A DNA stretch of 64,000 nucleotides from Antedon bifida. Taxonomy: Eukaryota > Echinodermata > Crinoidea > Comatulida > Antedonidae. The stretch covers positions 2,175,001 through 2,239,000 of the forward strand of contig OY727095.1 in assembly GCA_963402885.1 (NCBI GenBank), read 5' to 3'. Position 1 is the first letter of the stretch. Each line of letters begins with the position of its first letter. Position numbers and translations under genes: made by a program. Below the pieces are notes generated by a model that saw nothing but the letters and a program-made list of their open reading frames with translations, did not search any database and was not told the origin of the DNA. Positions 1 through 64,000 of the stretch are shown here, piece after piece.

Positions 1-3000
1 CGACATTTTCAAACCATAATTCAAAATATGGCGATCCTTACGAAATACTATTACTGAAAGTCAATAAAAAAAAATACATTCAATTGAATTTAGACTGCTG
101 AAAAATAATTTAAAAAAAACCCTTCAAATGAAGGTGCATCAATCTATATGATAAATAAATTAACCGTAGCTGAACTCGAGTCCTGATCCCTGAGGTTATA
201 AAGGTGAAAATTAATTTTAAAACCCTAAATTAATTCAATTTAGATTCTGCGAGTGTTTTTATAATTCAAAAAGTTAATATAAAACACAAGGTCAAGGTAC
301 TTGAAAAGAGGTTATTTAGGTAAATATAATAATAATATAGAACTTTAAAAAAACACGAATCAGCATAAAATAATCTTACTTAACATTTGTCGATTTAAGC
401 ATTGAATGCCCTAATCTTTAACATTTTAGTTTACTAAGTTTATTACTATTAGAATAAATATTTATGTTGTAAAAACAATATCATGGTTTTAGTAATTTCA
501 TACTGAATGGTATCCTTCTGTTCTTGAATTAAATGTATTTACAGCGACTTGCTTGTCTTGCTCGTCTCAAATGTTTTTCCCCTCATATTCTGTAACCTTT
601 GATTGGTTAAGTATGGTAAGCCTCGGGCTTTAGGCCGAACAACACTATAGTTGATTAAGATTAAAAGGACAACACTGGGTTGTCATAGATATTACAAAAT
701 ATAACTGATTTGTCATCACGTTTGTATAAATTTCGATTTGTGATCGTTTGAGAATCCGCCAAAATGTTGTCGAGGAATCGAGTGAAGAAACACGTCCTAA
801 CCTCACCCGAGTAGACCTATCTAGTCCATGCTAGGCTATAGGCTAGGCTACTGATTATGTCTTTCGTAGGTCTAACATATGTAGAGCGTCGTAAAATAAG
901 TATAGTATCTTCCTCAAACTGTGTATAGATTTGACAGCATGTACAATGTTAACGTCAGCAGGTCTAGGCTTAGTTTAGCTTCTGCTATAATTTCCTAGAT
1001 CCTCTTTGAACATGGATGCATGTATTTGTACAATAAAGTTATCAAATCAAATTAATCCTATTTTTACAGGATAATTTAGCCCTCAATTTTACTAAAAAAT
1101 CAACAAATTGAACAAAATCAAAAGGACGTTTGTTATGTACAGTAAGTAGGATTATTCGCCTCTAATGAAAACTAATAAAACATTACCACCACAACGAGAA
1201 AAAATAATCTCATCTTTTGATAATAATATTGATCAGATTAAAATACTTATTAATAATTCAACATTCTATAATTAATAATAACAACTTTTTAATGAAAACG
1301 ATCAATTAATATTAATGTGTTAAACAGCCTGTTCTATTATTTAGTATACAGTAATAGCTTAAATACAATTCATGCATACTATACCACATGGCATTCAGCA
1401 TCGTGACAGGAAAGCAATAATAATAGCTTATAATATAGTACTGTACCTCGAACGGTAGTCGGATCATGGAGGTATAACCTCCATGGTCGGATTGTAAGAA
1501 TTGGGAAGATGGTGTGCATGTGCTGGAGGGGTTGGGAGATTTTTAGGATGAGACAATACTTTAAAAACACCAAGGCACCTTCCGAAACGCCCGGGGATAT
1601 GCGTCCATTGTGACGTCACCTGTCCTTGAGGATGAGCATTTAAACGTGTGCACGTAACTTCCAGTGAAACACGATTACATTTACATGCATTTACATATAC
1701 TTTAATTTAATGAATTTTACAACATAAACATCAGCTTATCTTAACAATATAATTATTATTATTATTATAAATAATTAAATTAATTTGGTTCTGCAATTGT
1801 TATGATATAATATTGCTGTTATTATATTACTGGTAGGCTTACATTTTATGTTATTATATAATAATATGAAAGACTATTATGTTATCAAAGGCTCGACTGT
1901 CAGACGCGCATACAGTACATAGATTGGGTATGTTAATTTCAGAAATAACATTGCTAAAAAAAGTAGCAGATCTACTGAAATGGCAACTTAGCAATAGTAA
2001 AGCGAAATATAGCTTCAGCAGTGACAAAAGCAGTGTTAATGAAGTGAGGAATAGCTTATTTTAAGCTTAAGCAAAATATAAGTGTTATAAAAGGTTATGA
2101 AGTAATTACATGCTTAATTTGGGAAAATTAGCTAAAAATATGGATTCTATACATTCAACTTTTTTGTGCTTAAACCAATAATGCACATTATTGGTGCCTA
2201 GTGGGTTTCATACAGAGTTTTGACTTAATATTAGTAAAAAGATAAATATTTTGGCACATATGGCGTTTCATCCGTATACTACTTGAGCTTTCAGACAAAA
2301 ATTGAAACGTCGTGGCCGTGGACTAACATAAAAATGTCTACTTGATGCCATCTCACCCAAATTGTCACGAGAACCAATAATGATGTTTTAGGGACAAAGA
2401 AAAAAAAAGCCCACAGAAAATTAATCATAATAAAAAAGAGACTTCAAATGTGCATAAAATATTCAACGAAATACCATGCCAAGCACAAAAGCAATCAAAC
2501 GATCGATATACCGACAGACCAGGACAAAACAGCACACACCAATGAATTAAAAAAATGAATAAATAAAAATAATAAAAAAGTAAGGAAATAAAAAAAAAAA
2601 CACTATAACAACCACCCACGTACCTCCAGTCAACACCGACAGACCGTTCAACAACCGTTCAACAACTAAACTAACCGTTCAACAACTAAAGTAACCAATC
2701 AACAACCAAAAAAAAAAATTAACAACTAATCTAAAACTAAACTAAACCAACAAATTAACAGCTAAACTAACCGTTCAACAACCAAACAATTGATAACCAT
2801 TTATTCTGTCTGAAGTCTAATCAAATGACATCACGAAGAGCAATAATATCGCGACGATACAGCAAATGTTTATTGTTCTCACTTATTATGACATCATTTG
2901 ATTGGACCTTTAAAACTATTATTTTCGTCGTTCAAAACAGCAGTATAAATGGTTATTCTGTAGTTCTTAAATGAAAACTGTCCCAAATGCATGTTTATCT

Positions 3001-3104
3001 ATTCTCGTCCGTAATTTAAACGGCACTCGACAGAATAATAACTTTATATAAACTTTTCGATCGACGTATTCTTAAACGTTAACGTTGTCTTTTTTTTCCC
3101 TCAG
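1..3104. other. Intron or 5' flank of the GPCR gene, no coding exon seen
   Basis: AT-rich DNA with no open frame that resembles a protein. The GPCR exon at 3105 begins inside the DRY motif, so exons for TM1-TM3 must lie upstream; I found none here. This stretch is therefore probably intron. It holds a short MITE (2792-2957) and A-rich, AAC-rich simple sequence around 2580-2780. Confidence 0.5.
2792..2957. repeat. MITE with GATAACCATTTAT terminal inverted repeats
   Basis: The left end GATAACCATTTATTCTG is mirrored at the right by CAGTATAAATGGTTATTC. Inside the ends lies a second inverted pair around TGACATCA / TGATGTCA-like words. A second copy of the family lies at 49015-49160. There is no coding capacity, so it would need a transposase supplied elsewhere. 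Confidence 0.6.
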
Positions 3105-3912
3105 GTATGTAATCATTATGAATCCGCTGAGACCGCGCATGACACGCCTGTGTACTATCATCATCATTTCTTTCGTTTGGATATTCTCATTCTGCCTGGC
3201 AATACCAACATTAATAAATACAGACATTTTAAAAATTCACAAAGATGACGGAACGATTAAACAGTGTTTAATAGATTGGAAAAACGGACATCACTTACGC
3301 AACTACACGTTAACATTAATAATAATTGCTTTTATTATACCTATGATTATAATGACTGCCGTGTATTCTCGAATCGCTGTTAAACTATGGTTCAGGAACA
3401 TCCCAGGCAATCAGTGTACTGCTCAGCAGGCTGCAGCCTCCGAACAGTCGAAAAAACGAAGTGTGCGCATGCTCATTATACTGGTGGTAACATTTGCCGT
3501 CTGCTATGGACCATATTACAGTTACATTTTTTGTCGTGACGTCATGCTCCTGTTTAATAATACGGATATTTTGGTATATTACGCCTTTTACACTGTGGAA
3601 TGCTTAGCAATGAGTAATTGTATAATTGATACAATCACATACGTTATTATGAATCCAAACTTTAGGAAACATGCTCGTATGCTTTTGGCAGCGATATTTC
3701 CGAAATATTTCAGCAAGCCGTCTATAATGAGCGTACAAGGTATGCAGCTGACGCGTCGCGCAACAACCTCCAGTTGCGTTGGACGCGTCGCCACCACTGG
3801 CGGGAACAACAGTCAACGAACGCCACGTAGTTCTTTTACGTACCAACCTGTTTCGAGACTCGAAAGAACGTCAGCTATTTTGATCGTTAAAGAAGATGCA
3901 GATTCAACTTGA
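3105..3912 (+). CDS. Rhodopsin-class GPCR, final coding exon (partial gene)
   Basis: The exon follows a polypyrimidine tract ending TTTCCCTCAG and opens with a split codon, which with an upstream AG would give the R of DRY, followed by YVIIMNP. Visible parts: TM4 (LCTIIIISFVWIFSFCLAIP), a second-loop cysteine (KQCLIDW), TM5 (LTLIIIAFIIPMIIMTAVYS), a third loop rich in K/R before TM6, TM6 with VCYGPYY at the CWxP position, and TM7 ending NCIIDTITYVIMNPNFRKH. The tail carries a possible PKA-type site, RRATTSS. The TM4-TM7 style recalls peptide receptors of the neuropeptide FF / tachykinin / RYamide group, but I cannot choose a ligand. TM7 has N-C-I-I-D instead of the NPxxY form. About 269 codons are present; TM1-TM3 are missing because they lie in exons outside the window. 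The class A call is firm; the subfamily is a guess. Confidence 0.88.
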
Positions 3913-4189
3913 AGTTTAAAAAAAAAGGGAAGAAGAGCTGATCTATACATCATGGTAATAATCCATGATTCAAGATGAATTTATTTGTTATTGAGTTTAG
4001 ATATTGATAGGTTCAGGTGTTCCTACTTGGAACTATAAACAACTTTTAAGATTTTATGTCTACATTTTGTGCAATATAGATAGGCCTACCGACATAAAAC
4101 GACACAAACATAATTGTTAAGTATATTTTTAAAAATAATAATAATTCATTACTTTTGGTTTCATTTCAAAATGTTATTAGTAAAATATG

Positions 4190-4660
4190 TCCTGGTTCGC
4201 TATGTTAAACTTATACAAAGCTCTATAATTACTTCCAGTGGTTACCTACTGTTGTTCAATGTGGGCACCATTTGAGAAGTCTCATATTATTACTAGAAAG
4301 TATAGGCCTACAAAGGAAGGCAACAAGGATAGTGATGCTTAGAAGGGAAGGTTCTTGGGACATATCTTATTTTTATAGATTGAAAGTGCTAGAAATATTA
4401 TCTATTGAAGACTTGTTCAAATTAATTACATAGACATTTATTAGGATTTAAGGTGTTGAAAGGGTTACATCCTCATTCTTTCAATTAGCATATTAAAACT
4501 AGTGAAAGGTGTACGGGTAGGCTTTTACGTTGGAATTCGTAAGGCAATACTTTGTTTCCTTTCCTATGGGAGCACATACCAAATGACATAACACACACAA
4601 TACAATATTTAAGGCTGCTCCAACAAAACACATTATTTCATGTTATGTAGAGTTTATGTG
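4190..4660 (+). mobile_element. Decayed LINE (CR1/Jockey-like) reverse-transcriptase 3' part
   Basis: Broken plus-strand frames give phrases of the C-terminal thumb of non-LTR reverse transcriptases: YCCSMWAPFEK, then a lysine-rich pair, then a stretch resembling SYLFKLKVLEI, and a late IPNDI-like phrase. Several stops and frameshifts interrupt it and no full domain remains. The assignment rests on short phrases only. Confidence 0.4.
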
Positions 4661-5116
4661 TATTACAATTGTTTAATTTTAATTAAGGTTACATTTTACT
4701 GTTTGTATTGTTATGGAGTGAGTGCAGAATCTGTTTGAGCTTTCTCACTCCTGGTTATTTTTCATTGGTGACCGAATCAATATTATTATTATTAATTAAA
4801 TGTTGTGTGTATATTGGCTAATGTAATCTAGAAAAACAATTTCATTGCACATGGTGTTTTCGGGAAACTGAATTTTGTCAGAGAACCAAACGAATTTCCT
4901 TGCCCTCTACGTCACGAGTATGGGCGGCCTTAAGGGCCTCACAGAGAGTACCATTTATAGGCTGTCGATTACGTTAAAAGTGCAATGTCCGATCTGAGTA
5001 TTACTATTAGATCATAATGTATAATATACGAGCATCATTAACACAACACATTTCTGCATTTCTCGTTTAATACTCTAGAATGGCTACCACTTGCTTTCAC
5101 TCATCATTTTCTAAAC

Positions 5117-5396
5117 GATTATACAGTCTCTCTGGCCTAATCTCCCGATTGTAATTACGGTACTTTCAACCACCATGGAAAAATAACTTATTTATTTCTC
5201 CATGCAACAAACTATTATAATCCTTTGGTGGCGCTGTTCAATATCATGACGTCAGTGATTATACAGTCTCTCTGGCCTAATCTCCCGATTGCAATTACGG
5301 TACTTTCAACCACCATGGAAAAATAACTTATTTATTTCTCCATGCAACAAACTATTATAATCCTTTGGTGGCGCTGTTCAATATCATGACGTCAGT
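5117..5396. repeat. 140 bp direct tandem duplication
   Basis: Two adjacent copies (5117-5256 and 5257-5396) each begin GATTATACAGTCTCTCTGG and end with ATGACGTCAGT. By eye they differ at one position (T/C in CCCGATTG[T/C]AATTACG). Near identity in non-coding DNA implies a very recent event, or an assembly artefact. Confidence 0.92.
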
Positions 5397-5744
5397 GAGC
5401 AGAAGAAAGTATTTCTCAAGACAATGCCCTTTAATATATCGCCCACCTTTACAATTGCTTCTTTTAAAGATTAAGATAATATAGAATATTTTCTAAGCAA
5501 TTATTGCGCACACAATTCTGCCATTTCTTTTTGATATGACGCCTTTGCCACAAGTGAAATTTAAATTAATAATACTATAATATTCTCAGCTCGGAATACG
5601 TGTATAATATAAAAACATTTTATTATAAAATTAAAAGTTTCGAAGAGAATAGAGTGTTAAGAGTTTATTTTGTGTCAATTGGAAAAATGATTTCGTAAAG
5701 TATTTCTTAATGTATTTTCCCCCTGAATAAATATCTTTTTACAT

Positions 5745-5990
5745 GTTTTTGTTAATCACTTTGACCAAAAATTGTACTAAAAAAATGATTTACTTAAAAA
5801 CTAATTTTATGCACAAAATAGTCAAATTGGGTGCCAGCAAATGGGTTTTTGGTTGAATTCAACTGTTCATTTTGTCATTTTATAACTAAAAACATTATTT
5901 TTTTCAGTTTTTTTCTACGGGAAGTGATTAACTTTGTTAAAACTACAAAATGACCTATTTAAAGTGCCAATTTTATTAATGCATCTTTAA
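5745..5990. repeat. MITE fragment of the AAAGATATATTGTCC family
   Basis: Contains the family landmarks CACTTTGACCAAAAATTG, a TTTTATGCACAAAATAGTC block and GAAGTGATTAACTTTGTT, in the same order as the copy at 18960-19262. The ends are worn and no terminal repeat is clear. Confidence 0.55.
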
Positions 5991-6800
5991 CATTTCTAGA
6001 TTGTGTCACCGACCGAGTTTTTACATTGTCTCCAATTGAATAAAGAAAAAAAATCAAATTTAAACAATTGTTTAACGACATACAGTAGTCAGATGTTCTA
6101 GCCAAACACTATGACTCACGTCGCGTATTTTCAGACATAATCAAGAATACCTGTAAACAAGTTTAAGTTGTCAGGTGGGAATACATTGATGGTTATCCTT
6201 GGTAATTTGCCTAGATATATACAAATAAAGAAAGCAAACAATATATTTTCCAAAAGAATATAAGTGCAGTAAGTAGCTCTCTTTATACAAAAGATACGGG
6301 TATTAAGAAACGGAAACTTATAAATAAATAATGGTCATAAAAACAGAAATAAAATAAGATTTAAATGAGTATTAGACTAAACTAAAATAACTATAGATAT
6401 TATTTATTTCAGAGCAAAACATCTGGCAACAAATCAAATCTCGACTTACTTTTATATAAACCAATTGCATGATAAATGGCGTAGTTGCAGAAGTAGTCAC
6501 AACACATATTTCACTGTAATAAACGAGAACAAAAACCCCGCGTTTGGTTTTCTGGACATGCAGGTGTTTTATTGCGGGTATTATAATTAGAATTGCATAG
6601 TATTAAGTTAGAAATAAAATCAATATTGAAATACTATACTGGAAACATTACGTTTTAATATCACTCAAGAGTCCAAAAACAACATGAAACTAAAGTGTAA
6701 TTCCTAACTAGAGATACTATGTTGAATAGAACATAAACCCAGTCATATGAATTATGTGACACACACATGAAAGTATGCACTATCGGAAGTACTGGTTGTT

Positions 6801-7294
6801 GAATGTGACACGCGTAGATGCATGTGACGCGTAGATGAATGTGACACACGTAGATGCATGTGACGCATAGATGCATGTGACACGTATATCCTTGTGACTC
6901 GCGTAGATGCATGTGGCACGCGTAGATGCATGCGAAACGTGTGGATGCATGTGACACGCGTGGATGCATGTGAAACGTAGATCCTTGTGACCCGCGTAGA
7001 TCCTTGTGACCCGCGTAGATGCATGTGACCCGCATGGATGCATGTGACACGCATAGATGCATGTGACACACACGGGTAGATGATTGTGACTCGCGTGGAT
7101 GCGTCACACACACGTGGATGTATGAGACACGCGTACATGCATTTGACACGCGTGGATACGACACACACTCGTGGATGTATGTGACACACGTAGATGCATG
7201 TGACACACGTCACGTAGATGATTGTGACGCGCATGGATACGACACACACGACGTACGTGGATGCATGTGACACGCGTAGATGATCACACACACG
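6801..7294. repeat. Minisatellite, about 19-20 bp unit, some 25 copies
   Basis: Variants of CGTAGATGCATGTGACACG repeat through about 490 bp, with frequent GTGGATG / TAGATCCTTG variants and CACACACACG interludes. The unit length stays near 19-20 bp. The long minus-strand frames across it (up to about 180 codons of RVTCIHAC-like text) are produced by the repeat itself. Confidence 0.95.
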
Positions 7295-9939
7295 TAATCA
7301 ATCTGAACGAATTACACAGTATTAAAGTTATATAAACTATGGTCGTATCTGTAGAGTGGAGTGTGACGAGTTAGTAAATGAAAAGCTTTATTTGTATTAG
7401 TAAGATATAAACAGTCAATATAGGGTCTACATATAAAGTCAGTATAGAAAGTGACACATTCAACCAATCAATCGCTAACTCAGCAGGTTCAGCGACGTAA
7501 GTAAAGCCATTGCTTTCAAATTTTATTTATTTATAATTTGGAATTAGAAAAGCTATATACATTATTCCATCTTATAAATGAAAATCCTTACATAGGCCAA
7601 TGACTTTTCATAATACCATAAAATTACTTTATTAAGATAGATTGAGAAAACAAGATCGGAGAAGATTGAATGAATACGATATAAATCAATTACTTAATTT
7701 TGAAGTAGTTACACGAACTGTCTTCTTCATTACTCCGCGATACAAAATGTCAATGGCGATGTACGAAAATTGTTAAGGTCAAAGGTCAGAGAGAGAGAAG
7801 AAAGAGACCGACTTGTACTTGAAAGTAGAAAAGAAGATTTTTTAATGATGAAAAGGTAAGATATTAAAGAAAAATAACGAAACATTTTTTTAAAAATTAG
7901 AATGTTTGGAAAGGTTATGCGAATTATGTACTATACTATTATAAAATACCCTCATAAAACAAATTAAAATTCGAATAAATCAAAAATTGTAATTCATTTG
8001 ACATACACAACTAAACATGAGGTTGAAATTAACTGAAAATACTCATAAAAATTATAAAACCATACACAATAAGAAATATAGAACTTTGTAACAGAAAGAA
8101 ACAACGTAAAACGGTTGATTCTATAAATAGAAAAAGAAAGGAACAAAGTCTTCCAATGAATACTCTAGTCATAGTAGCTTTGACAGAATTCGTACGGACA
8201 GTTAAAAGACCAGAATAGGACACAACAAAGAACTCTATCATTGCAATTTAAACCACAGAGCAACAAAATAAGAGGAGAAACATCGCAGTTCAGATCAAAG
8301 GTACATTTGCCGCGGCAGTAAATTACGTAACTATCTCAGCGGAGTTCACAGAAACGGAAAACATATTTTGTTGCTCCATTCTATATAACAAACGGATACC
8401 ATCAACATCAATTAACGGTTATTTTCAAATTTCATAACATTCAAATTGTCGGCAGACAATTTAGGAATATGGATAATTTTTTTTCTTATGTTGGTTCATC
8501 CCATTTTTATTTCCATACATTCCTATCTCTTTACATATATTTTTCTCTAAAAACATTTTCAATACACTTACATATTATTATATTGACAATGTTTGTTTTC
8601 ATCATCTGTTTAAATACACTTTTTTTTTTAGTTTTGTTCAATTGTTTACATATTATCGCATTTTCCATTGATTTTTGTTTTATCTTTTCTCTATAGTTTC
8701 TATAGAATATGCATAATTTAATTTTAATGTTTAAATACATTTATCTCTTCTTAAAACATAAAATAGACAATAACTATAGACTTGGTGCAAGATTATGGAC
8801 AGCGAAAGAAGAAGATTAACAGTATGTATACTGTAGTTATACAGTATTTATAATAGTAAACAATAGACTCGTTTCTAGATGACTTGCGATTGTCAGTTAT
8901 GCTCTATCTAGTGACAGCTACATACTTCTATGTATTTCTGTATTTTATTGGTGTTTATGATGTAGAAGAACAGTTATACTGTTTGGGCTTATCTATATAC
9001 TTTTTCCTAGCAGGTTATGTACCGGCACTTTAACTAGTTGAATAAATATTATTATTATTATATTATTAATGACAATTTTCTCGTAACAAAAGCTGTGTTA
9101 ATTAAATTACAATAACAACTCTAATCTTCATTTATACCGAAATAACAGAATACTATACTAAATAATGCCATGGAAATTAATCTATTATTATTATGTATAG
9201 TCCAACTAGACAAGAAGACGAACAATGGTATTTAGAAGGGTAAAAGCACTTTTGAAGTAGCAAAGGCATGCTATACTTAACGACAATATTATATATATGG
9301 AATTTAAGTGGATTATCACACACGTACACAATGAAAATGGATGATATAATAATCAAATCTTTAAAACACTATTACCATTAGTTGTTAATGTCTATTTCAC
9401 CATGACTATTCATTTTATGCTAAAGCTGCTAAAACAATAATGGATTTATTTATAATATTTTTTAAACCAGCGTTGTTAAAATCCAGCAATTAAATGCGTC
9501 AACTGTTGCAATAAAAGTGCGTTTTTCACAAAAGAAATGCGTCAACTTTACGTGTTGCACACGCATTATGTCGAACATTATTAGGTTGTACTATCTCACA
9601 CATTATTATAGGTTAGATTTAAGGTATACGACAAGCATATATATCGAATGAGAAAAGAAAACGACCGATATAATTTTAGTGAAAGTGAGCACTTAGTCAA
9701 ATCATGTCAAACAACGAGAAACATAGTTAATTTGTACTTTTTTTAACAATCTGAATCAAAGCGCCGCGCGTGACACATAAAACATAACTGTGTATTGCCG
9801 CAGTACAGTGTGACCCTTATTCGAGGGCGACCCGCATTCCACTCGACTATTATGACTATCTTATTTATTTTATAAATTACAGGATACTAAAATGTTTTGT
9901 TTTACAGTAAATGTATGCAAATTTATTCGATATAGCGAT
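7295..9939. other. Gene-free AT-rich stretch
   Basis: I see no gene, tRNA or transposon with defined ends. The open frames at about 8030-8740 come from T-rich or A-rich low-complexity sequence (FFSLYIYF-type residues) with no family pattern. Confidence 0.55.
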
Positions 9940-9944
9940 TCATT

Positions 9945-10215
9945 TTGACATGGTGGCCTTCTCTTTGCCATCCTGGATAAGAGCTGCACATGATGGGTTC
10001 AGCTTGAGGTCTTCGTCCTGATGTGGACTGATAATGACTGAAATGATGACGACGACGATGATGACGACGACGACGGCAGAATTTCGTTCGTTCTTACATG
10101 GTGTCCTGCTCTTTGATGGCATATCCTGAATGAGAGCTGCACATGATGGGTTCAGCCTGACGTGGACGGATGACTAGAATTATAATGACGACGACGACGA
10201 CGACGACCGCGATCT
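9945..10215 (-). repeat. Tandem duplication of a coding-like module with GAC-repeat spacers
   Basis: On the minus strand two related blocks (about 10085-10165 and 9945-10010) share a 33 bp run encoding LNPSCAALIQD and differ there only at third codon positions (CTC/CTT, ATT/ATC). Both are followed by related lysine-rich text and then a stop or donor-like GTAAG. Each block sits next to a (GAC)n / (ATG)n simple repeat. I recognise no protein family. It could be a decayed pair of exons or merely a duplicated repeat unit. Confidence 0.4.
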
Positions 10216-10264
10216 CTAATCTACTTTATTATAGTTTAAGCTGTGACGCAATAATCATGCGGTT

Positions 10265-10870
10265 GTTATTACCTTCGCCAAGGAGGTTATAATAATAATA
10301 TTAATAATAATAATAATAAGATTTATACAGTGCACATATCCACTAAAGTGCTCAAGGCGCTTGTGAAAACCATGAAACATATTCCCCTTAAACCTAAATA
10401 CTATTGATAAATTTGACAAAACTTAATAAAAAACAAAACCAAATCGAACCAACATCACTGCTTCCGTTTACCAGCAATTTAAGGTACATAACTCACAGGT
10501 GTTCTCAGTGATGTGGGTATCTAGCTAAACAAATTAAATTTTATATTTTCACCCCTGTATGTTTGTGTGTGTGTCTGTCTGTCTGTCTGTCTGTGAACAG
10601 CCTGGAGGCCACAGTTTTCATCCGATTGGCCACAATGTTCTATGCCCCAAAAGCTCGGACGAGTTCGACTTTGAGGGAAAAGGTCATAGGTCAAGGTCAC
10701 AACTAACAAAAAACTATTTTACTGCCTAGAGACTACAGTTTTTATCCGATTCTCACCAAACTTAGCCACAATGATCAATGATTTATCATATACTTGTGGT
10801 TACATTTTGAAGGGTCAGGATCAAAGATCAAGGTCCACAAAAAAAAAGAAATAAAAAAATTATGAAAAAA
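10265..10870. repeat. Nested repeats: SINE-like block inside a CTTCGCCAAGGAGG element
   Basis: The phrase ACCTTCGCCAAGGAGGTTAT at 10271 is typical of a dispersed marine-invertebrate repeat that normally runs on into a CACCCCTGTATG(T) and CTGT-repeat section. Here that continuation appears only at about 10548. The intervening 10287-10540 is (AATAAT)n plus a block starting TTTATACAGTGCACATATCC with CTCAAGGCGCTT, the style of a small SINE. This order implies insertion of the second element into the first. Confidence 0.5.
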
Positions 10871-11457
10871 AAAAATAACCTCAGCGGGACTTGCACCAGC
10901 GATCTCAACTGTGAGAGGCTGGATACATAACCATTACACAAAACTTTCATCCACGACTTTGTAGTGTGCAGTTAGCCTATTTACACTTAGAACTAATAAC
11001 TAATAAAAAAAAAATATATATAGGCTATATATATATATTTTCCAGGGAAATTTTATGTAGTGGAATTTTACAGTAGGCGGAGGTTTTTGTACTCTAGTTA
11101 CTACTGTTTTTTCTCTAAACTTGTTGTAGACATTACATACCGTAGTTGTACTATGTTGCTGTCACCATGTTGTCAATTAGGATTACATTAGTTAGTATTA
11201 GTACGTTAATATAAATATAATTATTGTCTAATGACATGATGATGACAGAACATTAAACCAAACGTGTCCATAGATTGCTTTATTGTGTAGAGTCATAAAA
11301 ATATTGATAAGGATCAGAAAATTCAGTAGATAGGTTTACATAGATAAAACATACGTGCGATGAGCTGTTACGAACTCTCGATTATCAACCTATATCAGCT
11401 GCTCATAGACCTATACAATTAGGTCCATACATAGTGTATAAAATACATAAATTACTT

Positions 11458-11688
11458 AAGCTTGGTTCCCACTAGGACGCAACGCAAGGACGTATACGCA
11501 ACGCAAGGACGTATACGCAACGCAAGGACGTATACGCAACGCAAGCGAATAATTATTCATCGCTTGTGATTGGTCAAATCCCTTACGTTGCATTACGTCG
11601 TTGTGTTGCGTCTCTAGTGGGAACCACGCTCAAATTTCATTGGTCAACTCGCTTGCGTTGGGCTTACGTCCTAGTGGGAACCAAGCTT
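11458..11688. repeat. MITE with AAGCTTGGTTCCCACTAG inverted ends
   Basis: The left end AAGCTTGGTTCCCACTAGGA is mirrored exactly by TCCTAGTGGGAACCAAGCTT at the right. The inner arms CGCAACGCAAG / CTTGCGTTG extend the pairing. Between them the 19 bp unit ACGCAACGCAAGGACGTAT is tandemly repeated three times. Related copies or parts lie at 17392-17545, 24030-24230, 26321-26449 and 42990-43085. Confidence 0.85.
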
Positions 11689-12599
11689 TCATTGGACACG
11701 ATAACCGCATGATTGGAAGAGGATAGAAAACCAAACATGAGGCAATTGACAGGCGGAAAGTCAACCAGTATTTCACTCTTCTTCCCTGAATCAACGGTCA
11801 AATTTTGTGCGCGTATTGACTTCTATTGGGCTATTCCTGCCAATTTCATAACTAATCATTTAAGCTCCTGAGTCGCTGCATCAACTATAGCAACACAACG
11901 TCAGGAGTGTTAATAGTTTTCTACTCTAATGTTATGGCCTTGATAAACACATAGTTATTAAGGAAATTGATATGGATTTAATGCTCTTCAAGTAACGGTG
12001 TACGAATAAGCTTTTCCGTGATAACAAATTAACATAAAATTATTAAATGACGCATGTTACAAAGTTTGAAACAATCGTGCACGATGAAAAACAAAACACT
12101 TGAAAAGATACTGAGAAAAAAAAAGCTGATTATTACATTAAGAAGGGACAATTTAACGATGTAGACACGTAATGTATATTGGTCGTATGTATCTTCTTGT
12201 TTTAATGAAGTAGCGTGGGTTGGTTTTTCCAGACTGTAAATGCCCCTGAGATAAATAAAATCGAATGTTTAAAGGTTAACTCCGGGTGTAATAACTTGTC
12301 CATTGTTTATTATCAAATTAAACGGGAATTTCCCCCTTTTTCCCACACGGGGAGTGTCCAAGAGGTGTTGACCGGTCATATGAGTGATCCATATTTATTT
12401 AGTTGATTTTTTTTATGTACATATTTTATTTCAATCTGTTTTTGTTCATGAATGTTGTCTGGTATGTCTGTCTGTACATGTAAACTGAAAAGCACCCGCT
12501 TATTTCGGTACTATAATTGAACATTGTAATTGTGAATGAATAAATAACAATGTTTGCATTCTAAGCATAATCCTTTGCAACACCATTGATAACAAGAGC

Positions 12600-13225
12600 A
12601 ATCAGAGTACAAGTAGCAACCTCCGCCAGGAGTAAAAAGAGAAAAAGCATCAAGAATCGTGATAAATATCCGTCTTGTAGTTTTGACGTACGGCCTAAAC
12701 TGAGTATAGTAAACAAAATAAAAAGTGGTCCAGAATTGGGATCATGGACCGGATTTCATCCAAAATTGAACGAGGCCGTCTGTGACCACATATCTATCGG
12801 TGGTTTAAATTTGGTAAATATCTGTCTTTTAGTTTTGACGTACGACGGCCTAATTAAAATAATAAAAGTAGTCCAGAATTAGGATCATGGACCGGATTTC
12901 ATCCAAAATTGAATGGAGCCGTCTGTGACCACATATCTATCGGTGGTTTAAATTTGGCAAATATCTGTCTTTTAGTTTTGACGTACGACCTAAATAAAAG
13001 TGGTCCAGAATTGGGATCATGGTCCGGATTTCCTCCAAAATTATTTATAATAAATTAATGGAGTCGTCCGTGATCCCATAACTGTGTACATTTGTTAAAG
13101 ATCCGTCTTTTAGTTTTGACGCTATTCTGCTAACAGACAGACAGACAGACAGACAGATGCATTCACTCACTCAGATCAAGAGCACACCCACACAAATATA
13201 ACATCTTAGGCGGCGGAGGTAATAA
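12600..13225. repeat. Tandem array of about 130 bp units with a CAGA tail
   Basis: Four or five units share CTGTCTTTTAGTTTTGACGT, GGTCCAGAATTGGGATCATG and GTCTGTGACCACATATC in fixed order. The block ends in (CAGA)n at 13134-13158 and then GGCGGAGGTAATAAC, which mirrors the GAGGTTAT / CTGT ends of the element at 10265-10870. It is probably an internally amplified member of that family. Confidence 0.75.
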
Positions 13226-15060
13226 CTAAACTTATTTTTCGTCAGCAATACCAAGCATCCTTCAGTCAAAAATGATTGTGGAGACGATATTGGCGAGCAT
13301 TTCATCAGCACGCCAAGTTTAAGTGTTATACTCCATACTATTATTTTTTATTTTTAACATCTAAAAATAGTATTTTCCTTCGTAAAATTTATTGTTTTTC
13401 ATTTTTCTTTGGATTTGTATACTTTATTTCTAAGAAATTTACAAAAATGATTGTCAATTATAGGCCTATCATAACCTAACAAAAAAGTTCTGTAACTGCA
13501 AAAGAAAAGGTTTATTTTTCGCTTTACTCTCCGCTGATATAATAACACATACTCAGATGTTAAATGGACAAACAATACTTTGACAGTATGTAATGTAGTT
13601 TTAAATAGAAATAACTGGCTAAATTGGTAAAGTTAATGATTACACATCAAAATCAAACTTATGTACTGTATACGTGTTTTCTGTACATTCAGTAAATCTA
13701 TGTCGCCCCTATTACCGATCACCCTGAATTCACATGGAGACAATAAAGATTATAAATAAAACATAATTATCTACACTGTCTTCCAAGAGTGTATCATTAT
13801 TTAAACGAGAGGAATTTAGTTACGATGTAAAAAATACTTAATATATACAATAAAATTAACTAAAAAACAGCTGAAAAATAACTTTATACATTGCTAGAAA
13901 TGTCTTTTCTTTGGAAATTCGCTGCGTGTTACAATGGTTTGGAAGCCTTTTGAGCACAACCGTACATTATAGTATGGTATGATTACAAAGTGGAACTACA
14001 TCAAGTCTAAGACAACAATATATTTTTTTAAGATTATTTTTAAGGTCATAACTATTAATTTAGATATTGTATTGTTATTTCATCATAAAAAGAATCTCTA
14101 AAGGGAGTTAGTGACGAGGTGTTGCTTTAGAATTAAAAAAAAAAAAACTTTAAAGAGGAAAATACTAAAGAGTTTATATTGCGTGGTATAGTTTCGAATC
14201 CCAGCAGACAGTATGCTGATGATGTTATTATGTTACAGTCATGTGCAATGTATGATTTCTCAAACAAATTAACCTTTGAGTACTTTCATTCGATTTATAC
14301 GGTACAAACGCCGGTGTATATATAATTGTTTTTATAAAAATTGAAAAATTATAAAATAGGAGATCTGGAATTGGAAAAATAGGAAACAACCTTTTGTGAC
14401 CTTATGTTTGATCTTTATTTTTTATTTATATTATCATATATTTTTTCGTATAAAAATGATTAATTCACTATTGGTAATCCTTGGCCACATTGCCTAAAGA
14501 CATCAAAATAAAATAAATAAATAAATAAAATAAATTTTACTTTAAATATCAAATGTTTTAGCTCAGACGGTTCTCAGCATCAAAGTGTCACAGAATGTAT
14601 CATAATGTCTCAAATATTTGTTGTGTAAAAATTTATATTTTGCTTTCGTTCTGTGTTTTATTTGTTTTCCATGTGTTATATGACAATACTGTGACGTACG
14701 GTGAGAGTCTATAAAGAACTGAATTTACTGATCTATTGTAATATAGACAAGGAATAATATAGTGACACTATTATACCTCTGAAATTTTAATGTGTTTCGT
14801 TGACGTAACAACATGTGCATTTCTTTTGAAACATGACAACACTTTTCCCGACGGTCTTCAAACGTTGTTATATAACGGAGTTACTTTTGCATTTATCGGG
14901 TTGTTTATCGTCTAACGGTACGTTTGGAATTTAACTTCGCTAGGCGAGGGCCTTAAGCAACCGTCCTTGTTAAGGACGGTTGAAGAAAAATCTGAAACGT
15001 CGTTGTTGAAAAGTTGTTGAAGGAATTTGTGGTAGTGTAACCCGTCGACATTTTTAGGAG
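13226..15060. other. Gene-free AT-rich stretch
   Basis: No gene is supported. The short frame at 13276-13479 is T-rich low complexity. No tRNA fold or element ends were seen before the retroelement scrap at about 15050. Confidence 0.5.
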
Positions 15061-15225
15061 TAGTAGATCCAGCGACATCACGATTAGGTTCGTGGACAGT
15101 AAACATGCACATCGAGGGATACGCAATAGAATTTAAAATTGATACCGGTGCTGACGTCACGGTAAACCAATTCAAAAACCTGCCAGATTCATATACGTGG
15201 TCCTGGGCAATGTCCATTAGATGTT
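15050..15225 (+). mobile_element. Ty3/Gypsy retroelement fossil, protease scrap
   Basis: A plus-strand frame reads through an aspartic-protease-like phrase (FLGVVDPA, then IEGYAIEFKIDTGADVTV) characteristic of Ty3/Gypsy polyproteins. DTGA is the catalytic motif of retroelement proteases. Only this piece is present; there is no reverse transcriptase, integrase or terminal repeat nearby, so it is an old, broken fragment. Confidence 0.7.
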
Positions 15226-16959
15226 ATTGGAAAATTCAAAACGACCCACATTTATTCCTTTCATTTATACATAAATTACACAGATTAGGCCTATAGTTTT
15301 TTTAACACTTTCTTCTAACACAAACATAATTCTTATAGTATTATAATTTATACACATTCAATTTAAGTATGTAAATTTATATATTGTTATTTCTTTATTT
15401 TCTTTTCTTTTTCCGTGTTGTTTAAATCTAGTCTTTGTTTGGGCATGTCTGTCACAAGCTTTTTGCTTTTTTGAACATGCCTTCTTCAATCATATTACCT
15501 TTCTTTACACCATTTTGTATACTGTTTTAATTTGAAGAAAATAAATGTTACTTTGAATTGAATTGAAATGAATATATACTGTACAAATATAAATTCCTTT
15601 AAATCATTTCAACTTTAATCATGCTTTGTACACAACACATAATTTTGGTTTTGTAATCGTATCATAATTTCAACTATAGTGTTTATTTTTTCTTATTTCA
15701 CAAGTATTTAAACTCTAATAGCCACAACAAAATAATTATAATTTTAAATTAATAGCAATTTCTCATCTATTGATCCAAAGTTTGCGTGGAATTCTTGCAA
15801 ACTTGAGCAAACCAAGTTTATCAGAAATGTTATCTTGTTTTTGTGACAAATTTTGGAAAAAAGCAAGGATGGTTGTTGAACTATTTATTATTACGCGCCA
15901 GCACACATCTGTTCATCCAAGAATAAAGAGGCCGACGGCATACGAGTAATGACACGAATAAGAAAAATATAATCGATTGAATTGAAGATTTTTTTTTATT
16001 GCACAATAAATACATTTTTAAATGTTTAATATTTTAGTGTTTCGGGGAAAATGCTATTTAACATTGCATTTATTTGTCATTTTCATCTTCTTCTCCGAAA
16101 CACTTATCGAGATAAATTACCAAACAATGGACAAATTGTGTATGGCTTTAGGCCTACATTTAAATAGCTGCATCACAATGAAATTGGTAATAATAATGTC
16201 CAGTAATGTCCTCATTTATTACATTTCTATTTTATGGCGAAATGTAATGTAATAATACATTTATTTTAAAATAGTTATCTAAAAGAAATATTGTTAATAT
16301 TCTGATTGTAGAATGTGGTTATCTGTCATTTTTATTACCGTACCTTTCCTATTTTACGACGAAATTTTATGTAATACATTTATTTGATAACATTTAGCTT
16401 TTAGAAGAGAACATTACCAATTTGATATAACATTAACAGTAGCTGAAAGTAGGCTGTAAAGTGTAATATAACTTAAAAATTTATAGAAAAAATTTACTTC
16501 TGATGTAAATAACATTCACTGAAATTCGGTAACAGATGTCCTTTTATACGTCATCATCTATTTTACTGTGAAATTCAATGTAATACATCTAAATATTTTA
16601 TATTTAGCCTTTAGAAACGATATTTATTACTTTAATTAATTTTCAATTAACATTCATTAAAATAGGTTATTATATACCGTATACATAAATTTAAATAACC
16701 TAACAGACCTTTCTATTTTTAAAAGCTAAGTATCAACATTATATTTAAATTAGTATCGATTTAAAATGTTTTATTGAATATTAAAATCGAAATATAATTA
16801 TTTCCGAATATAATATGAGAACGCTTGCGAATACGTTGTTTGGATACGAAATACAGCATAATTTGTTTAATAGTACATAGGCTTTAAAACGAAGATCGCA
16901 TTAGGGCCAAGAGATTGAATGGTAGCCTTCTAAAGGCCAGTTTACACAGACGAGCGGTA

Positions 16960-17032
16960 ACGGTAAGCGGCAAACCGCGTAGCTTGTCGCACGTGTAAGC
17001 GGCAAACCGCGTAGCTTGTCGCACGTAAAAAC
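16960..17032. repeat. Direct duplication of a ~30 bp unit
   Basis: GTAAGCGGCAAACCGCGTAG and the following CTTGTCGCACGT occur twice back to back. The preceding AAAGGCCAGTTTACACAGACG resembles the end of the MITE at 25458-25729, so this may be the worn left end of a related element. Confidence 0.75.
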
Positions 17033-17391
17033 AGTAAAACCCCTACTCCAATAAGCGGACACCTTCGGGGACTTTATTCAATAAATGTATTCATTAATTT
17101 AAGAATAAAACATAATTCTGTCAATATTAGTATTCATTAATGTATTTACATTTAAATGTGTTCATATTGATTGGTATATAAAGAATCATTAAATGCGCAT
17201 AATACGGGTCATATCCACTAATAGCCAATTAGTAGACACACTGAATTATCAAATTTAAAAATACTGCATAAATATAGGCAAGTTCTTTTTCCATAAAAGG
17301 GGAGAGTTCAGGTGTAAGCAACTGAAGAAAAATCGATTAGGGCTAGTTTCATCGGGCCTCGTCGTACGACGCTGTCTTTGTTGGCCTTTAA

Positions 17392-17545
17392 GCTTTGTTC
17401 TCACTAGCGACGCAACGTAATGCAATCTGCGCAACGTAAGAAAATGCCCTTCTAATAATCGTGTTTCCTCCCCCCCCCCCCCCACCCTGCGTGAAATCAA
17501 ACCTGCGATGTTTGCAGCACTATTGCGTCGCTTAAGGCCTATTTT
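17392..17545. repeat. MITE relic of the AAGCTTGGTTCCCACTAG family, with a C14 tract
   Basis: The left end AAGCTTTGTTCTCACTAGCG is followed by GCAACGTAAGAAAATGCCC and, after a run of 14 C, by CTGCGTGAAATCAAACCTGC and CAGCACTATTGCGTCG. The same internal order occurs at 24055-24165, so both belong to one subfamily. The fragment just before it (17345-17392) matches the right half of the MITE at 28643-28848. Confidence 0.6.
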
Positions 17546-18508
17546 TAACAGCACTGCAGCTGGTCACTAGTTTGAAAAGGGCACTTTATTAGGAAAACGG
17601 AGGGGGGGGGGGGGGGTCTTTCGAACTCTATTAACCCCCTGGCTATAAGAGATTGGTACTGCAATATATGTTCTTGCTACAGCACTGCCCCTATAAAGCC
17701 AGTACTCTAATAATTATTACAATACATGTTGATGTTTTTTCATAAAACAGTCTGTAGTGCATAGTAAAATGCTCAGGTTTATATCTTAATGCATTCTTCT
17801 TTATGTCTGTCCACTGTCACCTACACGACCTGGTTTTCACATATCCATTACATAATATAAAATAGAATAATACTCAATAATGATTGAAGATTCAGTAATA
17901 CTCATCATTAAAATACTATATATGTTAGACAATAGAGCCCTCTATAATTATATTCCACAGCTGTATATGCAAATTAGACTATATACAACTGTATATACTG
18001 TTATTTAAATTGTTCTATTTCATGTAAATATTGCTGCCAGATCTCCTTTCACAGGAAACGACACTGCTTGCGTCCAATATATAGACTCAAATCAAATTTA
18101 CAATTAACTCATATTTAACATTCATTGATGATGATGATCGCAATTAATATATAAATATCTCAAATTTCACCTGTTTTAAATTTGAAAATCATGATTTATA
18201 TAAATATTACAGAGAAAATTCACTAAGAATTCTGTACATATTTAACTTATGACAAAAAACAACAACATCATAAATTAAAGTGTCATCAGAGTGTTATTTA
18301 GTTAAACTACTGTACTATTATTGATACGTATTGTATATTTTATACTGTTTCATATCTAGATTATCAGTATCCCATTTATGAATAGAAAATTGTACTAAGT
18401 ACCAAAATGGCAAGCCTGGTTGCATAAATAAACCTATTTTATCCTTATTTAGCCTATCTGTTATTGCCTTTATATCTATTAGCACTATTATAGTAGTATT
18501 AACACAGT

Positions 18509-21500
18509 TTATGGCAATGTCTTATTCCAAAGGAATAAAGCACTATAGTGCCTCATAAACAATTTTATATCAGCGACCTTTGCCCTCTGCAATACTTTGT
18601 TATCACCTTTATATTCCAAGATCACAAACTCCTTGGAATCGGTGACAACTGCATATTTTAACTCCTTAAGATAGCAGAGATACCCAGCTGCCTGGTATAC
18701 CGCCACATCAAGACATAGACCACTGTTTGATGTGATAGTTAAAAGCAAGGAAGCTAGGGAGTCATTACCTAACCCTTTCTGATACTTCAAATCAACAAGT
18801 CGGTTGGCAGAAAAGTCAGAGTCGGGTTTGATTGATTTCTAAAAAAAACGTAATAAAAAAAATTATATAATTATTAATTTCAAGATTGACCTAAATATGA
18901 CATTCTGTGTGTGAAAAAGGAAAAAAAAAATCAATTTATAATTCAATTTAATTGGTTTAAATATGTTTGTCCTGAAAAAATAATAGATTTTTTGTTGAAT
19001 ATGCCATTTTAATGTCACCTAACAGTTATTCACTTTGACCAAAAATTGGATTGAAAAAAAAATGTATTTACCTAAAAAACTGTAATTTAAAGCAAAAAAT
19101 AGTCAAATTAGCTGCCAGCCTTTGGTTGAATTTAACCATTTATTTTGTCATTTTATAATTGAAAATCATAAATTTTTCCATTTTCTCTATGGAAGTGATT
19201 AACTTGATTAAAACTACAAAATAACCTATTCAAAGTCTGGTTTTATTAATCTTTATTTTTCATGTTTTTGGGGGTTTTGTTGTAAAGAATCACAAATTCT
19301 TACATACCGGTAACAACAATTTGTGAGAGAGAAAAAAAAAGTTTATATACAGAAATCAAATATACTGTAATATAATAAATAATCAATAATAAAATAAATT
19401 TTCTAAACTTAATGTTTTTCATAAGACTGTTCTAAACACTGTTGTTATAAAAAAAATTAAAAAAAATAAAATAATAATAATAATAAAAAAAAAATAAAGA
19501 AAGACATTTATTGATATTCTAGCCTTCATAAACTATAAAGTAGATGTGGACATTTTTACTAACTCAAAATGAGAATAAATGTGTGTTTACCATTTGCGCT
19601 GAGAAACAAAATGTGGAATGCCAAAAAACTGCAGCTCAATAAAGTGTCGCAGTGAAAGATATGTTATCAGCGCGGCTGTACTTAAAAACATTTTAACATG
19701 GTATTTTGAAGTCAGTTCAACATTTGTAAGACATTGGTTAGAAATTCTCTCTTGTGTAATGAATAGCAAGAACAGAATTTGTCAATAAAAATATTTTCAT
19801 ATTTAGCTATTTGGTTACACATAATTCGTTGATGGAATTTACTCTCTTGACAATCCAATGGTCAACATTGCTTTACGATGGAACTTGAATAACGCTTCTG
19901 TTTGATTTTTGTTCACAAATTTAGAATAGTAATGACTCGATGTTAATAGACACCATTTTCTGAGATATGCCGACGATACGGCGCTGATTTATTTCACAAA
20001 TACTAACTTTACCGATTCATCTGGTTTAAATTAGGATGTAGTAGAAACAACACTAAAAGATCACCCTCTGGACCCTCCAAAGTGTCCCTTTAATAGGGTT
20101 GTCCCCTGGACGTAGTGTTAAAACGTATATTGTCCCTTTGTTCGTTTAACAAGAAAGTGTCCCTTTAATAGGGTTGTCCCCTGGTCATAGTGTTAAAACG
20201 TATATTGTCCCTTATTTCCCTGAATAGATCTTTAGGGGTTCTACATTTCTGGGTGGTATCTTGTACTTTATAAGATTGTTAACTTTTTTTATATTGGACA
20301 TGATTATAATGATATATATACAAAGATGTTATACAATTACTAGAGACCGTAAACAATACTGCAGTGATGTGAAAAAGGTAAGGAAAATAGCCGTATATAT
20401 ATATATTTATTCAAAATTATTATTTAATATATAAAACTAAATTTCTTGTTTTTAATTTGTGCATACAAGGATAGTATAAGAACAACTTCTCGTGTTGATA
20501 CGCTAACGAGGTGTGGTGGTGCGTGATTACAAACTGGCATATCTGATTGGCCGAAAAGTGATGCCGCCACGAAAAAGTTTTTTTCTTTATGAGTTGCTTT
20601 TAGAGTTGACCCTCCAGTTATGTAACCTCTTGGTTAATCATCAATCATAGTTTATAGATTGACTTCACAACATTTTCTAATTAACCTAAACTTTTCAAGT
20701 TTCTCAATACATGCCAAGGAACACAAACGAATGGAATATATTAAAAAAAGTGCATGTTAAATTAGAAAAAAAATTAAAATTCAGTAGACAAAAAGTCTAG
20801 AAGTATCTATGAAAGTCAACCAATTTAGAATGATAGCATGAGTTAAATATAACCGTTTAGAAACGTTAAACGATCACTGTGCCCTACTTTTAGAGAGCAA
20901 GCCATTAATACTTGTCCCTTTGTGATGCAATATGGTTATTACATTGATTAATATAAAGTACTTTCATTTACAATGATAATTGTACGCAAAAATCATTATT
21001 ACAATAATCAACAATACCGCAATAAAAAAATGAAACTAATAATAAGAACTGTATTTCAGAATCATTATCATATTATTCAATACTGTAATAACATTGTTCT
21101 GTCACATCAAACAGAAAATTCATCCAGCATCAACTTTCCCAAATTTATAATATATGCATTAAAGGATTTTCTAAAAGAAAACAACTATTTTAATTGAAAA
21201 TTGTTACTCGGTAAGTTCCTTTGTTATTACATTATAAAAAAGCCCTATAGAAATGTTAAGTCAATAAGTCAATGGAAATTATTTACAGAAATAGTTGTTC
21301 TTCTTTAACTTAAATAATCAAGCCCGGGTTTTAATACTTGACAATTATATTAACATATTCATTAAACTAAATTGTGTCTTATTTATTTATATTTAAACAA
21401 AATATTAAAAAAAATATACTTGTTGACTATTTTCTTTTTAACGTAAATTTTTATCAAGCTCATTTCAAGTCTTTATGTGTTTCCTTTTTATCTCATTATT

Positions 21501-24500
21501 GACCTAAATATTCATTTGATAAAAAAATAAAATACAAATTTGAGCTTGTGGGTAAGCCTCAATTACCACCTTCGCATCGCCTAGAAATAACTACACACAC
21601 ACACCGATGCATCAACACTGACGTTTTGTATTGTGGCCCCCGGTGTGTTTACACTTAGGAGCTTTGCTCGGCAATGTTAAAGGGTATTCTATTCTATTCC
21701 ATAAAAGTTTTTATATGGCGCCCTACAAAGAACAGAGCACCTAACAATACTTATTAATTAATTAAAAAGAAAAGTTTGACGTTTAAATAGAGGTGCCGAA
21801 TTCACTTCTCTCAAATCGAAAGGGTATAAATAGCCTTTAATCTTTCTAGAGCTAGACATATCCCAAATGCATGAAGGATGCCAAGAATTTTTACAGATAA
21901 TTTTTTTCAGATAAAAATAATTAAAGAATATTCATAATGCCGCCGTATTACACAATAAACACAATACAGAATGTATTGATATTTCAAATTCACAGTGGCT
22001 TTTAGAAATATTTCAATAAAGATTAGCATTTCAAATCATTTGACAATTTTTAAAACATCTGAAAAATTTGCATAAAAAAAGAGAGAAATTTTTCAATTGA
22101 TATATTATATCAATAATTTTTTTTAAGCATTAACAATTTCCAAGTCATTACACACTGTATAATGACATTTTTACAATGCTCATCATTATTAGTAATTGTA
22201 TGGTTTTATATAAATATTTATAGTCTTTAAAGATGCCTTTCTATCTATTTTACAATTTATTCTTTTCATCTTTTATGAACTCATGGGAGAAAAAAAAAAA
22301 TCCCCCTTTAATTCTGGATTTAAAGTAGTGAAGGGATACATGAACACACAAGTATGTTTGGAAATGTTAAGCCATCATGTATCCTATCTAGAAGACTTTA
22401 GGGAACAAAGTCCTTGAGAACTGTGCATTATATTATACAATTAAATTCTTCTATCTATTTTAGAATGTTCTCCTTTATAATATATTGACCCTAACACATC
22501 AGTGATTTAAACAACTGTAATTGGTTTTAAAATAGAAAACGACAACATTATGTATGTGTGTAACTTTTAACCCATCATGTATTATGATGGAAGACTCTTT
22601 ATAGCACAAAGTCTCAAGAAAAGTACATTCATTTATAACACACCTGATTAGATTCTAGATATTTGATTGGAGGATTGAGTTAAAAAACTACAGTAACTCT
22701 AGTACAGTAAAAATGTAATAATGGTACTTTTACAAATATTAAAACATGTTTGAGATTTAACTACTGTACTTTTGCAATACTGAACGTTCTCTCTTTTTTT
22801 AACAACAAAGTAATTTTTCACTTTATTTAATATATACAGTAAAAATGCAATGTTCATGAAATTCTAATTTCCATTTTGAATATTTGACACAAATTTTATT
22901 TTTTTTTACTAAAAAATGTAAATATATTACTGTAGGCCTATCATTTAAAAAAACTGCGAAAATTAATAAGACCGATTTGGAATTCAACATCAATAAAAAT
23001 ATCGGTATTCAAATATTCCTAAACATAAATTCCAACAAGATTCCAAGATTATTATATTAATTATAAATTAAATGAAAAATATTTGTCAATATTTAGGAAG
23101 GATCTATTATTACAAAAATTGTTTAACATATTTATTTGGTAATAGTATAGGTTTAAAATTAATATTGTTTTCAATATTTTGTTACGTAAATTGTGTTCTA
23201 AACTTCCAACATAAATTCTGTGGGGTTGGCTGTTTTGCGAGTACTAGCCATGTTATAAAAATAATTTAGAGGAATGTTTTGAATCCATAAAATAATAAAA
23301 TTCTCTTTTACAATTTATTAGATGTTGTAATAAATGTTGCAGAAGCCTAGAGCCTTGTACTTACTTTCCCAGAATCTCTTTATCCCATTAGATGCAATCA
23401 CAATTGCTTATTGTTCAAATATTATTTATCCTAGATGTATTGCTTTTATAGTCACATTATTCAATAAGAATGACAGTTAAAAAATAGTATTGTTATTGTT
23501 TCTCATACAAGAGGCCATAAAAGGTTGCAATACAATATAGAAGTATGAAAGGTGAGATGTTGACCCTCTTTGGATAAACAAAATATTTTGAGTGTATTAA
23601 AATACAATATTAAACAAGAAATATTTCTTACAAAAAACGCTGCTCGCTTTATTGACGTAACAGTTTTAAAGATATATTGTTCCTCTGAAAAATATTTTTT
23701 ATTTCAAATTTGTTTTTGAATGTGTCATTTTATTGTCACATAATAGTTATTTTACCTGAAAAAATGTAATTTAAAGCAAAAAATACTTAAATTGTTTGTC
23801 CGACAATGGCTTTTGAGTTATTATTAAACGTTTCTTTTCTCTTTTTATAATGTGAATAAAGATTATTTTTTTGTTACAGAAGTGAATAACTTGACTTGAT
23901 ATGAAATACAGACTCAATTTCTGTCACTTTAGTACAAACAAAAACTTTCATGGACTGTTTTGATTTACAGTATTATATAATATTATGGGACTCATAAATA
24001 CCAGAATTTGGGATTTGTCATTCAACCGTTAGACTCTTTTCCAATGACGTAATCTACGCAACGTAAGAAAATTCCCTTCCAATAATTGTACTTGCCCCCG
24101 CCTGCGTGAAATCAAACCTGTGATGTTTGCAGCACTATTGCGTCGTCGGTTCCCACTTGTGATTACGCAATACAGCACTTTGCGTCAATACATCGCTGTT
24201 TTGCGTTCTAGTGGGAACCACGCTTAAGGGTAAAACAACAACATAAAATCAACAAAACGTATGAACTGTCAATCAAATATCTGGGACTGCCAAGTAAGTA
24301 CAGCTAGAAAACGTGATAATTACCCAATTTCGCAGCACTGAAACCTAAAAAATGTAACCTAACCGATTCCCAGTGACTAACAATAGATGGCACAGATAAT
24401 TCATCCAATTAAAATGAAGTCATTAGGCAGAATACTACTCTATCTAAATTTAGCAAACTTGGCTTGAAATAGGCAAATTACGAGAGTACTAGTTTTCCTT

Positions 24501-27500
24501 CTATCATTTGGTTTGGCAAAAGTGTATGTAATTGCGTTCCATTCAAATGAATGGTAAATGAAGTCAGATAAATTCATTTGACTGGCTCCATGTTAATGAT
24601 ATATAAATCACAATAAAACATGCTGGATATGAACAATCGTAGTATCTACAATTAATTCTAATTATGTAGTAAAAATTGCATAATAAAGAGTAATATACGA
24701 GAGTAATAAAAGATAGGGAGTCGAGTGAAAAATGTTGATGAGAAACATATGCAATTATCAGTAAAGATTACTTATCTACAGAGTATTATTTCACCTTATG
24801 TTCTATCATGTCCAGCATTTTTTTTCCCCAAAATGGACTTATTTAATATGTTATTCACTCTAAAAACTTCACCAAACGTGGACCCAAAAGGTTATTTTTT
24901 TTGCTTAAGCACCATTGATCTCGATTCAGCTTTCATTTCACATCTGTCAATGTAATTTAAATCTGTTCTTACTAGTTCAATTGAATTTTGCTGCAAGACA
25001 GCAGTTTAGAAGCACTTTACAAACGCAATATATTTTTGAGAGAATTTATTTGAGAATGCGATTATATCTTGATGACAAAATGAATGTGGTTCAACACCAA
25101 CACCCAAGAACACCAATGATGCAAATAGCTCAAAATGAACTATACAACATTATATTTTAGTGACATATAAAGAAAATTGTACCATGTCATAACATTTTTT
25201 GACCATCTTTTGTAAATAAGAAAAAGAATTGACTCACCCGTGTTTGTAAATCAAGTGGCATGTTGTCAGATATATCTCTTCTATGTTTTCTAAGAAACTG
25301 TCTCAAACTGACTAACCATTCCAAAAAACTACTTTCAACGTTCTCTTTGGCAATACTCCTACACCGGCTAAATACATCCTATGGAAAGAGATAAAAGGTT
25401 GTAGAGTAATACTTGATTCACATTACAACACAAATTTAACAAAATGTAATAAATTCTTAAGGCCTATTTACACTAGGGCGATAACGATTGACAATAAATA
25501 TGCAGTTTTCATACATAAAAGAAAATAAATATAACAAGTTTTCATCCTATAACTATAGTATAACCATCTATGCTTCCTTTGATGAAAATTATATTTTCAC
25601 ATGTCCAATTAAATGACGTCATGATTGAGCAAAGACAGCATAAATGTATATCCTATTGTTGTACTGTATGTAAGAAAAATACTTATCTCCTAGTTCGTTC
25701 CTTATCGTCCTAGTGTAAATGGGCCTTTAGATGAATATCTCTGTTATCTCTAATACTAAGTTATATTTTATATTAGAAAGATACATACACAGATACATAC
25801 ACTGTGTTACATTAATGTTACATTGACTTGTAATCCATGGAAATGTTTTCACAGCTTTGTACCAAGTGTGTGTGAATTTGGTATAAGGCATTTTTTTTTA
25901 AATTAAGCGCTACATAGCACTTTACACATTACAAAATGGTACAAACAACATCAAAAGCAAAATAAGATAATAAATATTAGTAAAAAGGTTCATCTGGATC
26001 ACTGTATAGTATTCAAGTAAATTTTCTTTTGGATGATCCAAAGTCAAATAAAGATTTTTTCTCTAGCTTTCGCTGGTCAACGACGCAGCTTAATCATGAG
26101 TGATTAAGCTGCGTAGTTGACCAGCGAAAGCTAGAGTAAAAAACGTAAGTTTTACGATTTATTTGACTTTGGATCATCCAAAAGAAAATTTACTTGAATA
26201 AGATAATAAATAATTACCGCAAAAAGGCATCTTTGAAGTACAGTAAGTAACAGTAGAATACCTTACTTTATAACACAACGGCCAATTAAGGGGAAACTTT
26301 GTTGAATTCCCATGGTGTCCCCTTAAGCTAAGCACTATGATGCAACGCAAGTGAGATGACCAATGGCAAGCGACAGTTCGATGATCCATCGCGTTGTGAT
26401 TGGACAACTCACTTACGTTACGCTTACATCCTAATGGGAACCAAGCTTTAATTGGGATTCTACTTTATTCCACTTCATTACTTTTTAGTATTAAAATAAA
26501 ATGTATAAATGAAAAAATCATATTGTTCAACGTTGTGTTGAATATATATTCAATATTTTCGGAGACATAAATTGATAAGTTAGAGTTGCTACAGTAGCTT
26601 TATAGAGGATCCAACTATAAGTCTGTAAACCTGTCTTGTCATAAATTAGGACATTTTTATCTATCATTCCACAATGAAAATTAGTGTTAACATTGTTTTT
26701 TTTTTGCGGATATTTGTTTGAAATAACAATTTTTCCTTGAAGATACTACTAGATTCATTTCTAGGAAATGAATAATTCTTAAAAAAAAAAAGACATCTCA
26801 AGGAGGACAGACCATTGTCTGTTTTATCAGATCTTTCCTAGGGATTTTAAGGATAAACACATAAAAAATAATATAACTGTGACTGAGAATCATTATTTAC
26901 ATTAAAGATGTATTGTCCGCAAAAACATGAAAAATGAAAATTAATAAAATCAGACTTAAATAGGCAGTTTTAATAAAGTTATTTACTTCTATATATAAAA
27001 AAAACCTATAAAAAGACTAATGAAACGATTAATTTTAACCTGACAGACAATTTAACTATTTTTTGCTGTAAATGACATTTTTTCAGGTAAATCATTTTTC
27101 AATCCAGTTTTTAGTGAAAGTGAATATCTATTATGTGACATTAAAATGGCATATTCAACAAAAGATTTTAAAAACAAATTTTTAGGGGGACAATATATCT
27201 TTAATTGAAAAAGAAAATGTTATTTAAATGTTTGTAATGAAAAAATCATTTAATCAAATTTTATGTCAGAAATTAACAAACTGTAGGGTAACAAATGTCT
27301 CAAATTTAAAAAACTTTACTTTATTGCACATAATTTTTTTTAATAAAAAGCTAGAGGGCACTTTTCCGTGTATTCTTTATAGTGGGAAATTTCTTGTCTT
27401 GTTTTAGAGATAGCTTGAGGGCGCTATTGGCGACGGCAGGATGGAAGTTAACAAGGAAGTCCCAAAATGACAGCCATTGGCAAAAATGCATTAATGTAAA

Positions 27501-30500
27501 AGTAATAATTTACAATTTCGAAGAAAATTTGAAGAATGAATTGCCACATCTATTGCTCAAAAACAATATCTCAAAATATATAATTTAATATATACAATAA
27601 AACATGGGATGTGCTTAAAATAGTAAAAAGTAATCAAGTTTAGCCCATAAACATTTAAACATCATATATTTTGTCATCATCTATGTTATTTATATTATTT
27701 TTACTACTTATTTAATAGTCATTGGTTGGAGGTACACACCTAATTGGTGACAGTGGCTTAGGCTGCTTTTGTGCTTTCTTGGCAGCTAGTGATTAGAATT
27801 TTATATTTTCTTTTTGCGTCGTGTTTGTTTAATTTGTTGATTTGTATTATATTTTGTAAAATGTAGAATCTTTTGCCTGAATAAACAATAATAATAAAAT
27901 AATAATAATTTAATATTCTATAACAAACTATTTTACTCTATGCATTTCTATGACATATGTGTAGATTGTATCTGAATATAATATGATGTTTGCAAGTAAA
28001 AGGACGTAGAAGTTGATACTGTATGCATCCATACACATAGGGTATACATAAATAAATAATCGCATCTGTCAGCCATTGGGGGGTACCCTCTTTGGGGGAA
28101 GTTGGGTATCATTACTAGTAATATCTGTGATGGCCCTACTTCATATTCCACTGCGATGGCAGCTAAATCAACTTCTGAAAAGGTTTTGTCCTCACTACAG
28201 TCAACGTCATCTTGAAAGATATCAGGAAAATCTATTAAAAAAAGTTGATTGATTGCTGTTAACTATTTCCCACAAAAATGAAAATCACACTATTCAAAAT
28301 TAAAAACAACCCTCTGTTTTTATGCTTTTTACAAAAACAGTAGTAAAATACCTTTATATTACCACTGGAATCCTTAGATGTATGTATAGGCTGCTGAATG
28401 TTGTCAAAACAGTAAACCTCTATTAAGGGGACATTTTCAAGCCTAAAAAAAAAGTCCCCTTAATAGGAGTTGGAGCTGTACATATTGTACCTTGTTCTTT
28501 ACACAGTAAAGTGTCCACTTAATACAGGTGTCCCCTGAATAGGGGCTCTCTAAAACAGGACACAATTAAATTAAACCTAGACATAAAAAACAAGGAATAC
28601 AGAACATTCCCTATGTCTTAAATTATAATAATTCTTGATTGCTTAATGCCACCTCAGACAAACGTTGTACAACGAGGTTCGACGAAGCGTCTTGACTCTT
28701 CGATGATGTCCGAGACGAGTCAACTTGGATAGTGTCGGGCGTAGTTTTTAGGCCGTCGCGAGAACTTGAAACATTAACATGTTTACTTTTCTTCCAACAT
28801 GACAGTTCGCCGGGCCTCGTCGTATGACGCTGTCTGAGTTGGCCTTAAAATGGGCTAGCCCAAAATTTCCCTGAAAGCCATTTCAAATAGTAGGAAAGAA
28901 ATTGGGACCTTATTAAGACATTCTTATTTTTAAAAAAAAATATTTCTGGTTTTCGATGTCTATCTGGTCGACTGTACAAGTAATTTATAGAACTGATTTA
29001 GTTTACCTCGGAAATTAAGTCCAAGTTCTCGTAATAAATGACTTTTATACTTCTTATTTTCTTTATCCACGGTAAAATTCATTTCTCTGAATAAATCCAA
29101 CTGCTGACGAAATCCAAAATTAGGTCTAAAAAGAAAGACACACAAAGTATAAATTGTAATATTTTATATAGCCTAGTTTCATCAAACCCGAAAGATTGAT
29201 GCGAGGCTAACATTAGCGTAAATGAAATATTTATAGTTTCAAGATTAATGCTAATCTTGCGTCTCTACAAAGATAAATTACTTTTTTTTTACTTTCGTTA
29301 TTCTTAAAAGATGTTAACTACTGAACTGAGATGTACATGTATAAAAAACCCACTAGTTAAGTTAGTATAGATTAGAAGATGTAGGGCGCAATAATACACA
29401 AGGACTGTAGTGAACGGCACAAGGATGTGGAACATCTTCTACAAATATTAGTATAATGCTGAAAGGATACAGATGTTAGGATGAGATTTAAAGATTTGAA
29501 CAGAGACAGTAATTTCAATATGTCTATATTACCTGGCTTGAGGTCGAGCTTTGCGTATTGAAACAAGTGCGTCATCAAATGAAATGTTCTCGTTTTTCAT
29601 AAGGTAAGCAGCGACTATCGTGGAACTGCGAGATATACCCATAAAACTGAAACAGGTTAAATAGGTTAGAGGTGGGCGATGTTTTTTGGTTCTCTTTAAA
29701 ATTTTTAATTAAAGGTAATTAAAATGGTGCTTAGTACGTCATTTCTGTCAGAAATAAAAGAATACTGATCTTTTCTATTTAGCTTTCATAATCAATTATT
29801 TTCCATCTGTGACAGATGAACTATTTTAAGATTTAAAGTATTTACTATGATGATATACCTTCTATCTAACTACTGATTCAGTTTAAATGTATTGTGATGT
29901 GTGCATGATACAATGAAGAAATATCAAATTAATAATTTAATTAAAGAAGTATAGTATTCTCCCCCAAAAACATGAAAAATGAAGATTAATAAAATTAGAC
30001 ATTTTGCAGTAATATAAACTTTGTTATTCTCTAAAAAAAAAATGGTTACATTTAATAAAAAACTATTGTCTGATAGAAATTTTACTATTATTTTTGCTTT
30101 AAATTAGGCCTACAGTTTTTTCAGGTAAATAATTGTTTTCATCCAATTTTTGGCCAAAGTGAATACCTATTATGCAACATTAAAATGGCATATGAATTTT
30201 TTTTTTAAAGAACTTTTCAGGGAAGGACAATTTCTTTAAAAATACAAAATTTTATGTTATTAAGTTATGCCAATATATTACATATTTTGTATTTTTTATA
30301 TAAGATATATTGTCCCACTGAACAAATAATTTTTGTTGAATACTGTATGAGATTTCGAAGTTCCATAGTAGTTTTTTCACTTTTACCAAAAATTGGATCC
30401 AAAAAATTAAAATTTACATGACAAAATTGGGCATACACTTTTGAAAGTGTATTTATTTTTCTCCAGAGTTTAATCAGTGTTTAATATGAACGACTTTTCA

Positions 30501-31422
30501 GGCCAGATGTGTTGATTTAGTAAACACAATAAAATAAACGTTGGGGCTAAAGATACGGTACCGTATCCATAAAATAAAGGTACGGTAATTATAGAGAGCG
30601 CTATGTAAGGTAGATGTTAATCAAATAGGTTAAGGCAATGCCGTGTGGCTTAGTGTGCTAGTGATGAGGCTATGGCTTAAGGGGTTGCAGGTTCGATTCT
30701 CTTATTGACGGTTTAGTTTTTAATTTAAGAGAGATTATTTAGAGGGTTATGTTTTTAATATTTAGGAACAAATTTTGAAATTTAGGAACGAGGTTTAATA
30801 TTTAGGTACGAGTTTTATATTTAGGTACGAGTTTTATATTTAGGTACGAGTTTTAGGAATGCAAGTTTACTGTACCTTTATCAAACGGCAATGCCCTCTA
30901 TAACTACCGTACCTTTAGTTTTTAGAAGTGTGGATACGGTACCGTATCTTTAGCCACGGCGTAAAATAAAACCCATACTAAGGGAACACCAAAGAACACA
31001 ACAAAGTTTTGTCTTATAAATAAATAGGGTTTCTCCTCAATAGGGGTTAAAGGCCATAGTGTTGAAACTATTATATTGCCCCTAATTTAGCCTTGAATAT
31101 GGGTGGCCAAAAGGAGGTTTCCTTTTAAAACTGTATTTGTGAATGGTCAATATTGTGGTGAAATTGCAATTAATTACCAATGAACTAATACGCCTCCATT
31201 TTCAACGGAATCTTCAATGAATTTGACACACTGCGGCATCAGGCTCAGTAGATCCGCATCAGGGTCGTCATCTACATACACAAATTTGTTGGAAATATTG
31301 GCAGGCAGGTGAGGCTTGGCCCATTCAATTGACAACACATTACTTATTGAAATTGCCCGTAGCTTGTTGTCGCGTGCATCTCCACGAGATCCTAAGAATA
31401 GGTTTGGTCGTATTTCACTCAT
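18509..31422 (-). CDS. DUSP12-like dual-specificity phosphatase with a novel C-terminal region
   Basis: Proposed exons, 5' to 3': 31422-31178, 29646-29533, 29125-29007, 28231 to about 28140, 25378-25238 and 18838-18509; all joins keep phase and total about 346 residues. Residues 1-120 form a dual-specificity phosphatase fold: MSEIRPNLFLGSRGDARD at the start, a DDDPDADLL general-acid region, and the loop HCFMGISRS (CX5R), whose cysteine codon is split between exons 1 and 2. The next exon (PNFGFRQQLDLFREMNF) matches the end of the DUSP12 catalytic domain. DUSP12 normally continues into a cysteine-rich zinc-binding tail. Instead the last two exons give a Lys/Arg-rich helix (SSFLEWLVSLRQFLRKHRRD) and a compact domain including YQAAGYLCYLKELKYAVVTD. 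This region faintly recalls restriction-endonuclease-like nuclease cores, but I do not assign it. Exon 4's donor is uncertain. The large 3' introns leave open that the last two exons form a separate gene. Phosphatase exons are near certain; the full model is moderate. Confidence 0.72.
18960..19262. repeat. MITE of the AAAGATATATTGTCC family
   Basis: Carries TGTTGAATATGCCATTTTAA, CACTTTGACCAAAAATTGG, GTAATTTAAAGCAAAAAATAG and TTTATTAATCTTTATTTTTC in the reverse order of the copy at 26905-27203, so it lies in the opposite orientation. The ends are less clean. Confidence 0.65.
20085..20222. repeat. Tandem pair of a GTCCCTTTAATAGGGTTGTC repeat
   Basis: Two about 70 bp units share AGTGTCCCTTTAATAGGGTT, GTCCCCTGG and AGTGTTAAAACGTATATTG. 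Related single blocks occur at 28410-28560, 30975-31130 and 39890-40060. CCTATTAAGG / CCTTAATAGG words in both orientations suggest a dispersed inverted-repeat element. Confidence 0.65.
23668..23960. repeat. MITE of the AAAGATATATTGTCC family
   Basis: Begins AAAGATATATTGTTCCTCTG and carries GTAATTTAAAGCAAAAAATA in the family order. The far end is worn and no clean inverted terminus is visible. Confidence 0.55.
24030..24232. repeat. MITE of the AAGCTTGGTTCCCACTAG family
   Basis: The right end TTCTAGTGGGAACCACGCTTA is clear. The internal sequence GCAACGTAAGAAAATTCCC to CAGCACTATTGCGTCG matches 17420-17532. The left end is degenerate. GGTTCCCACTTG inside may be part of a nested second end. Confidence 0.65.
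25458..25729. repeat. MITE with TAAGGCC(T/C)ATTTACACTAGG inverted ends
   Basis: The left end TAAGGCCTATTTACACTAGG GCGATAACG is mirrored by CGTCCTAGTGTAAATGGGCCTTTA at the right. It is about 272 bp, AT-rich inside, with no coding capacity. It lies about 80 bp upstream (in gene sense) of the phosphatase gene's fifth exon. Confidence 0.85.
26011..26199. repeat. Foldback element: nearly perfect 189 bp hairpin
   Basis: The two halves are reverse complements over most of their length: ATTCAAGTAAATTTTCTTTT at the left returns as AAAAGAAAATTTACTTGAAT at the right. Inner arms CTCTAGCTTTCGCTGG / CCAGCGAAAGCTAGAG and AGCTTAATCA / TGATTAAGCT meet at a loop of four bases near 26099. The only obvious asymmetry is a short unpaired patch at about 26053-26062 / 26133-26156. 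Confidence 0.92.
26321..26449. repeat. Short MITE of the AAGCTTGGTTCCCACTAG family
   Basis: The right end CATCCTAATGGGAACCAAGCTT is preserved; the left (CTTAAGCTAAGCACTATGATGCAACG) is worn. Internal CGCAAGTGAG / CTCACTTACG arms can pair. Confidence 0.7.
26905..27203. repeat. MITE with AAAGATATATTGTCC inverted ends (best copy)
   Basis: Starts AAAGATGTATTGTCC and ends GGACAATATATCTTT. About 299 bp, AT-rich, non-coding. Landmarks are AAAACATGAAAAATGAAAAT near the left and GACATTAAAATGGCATATTC near the right. At least four more copies occur in the window, in both orientations. Confidence 0.85.
27204..28138. other. Intron of the phosphatase gene, nothing recognised
   Basis: AT-rich intron sequence with (AATAAT)n near 27888-27910. 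The plus-strand frame at 27382-27588 and the minus extension beyond exon 4 (27948-28139) have no family resemblance. Confidence 0.45.
28643..28848. repeat. MITE with TTAAxGCCAxCTCAGACA ends
   Basis: The left end TTAATGCCACCTCAGACA is mirrored by TGTCTGAGTTGGCCTTAA; inner CAACGAGGTTCGACGAAGCG pairs loosely with CGGGCCTCGTCGTATGACGC. About 206 bp, GC-richer than its surroundings. A half copy lies at 17345-17392. Confidence 0.8.
29942..30231. repeat. MITE of the AAAGATATATTGTCC family
   Basis: AAAAACATGAAAAATGAAGA near the left and GCAACATTAAAATGGCATAT near the right reproduce the order of the 26905 copy. The terminal repeats are worn. A further partial copy begins TAAGATATATTGTCCC at 30301. 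Both lie in the intron between phosphatase exons 1 and 2. Confidence 0.7.
30545..30955. repeat. Inverted-repeat element with a tRNA-like core and tandem repeats
   Basis: The left end GGCTAAAGATACGGTACCGT is mirrored by ACGGTACCGTATCTTTAGCC. A second pair, AAGGTACGGTAATTATAGAG / CTCTATAACTACCGTACCTT, lies inside, so the terminal repeats reach about 55 bp. The ends themselves contain the palindrome GATACGGTACCGTATC. Inside, 30641-30712 has tRNA-promoter-like A-box and B-box words (TGGCTTAGTGTG, GGTTCGATTC), and 30775-30860 holds five units of a TATTTAGGTACGAGTTT repeat. About 411 bp, in the intron after phosphatase exon 1. Confidence 0.8.
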
Positions 31423-32675
31423 GTTGGTTTAGCTGTAGCGGCCTTACTATATTCCCTGCTGGTAAAAATAAATTTTAATCAATTTGCGGATGTTGTATAT
31501 ATAGTTGTAGCTTGCACAATGCATTTAAAATTCATAACATAACAAACTACCACTTGATTAACAATAACATACCAGGCTTATAATAAACAAAAAATAGGCC
31601 TTTTATCATTGTACTATAGTAAAGATAGGAGCTACGGTAGGCCTAGTAGTAGTAGTAGTAGTATAGTAGGCCTATAAAAGATACGCCTGGTTTGGTTAGG
31701 AAGTTAGAGGTTAGGCCTATGTTTTATGTATGTCTTATTTATGATGAGTGAGGCCTCTCTAGGCCTAGCTTAACTGGCCCTGCAAAAATATCAAGTACTT
31801 ACCGCAAGTTAAGAAATATGCCTATTTTACTTTATAATTAATTTGTCAATTTCAGAACCGATTATATAGGACTAGCTTACTCATCTCTATTTTTATTTAT
31901 GATTCCCGGTCATAAACGTGGGTTTGTTTACGTGGTACACAGACGAGGTGTATTTTGAGGACGTAATATGTAGCCTGTCATGGTTGTTGTGTTACATAAC
32001 GTACCCCAAATATACCTCCATACAGTTTACTGCCCTCTCTCGCGCAGTGATGTAATGCAAAAAGATCTCAGATTTTAGTTTTCAGCTGAATCAGTATTTA
32101 ATTGTTACTAATTATTTTTATAGAAAAATGTTCTGTATCACTTAAATTACCATGCTAAGGTATATATTTTGTTAATAGTTAACAACAGGAAAAATGAAAT
32201 ATCAGTCAAAACTAGGGACACCATATAACATTTTGAAAAAAGAGGGCCCAATTAAAATATATAACAATATATATATATATATAGGAAAGAGTGAAAATGT
32301 ATTTTAAAAATGCTTATAAAAAATTGATTATAAATATGTTACAGATCGATAGTATGTTTTATATTCTCTAGAGCCTAGTAGTAGAAATTATAAAAGTATA
32401 CATTTATCAGTATATTTTTTTTGTTTATCCAAAAAATCGGGAGAAGATGACATAAAATATTTGAATCTAACAGGAGATTCTTGCGAGATTTGGGAGGTCT
32501 GATTGTGCAACATTAGGTTTGGTGAGCTGTACACACGTCTGAGTACGGTCTAAAGCATTTATTTTCTGGACATTTTCTGGCATCACCTCATAAAGCAGAT
32601 AATGATATAAAATAGACTTGAGTTCAATAGAGCACATTAACTGCACAGAATGAACTTGAATTGTGAAAATATTGG
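31423..32675. promoter_or_regulatory. Upstream region of the phosphatase gene
   Basis: The interval between the phosphatase start codon and the LTR fossil should hold its promoter, reading leftward. It contains a (GTA)n microsatellite near 31648-31665, AGGCCTA-rich sequence at 31660-31770, and (AT)n at 32268-32283. No clear TATA box or CpG cluster decides a start site. Confidence 0.35.
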
Positions 32676-35600
32676 TGTAACCCAGTGCAAAATGCCAAAT
32701 GACAGGGAACCATAATATAAAGAGCCCTCTTGCAATGTTTGTAAAAAAAAGCATAAATTACCTAACCCAAAGTTGTCAGATAAGCACAGCCCCACATTCC
32801 ATTCCCCTGATTCACACAGATAAAACCAAGACAATATTAACAACCTGTTTTTTAAGTTTCTATCTGGCCCGGCCCATACGACTGGCTCTTTTAGTTTCAC
32901 ATTAAACTTCAACTGGAATAAACTTCGGAATAACATAAATTTATTTGGAATCCTAGTTTTGGAAATTCCTACAAAACGAACTTATATTTCTCTGTATAGG
33001 TCGCTTCCAACTGAAACAGTGGACAGACGAGAGGAGATAGATGCTCATGGCTGGCAGAAGACGCTAGAATTGGCTAAGCTTTCCATACATGTCAGAGAAC
33101 TAAACCTTCCAGAAACGATTGTGGTAGCCAAAGACATAGAGATGTGAACCATCATCCTAAAGAAGGCAGCCGTGACATCAACACCAATGGAATCAGCTTC
33201 TACGACTATCACTTCACCGGCAATTGACCTGTCTAGACTTTCACTTGGTAGCAACTACCGAAAGCTCTGGTCACACAACCGACAAGTCAAAAAATGAGGA
33301 CAAATATCATGTTTGGTGGGCGCAAGCCAAAGCGCTGACAGAAGAAGCCGAAACTGAAGTATCCAAATCGGAGAAGAAGAGAAGACTGAGAGAGGCTCTA
33401 AGATCCCCAGTATTAGATATAATAGATGACTTGAAGAAAGATAACCCGCAAGCCACCGCTGTTTGGAACTACGCTTGCGGGAGCAGAACTCTATTACCAG
33501 TTTGTGGGTTTAGATCACCAAGTAGGCGAGAAGTCTTCTGATTACCTGTCCAGACTACAGTCTTCATTAAGGAAGATAGTACAAAAAGGAGGGATTACAG
33601 CAGACAATGCCAACCAGGCGCTTTTGAAGCAATTCCTGAAGGGAACTCTATTCGACCAACTTCTCCTTGTTGACCTGCATCTTCGAGATCAAGTTCCTAA
33701 TGCACCGACCTACCTGACTCTGCTACAGTAGGACAGGTGCGTAGATGGGAAGAGGAATACCAAGGGAAAAGAAGGCAATTGATGCTAGGAATGCACATGT
33801 GGCGAAGGTTGAAGCGGTAAATGATCGTTAGTCAGAACAAGACCTGGTTGAAAGGCTAGGTAGGATTGATTAATTCCTGGCTAGTTCAGCATGTAGCTAC
33901 CAGAAACAGTCAACTAAGTATACAACACCACCACATTCTTCTAGCCAACCACGTCAGCCTAGACGGCCCCGACCATACTTTTGCTATATACATGTGGAGA
34001 AGAGGGACACATGAGACGTAGTTGCCAGAATAGCCAGAACCAAGGTGCTAGTAAACGAAAAACTGCACACTGCATCAGGGAAACGGAAGACGGCATCTAA
34101 GAAGGAGCGACTAGATGTCATCAGACGACCAGTAGCTCCGAATGGTGACATTCCACATGGTTTAGTTGGAGAGAGTATAGTTGATGTCTGTTACATTAAT
34201 GGAATATGCCATCCTTGCCTCCTCGACAGCGGATCTCAAGTTACCGTTATTAGTAACAAAGCTGTATCCACTTTCTGACCTTGTTCTTTGACATGGTGGA
34301 GGCGGAAAGATACCATATCTTGGCTGGACCAAGATAGAATTGGGCTTTAACTAATATTTTGCTGGCACCCGACAGTCGTTTTCAACTTTAACCTTAGTAG
34401 TAAAAAACAATCCACATGCACAACACCAAATTATAATTGGTACTAACACTGGACTTTTTGATAATTTAAGACGAAGATGTAAGAAAGATGCTGGTAATCA
34501 ATACTTGCAAAAGTTAAATATGCATTCCTGGTGCGCCACACTGTATAGCAAGGCAGAGAAAGAAGCACAAGTTGGGAGTAGTAAAAGCGAAAGGCTCGAC
34601 TACTATTCCTGCAGGTATGACCAAGGAAATGCAAGGTATTATACAGAACCGTTTGCGAACACCAAAGACTGTGCTTATAGATTCTCTCAGTAGAGGTAAA
34701 TAGTAACAGTAATGTAACATGTGGAATGACTAATGTGTCCAGTAAAGCTAGTAAATTGCCGTTCAAGTGGGGAAAAGATGTTTCACCCGAAATAAAGACC
34801 CGCATACTAGAGAAGTTTGAAACCAGATCGAACGTCTTTGCCAAGCAAAACATGCAGAACACGAAATCAACCTTACTAACGACAGCCCTTTCCGTGAACG
34901 TACTACTGATCTTAAAAAAGACTTACAGAACCACATACAAGCTGTTAGACCATGGAGTAATCCGCGAATCTAAGAGCCGATATGCATCTCCAATAGTACT
35001 TGTCCGCAAGAAAAATGGAAGCTTGAGGATGTGTGTTGATTACAGACTACTAAATTCAAGGTCAGTTCCAGACCAGTACCTCTCATTCAAGATGCAGTTG
35101 ACTATTTAAGCGTCTCAAGCTGGTTCTCAGTCATAGATTTGAATTCCCATGAAAGAGAAGAACAAGGAGCGAACAGCATTTGTCCTTCCTGTAGGTTTGT
35201 ATAAGTTCGAGCGAATGCCACAAGTATTAAAGGAGCACCAGCTACCTTCCAACGTCTCATGGAAACCTGCATCCAATATGTCACAACCAATGGTTAATCA
35301 ACCGGAACCAACTTCAATGGATGAACTGGTCTTGTTAACTTCAAGTGATGCAACTGATAAACCTCCGACCACTGACCAAATTGATCATGAAGAACCCCAA
35401 GATGACGATTTGAGAGGGGAGGCGACTTTGACCTGTCCACGTAGAGAAAGAAGACCACCAGCTAGGTTACAATACGATAATTTAGGAAGTCCATCTTTTT
35501 ATGTTTTTTTATCTAATATTGGGAATGCTATATCTGCATTAGGGACAATGTACTGGGTGTAACCTAGTGCAAAATCTCAAATGACAGGGAACCATAATAT

Positions 35601-35866
35601 AAAGAGCCCTCTTGCACTGTTTGTAATTAAAGAAGACATAAATTACCTAAACCCAAAGTTGTCAGATAAGCCTAGCCCCACATTCCATTCCCCTGATGTA
35701 CACAGATAAAACCAAGACATACAAAGTGTAACAGTGCTCCAACAATATTAACAACCTGTTTTTTAAGTTTCTATCTGGCCCGTACGACTGGCTCTTTTAG
35801 TTTCAGATTAAACTTCAATTGGAATAAACTCCGGAATAATATAAATTTATTTGGAATCCAAGTTTT
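32676..35866 (+). mobile_element. Broken Ty3/Gypsy LTR retrotransposon (fossil)
   Basis: The left LTR is at 32676-32960 and the right at 35558-35866. Both begin TGTAACC[C/T]AGTGCAAAAT, share ACAGGGAACCATAATATAAA, and end at GGAATCC[T/A]AGTTTT. Between them, in order: gag-like text (about 33000-33740, with WWAQAKALTEEAETEV), a worn zinc-knuckle region, protease (about 34170-34280, LLDSGSQVTVI), a short reverse-transcriptase segment (about 34930-35100, YASPIVLVRKKNGSLRMCVD), and an integrase-end-like CPRRERRPPARL at about 35440. Most of reverse transcriptase, RNase H and integrase is absent, and roughly ten or more smaller breaks interrupt the rest, so it cannot be active. The LTRs differ by a number of substitutions and a block of about 25 bp, indicating an old insertion. 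I could not identify a target-site duplication. Confidence 0.9.
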
Positions 35867-35938
35867 AAGGGAAGGGTTAGGTTAGGTATGCACATGCACC
35901 TATGCCTCAATAATTTCCCCTGCTTTAGTGAAAATAAT

Positions 35939-37986
35939 TTATATAGTTTTTAGAAAAGCATTGAAATCTTCTACTGATGACTTAGCAATTTCTTGACAAA
36001 ATAACTCATCTGATCCTTCCACAAGTTTCTGTAGGGATATATAGCCAGGCATCTTTGGATCATATTGTGCAAGACCAAGGTTTCGCAAATACTAAGAAGA
36101 TAAAAAATTAGAATGAAGAATATTATGATCGATTAACTAGATCTAAAAAAATTGTTATTTGCCTACTGGGAGTGCCTGTAAAAGAACTTTTACACTATTT
36201 GAAAAGAATAGGGAATTGTCTCCCGGTGTGATGATCTGCTGGCTGCCGTAGGTCCACGGAGGACCTAATCCAAATTAACATTTAAAAGCATACCTGATCT
36301 CTTTCTTTAACATTGAGTAAACGAGTTCTCAATACAGCAGGAAAATGAATGAACAGTTGATGAGGTATTTCCATCTCATTATGTATGTAATCAAATGTAC
36401 TCATCAAACTCTGTTTACCTGAAAAAAAAAAGTAAAACAAAAAGCTCATGCAGGAATAAATCCATGGCCAGGTGATGCTCAGAAGCATACCCATGGCATC
36501 TATACCCAGGGCAACCATATACACTGGGCTGCTAGGGCAGCTACATATACTGTACCAGGGGTAGCTAAATATCCAGGGCAGTTATAACCCAGGAAAGCTA
36601 TAAAACCAGGGTAGTTATATACCCAGGGCAGCAACATCTCATCATAACTAGCACATTAGAAGAGAATCCATTACTTTCCACTGTCAATTAAGGTTTTTCT
36701 ATTACATAGTGCACGACTATCTGACTATGCAGCTATCAAGTCAAAAAGTCATACATGCAATCACTATTACCTGTAAGAAGCAACTTGGGTGACTTGAGGA
36801 CCATTACTTTCATTGCTGACTTTGAAAAACCAAGTAGATTATGTATCACATACATGTTTTCTTGTATCCGAGAAATTTTGTTAGTTACCAACTACAAGTA
36901 AATGAAAAATTTACATTTATTAAAATAATCAAAGGTCAATAGGTGAAACTATCAACAGCTATAAGGAAAATTTTGTTGGGGCCTCTGAGTTTAGCCAGTG
37001 AGTGCTCATAGCCATTACGCCACTGCTAACAATCCTGGTTACTGTACCTGTGGACATTTGGTTACAAGGTGTCTAACTTCATTGCCTGTCAGGTGAAACT
37101 CCTTCTGGAAATAACCAAGCTTTCTATCAACTCTTTCTGTCTATTTAGGGAAATAAAAAGAATTTAATTTTGTTATTTTCGTTCATTATCAGAAATAAAT
37201 GGATGTATTTAAAAAGAAAAATAAAGTAATTCAACTTACGGAAAAACTTAAAAAATATGGAGCTCTGTTGACAATTAACGATATAGAATCTTTGGAAAAC
37301 TTCTTGGATTTAAGATACGAGATTCTAACTTCAAGAGAATTTAATTCGTCACTTAAAATATGTGGATTCTTTGTTATAAAATTGCCTAAATTGTCACTGA
37401 CGACACCAACATTGTAAAGAAATGCAATTTTATCTTTGATGTCCCGATCGAAGTCCATTTTGAGAATGGCATTTGCTGCATCTTGTCTCTTCTGGATTTT
37501 GTGAAGATCAACCCCGAGGTGTATCAGTTTCTGAAGCGTTGGGGATTGCTGGACAAACGACTGCAAGGTGAATGTTTGCGCGGGAAGCGATGGCTTGGTG
37601 TACGATTCAAGGATCATTGGTGTCTCCGTTTCCGCAAGAATATCCATGTAAGTGTTGTCGTCAAATGGCTGTAATTTATCTATGGTCATTACGTGTTGTA
37701 ATGAATTATTATTTAAATCTTCACCATCATCAACCTTCTCTATTTCTGATGTCTCTACATTCTCTGTATCCTCTTTGAATTTATCCTTAATTAAATATGT
37801 TTCACTCTCTGATATTCCATTATTTTTTATTTGATAAGTTGAAAACCATGTTCTGTTTGCCGTCATATATGGACAATTTTTATGATTGTGAGTAAGTATA
37901 AGTCTTGGATAACAAACATTCTTCACAGAGATGACTCTCATTAACCCTTGAAGACATCTGGATGCTCCTGCTGTTGTCATTTTCAT
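35939..37986 (-). CDS. MTERF3: MTERF3, mitochondrial transcription termination factor 3
   Basis: Five exons with canonical GT/AG borders and consistent phase: 37986-37240, 37140-37048, 36891-36771, 36418-36294 and 36091-35939, giving 412 residues; vertebrate MTERF3 is close to 417. The first ~55 residues lack acidic residues and are rich in Arg/Lys ([20 protein letters not shown]), as expected of a mitochondrial targeting sequence. From about residue 150 come tandem mTERF motifs: [32 protein letters not shown], then [20 protein letters not shown] and [17 protein letters not shown]. The C-terminus ([15 protein letters not shown], then [17 protein letters not shown]) is diagnostic of MTERF3 rather than MTERF1, 2 or 4. 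MTERF3 is known to bind the mtDNA promoter region, to lower mitochondrial transcription and to support mitoribosome assembly. The gene reads away from NFKBIL1. The LTR fossil begins only about 70 bp beyond the stop. Confidence 0.95.
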
Positions 37987-39358
37987 TCAAGGACTACTGG
38001 TAAAATAAAAAAACACATTTAGTGACTTTGCTAGCTGGTGTTTTCGACTGGTCGCTCTACAGACTGTATATAAAAGATCTTGTAGTATAGTATACTTTAT
38101 TCTGGCATGGTATATCTACTATTATTTTAATCGGATAAACAGAAAGGCAAAAACAGATAATAATATAGTTAGTATTGAATAAAAATGCAGCCAGTGAGAG
38201 GCAGGCCTAAAAGGCAAGCTAGATTATAGTATTACCAGTAGTAATAATTAATACTGTGGGCTTGGGCCTGCCCTCATGTACCTTTAAGTTATGAATGACT
38301 GATCTCACATGTACATGACATTGGAATTAGAGCTTTACTCCTCTGTCTGTCCCACGCTGTCTAGTCGGGTAGCTTTTGTATTCTTACCTTTAGTATAGTA
38401 AAGTACAATAAATAGGGGCCTAGTCTAGCCTTTTGGCCTAGACCTGTTTGGTAAAACAGTTTATGTTAAATTGTTCAGTTTTACAGGAGTTGTTTACGTA
38501 CTGTATCAGATCATTATAATAATATCGCAAGGTTAAATAAACCTGAACTAATAATCAAAACCAAATATTAGCCTAAAAAACAACATATATCTTTGATAAC
38601 ATGTGTCCTTTTTTCCCTCTGTTAAAAATAATAAATACCGCCCTCTATCCCTGATTGAAACGAAAAATTAGTGGTGCGTGGCGAACAAAACAAAAACGAC
38701 GCCGGGTCGTGTGAAAATTGACGATGACAATTAAAAATCCATCAACTGACGATCGACGGCGATGAGATTGGTTAGTGGAGTATGTCGACAGCATGCATAA
38801 AAGATGAAACCCACAGTTTTATTTATTTAGACTATGACACTAGCTTATATACAGTCACTAATCCCTATGACCTCCTAGGCTAGGCCTACTCTACGTACTA
38901 CCTAGAGCAGGCAGGGAGTTACAACTCCCTGCCTAGACGACTAACCTAGGCCGCTAGAGCCTAGCCGAATGCCTAAAAAATTCTTCCTACTACTACTGGG
39001 CTAGCTAGTAGTAGTGGCGTAGGCCTAAACCTAGGGCCTAGGTAGTAGTTAGTAGGTAGCCTATACCTACCTTCTTAAAATATATAATGGGCCTGGAATA
39101 TAATCTACTAAAATAGCTAGCTAGAGTCCTAGAGTGTAGGCTTGTAATGTAGAAGCAACAGGGAGGGTAAAGTAGGAAGAGGGAATGAGAAAAAGACGTT
39201 TTGTTCAAATTGTATTAATTTGCTTATTGATTTCCACAGATATGAAGAAAAAGAATTCGCTATATCATTCATCCACCAACAGAAGAGTACTGAATTGGGA
39301 GAAAAAACACGTTTTTTCTACCAAAAACATTGATGAAATCAATTGAATTGAACAAATA
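37987..39358. promoter_or_regulatory. Shared upstream region of MTERF3 and NFKBIL1
   Basis: MTERF3 (minus) and NFKBIL1 (plus) start codons are 1.37 kb apart and point away from each other. The middle (about 38640-38800) is locally GC-richer, with GACGCCGGGTCG and GACGATCGACGGCGATG. At 38870-39080 there is an AGGCCTA-rich tract. A TTTCCACAG acceptor-like site at 39238 and an ATG at 39242 with a 34-codon frame that stops before the main start suggest a spliced NFKBIL1 5' UTR with an upstream ORF. The two-way promoter role is inferred. Confidence 0.5.
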
Positions 39359-41703
39359 ATGAAAGATAGAGATAAACTTATTCAGTATGTAAAGAATGGA
39401 GCATTACACAAAGTGAAGCGATGTCTTAAAAAGTGGAAAAAGGAAGGAAAGAGCATCAACGATGTGAAAACTGGCAGTGGGCGTACTCTCCTACATCTAG
39501 CGTGTTACCATGGCGAAGATGCTGTTGCTAGGGCATTGATGCGAGCAGGTTGCAGTGCAAATTGTCTGGATAAAGATGACAACACTCCGATTCATCTGGC
39601 TCTGAATCGTGTCCTAGAGGGCGATAATCATTGTGCGTTTTATTTGTATATATCATTTATAAGTATACAAGAAATATGCTTTTTAATGTTAATGTTTTAT
39701 ATATCATAATTACTATTACATTTTTTCCATCCCACTCGCCTCCCAAGCTCGCTCCAATCTGTTCAATGATTGATTGATTCAGTTTGAAAAGTAGTGAATA
39801 TATTAAGTGATATATTATTTTATTTTCTGCTATTATTATTACAAAAAAAAAAGTTAAAATTAAGAACTGTTTATACAGTAGATCTGAACCCCTTCTTTGG
39901 GACACCCGATATTCAGGGGAAACCCCTATTAAGGGAACACTTAGGTAAAATGGACAAGGGACAATATATTATTAATTTGACCAACCCCATTAATGGCCCA
40001 CCTCTATTAAGGGGACACTTTGTCCCAAAAGTGTCCCCTTAATAGGGTTGCTACTGTGGTTATAGCTAACAGATCATGTTGACATCAGTATTTTTATGTA
40101 AATTTGTGTTTAAATATTTTTGTTTATCCGATTTTATTCTTTGTTTGATTTCTCTTAAAACTGTTTTTTTTAATTGTACTTAGTGCTGAGTGACTTGGTG
40201 GAATCATTACTTCTCAATGCCACCTCGAATGAAATCATGCAAAAGCAACGGAATGGTTTAGGTGTGACGCCCGCATTACTACTTGCAAGAGCAAGGAGTC
40301 ATGTAGCTGAAACTAAAAAGGTAACAAAGAATCAACAACCTAAAGCCCTGTCTACATTATCAAAATTTATGTGACAAAAAAGTGTGATGTGCCCAAACAT
40401 GGTAGTGATATGACATCAGCATGTCCATATGGGCACATCACATTTTTTTTGTGGTGTTTGATGTGGGTGGGGTTTCGCTTAGATCAAGGTACTTCGCTGT
40501 AAAACAGAGGGTATTTAAATAAAAATACATTTCCCATTTCAGGCTTCAAGTTCGCAAGGTGCATCACGGCAGAATGAGGAGCAAGATTTCAATCGGGATT
40601 GGAATGACAAACTGGCTGATGAATATGCATATGAGCATATGCAAATGAACGATGACAGATATTGGACAAGTATGTTGACCACTTTGACACCATTAATATT
40701 TTAATTGTCATCAAAGACAGAGTTACGTGACTCTACAGCCCACTATGTTGGTTGGTCGGTCGGTTGATCGGTAAACACTAACTCAAATTTGCGAGCGTGA
40801 CTGCAGCTATGTATTATGGCCTTGTTATATAGTGCGACATTGTAATATTATATGTATTGATACGTCTAAAATATTAATATTACATCTGAAATACAGTACC
40901 AACTTTTGCATGTTTTTACATGAAATATACTTTTGATTTGGTATGTTGTGATTGAATGTTATACAGTATAATACTGTACAGTAATTAATAATATCTTTAG
41001 TTTTTAGTATGTTTTAAATTTGTAATTTATTTATATGCACTTTAAACATTCCCTTTTTTGGTATTTGTATTATATAGTGTGTGCTTTTCTCAATTTTTGA
41101 TATTAAAATGTTACGTTTTTTTATTTACAGTATCTAGTAAAAATTATTTTTGCTTTTTCAGGTTTTAATGGTCAAAATCAGTGCCAGAACGAAACGTATG
41201 ACGAATGGGCTGAAAGAATGTCTTCTGAATATCATACAAAACAAAATCATCGGAAACAACCACGGCAAAAATCAAACAAAACCAAAGAAAAATCCACAAA
41301 CAATGAAAAATTATTACGCAAACTCCAAAAAGATCATGAGAAATATTTAGAGAAACAAAAAGAAAAAGCTGCGATGAAGCTGAAAAGAAAAAAAGAAGAG
41401 TATTTATTAATATCGGAAAATTTTTTCAACAATAATAATGATGATTCAAAAGTGTTAGAATATGAGGATATTCCGTGGCCGGGTCAGAGGTCAGATGTAA
41501 CTGGAATGCTAGAAGTGTTGCAATGCGGAGTCGAAACCAAGTCTTTAAAAAAATTTGTTTTAACTCAACTTCGATTCTGGCATCCAGATAAGTTTCAGCA
41601 GAAATTTGGTGAAAGATTACATAAAGATAGTGAACGGATTTTAAAACAAGTCAATGAACTTAGTCAAGGTCTAAACAAATTAATAGAAGACATACCTAGC
41701 TAG
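39359..41703 (+). CDS. NFKBIL1: NFKBIL1, NF-kappa-B inhibitor-like protein 1
   Basis: Four coding exons: 39359-39632, 40184-40320, 40543-40669 and 41162-41703, with matching phases; 359 residues against about 381 in human. Exon 1 carries ankyrin-type repeats (TLLHLACYHGEDAVARALMR, then NTPIHLAL at about residues 40-85). Exon 2 continues (SDLVESLLLNATSNEIM). Exon 3 gives the FNRDWNDKLADEYAYEH block and exon 4 a highly charged Lys/Glu coiled stretch. The C-terminus has the family signature IPWPG, then FWHPDKFQQKFGERL, then LSQGLNK. Family knowledge: a nuclear ankyrin protein linked to restraint of NF-kappa-B-type responses and to RNA processing; it lacks the classic IkB repeat set. An AATAAA lies about 20 bp after the stop. 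Intron 2 contains a MITE (about 40345-40455). Pieces of exon 2 and exon 4 recur, broken, at 45450, 49411 and 50402. Confidence 0.95.
40345..40455. repeat. MITE of the CTCTGTCTACACTATCAAAC family, in NFKBIL1 intron 2
   Basis: AAAGCCCTGTCTACATTATC opens it, followed by the family core GTGATGTGCCCAAACATGGT and ATGGGCACATCACATTTTTT. The right terminal repeat is missing. The two duplicated pieces of this intron (45450, 50402) lack it. Confidence 0.7.
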
Positions 41704-42330
41704 TTTTTATAGTTTTGTTAATAAAAAGATTTTAAAAGCCTATTGTATTTTAATCATAAAGGTGCAGCTTGAAGGCCTTGTCTAATGTAGACACCCGACA
41801 GACAGTTTGACATTGTATGTTGCAATAAAATAAGTCTATAATTATGCATTGACTATAAAAATATAAAAATGGCTATAAAACTACAAAAGTTGTAGGTTTT
41901 TAAACTTATTGTGAATAGGTCTTTTTGCCCAACAAGAAGATTATGTATTGACATATCTCATTGATTGAGGCTATATGAGTTGTATGGTTTTTAAGCTTAT
42001 TGTGAATAGGTCTGTTAAGTGTACTTTGCGTGGTACACATGTGACTCGCTCTAACAAAATAATTGTGCTGATGATGTTTTGCCAAAATTTTACCTAATGC
42101 ACTGATAATTGGTTTTTAAAACTTATTGTGAATAGGCCTATTGAGTTTGTGTGGTAAAGCGCGACTCGCTCTAATAATGGTTTTAAATTTGTATAGCGCA
42201 AAATACAAATAGTCTATGTACCTATGCACTTATTTAATTAAAGCATTAAATGCTTATTGCCAAATGTATGTAAAAGCAAGGCAAATAATAACCTGACACA
42301 CTTACAAAAAGTATTTAACTTACACTTTAC
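41704..42330. other. NFKBIL1 3' flank with TTATTGTGAATAGG repeat motif
   Basis: The motif TTATTGTGAATAGG, often followed 30-60 bp later by GACTCGCTCTAA, occurs at about 41908, 41999 and 42123 here and again near 45398, 46130, 46258 and 50351. The block 41935-42290 is nearly repeated at 46058-46430. This is the part of the region that was copied along with the array. Confidence 0.6.
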
Positions 42331-42479
42331 AGCTCTGTTTACACTATCAAACTAGTTTGACAAACAAATTGTGATGTGCATAAGTATGGTATGTGATATG
42401 CCCAAATGGTAGTGATATGACGTCATCGTGTCCATCACATTTTTTGTCACATAAAGTTTGATAGTGCAGACAGAGGTTA
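42331..42479. repeat. MITE of the CTCTGTCTACACTATCAAAC family
   Basis: GCTCTGTTTACACTATCAAA at the left and AAGTTTGATAGTGCAGACAG at the right form the inverted ends. The core has TGATATGACGTCATC with GCCCAAATGGTAG. Confidence 0.8.
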
Positions 42480-42639
42480 AGATTTTGTTGAAATGATTGA
42501 AAAGTTTAAAGTCTACAAAGGTAAATTCTTAATAATATATTTAAACTTATAGGCCTAAATCGAAAGAAGTAAAAGAAAACTCCGATTACCGAGAATTGGG
42601 CGACCTAAATAAAATCATAAATCGTGTTGCAACATTTCC

Positions 42640-43082
42640 GGAACACTTAAAGGCTCTCCAAGGCAATCTAACAATAAGATGCTGAGCTTCGGAGATCAAA
42701 GTGTTTATCTGTGTCTGCGACATGATCAGTTCCACGCCCATTACCGGATCGGACACCGCGCGTCGCGGAGAATATATGTACATATTACATTACTGTTGAA
42801 ATTTGTCGCAGCCACACATAAGATCAAAGGACTGTTACGAGTTGGAGAAGGCGAGCTCAGCGTCCTGTTGTTAGATTGCCTGGACTCCGTTGCTAGCATT
42901 TCTATCCCGGCGATATGCGACGGGATGGCATTCTCTTCAAAAGCTCATCTCCCTGATATCCTGCATTTTTTAAAGGTTTTCAATGAATCTGTAAAAAACG
43001 TAAGTGATTTCGCCAATCACAAGCGATGGATCAAACTGTCGCTTGTCATGTCAACTCGCTTGCGTTGGGTTTACATCCTTAC
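42640..43082 (+). other. Unassigned GC-richer block with a 154-codon frame
   Basis: An open plus-strand frame (42679-43143) includes LLRVGEGELSVLLLDCLDSV and CDGMAFSSKAHLPDILHFLK, compositionally more protein-like than its neighbours. Its last third, however, runs through MITE sequence (AAGTGATTTCGCCAATCACAAGC onward). TTGTCGCAGCCACA at about 42806 recurs at 44458, arguing for a repeat. I recognise no family; it may be a decayed exon or transposon piece. Confidence 0.25.
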
Positions 43083-43195
43083 GTACTATCAAATTAGTTT
43101 TACAAAAAAAAGTATGATATGCCCAAATATGGCAGTAATATGACATCATCATGGCCATTAGCACAGCATACAGTTTGATAGTGTAGACAGAGCTA
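43083..43195. repeat. MITE of the CTCTGTCTACACTATCAAAC family
   Basis: Right end AGTTTGATAGTGTAGACAGA preserved; core ATGCCCAAATATGGCAGTAA. It is followed by GCTAGGGCTGCGTCACGCTG, as at the 46951 copy, so both were copied as part of the same duplicated segment. Confidence 0.7.
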
Positions 43196-43259
43196 GGGCT
43201 GCGTCACGCTGGACGATAACGTTCTATAATGGATGGATACAATAAATGGATATAAACAT

Positions 43260-43445
43260 ACTGCTTACATCCTGTCGGTGGAATGTCCTGTCGGTGGAAT
43301 TTCCTGTCGGCGAAATGTCCTGTCGGCGGCGAAATGTCCTGTCGAAGAAATGACGGGTAGAAGAAATGACGGGTCGAAGAAATGACGGGTAGAAGAAATG
43401 TCCGTTTAGTTTGTCGGCAAAATGGCGTTCGGCAGTGATCGTGTC
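43260..43445. repeat. Minisatellite, GAAATGTCCTGTCGGCG-type units
   Basis: About nine units of 19-23 bp alternate CCTGTCGG[T/C]G[G/A]AATGT and GAAGAAATGACGGGT[A/C]. A shorter array of the same units lies at 47098-47175, in the equivalent place of the next duplicated segment. Confidence 0.85.
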
Positions 43446-44019
43446 GCGCACGGTTAAATCAGAGAAGAAGCCTTATTTTGTTCTGGTTAAATATAGATTG
43501 ACCAAAACAAAAAAAAACAATAATCAAACAAATCAAAACAACATATATTGCATCAACAATAGTTAATTTTATTTATTTGCATCTTTTGTGATATAAGTTC
43601 AACCCTTACAATCGTTAAATGTTTTAATAGAAACTTAAAATAAATCAAATTATCAAAAGCAGCAGTACAAACTTATAATTGACTTGAAATAACAAATTAT
43701 GACAATGGATAGTGGTGTCCAAGCAATAGAGGCTATTAAGCGGATGTTGACCTCCCATAATATATATTTTGAGGTCAGTAATTGACCTTCCAGACCCATG
43801 TTTCTGATCCAATGAGAATACATTTACAACAAAATAATAATGTAGTTGAATGCATAAAAAGGAGCAAATTTAAGAGTTTGTGGCGGCTACACATAAAAAT
43901 ACCAAAACCTAAATCGAAAGAAGCTCAAAGCAATTTCTACAAACTACTGGTATATAATGTAAAAATTGAAAACACAAAAATGCGAAAATGAAATTGTCGG
44001 AACACTTTTGGGCAAGTGG

Positions 44020-44831
44020 CTAGCCTTGTCGAATTGGCTCCTCTTTCTTTTTAATAAACTGATGCCCCGACTGGTACTCTCCAATTTCACCGTTTTCTGC
44101 GAATCTGTAATTGGTCAAAAGTTTGACAATTCGTATCACTTCCGGGTCTGCCATACATTGAACGTTTACAATGTTGTAAATGTCGTCACGTTCACTTAGA
44201 CCTTGTTTGGTAACAAATTGGTAAGATTTGTAGCAGTTGACAATGTGCTGGATATACAGGTCTGTATCAGGTTGCTGCTTGAAAGTGGTTGTTGGAATGG
44301 ACTCTATGTCGTCTTCCATCAGTTTGGCATAGAGCTCTTTTACAGCCATTTCAAGTTCACGTTGCTATAAAATAATAATTCTTTGTTTATTAGTACTGTA
44401 CTAATGTACATATTCTCTGCGGCGCGCGGTGTCTGTTAAGGGGTGTGGAACAGATCTTGTCGCAGCCACAGATAAACCCTTCGATCTCTGGAGCTCAGAA
44501 TTCTGTTGGTTTCATGAGTAGAGTTACCGCTAACTCAGTTAGGTAAAAATAACCAACTTACCCGAATGGGTATACCGTATTCTGTATAGATTATATTATA
44601 TAGTATCAATTCCTACGATATCTATTACTTGTGTTGCTTATTAACACAAAAAAAACCGAAAAACACAAAATTAGGCCTAAATATTTTTTAATGTAATCAA
44701 TAACTCACCTCCAAGTCTTTGGAAACATCTCTAGTGCGGATTACACGAGCGGAACAGCAAGACGATAAACTCAGCAAGACAATGTTCAAAACAACAAGAT
44801 CAGCAACGACTTTCTTAAACACTGCCATCAT
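44020..44831 (-). CDS. Array copy 1: secreted two-cysteine protein, short tail
   Basis: Exon 1 is 44831-44709 and exon 2 is 44364-44020, with GT/AG borders in phase 0; 155 residues. Exon 1 gives a signal peptide (MMAVFKKVVADLVVLNIVLL, then SLSSCCSARVIRTRDV). Exon 2 starts QRELEMAVKELYAKL, then a short IPTTTFKQQPDTD linker, then the conserved core: IQHIVNCYKSYQFVTKQGLS to IYNIVNVQCMADPE, with two cysteines 25 residues apart. The tail is short and lysine-rich, ending IRQG. A second in-frame ATG (44828) fits the starts of the other copies. I know no family with this core. It is presumably secreted or extracellular; the function is unknown. The downstream flank (43540-43990) is duplicated below copy 2. 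Confidence 0.82.
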
Positions 44832-44900
44832 GTCTGGTCTCTCTCTCCTTTCAGCTGAACGACGCAAAAGCAACTAAAAAACTGTCTTCGGTGTCAGTTA

Positions 44901-44907
44901 TTATATA
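44901..44907 (-). promoter_or_regulatory. TATA box of array copy 1
   Basis: TATATAA on the minus strand, about 70 bp before the start codon. The surrounding CCTATATAATAACTGACA is nearly identical in front of copies 2 (48630-48636) and 6 (about 61139-61147), at the same distance. Confidence 0.7.
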
Positions 44908-45039
44908 GGCCAATGTGTCAAAAGTCATTGCAATAACACGTGATTGTATTCATAAAAGTATATTTTATAATAATGTTGTCTGGCTTTCTATAGGCCTAAT
45001 CAACTTAACAAAGAGTTAATATATTCGCTAACTTGATTA

Positions 45040-45085
45040 TTGACGCTCACACGCGATTTTTTTTTTCAGTAGACAGAAGTTCGAA
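45040..45085 (-). promoter_or_regulatory. Conserved upstream block, copy 1 (CACACGCGATTTTT)
   Basis: CACACGCGATTTTTTTTTTC followed by AGTAGACAGAAGTTCG lies about 225 bp upstream of copy 1. Close relatives occur upstream of copy 2 (48770-48810), copy 5 (57885-57935) and copy 6 (61292-61345). The latter two share CAGACGCGATTTTTCC and AGATTGGCCGAACAAAAAAG. Confidence 0.5.
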
Positions 45086-45449
45086 ATTTTCGTTTATGGT
45101 TTTAGAATAAGAGTTTTGAATAGTGAAAATGATCTTGTTAGGTGTACTACGAACTATCTGTTACGATCTTCAAATCTCTTCACTAAATGGGAGAAAATCT
45201 AATTTTAGTGTGATTTTCTGTTTGTTGTATACATGGAATGTTTTATTCTGAAATAACGTGATCAATCAATCAATATGTATGCATTCAACAATTAGGTTGT
45301 CTGATAAATTGTATGTTACGGAGACATATTATATTATTGTGACATACGTCTGTGACTGCTATAGAACAAATATTAGATTAAGTGATTTGAAAAACCTATT
45401 GTGAATAGGTAGTTTCTGAACAGATACGACTTGCTCTAATAAACAACTT

Positions 45450-45545
45450 CAACAGCAAGAAATCATGTAGCTGAGAACAAAAAGGTAAAAGAATCAATAA
45501 CCTTCCTAAGTCAGGTGGTATTTGATGTGGCTGGGGCTCGCTTTA
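45450..45545 (+). pseudogene. NFKBIL1 exon 2 / intron 2 fragment, duplicated
   Basis: CAAGAAATCATGTAGCTGAG and AAAAAGGTAAAAGAATCAAT match the end of NFKBIL1 exon 2 and its splice donor at 40290-40345. The match continues into GTGGTATTTGATGTGGCTGG, which in the real gene lies beyond the intronic MITE. The frame is not maintained. No other exons are attached, so it is a dead by-product of segmental duplication. Confidence 0.75.
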
Positions 45546-46450
45546 TAACCTTACATTTTAGATTATGTTAAAATATTCCTTTTTGGTATTAGCAGTCGAA
45601 AGGAGGCGTATTATATGGCCATACGTCACTGACTTTTATATCACTTATATATGATTTTAAAAGCCTATTGTATTGTATTTGGTATTTCAGTATATTATAT
45701 TAGCATACATCAGTGACTTTTACTGCATATCACAACTATTATACACAATTAGGTGATTTTAAAAGCCTATTGTATATGCCTACTTGGTTACGCAGTCGAA
45801 ACGAGGCAGTATATAATATATAGTATATTGCCATATGTCACAGACTGCTAAAGAATAACTTTTATATAAAGTTGCATGTTAAACAGGTACAGACTCGCTC
45901 TAATCAGGGAGTTGTAAACAAATAGTTTAATTATTTTACAACTCCCTTTAATTATAGACAAATACACTGATGATGTTTATTGAAAATTTTACCTAATCCA
46001 CCATTGGTTTAATCGAAACTCCAAACTGATGTTTGATCTACCGTTAAATGCTTATTTTTGCCCAACAAGAAGATTATGTATTGACATATCTCATTGATTG
46101 AGGCTATATGAGTTGTATGGTTTTTAAGCTTATTGTGAATAGGTCTATTATGTTTACTTTGCGTGGTACACATGTGACTCGCTCTAACAAAATAATTGTA
46201 CTGATGATGTTTTGCCAAAATTTTACCTAATGCACTGCTAATTGGTTTTTAAAACTTATTGTGAATAGGCTTATTGAGTTTGTGTGGTAAACATGTGACT
46301 CGCTCTAATGGTTAATGCTTTTAAATTTGTATAGCGCAAAATGCAAATAGTCTCTATGTACCTAATGCACTTATTTAATGAAAGCATTGCATGCTTATTG
46401 CTAAATGTTACTAAAAGCAAGGCAAACCATAACCTGACACTCACTACCAA
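45546..46450. other. Segmentally duplicated flank between copies 1 and 2
   Basis: Related block by block to 50480-51010 (ATTCCTTTTTGGTATTA, GAAAGGAGGCGTATTATATG, ACATCAGTGACTTTTACTGC, GTACAGACTCGCTCTAATCA). From 46058 it is also related to the NFKBIL1 3' flank at 41935-42290. There is no coding sequence. Confidence 0.65.
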
Positions 46451-46930
46451 ATACGGCTACTTTTTGCTATTTCTGGGAGCAGGGGTGACGTCACAATATC
46501 ATATATAGGTTATAGTCAAGACCTTTGAAATGACGCCAAACACGGCTATATTACGATGAAAATCGTTTGGCACCAAGGTACCATTTTCGAGACGTCATAT
46601 GGCTGCCGGTTTGAAATTAAAAAATCCGGCTCTATAGCTTTGAGGACATGTCCCTGTAGTATATGCCAAATCCCAGCTAAATACTTCAACGAATAAGGGA
46701 GGAGTAGTACTTTATAAATCGCACTTTTCGATCGGTACCATGTTTAGGACGTCATAATTCTGCATCCGGTTGAAGTACGTAAATTTTCTGTCTATAGCTT
46801 TGTTCACCTATTACCCTAGTATGCATGCCATGTTTTAGAGCCGTCAGACGACGCGTAAAGAACTAGTAGTTTTTGGCTCAATAGTGTCCCGATGGAAGAA
46901 GAAGAGGAGAAGATGAGCGAGTCCTAGAAA
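46451..46930. repeat. Unclassified inserted repeat
   Basis: A block of higher GC content with internally repeated phrases: CGGTACCATGTTTAGGACGT against AAGGTACCATTTTCGAGACG, and CTATAGCTTTG twice. It ends GAAGAAGAAGAGGAGAAGATG. It interrupts sequence that is continuous in the related segment near 42300-42330, which suggests an insertion. No inverted ends were identified. Confidence 0.5.
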
Positions 46931-46950
46931 GTATTTAACATACACATTTT

Positions 46951-47064
46951 ACAGCACTATCAAACTAAAAAAAAGCGTCATGTGCCAAATATGGTAGTAA
47001 TAATATGACATCATCATGTCCATTAGCACATCATGCAGTTTGATAGTTTAGACAGAGCTAGGGC
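46951..47064. repeat. MITE of the CTCTGTCTACACTATCAAAC family
   Basis: GCACTATCAAACTAAAAAAA at the left, CAGTTTGATAGTTTAGACAG at the right, core AAATATGGTAGTAATAATAT. Positioned as the 43083 copy is relative to array copy 1, so it was inherited through the segmental duplication. Confidence 0.7.
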
Positions 47065-47881
47065 TGCGTCACACTGGACGACCATACATTTTGCTTACAT
47101 CCTGTCGGTGGAATGTCCTGTCGACGAAATGACGGGTCGGAGAAATGTCCGGTCGGCGAATAGTTTGTCGGCAAAAGACGTTCGGCGGCCGGCAGTGCTC
47201 GTGTCGCGCACAACTTTTGCAGATGTAACCGCAACGGTTAAATGAGGGAAGAAGCCTTACTTTTCTCTGGTTAAATAAAGATAGATTGACCACACAAAAA
47301 ATAACAATAAACAAAAACAAAACAACGTATATTGCATCAACAATAGTTAATTATTTGCATCTTTTGTTATATAAGTTTAACCCTTACAACCGTTAAATGT
47401 TTTAATAGAAACTTAACATAAATCAAATTACCAAAAGCAGCAGTACAAACTGAGTATATACTTATAATTGACTTGAAATAATAAATCATGACAATGGATA
47501 GTGGTATCCAAGCAATAGGGCCATTAAGCGGATGTTGACCTCCCATAATATATATTTTGGGGTCAGTAATTGACCTTCCAGACCCATGTTTCTGATCCAA
47601 TGAGAATACATTTACAACAAAATAATAATGTAGTTGAATGCATAAAAAGGAGTTTGTGGCGGCTACACATAAACATACCTAAAACTAATTCGAAAGAAGC
47701 TCAAAGCAATTTCTACAAACTACTAGTATATAATGTAATAATTGAAAACACAAAAATGCGAAAATGAAATTGGGCTAGCCGTCGGTTGGTCGGTCGGTTG
47801 ATCGGTAAACACTAACTCAAATTTGCGCAGAAGAAGTTTACCGCAGAAGTTACGAAATTGTAGGAGCGTTTGGCTCCGGTT

Positions 47882-48569
47882 CTAACCGTTGTACTGGGGT
47901 CGGAACGACTGGGGTCGGAGGAGGATTATCCGTTGCCACAGATCGTCCGATATCTTCCTTTTCGAAAAATTATGACCTTTACCACTTTGATCATTTTCTG
48001 ACAATCTGTAAGTGGTTAAGAGTTTGACAATTTGTGCCACTGTCGGGTCTGCCATACATTGGACGTTTACAATGTTGTAGATGTCATCACGTTCACTTAG
48101 ACCTTGTTCGGTAACAAATTGGTATGATTTGTAGCAGTTGACAATGTGCTGGATATACAAGTCTGTATCAGGTTGCTGCTTGGAAGTGGTTGTTGGAATG
48201 GACACTGTAGTGGTCTGTATGTCGTTTCTTTCTTCCTTGAATTTGGCATATAGCTCTTTTACAGCCATGTCAAGTTCACGTTCCTATAAAATAATAATAA
48301 TACTTCATTCACTAGACACGTATTCAATAATATATCTACTTAATAATTCTAACTTAAACAACCTATCGACAAAACAATGACAACACATAATAGAAACAGA
48401 AATAAAATAAATAAAAAAAGAATATTTTTTAATGTAATTAATAACTCACCTCCAAGTCTTTGGAAACATCTCTAGTGCGGATTACACGAGCGGAACAGCA
48501 AGACGATAAACTCAGCAAGACAATGTTCAAAACAACAAGTTCAGCAACGACTCTCTTATAAATTGCCAT
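47882..48569 (-). CDS. Array copy 2: secreted two-cysteine protein, short tail
   Basis: Exon 1 is 48569-48450 and exon 2 is 48283-47882, phase 0; 173 residues. The signal peptide MAIYKRVVAELVVLNIVLLS is followed by SCCSARVIRTRDVSKDLE, nearly the copy 1 sequence. Exon 2 begins ERELDMAVKELYAKFKEERN, then the Thr-rich IQTTTVSIPTTTSKQQP, the two-cysteine core, and a tail SENDQSGKGHNFSKRKISDD ending QYNG. That tail recurs in copy 5. A TATATAA at 48630-48636 precedes it by about 65 bp. The intron is only 166 bp, the shortest of the array. Function unknown. Confidence 0.82.
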
Positions 48570-48629
48570 GATTACTCTCTCCTACTAAACGACGCAAAGG
48601 CAACTGAAACCTTGTCTTGTTGTCAGTTG

Positions 48630-48636
48630 TTATATA
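48630..48636 (-). promoter_or_regulatory. TATA box of array copy 2
   Basis: Minus-strand TATATAA within CCTATATAACAACTGACA, 61-67 bp upstream of the start codon; the same arrangement as copy 1. Confidence 0.68.
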
Positions 48637-49014
48637 GGCCTATTGGTGTCAACAGACAATACAGTGAAACGTGATGGTATTCATAAAGTATATTTTACAA
48701 TAATGTTGTCTGGCTTTCTATAATTAACTTAACAAAAGAGTTAATATATTCGCTAACTTTATTATTGACGCTCACACGCGATTTTTTTTTTCAGTAGACA
48801 AAAGTTCGACATTTCCGATTGGTCACATTTTATCATTTTCTTTTTAAAAAAAATATCTACTGCATACATTCATTCTGCGCAAGTGTAAAGGGCGGAACAG
48901 GGAGTTGATAACTAAAAACTCCCTGCTAGGAAGATAACAATCAATGATAGACCTAGTATATATATGCATTTTTCTACAGAAAAGAATAGAAACATTTTTC
49001 AACCTAGAACTTTT

Positions 49015-49160
49015 GATAACCATTTATGCTGTCCAATCAGATGACGTCATGATTAATAAGCGCAATTATAATATTGTGAATATACGATTTTATTGTTTTT
49101 ATTAACTATTATTATTATTATGATTTTATAAATATCATTTTATCAGCATAAATGGTTATC
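49015..49160. repeat. MITE with GATAACCATTTATGCTG ends
   Basis: GATAACCATTTATGCTG at the left is mirrored exactly by CAGCATAAATGGTTATC at the right; CAATCAGATGACGTCATGAT follows the left end. It belongs with the copy at 2792-2957 and is the better preserved of the two. Confidence 0.85.
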
Positions 49161-49410
49161 CTATAATAAAAATAAATCTTTTCGATTTCTTTTCGTTTTT
49201 TTGTAAGAAAAATGTATGTTGATCTACTTATCGTCGATAGCTATAGGCCTATCTCATGTTTTAGAATTTGTATCTTTTAGATACGTTTGCTATCTTTCCC
49301 TACATTAAGCAGCATTTCAGTTATCAATGTTTAAAGTAATTATATGACAGCTCTAGTGTACCAGCATGATCCAAAACAATTCAAAATCAACTGTTTAATT
49401 TTTAATTTTT

Positions 49411-49475
49411 TTCTTGCATCCTGATAAGTTCCAGCAAAAATTTGGTGAGAGATTATAAATGGAGTTTTAAAGTGA
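49411..49475 (+). pseudogene. NFKBIL1 exon 4 fragment, duplicated
   Basis: The plus strand reads LHPDKFQQKFGERL and then a stop, matching the NFKBIL1 C-terminal signature at 41578-41625 with a few substitutions. Beyond the stop, GGAGTTTTAAAG matches the later CGGATTTTAAAACAAG after a small deletion. It is an isolated, non-functional piece. Confidence 0.85.
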
Positions 49476-49547
49476 AATATTGTTACTGTATCTATTCATG
49501 GTGTAATCTATGGCACGCCAGGACGGACATAAGCGAGGTCAACTTGA

Positions 49548-49548
49548 C

Positions 49549-49584
<36 letters not shown>

Positions 49585-49890
49585 GTTCATTCTTATATAG
49601 CGCATATAAGCAAGCTCTCAATGCGCTGAACATTATCACCCCAGTCATTTCCTGATCAAACACCTATGGAAACATACTCCCATATATGCAGCTAGTAATC
49701 AGCGCAAAGTTGTGTCTTGATCTAACCGGGTACCCATTTATACACCTGGGTGGAGAGAGGCAAACGTAAGTAAAGTATCTTGCCTAAGGATACAAGCAAT
49801 GCGGCGAGAGTTGGATTCGAACCTCGGTCTAACGATCAGTAGTCGAACGTCCAACACACAGCGCCACACGCCCAAGACGGACATAGTTAT
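49548..49890. mobile_element. SINE-like element with (AAT)n head
   Basis: (AATAAT)n leads into TTCTTATATAGCGCATATAA, then CTCAATGCGCTG, CGGGTACCCATTTATACACC, TGGGTGGAGAGAGGCAA and GGATTCGAACCTCGG. This ordered set belongs to a widespread marine-invertebrate SINE-like repeat. The flanks CACGCCAGGACGGACATAA (about 49513) and CAAGACGGACATAGTTATGT suggest that the host sequence was partly duplicated on insertion. Confidence 0.65.
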
Positions 49891-50145
49891 GTCCGTCTTG
49901 GTGTGCCATAGTAATCACACTGTAAACACTATTAAATGTTTAGAGGTATACTATAACAACTCAGTGAGAATGTTACGTCTATGGTTTTAGAATAAAAGTT
50001 TTGAATGGTGAAAAAAATCTTGTTATGTGCACTACAAACTATCTGTTACGGTCTTCAAATCTCTTCACTAAATGGGAGATAATCTAATTTTAGTGTGATT
50101 TTCTGTTTGTTGTATACATGGAATGTTTTATTCTGAAATAACGTG

Positions 50146-50146
<1 letters not shown>

Positions 50147-50183
<37 letters not shown>

Positions 50184-50184
50184 G
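50147..50184. repeat. (ATCA)n microsatellite
   Basis: About nine copies of ATCA in a segment that has only two to three copies at the equivalent place near 45260, so it expanded after the duplication. Confidence 0.9.
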
Positions 50185-50401
50185 TTGTCGTTTGAAGGCT
50201 TTTGTATTTCCCATTTGGTAATGTATGGATGCATTCAACAATTAGGTTGTCTGATAAATTGTATGTTACGGAGACATAATTATATTATTGTGGCATACGT
50301 CTGGGACTGCAGCTATAGAACAAATATTATATTAAGTGATTTTAAAAACCTATTGTGAATAGGTAGTTTCTGAACAGATATACGACTTGCTCTAATAAAC
50401 A

Positions 50402-50490
50402 ACTACAAGATCAAGAAGGCATGTAGCTGAAACTAAAAGGGTAACAAAGAACCAGGTGGTGTTTGATGTGGGTGGATTTCGCTTTAACCT
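50402..50490 (+). pseudogene. NFKBIL1 exon 2 / intron 2 fragment, second duplicate
   Basis: GGCATGTAGCTGAAACTAAA and GGGTAACAAAGAACCAGG match the end of NFKBIL1 exon 2 and its donor. They then join directly to GTGGTGTTTGATGTGGGTGG, which lies on the far side of the intronic MITE in the real gene. Non-coding relic. Confidence 0.75.
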
Positions 50491-51098
50491 TACATTTTAG
50501 ATTATGTTAGTTAAAATATTCCTTTTTTGGTATTAACAGTCGAAAGGAGGCGTATTATATGGCATTGACTTTTATATCACAACTTTTATATATGATTTTA
50601 AAAGCCTATTGTATTGTTTGGTATTTCAGTATATTATTAGCATACATCAGTGACTTTTACTGCATATCACAACTATTATACAAAATTAAGTGAGTTTAAA
50701 AGCCTATTGTATATGCCTACTTGGTTACGCAGTCGAAACGAGGCAGTATATAATATATAGTATATTGCCATAATATGTCACAGACTGCTAAAGAATAACT
50801 TTTATATAAAGTTGCATGTTAAACAGGTACAGACTCGCTCTAATCAGGGAGTTGTCAAAAAATACTTTTACAACTTCCTTTACAACTCCAGCTCTAATTA
50901 TAGACAAATACACTGATGATGTGTACTGAAAATGTTACCTAATCCACCATTGATTTAATCTAAACTCCAAACTGATGTTTGATCTGCCGTTAAATGCTTA
51001 TTTTTGTCCAACAAACAATAAACTGAAACTACATTTTACTCAATACAAAGTATTTCAAAATTTACTTACGCATACTACGTATTTTGAATAAAATTCGT

Positions 51099-51193
51099 TG
51101 CATGTCCCGCTGTGTGTTTCGTTGAATGTCCCGCTGTGTGTTTCGTTGAATGTCCCGCTGTGTGTTTCGTTGAATGTCCCGCTGTGTGTTTTA
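51099..51193. repeat. Minisatellite, 24 bp unit, four copies
   Basis: GTTGAATGTCCCGCTGTGTG plus TTTC is repeated four times almost without change. The open frame across it (NVPLCVSL repeats) is a by-product. Confidence 0.92.
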
Positions 51194-51590
51194 TTAGATA
51201 AATATTCTGCTGTTCCACACCCACCAGACGACGAGACGTTACGTCACCTGTCGTGCAGCCTCCACACGCGAGCGCTATGTTAAAACTCGTGTACGTTGAT
51301 AATACAGGTGAGGTGTTTCAACAAGGACATATTGACTTAGTTTCACCAACAAAAGTAAACACAAATTATGGAACACAAATAATGATTGAATATTTATTTA
51401 TAAAGAAACACCCTTAACAATATCATATTAATGGTATTCTCAAGTAAAGTAAATCGTAAATTGTTATTAGATTTTGTTTAACAAGGAACATTTATAATGT
51501 CGACAGTAATAATTCAAAATTAGTTAGAAGCCCCCAAATACCCTCATAATGAAAACATCTAAAATACCGGTAGGCCTAATCATCACCAGT

Positions 51591-53008
51591 TTACCCCCGA
51601 CCAAAGTCCTCGCCTGGTCTTTGTTTCTTTATCATCATCATCATCATCATTATTCTCTCAAGGAGTAATTCACTCACGGCTTCCTCGTCGTCGTTTTCGT
51701 CCTCATCTAAGGGAGATTCAGAAGCTTCTTGTTTCTGGGTCGTAACGGCAACCTTGTTGGTAGTCGTTGGTGGTTCGGGTGCAGCTGTAGTCGGTATATA
51801 TTCGTCGCCTATGTTTGGTTCTTTTTGTTCATCTTCATCAAAATATTCTTCGTATTCACTACCACTGTCTTCATCGAAGAAAAACGTGTCATATAAGTAA
51901 TACGCGGTTAAGAGTTTGACAAGGCGTGCCACTTCCGGGTCCATCATACATTGTACGTTTACAATGTTGTAGATGTCGTCACGTTCACTTAGACCTTGTT
52001 CAGTAACAAATTGGTAAGATTTGTAGCAGTTGACAATGTGCTGGATATACAAGTCTGCATCAGGTTGCTGCTTGGATGTGGTTGTTGGAATGGACACTGT
52101 GGTCTGTATGTCGTTCCTTCCTTCCTTAAACTTGGCATAGAGTTCTTTTACCACCATGTCAAGTTCACGTTTCTATAAAGATTATATTTCATATTTTGTA
52201 ATAGATAACATAACAAAAAAATATGCAGAAAATAATGTAAATATATATATGAGATTCTGTAATTGTTAAAAAAAGATAAAAACAAAAGATAAAAAAAAAT
52301 TAAATTATATTTCATCTTATTTTTTCAATTAAAAAACAAATCGTTATAAAAATAGTGATCTTCCGCATTTAGAAATACGGTAGTTATTTAGAAGAAAACA
52401 AAGAAAATGAATTTGTTAATGTGTGACAAAAAAGAAGCAAAAAGTTAAAATAGTATTATTTATCAAATACGTAGACCATCAGAATAAATGTACAGAATAG
52501 CTATATTCATTTTATCTTTAGTCTAAAAATAAAAGATGATATACTAAATTATTAATATTATTTAAAAGGTATACATTTTGTACTGTATGTATAATATAAT
52601 ACCATTGAGAAATGTTTCTCGTAGAATGGAAAAACGATAGACTACTGTAGATTTTCATCTACTACTGTACATTTTTCCATGGTAATATATATCACGCCAT
52701 CACAGCAGGTCGTGTTACAGATTGAAAGCGCACAATGATCGGATAATGTAAGCCTAAACAATCATGGAACAAATAATACTTTACAAAAGTACACATTTGC
52801 GGTAGAGTGACTAATTTGCATAACTACGTGAGTTGTTACTCAGCAAGAGTGCAAACACTAAACTTTCTTAAAATGCATTAAAACTTACCTGTAGCTCTTC
52901 ACCAACATCTCTAGTGTTGATTACACGACCGACACAGCACGACGATAAACTTAGTAAAACAACGTTTAAAATGGCAAGATCTACGACGATTCTCCTAAGC
53001 ACAGCCAT
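51591..53008 (-). CDS. Array copy 3: secreted two-cysteine protein, long acidic tail
   Basis: Exon 1 is 53008-52889 and exon 2 is 52172-51591, phase 0; 233 residues. Signal peptide MAVLRRIVVDLAILNVVLLS, then SSCCVGRVINTRDVGEELQ. Exon 2: KRELDMVVKELYAKF, a Thr-rich linker, the conserved core (IQHIVNCYKSYQFVTEQGLS, then VNVQCMMDPEVARLVKLL), then a long acidic segment (FDEDSGSEYEEYFDEDEQKE), a Thr/Pro-rich stretch (PTTAAPEPPTTTNK) that could carry O-glycans, a second acidic patch, and a helix-like end (EAVSELLLERIMMM) closing in GRG. The run of six Met comes from a (CAT)n microsatellite. An upstream in-frame Met (MIVI) is possible, but the MAV start agrees with the paralogs. Function unknown. 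Confidence 0.82.
52190..52888. other. Intron of array copy 3
   Basis: AT-rich, 716 bp in all, with no repeat I can name and no sign of an internal exon. Confidence 0.6.
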
Positions 53009-53014
53009 GATCAC

Positions 53015-54224
53015 GATCATTCCGAATAGAAAATCAACTGATTTCTTTTCGACTAAAATTTGACTTTGATTGTCAATTGAACGGTTCAGCAAGCAAATCA
53101 CACAATACGTGTTCGACAGGTATTTTTATTTCTTTCTTTGTAATTGTTGACGTAATGGGGCTAAACAATAGAAATGTTTCGATGTTTCAAATTCGATGTT
53201 TGACCTTCGTAAAAGTGCGTTGGATCATGACACCATGGTTCAGATGCTGTTCAGAGCTTTTTTCCATAGATTATTCTACATCCGATGGATTGTTCTTAGA
53301 GATCCGTTGCTTTATTCAAGATCCGACGCTTGATGGTATCGTCGAAAGATCCGACCCCTCGTCGATACAACACGTGTATGTGGAAAATATGCCAATAAAG
53401 AACAATATATTGTTTAAGCCGTGTATGGCGAAATCAATAAGTTGATCTTATAAAGTTTGCGGTACACCACCATTGTATACTTCACTCCTGAGGACGATCA
53501 AAGTATTTTGATGCCCTTAATCCATTGATGAAAACGTCGAGAAACCCATCAGTCCTCCTTTTAGAACTACACATACGTGGCGCAGCCTACTGCAAACTTG
53601 ATGTCAACGTAAACAACAATTACCACAAATATGGGTTAATTTTTTTTTATTGAAAAAACATTAGTATTCTCAATTATTCATTGTATTTTATTATGTAATA
53701 TTAGGGTTTGTTCAGTAATGAGTTTAAAAGACAAAAGATGCATGCGTTTAGGCTTAGTTAACCGGGTAAGTTGGTTCATTTTACAAAATTGTGCCCATAA
53801 ACCCGACTTAGATCGGCAAGTAGTTTAATCTGAACAGGCCTAATAATATTGATGAAATATGGGTATTGGCAGTGTCTAAAATGACGTTTACAGTTAGTAG
53901 ACCCCAAATACCCTTTAAATGTTTTCTTATGTTGACTTGTAATTATACGACCAGGTTTTACCCACAAAATAAACCCCTTCTTTCCCAACAATCTAAATTA
54001 AATTCCCTTCTCCCCCCAAGGAATAATTCTGATAACACTAGGCTAAATACCAAATTACCTCTACCTAGATGTTGTGTGTCTCTTTTGTCCAGAGTTTAAA
54101 CTATTTTTATGGTGCAGTAATTTAAACAAGAGTTTTTAAACTAAAATAATTCTAATATATTTCGCAATGCAGCCTTCGGACTGCCATGTTATGTATATAA
54201 ATACCATTATGAAAAAAAAAACTT
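53015..54224. other. Spacer between array copies 3 and 4
   Basis: The first ~160 bp (CAACTGATTTCTTTTCGAC through GACAGGTATTTTTATTTC) is repeated upstream of copy 4 (55240-55345) and in part copies 5 and 7, so it probably holds the promoter of this subtype. 53250-53400 contains spaced GATCCGA words like those at 55425-55680. The rest is unremarkable. Confidence 0.5.
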
Positions 54225-55216
54225 TCACCCTCTTATGTGTTTTTTATTCATCATCATTAGTATTCTTTCAAGGAGCAATTCACGCACTGCATCTTCGTCA
54301 TTGTTTTCTTCATTCAGGGGCGATTCAGAGGTTTTCTGTTGACGGGTCGTCATTGGGTTTGATGTCGTAGTTGGTTCGGGTGCAACTGTCGTCCGTATCT
54401 CTTCTTCACTGCTGCTGTCCTCCTCACTGCTGCTGTCTTCCTCACTGCTACTACTGTCACTGCCTGGCACATCAATGTTTTCATAATAATAATACGCGGT
54501 TAAGAGTTTGACAAGGCGTGCCACTTCCGGGTCCACCATACATTGGACGTTTACAATGTTGTAGATGTCGTCACGTTCACTTAGACCTTGTTCAGTAACA
54601 AATTGGTAAGATTTATAGCAGTTGACAATGTGCTGGATATACAGGTCTGCATCAGGTTGCTGCTTGGATGTGGTTGTTGGAATGGACACTGTAGTGGTCT
54701 GTATGTCGTTTCTTTCTTCCATCAATTTGGCATAGAGCTCTTTTACCACCATGTCAAGTTCACGATTCTATGAAAATTATATGGCATAATAATTATTTAA
54801 TTTATTAAATCTATCTTTTTACGTTTATGACAAAACAAATAATGCATAGCAGAGTATAGTTACACGCACATCACGGTATCCTCCTAATGATAGGGCGTCT
54901 CAGGCACAATCGGATTATAGTAGGCTTAAACGTGGAAAAGGTATATAATATGAAAATTATAAATAAAATGGAACGGAACCAGTTTCGGTTGGATGGCTAC
55001 AGATTTGCATACTATTCTAATCGTGTCAGTGTTACTCAGCGGTCAAATAAAAATATTATAATAGTAAACATACTGTATGTAATGTAATTCACTCACCTCC
55101 AACTCTTCACCAACCTCTCTAGTGTTGATTACACGACCGACACAGCACGACGATAAACTTAGTAAAACAACGTTTAAAATGGCAAGATCTACGACGATTC
55201 TCCTTAGCACAGCCAT
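54225..55216 (-). CDS. Array copy 4: secreted two-cysteine protein, Ser/Glu-repeat tail
   Basis: Exon 1 is 55216-55097 and exon 2 is 54767-54225, phase 0; 220 residues. The signal peptide is the same as copy 3 except for the last residues (INTREVGEELE). The core is IQHIVNCYKSYQFVTEQGLS to VNVQCMVDPEVARLV. The tail begins YYYYENIDVPGSDSSSSEED and contains three tandem SSSEED-type units (minus strand 54470-54418), dense in S-x-E sites of the kind phosphorylated in secreted proteins by FAM20C-type kinases or by CK2. It then has a Thr-rich stretch, SPLNEENNDEDAVRELLLER and a basic end, NKKHIRG. The closing SPLNEEN...LLLERI block is shared with copies 3 and 7. Function unknown. Confidence 0.83.
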
Positions 55217-55419
55217 GGTCACGATCCTTCTGACAACAAAATCAACTGATTTGTTTTAAATTTGACTTCGATTGTCAATTGAACGCTTCAGCAAACAAAT
55301 CACAATACGTGGTCGACAGGTATTTTTATTTCTTTCTTTGTAATTGGTGACGTAGACGGGCATAACAATTGAAATGTTTCGCTGGTCAAATTCTATGTTT
55401 GAACCCTTGTAAGTGCGAG

Positions 55420-55690
55420 AGATGTTCATTGTGTTTTCTCAATATCCGATTATTGTTCTTAGAGATCCATGTTAATTGTTTCTTCGAGATCCAATGTTTT
55501 ATACTTTCTTGAGATCCGATGTTTCATGGTTACATCTCGAGATTCCATTTTCCACAATTTATTTCTTCGATTCGATGCTTCGTGGCTGATTTAATTCGAT
55601 TGCTGTTAGAGATCCGATGTTCCATAATTTCTTTGAGATCCGATTGTTCCATGTTTTCTTTGACAGTCTTTCACAGATAAAGGGCTTTAC
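55420..55690. repeat. Degenerate tandem repeat, GAGATCCGATGTT units, upstream of copy 4
   Basis: About eight diverged units of 28-35 bp, each with a GA[G/T]ATCCGATGTT-like centre and T-rich spacer. A shorter set lies at the matching place upstream of copy 3 (53270-53355), so the repeat predates the split of copies 3 and 4. Confidence 0.7.
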
Positions 55691-56189
55691 ACACATACAA
55701 GAAAATCCACATCAATGACCCTTTTCCTTTTTTATTTCCAACTTTTAATTAGAAATACAACAAAAATACAATTATAAAAGTAGTAAAAGTATAAAAAAGG
55801 AGAAACAATTCTCTAGTTAAACGTTGTTTTCACGACAATTTAAAATCTTAACTTTTCCTAAATAGAAACTTGAAATATGAAGCAACAATACATGGATAAA
55901 CTTGAGTCTGTAGTTATTCTATTTTTTATGTTTAGTATATTCCAGTGGCGTTTCGATTTTTGTCAATAAACTACAGTACTTATGATTCAGCTCGAAGTAC
56001 CGTATGGTACGTATGAAACGCCATATGTGTCAAAATGTTTGCCCATTTTAAGTCGAATCACGGTCTACAACCTAAACTATTTAAGACTACTTAACAAAAC
56101 AGTGTGCATAGGCTATAAAATGGGAAAAATCACAGAAAAAGAAGTTAACCACAGAAGTTACGAAATTGTAGGAGCGTTGGGGTCCGTTT

Positions 56190-57485
56190 CTAACCATTGT
56201 TGGAGAGAAGCCATGGCGGTAGCCACGTGGAAAAATCGTCCGACATCTTCCTTTTCGAAAAATTATGACCTTTACCACTTTGATCATTTTCTAATAATCT
56301 GTAAGTGGTTAAGAGTTTGACAATTCGTGCCACTTCCGGGTCTGCCATACATTGGACGTTTACAATGTTGTAGATGTCGTCACGTTCACTTAGACCTTGT
56401 TCAGTAACAAATTGGTGAGATTTGTAGCAGTTGACAATGTGCTGGATATACAGGTCTGTATCAGGTTGCTGCTTGGAAGTGATTGTTGGAATGGACACTG
56501 TAGTGGTCTGTATGTCGTTTCTTTCTTCCATCAATTTGGCATAGAGCTCTTTTACCACCATGTCAAGTTCACGTTCCTATAAAGTGACAATATGTTAATA
56601 TTATCAAAGCTCTAAATGGAGCTGAGACATGAAAAACCAACGAGCATGATAATCAGAAACGTGATGAACTAGTATTCAAATGTCTACAGATGATAGTTAA
56701 AATAAGTTGGTCATTATGTTATATAAGGATAATAAGCCTAATATACTAAAAATCACCAACATGAAAAGAATAAGCAAAGAGACAAAGATTAAAAGATGGA
56801 AATGGATTGGCTTGTAATGAGAATGGAAACCAATATTCATTGTTTGACAGCAATGAAATGGAAATCAGAAGGCAGAAGAAAGAGAAAGGGGGAGAGAGAG
56901 AGATGGAGGACACAGAACGAAGCAAAGCAAATCGGCGGCGATAGAACCAACTGGAGATGTGTCACTACAGACTTATGGGCTACGAGGCCCGAAGAGGATA
57001 ATACAGTACAGAATACAGAACCGTAATTACGTAGTCATAACATCGGCACGGGTTCGAGGCTCACTCACTCCATGGTTCTGGTGGTAGAACGAGTCTTCTC
57101 GGATAAGGACTATAAACCGTAGGTCCAGTGTACACATCTAGCTCGTGTGCACTTTAAAGAACCTAGTACATCTTTCGAGACGAGTAAGGGGTTACCCCGG
57201 TGTATTAGTACATCACAGCCACTGATCACCAACTGGGCCCTCTGGGAGACCAGTCTTTGACTGAAGAGGTTACCCAGTATAAATATATATTTCAATCAAT
57301 CGATAGGTACGTTAAAGTAATATTATATTGTAATTCACAAAACAAAACACAAACAAACTTACATTAAATTCTTCAGCAACTGCATCTCTAGTGTTGATTA
57401 CACGACCGACACAGCACGACGATAAACTTAGTAAAACAACGTTTAAAATGACAAGATCTGCGACGATTCTCCTAAGCACAGCCAT
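56190..57485 (-). CDS. Array copy 5: secreted two-cysteine protein, apparent recombinant
   Basis: Exon 1 is 57485-57363 and exon 2 is 56576-56190, phase 0; 169 residues. Exon 1 is of the copy 3/4/7 type (MAVLRRIVADLVILNVVLLS, CCVGRVINTRDAVAEEF). Exon 2 starts with the same type (ERELDMVVKELYAKL). After the core its tail is that of copy 2 (LENDQSGKGHNFSKRKMSDD), and the 3' flank (AGAAGTTACGAAATTGTAGG) also matches copy 2. It ends LSNNG. The 786 bp intron holds LINE and SINE remains. A distal upstream block of the copy 6 kind lies at 57885. The mixture suggests unequal crossing-over or gene conversion. Function unknown. Confidence 0.82.
56610..57010 (+). mobile_element. LINE 3' remnant in the intron of copy 5
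   Basis: Broken plus-strand frames read NGAETWKTNEHD, then WIGLVMRMETN, MKWKSEGRRKRKGE and RTNWRCVTTDLWATRPE. This is the usual ending of non-LTR retrotransposon ORF2 (WIGHVLRM, then RRKRGRP, then W). Only about 400 bp of the 3' end remains, with stops and frameshifts. It lies antisense to the host gene. Confidence 0.75.
57011..57305 (+). mobile_element. SINE in the intron of copy 5
   Basis: GGGTTCGAGGCTCACTCACT (tRNA B-box-like) precedes GAACGAGTCTTCTCGGATAA, GGTCCAGTGTACACATCTAG, CTCGTGTGCACTTTAAAGAA and GGGGTTACCCCGGTGTATTA, the ordered body of a tRNA-derived SINE found across echinoderms and other deuterostomes. It ends in ATTTCAATCAATCG. It directly follows the LINE remnant, whose tail it may have borrowed. 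Confidence 0.75.
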
Positions 57486-57539
57486 GATCGTTTCATATAA
57501 CTTTCATTGTTGAACAAGCTTAGCACAATCAATGACAAG

Positions 57540-60215
57540 TATTTATTTAATTATGTCTATGATTCGGTTGAGTGCCAGCCTAACAGAGTAAATATTTTTA
57601 CATTTTTATGTCATTTGTCAATTCTACAATAGGCCTATTACGTTTGACCTTCGCGCAAAGAAAAATCGTTTAGCATTATTATGTCGTTTAGTATTCTTCT
57701 CACGTACAAGTTAATTCATGTATAGGCCTACTTTATTTATAACAACGATGGTGCATCATCATCTGGCCTTATCCGCATCAACAGTGAATAACGGATACAC
57801 GTTAACATCGTATTTTTATCCCGTAACCGTTCATATAAATTTTTTATGTGCATAATGTTACTCGCAAAACTTATCGACAGTACACCCAGACGCGATTTTT
57901 CCCCAGTAAATAGAAGATTGGCCGAACAAAAAAGTGTTTTTGCTTATAAGGCCTATATAAACGATTAGTGCGCATGCTCAATGCGACAATTCTGTCCAGA
58001 ATTATCACTGGTATGTTTAATTCAATTTTATTCATATAAAATCTAGGTAATTTTGCAATAGAAAAATGTTTGAGCTCAGTGACGAACTCTTCATTCTGCG
58101 CATGTCTACTTTCTACATTTACGGTCTGCTATTTTAGCATTACTGTTTTGACTTGTAGTGTGACGCACAATGACTTAATTTGCATATTTTGTGTTTCTTT
58201 TTTAATCAGACCGGTTTTTTTTTTGTCGCGTGCATAGCTCACTATGTCGGTCGGACGGTTGGTTGGTCGGTCGGTCGGTAAACACTAACTCAAATTTGCG
58301 CACGCGACTGCAGCCATGTACATGGCCTTGTTTTTGTTAAAGATGGTTAGATTCAGGCAGACAGACGAATAAAAGTGAACGGCAACAAAATATAATAATC
58401 GTATTCGGTTCGCAAATTGTTTATTACTCGAAGTCTCAGGCAGAAATCATGAATACTGATTGGCTACATAAATTTATTAAATTCGTTTATTCATTTGTTG
58501 TGGATGAGTGATGTCATGTTTTTGTGTTTAATACATTCTTGTACAACATTCTTCATGGTTTAAGAGATAATTGGGGTCAAAGTTGTCAAATGGTAGCCAT
58601 TTTGATTTTATGCAAATTGGATCATTTATGATGGACAGATCAGGATTGATTTTGATATAATTATAATAATATATTTATATATATTTAAGCATGATTTAGT
58701 ACAGTATGTGTCAAACCGTGCAACACGTGAGCGATGCATTATGGGACGGAATTGGGAGCAATAGCGCCGCCATCAGTATAAGTATGTTTTACAACAATAG
58801 GTAAAGGTAAAGTCGAAACCTAAGCTAATGCTAACGGCCGCGGTGCCCATCTCCATTTCTTTAGCGTTTGGGCCAGACTCCACTAAGTGTGTATGCTTGT
58901 GGGGGGTACGCCACTCCTCCCGCACAAACGAGTCTGATTTACCTTCCCAGTACTTTTTACATACAGTTTTTACAGCTAACTATGTTGGTCGGTCGGTGGG
59001 TCGGTCGGTAAACGCTAACATATATTAAACTATACAAAGAGCCAAAAATGAGGTTAATTAGATTCATTTAAACAAGGACTCTATCACATTTAAATATCCG
59101 AAATAGAGTCACTCAGCTTCAAATAAATAATGTTTTTAACATTTAAAAAAATATATGTCCGGGTAGAACATACCCATTATACTAGGACACACACATTTTG
59201 TTGTAAGCAGGAAACACTTGCCAAGTTTCAAAAACATTTAAAAATGCAATTCAAAAATGGAACGAACCGCCAAATGAAATTAAAATCAACACCTTCAAAT
59301 ATACTTTTAAATGGCATGTAAAACGAATGTTAATGGAGGATCAAATTAATATTTTATACTGTCTTATCAATTTTCTATAATTTGTATCAGTCCTTTTTAT
59401 GTGTATTTTATCCATTTTTAACTCGTGGATTCTTTTTCTAAGGCATATGTTTTAATTGTGTTTTTATAAATTATATTTTTTTTCACTCAATTTTCATATT
59501 TTGAACGTCTTAGGACCCCTTTGAAAACAAACTTTATAGTTTAAAGAGTTATCGTGATTTTCTTCGTATTTTTGTATTGTTTTTATGAGAATTTCGAATA
59601 AAGTCAACAAATCAATCAAAGGCTCGGCACAACTTTTGTAGTAAGGATTAAAATATAGATTGACAAAAAATATCTACTATTATAACAGGTATGTATATTT
59701 ATTTGTATCTTCCAAATACAATAAAACAGTTATAGCCTATTACAACATTGTTTAAATTACCAAAATAACCAAAACAGTAAAAAAAAAGCGAAACTAATTC
59801 AATGATTTAAAGTTGTCTTCACGAAGAAGAAACCAAACAACAGTACAAACTGAGTATATATATAATATTTATAAAACTAAAATTTTACAAAATAAAGCTG
59901 ATTTATTCTCATAATTTATTCTGTGGGGTATATACGGACCTTCCATATCCCAGTTTCCGTTTCTTAGTGAAAATACAAGAACAAAATACAGTAGTAAAAA
60001 ACATGAAAAAGAAGAAACATTAGTTATTGTCTTTACGCGCCAGATTACATGAAATGTTTAGACAACACGTTTAAAGTCTACAAAACATGCGTCTTAAAGG
60101 AACCGAAAATAAATCAAAAGAAACCAAGGGCAGTACAAACTGAGTACAATATACTGTGAATAACGGAATAATTGAAATCACAAGTAGCAACAATGAAATA
60201 CGGGCTCTATAATTG
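57540..60215. other. Spacer between array copies 5 and 6
   Basis: Contains a conserved upstream block (57885-57990), a GGTCGGTCGG-type repeat with AAACACTAACTCAAATTTGC at 58240-58330 (also at 40745-40830, 47780-47825 and 58985-59020), a probable LINE 3' end (59130-59620), and at 59690-60190 a flank related to those below copies 1 and 2. No other gene is seen. Confidence 0.55.
59130..59620 (+). mobile_element. Probable LINE 3' end (CR1-like)
   Basis: The phrases IQKWNEPPNEIKINTF and WHVKRMLM resemble the last residues of CR1/Jockey ORF2 (WN-LP-EI, then K--L). They are followed by a T-rich 3' region ending near AACAAATCAATCAAAGG. The evidence is short. Confidence 0.35.
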
Positions 60216-61076
60216 CTAGCCGTACACTACTAGTCCGTTAGCCTTCGGCCACCACCTTGAATATATCTTCTTTTTCTTCAAAGCTTTTCGTACAATTTCA
60301 TCTTTTTCTGTGAATCTGTTAGCGGTCAGAAATTTGACAAGGCGTGCCACTTTCGGGTCTGTATCAGGTTGCTGCTGCTGCTCGGAAGTGGTTGTTGGAA
60401 TGGACTCTATGTCGTTTCTTTCTTCCATCAGTGCGGCATAGAGCTCTTTTACAGCCATGACAAGTTCACGGTCCTATGAAAATTATATTTTATCATTAGA
60501 CTTAAGCCTGTTCAGCCTCCTTTTTGTTGCTCATACGCAGAGGGAATTATGAAAAGTTATTTTCGTGGTTTTACGATAGGCAACCTCATTGCCATGGCTT
60601 TACGTTCGGTGGAAGCGTCTTTTTCATTCTAGCAGATTTTCTCAATGTTATACCTTCACAATTAATTTTAAAATGTCAAATTTGTTACAAATGTATAGAC
60701 CAATTTTTACCGAGATGAACAATTCCATTATAATTATAAAATTGAAGTTGAAAATGAGCGCGTTTCAGTTTGGAACATATTTTCTCTAGGCCAAGTTAAA
60801 TCATCGTATCCTGTTATTATACTGTACTATGGTATAAACCATGTGTATCATTTCCTACGATATGCAATTACTTATGTTCTCTACTAACATCTTACAAAAA
60901 TAAGGTAAAACCTAAATATTCTTAAAATGTAATAAATAAAACCTTACCTCAAAGTCACCATCATTATCAGCATCTCTAGTGTCGATTACACGAGCGGCAT
61001 AGCAAGACGATAAACTCAGCAAGACAATGTTCAAAATAACAAGATCAGCAACGACTCTCTTAAACACTGCCATCAT
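60216..61076 (-). CDS. Array copy 6: shortened paralog lacking the cysteine core
   Basis: Exon 1 is 61076-60948 and exon 2 is 60473-60216, phase 0; 128 residues. The signal peptide MMAVFKRVVADLVILNIVLL is followed by SLSSCYAARVIDTRDADNDG; the second Cys of the usual CC pair is Tyr. Exon 2: DRELVMAVKELYAALMEERN, linker IPTTTSEQQQQPDTD, and then directly PKVARLVKFLTANRF. The 38 residues between PDTD and P(K/E)VAR, with both conserved cysteines, are absent. The reading frame stays open to a basic tail ending VVYG. A six-base CAGACC occurs at both edges of the missing piece in the other copies. TATA-like TATATATAA lies about 65 bp upstream. It could be a new functional form or a decaying gene. 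Confidence 0.75.
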
Positions 61077-61138
61077 GTCTCTCTCTCCTTTTAGCTAAAC
61101 GACGCAAAAGCAACTAAAAACTGTCTTGCCGTCAGTTA

Positions 61139-61147
61139 TTATATATA
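61139..61147 (-). promoter_or_regulatory. TATA box of array copy 6
   Basis: Minus-strand TATATATAA followed by TAACTGACGGCAAGACAG, as in copies 1 and 2, 63-71 bp before the start codon. This copy keeps its promoter despite losing the core. Confidence 0.65.
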
Positions 61148-61149
61148 GC

Positions 61150-62002
61150 TACTGGTGTCAACAGCCCTTACAATCACGCGATGGTATTCACAAATGTATT
61201 TTATAATAATTTCTATAGCTTCCTGCAATTAAGTCAATTAACTATATTGTACAAAAGAGCTACTGTAATGTTACTCGCAAAAGTTATCGTCACACAGACG
61301 CGATTTTTCCCCCAGTAAATAGAAGATTGGCCGAACAAAAAAGTGTTTCGCTTTGCTTATAAGACATATATACACGATCAGTGCGCATGCTCAATTGCAA
61401 AAATTCTGTCTATATACAATTTAGGTAATTTTGCAACAGAAAAATGTGTTAGCTCAGGGAAGAACTTCTGCGCATGTCTACTTTCTATATTTTACGATCT
61501 TTTTTTGTAGAAGGTGGTTATTTCCAGACAGGCCGTTGTACGCAACAGACGAATAACAATTAACGACACCAAATATACATCGCGTCCGGTTCTTTCTTTT
61601 ATCAAATCTTTTAGAAGTACGTTTGGCGATTTACCACCATTACGTCCAGATCTTGTATGATGGACGCGTATAGAAAACGGTCTAATGCAAATGCATCTTA
61701 AAACGAAAGTGTAAAGCAATCGAATGAAAAAAAAAACAATGCTATAAATAACGTTTACTTTATTTTCATCCAATGCTATTCAATTATAAAGTATCTTTTC
61801 TGAGGATGGTTTGAATTTGTATCAAAACAACATCACCAAGTTTCAAACAAATCAGTTACTAACCCAACAACAGAAAGAAATTTATTTAGGCCTATAGTTA
61901 GTTTTATAATTATATTAGTTCACATAAATACCCATCAATTTATAATATTTAGGCCTCGTTTTCTGGTTTTATAACTAAAAAAATGGTAGTCAGTGTCGTA
62001 GT
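61150..62002. other. Spacer between array copies 6 and 7
   Basis: Holds the conserved upstream block of copy 6 (61292-61410, with AGATTGGCCGAACAAAAAAG and GTGCGCATGCTCAAT shared with 57900-57990). The minus-strand frame at 61492-61773 has no recognisable content. Confidence 0.5.
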
Positions 62003-63694
62003 TTAACCCTTTCTTTGTTTTTTTAATATATTTAGTATACGTTCAAGCTGTAACTCTCGTACTAAGTCTTCGCCATTGTTCTCTTCATTTAGGGGAGAGG
62101 ATGTAGTTGGCACATTGGCATCTTGCTCTTCAGTTGTTTCTTGTTTCAGGGTTGTAGGGTCAACCTTTCTGGTAGTGGTATTCTCAGAAGTTGGTTCTAT
62201 TGTTGGTTGTGCAGCTGTTGTCTTTACCTCTTCTTGGTAAACATCAGTGTTTATCTGTTCGCCTTCAGTGTCTTCATCAAAAATGCTAAACAGCCATTCC
62301 ACCACAGCGTAATCGCTATACCCAATTTCTTTATTGAGTTTGTAATTATAATAAGCGGTTAAAACTTTGACAAATCGTTCCACGGTGGGGTCTGCCATGC
62401 ATTGTACGTTTACGATGTTATAGATGTTGTCACGTTCACTTAGACCTTGTTCGGTAATAAATCGATAAGATTTGTAGCAATTGACAATGTGCTGGATATA
62501 GACGGCGTTGTCAACCGGTTTTTGGGCATTGGTTGTCGATGGCGCTGTAGTTTGAATGGATTCAACGGTGGTGGTGATTTCAACGTCTTCGTCGTTGCTG
62601 ATGAGCGACATCAATTTATCAAGTAGCCATTTTACCTTAAAGTCGTCAAGTTCACGTTCCTGTAATAGATTAAAAAATACAAAACAAATTAAGTTTGATT
62701 TCATACGTCCCTTTAATGTTTTAAATGCGTTGCTGGAACTATAGGCATGTAGCAAACAAAAGAAAATTATTCGATTTTCAATTATTCTATAAATCCACGT
62801 CCTTAAGCTCTGTCTACACTATCAAACTTTATGTGACACAAAAATGTGATTCCCTATTATATGGACATGATGATGTCATATCACTACCATATTTGGGAAT
62901 ATCACTACCATGGGCACATCAAACTTTTGTTGTCAAACTAGTTTGATAGTGACGTAGACAGAGCAGCTTTAGCAACTTTCAATATTATTCTAGGTAATAC
63001 AACCTCCTATTTGATAGTGACGTAGACAGAGCAGCTTTAAGCTCTGTCTACACTATCAAACTAGTTTGACAAAAAAGTGTGATGTGCCCAAATATGGTAG
63101 TGATATGCCTAAATATGGTAGTGCTATGACATCATCATGTCCATATATGGGCACATCACATTTTTTTGTCACATAAAGTTTGATAATGTAGACAGAGCTT
63201 TAGCAACATTCAATATTATTCTAGGTGATACAACCTCCTGGTATCTAGGCCCTCTCACTACAACGAACGTCCAAAGTAATACCAGACTATAATCAATCAC
63301 CGTGTTTAAGCAATACGAGATAGACTACCTACACAATTCTCAAATTAATGTGTTTCTAATATTCCAATACATTGTGAAATCAGACTATTTTAAAATATTT
63401 CAACCAAGTGTCATTTTGGTCTGGAAATGGTATGTCATATGGTTATTTCAAGGCGTTAACTCCCTCTAGTTATATATCTCATTATTAGCATAGATATATT
63501 ATAGTTTACTATATCTCTATGCTATTAGTTATTACTATTCTTATACAAATTGAAAAAATGTGAAAACTCACCAAAAGCTGATCGCCTGCAACATCTCTAG
63601 TGTTGATTACACGACCGACACAGCACGGCGATAAACTTAGTAAAACAACGTTTAAAATGGCAAGATCTACGACGATTCTCCTAAGCACAGCCAT
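62003..63694 (-). CDS. Array copy 7: secreted two-cysteine protein, longest and most diverged
   Basis: Exon 1 is 63694-63572 and exon 2 is 62659-62003, phase 0; 259 residues. Signal peptide MAVLRRIVVDLAILNVVLLS, then LSPCCVGRVINTRDVAGDQL. Exon 2 begins ERELDDFKVKWLLDKLMSLI, differing from the MxVKELYAK start of the others. It then has the Thr-rich TTTVESIQTTAPSTTNAQ, the core (IQHIVNCYKSYRFITEQGLS, then VNVQCMADPTVERFVKVL), a longer acidic segment (FDEDTEGEQINTD), Thr-rich repeats and SPLNEENNGEDLVRELQLER, ending LKKQRKG. The 912 bp intron holds two MITEs. Divergence in the first and middle parts, while the core stays fixed, points to selection on the core. Function unknown. Confidence 0.83.
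62802..62969. repeat. MITE of the CTCTGTCTACACTATCAAAC family (intron of copy 7)
   Basis: AAGCTCTGTCTACACTATCA at the left and TGATAGTGACGTAGACAGAG at the right; inside are GTGACACAAAAATGTGATTC and a core in which ATGATGATGTCATATC is inverted relative to other copies. Confidence 0.88.
63032..63202. repeat. MITE of the CTCTGTCTACACTATCAAAC family, second in the same intron
   Basis: AAGCTCTGTCTACACTATCA to AAAGTTTGATAATGTAGACA. It follows a short repeat of the previous element's right end and its flank: CAATATTATTCTAGGTAATA at 62982 and CAATATTATTCTAGGTGATA at 63211. The host flank was therefore duplicated around it. Confidence 0.88.
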
Positions 63695-64000
63695 GATCAG
63701 GATTCTTCTGAAGACAAAATCAACTGATTTCCTTAAAACCAAAATTTGACTTCTGTGACTTTGATTGTCAACTGTACGGTTCAACAAGCAGAGCACACAA
63801 TGCGTGAAAGACGAGTACTAGATTTTTTCTTTTAATAGTTCGGCGACGTAGGAGGGTTTAACAATGGAAATCACACGCCATTGTTTAAATGGATTTCTTC
63901 TATCAATAAATCGTTTTGTCAAACTTTACTACAATTATACCTCTGACCTTCTGAAGTAAATCAGACTTATAGTACAAAAGATTTAATGTCCACGCAGAGG
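63695..64000. other. Upstream flank of array copy 7, window edge
   Basis: CAACTGATTTCCTTAAAACC, TTTGATTGTCAACTGTACGG and TTCAACAAGCAGAGCACACA match the upstream block of copies 3 and 4. No further exon is seen before the edge. Confidence 0.5.

What the first reader, a model, noticed from the sequence alone, without database searches (positions are those of the whole stretch)
44020..63694. Tandem array of seven paralogous genes for an unrecognised secreted protein family
Seven same-strand two-exon genes lie in 20 kb, each with a signal-peptide exon joined in phase 0 to an exon carrying a fixed core (NCYKSYxF to VNVQCM, C-X25-C). The core is nearly unchanged while flanks and tails vary in length, charge and sequence. 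That is the pattern of a young, expanding extracellular family such as defence factors, reproductive or matrix proteins, or peptide precursors. I match it to no named family.
Basis: partly seen in the sequence, partly recalled or inferred. Interest (0 to 1): 0.88.

Follow-up and report, generated by a model that had tools for sequence, protein, structure and literature searches.

The report
Tandem secreted genes with varied tails
Seven neighbouring copies of a small animal gene appear to encode secreted proteins that mostly share one nearly unchanging helical piece but carry very different tails; the tools at hand recognised no known family, and what the proteins do is still unknown.

Summary
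The array is real, on the minus strand. Seven two-exon genes (A to G, high to low coordinate) join a leader exon (120-126 nt) in phase 0, at GT/AG sites, to one second exon. Six of seven carry the C-X25-C core. Pooled core dN/dS is about 0.11. Tails are acidic, 88-115 aa (A, D, E), or short and neutral to basic, 28-41 aa (B, C, F, G). Exon 1 is up to 99% and exon 2 up to 95.5% identical between copies, while 14 of 21 intron pairs align no better than shuffled sequence; exon histories conflict for A and for C against F. All seven tails end in Gly before the stop, against 3 of 196 other ORFs of at least 60 aa: perhaps an amidation signal. Pfam, NCBIfam, PDB, viral contigs and prokaryote genomes gave no credible relative; no animal proteome could be searched, so 'unrecognised' holds only for these. 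Best reading: a secreted effector family with a constant helical core and fast-changing tails, laid out like sea-urchin SpTransformer genes but not a member. Function is inferred.

The parts
63572..63694 (-). Gene A exon 1, signal peptide
   Evidence: ATG to donor TTG|GTGAGT
62003..62659 (-). Gene A exon 2, core + acidic 115-aa tail, ends KG-stop; core 62396-62482
   Evidence: acceptor TTACAG
60948..61073 (-). Gene B exon 1, signal peptide
   Evidence: donor GAG|GTAAGG
60216..60473 (-). Gene B exon 2, core deleted in frame (38 aa, at a CAGAC repeat), basic 33-aa tail ending YG-stop
57363..57485 (-). Gene C exon 1, signal peptide (A/D/E type)
   Evidence: donor AAT|GTAAGT
56190..56576 (-). Gene C exon 2, core 56346-56432, short F-like tail ending NG-stop
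55097..55216 (-). Gene D exon 1, signal peptide
   Evidence: donor GAG|GTGAGT
54225..54767 (-). Gene D exon 2, core 54537-54623, Ser/Glu-repeat acidic tail ending RG-stop
52889..53008 (-). Gene E exon 1, signal peptide
   Evidence: donor CAG|GTAAGT
51591..52172 (-). Gene E exon 2, core 51945-52031, Asp/Glu/Tyr acidic tail ending RG-stop
48450..48569 (-). Gene F exon 1, signal peptide
   Evidence: donor GAG|GTGAGT
47882..48283 (-). Gene F exon 2, core 48053-48139, short basic tail ending NG-stop
44709..44828 (-). Gene G exon 1, signal peptide
   Evidence: donor GAG|GTGAGT
44020..44364 (-). Gene G exon 2, core 44152-44238, short tail ending QG-stop

Best explanation
A tandem family of small secreted animal proteins built as leader | helical N-arm | Thr-rich linker | three-helix core with one cysteine pair | variable tail. 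Shown from sequence: gene anatomy, core conservation, tail classes, constant terminal Gly, conflicting exon histories. Inferred: the two core cysteines form a disulfide; after leader removal the core keeps one job (binding a fixed partner or self-assembly) while the exposed tails, long acidic or short neutral to basic, carry the varying contact surface; the last Gly becomes a C-terminal amide; unequal crossing-over and exon-wise conversion keep leader and core alike while tails are remade by indels, repeat slippage and exchange. I judge an extracellular immune effector the likeliest use, by analogy with the two-exon clustered SpTransformer genes of sea urchins.
For: Seven models with consistent splice sites. 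Pooled dN/dS: core 0.11 (15 pairs, B has no core); leader 0.37, N-arm 0.51, post-core 0.71 (21 pairs each). AlphaFold2 on the core: helices 39-59, 66-75, 79-94, ten-residue pLDDT means 62-82 there. Exon 1 up to 99.1% and exon 2 up to 95.5% identical while 14 of 21 intron pairs score 21-27, inside the 20-27 of 20 shuffles of one pair. Synonymous differences conflict between exons in 4 of 8 pairs tested: A/E 0 of 20 in the leader against 23 of 49 in exon 2, p=5e-5; A/C 5e-5; A/D 3e-4; C/F 9.5 of 20 against 6 of 50, p=0.001. Gly before stop in 7 of 7, against 3 of 196 other ORFs of at least 60 aa. No downstream exon shared by the seven.
Against: No expression, proteomic or functional data. Cys-Cys distance was not measured; the models are weak (mean pLDDT 67.3 core, 49.5 whole exon). 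Positive selection on tails is not shown: the alignable C/F tails give Nd 13.5/79.5 and Sd 4.5/19.5; only the 17-column pro segment has pooled dN/dS above 1 (1.49), from few sites. In 4 of 8 pairs (C/E, C/D, F/G, D/E) exons do not conflict (p 0.09 to 1). Seven of 21 intron pairs score above the shuffles, B/G (63) and F/G (53) clearly. The start of C's second exon is as close to D (95.5%) as to F (95.0%). Terminal Gly may be largely inherited: I read about three separate stop contexts, not seven. Nothing specific ties the family to immunity.
Confidence: 0.35

Rival explanations
1. Peptide precursors: leader, N-arm and core are pro-region and the C-terminal piece after a basic cluster is released as an amidated peptide, cationic in B and F.
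For: Gly before stop in 7 of 7 and a K/R pair within the last 25 residues or so in 7 of 7; tails of B (+7) and F (+4) are cationic beside an anionic mature N-part (-8 and -4).
Against: The most constrained part is the core, not the would-be peptides, which differ between genes; after the last basic pair only 1 (A), 4 (D) or 7 (G) residues remain, Gly included.
Confidence: 0.22
2. Matrix, adhesive or mineral-binding proteins, with acidic paralogues (D Ser-x-Glu repeats, E Asp/Glu/Tyr) and basic paralogues meeting through the shared core.
For: Net tail charge -12, -13, -21 in A, D, E against +7, +1, +4, 0 in B, C, F, G; six S-x-E sites in D; Thr-rich linkers.
Against: Acidic composition differs in kind between A, D and E; tails are short in four of seven.
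Confidence: 0.2
3. Reproductive (gamete, egg-coat or seminal) proteins diversified by sexual selection.
For: Tandem, modular, fast-changing tails on a conserved scaffold fit such families (general knowledge; no call).
Confidence: 0.15
4. The Gly-stop is not a real C-terminus but a splice donor to a third exon, so the tails are mis-modelled.
For: In five of seven (A, C, D, E, F) a GT lies at the Gly-stop, e.g. E GG|GTAAAC; F has no AATAAA within 1500 nt after the stop.
Against: B and G have GGC and no GT; the other five match the donor consensus at 5-6 of 9 against 7-9 for exon 1; implied phases differ (A, C, F against D, E); among 195 downstream ORFs of at least 20 aa no segment is shared by the seven; six of seven have AATAAA 116-532 nt after the stop.
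Confidence: 0.07

Closest known systems
SpTransformer (Sp185/333) immune genes of sea urchins
   Same: Small clustered genes, exon 1 leader, exon 2 the mature protein, diverse second exon, repeats, suspected recombination (12 passages of PMC5491942 seen).
   Different: No RGD, no Gly-rich or His-rich region here (Gly 2.1-3.9%, His 0-2.1% of mature chains); a conserved Cys-pair helical core instead; no GA repeat array found beside the genes.
Amidated neuropeptide / antimicrobial peptide precursors (general class, recalled)
   Same: Leader, C-terminal Gly, basic clusters near the end.
   Different: The conserved part is the core, not the C-terminal piece; I recognise no known peptide.

Membership tests
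SpTransformer (Sp185/333) | two exons, leader exon then mature-protein exon, tight cluster | tested here: met
   feature from PMC5491942 passages
SpTransformer (Sp185/333) | Gly-rich region, RGD and His-rich region in the mature protein (PMC5491942) | tested here: not met
   RGD in 0 of 7; Gly 2.1-3.9%, His 0-2.1%
SpTransformer (Sp185/333) | GA short tandem repeats flanking each gene (PMC5491942) | tested here: not met
   no GA array among the 33 tandem-repeat rows at score 50 or more
Amidated peptide precursors | signal peptide | tested here: inconclusive
   7 of 7 hydrophobic leaders by eye; no predictor was run
Amidated peptide precursors | Gly amide donor at the C-terminus or before a basic site | tested here: met
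   Gly-stop in 7 of 7; amidation itself not tested
Amidated peptide precursors | conserved bioactive peptide released at basic sites | tested here: not met
   C-terminal pieces differ between genes
any Pfam or NCBIfam family | match above curated cut-off | tested here: not met
   7 second exons, no hit at cut-off; the leader exons were not scanned
any animal protein family outside these libraries | homologue in animal proteomes | not testable with these tools
   prokaryote, viral, plasmid, PDB and model libraries only; no genome held for the window

The most novel reading that the evidence does not exclude
A new extracellular family in which a nearly invariant helical disulfide core is fitted, by exon- and segment-wise recombination, with interchangeable acidic or basic tails that always end in an amidation signal, so that oppositely charged paralogues sharing one core can assemble together; B is a natural core-less, tail-only version.
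Probability: 0.15. Interest if true: 0.7.

Novelty: new member of a known kind. Interest (0 to 1): 0.42.

Why it matters
If the family is confined to one animal lineage, it would be a compact natural case of a conserved scaffold with replaceable tails, in which the roles of core, tail and terminal Gly can be tested apart. It would also add a cysteine-core counterpart to the two-exon immune gene clusters of echinoderms. If it turns out to be a known uncharacterised animal family, it is ordinary.

Tried and rejected
Known families: Pfam gave only sub-threshold hits for 2 of 7 second exons (CCD97-like_C 17 bits, E 0.0067, cut-off 27.1; CHASE6_C 15.2 bits, E 0.034, cut-off 27); NCBIfam five hits on three proteins, E 0.014-0.12, far below cut-off. 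PDB profile search: 4 matches with E up to 10, three of them one transaldolase helix of about 25 residues at E 0.021-0.029, the fourth RIO2 at 0.49; judged chance. Foldseek on the core model: 7 matches, best E 1.9. Viral contigs: 60 pattern matches, 0 confirmed. GTDB contigs: 52 pattern matches, 0 confirmed. Rfam 0, tRNA 0.

Third exon at the Gly-stop: tested and disfavoured. Downstream matches at E up to 0.01 are between pairs only (F/G, E/F, A/B, and short ones B/F, C/F, D/E), in several frames, so they look like DNA duplication or repeats. Promoter: a TATA-like motif within 200 nt of the ATG in B, F and G only. Positive selection on tails: not shown; pooled tail dN/dS 0.46 rests on unreliable alignment. 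Organism: TAGGCCTA occurs 23 times against 0.37 expected; that this marks echinoderm or hemichordate DNA is recalled, and a paper search did not show it (20 of 182 listed). Neuropeptide papers (12 of 62 listed) were not opened.

Limits of counts: dN/dS pools non-independent pairs; the six pairs with B drop out of the core count. The Fisher tests are 8 of 21 pairs, chosen, on rounded counts; 4 of 8 are below 0.002. The intron null is 20 single-base shuffles of one pair (D/E). The Gly-stop pattern was noticed after the fact; of all 8389 stop triplets in both strands 2.6% follow GGN.

Full report
Observation. The region 44020-63694 holds seven minus-strand genes, lettered A (63.7 kb) to G (44.0 kb). 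tblastn within the window finds seven leader exons and seven second exons and nothing else significant. Each leader exon runs from ATG to a good donor, each second exon starts after TAG or CAG, and all are in phase 0. No copy lies below 44 kb in the window; an ankyrin exon is at 39.3 kb. On the other side gene A's ATG is 306 bases from the window end, so the array may continue. Splicing is predicted, not observed.

Core. Six of seven second exons carry the C-X25-C core. Compared with F and G, gene B lacks 38 codons between two CAGAC repeats, in frame, removing both core cysteines but keeping the leader, N-arm, post-core part and a basic tail. Among D, E and F the 37-codon core has no amino-acid change but 3 to 5 synonymous changes per pair; pooled core dN/dS is 0.11, leader 0.37, N-arm 0.51, post-core 0.71, the short pro segment 1.49 from few sites, and tail 0.46 on an unreliable alignment.

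Tails. A, D and E have acidic tails of 115, 88 and 102 aa (net -12, -13, -21); B, C, F and G have tails of 33, 36, 41 and 28 aa (net +7, +1, +4, 0). All seven end in Gly just before the stop, with codons GGT, GGC or GGG and stops TAA, TAG or TGA. In the whole window 10 of 203 stop-to-stop ORFs of at least 60 aa end in Gly; seven of these are the array exons and three are others. By my reading of the alignment the stop contexts fall into about three groups (A/D/E, C/F, B/G), so the independent events are fewer than seven. A hidden splice donor there is disfavoured but not excluded.

History. Leaders fall into A, C, D, E against B, F, G. By tail class the second exons fall into A, D, E against B, C, F, G. 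C joins a leader of the first type to an F-like tail and 3' flank (90% over 51 bases), although the start of its second exon is as close to D (95.5%) as to F (95.0%). A joins a leader 97-99% identical to C, D and E to a second exon only 83-85% alike where it aligns. Synonymous counts show the conflict in 4 of 8 pairs tested (A/C, A/D, A/E, C/F) and not in C/D, C/E, D/E, F/G. Intron alignments score inside the shuffled range in 14 of 21 pairs, slightly above it in five, and clearly above it in B/G and F/G. F and G also share 3' flanks (96% over 380 bases) and longer blocks, a more recent segmental copy. Exon-wise conversion or shuffling, with quick intron turnover, explains this best; it is inferred.

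Structure. AlphaFold2 on six core sequences gives an N helix and three core helices (mean pLDDT 67.3, pTM 0.53). On the whole second exon of E the stretch 100-167 is below pLDDT 50, with a low-confidence helix at 161-183 (mean 49.5). Foldseek against PDB with the core model: 7 matches with E up to 10, none at 0.001 or below.

Known or not. No credible family, structure or relative was found in the libraries available, and no PMC paper held contains any of three core hexapeptides. Three further text searches listed 2, 7 and 1 papers, none about such a family by title (listings only). Animal proteomes could not be searched. The nearest architecture is SpTransformer (passages of PMC5491942), which fails on its protein features. 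Function therefore rests on analogy; I put an immune effector first, and peptide precursor, matrix or reproductive roles close behind.

Noticed in passing
3076-3909 +: Rhodopsin-type GPCR exon, Pfam 7tm_1 E 2.3e-27; the 4 PDB sequences at E 1e-20 or better are neuromedin-K and substance-K (tachykinin) receptors.
   Followed up: partly
37234-37986 -: mTERF gene; PDB match 3m66, mTERF domain-containing protein 1, E 1.4e-28.
   Followed up: partly
39347-41703 +: Ankyrin exon (Ank_2 E 1.6e-9) followed by a charged ORF with no Pfam hit at cut-off; resembles NFKBIL1 (name recalled, not tested).
   Followed up: partly
33176-35106 +: Gag-like ORF (PNMA, E 2.8e-9) and a further ORF that looks retroelement-like by eye but has no Pfam hit.
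   Followed up: no
whole window: TAGGCCTA occurs 23 times against 0.37 expected by shuffling.
   Followed up: partly
62805-63203: Inverted repeat of about 400 bases (81% identity), foldback-like, with similar sequence at 42325-42481.
   Followed up: no
6803-7210: 19-base minisatellite, about 22 copies.
   Followed up: no
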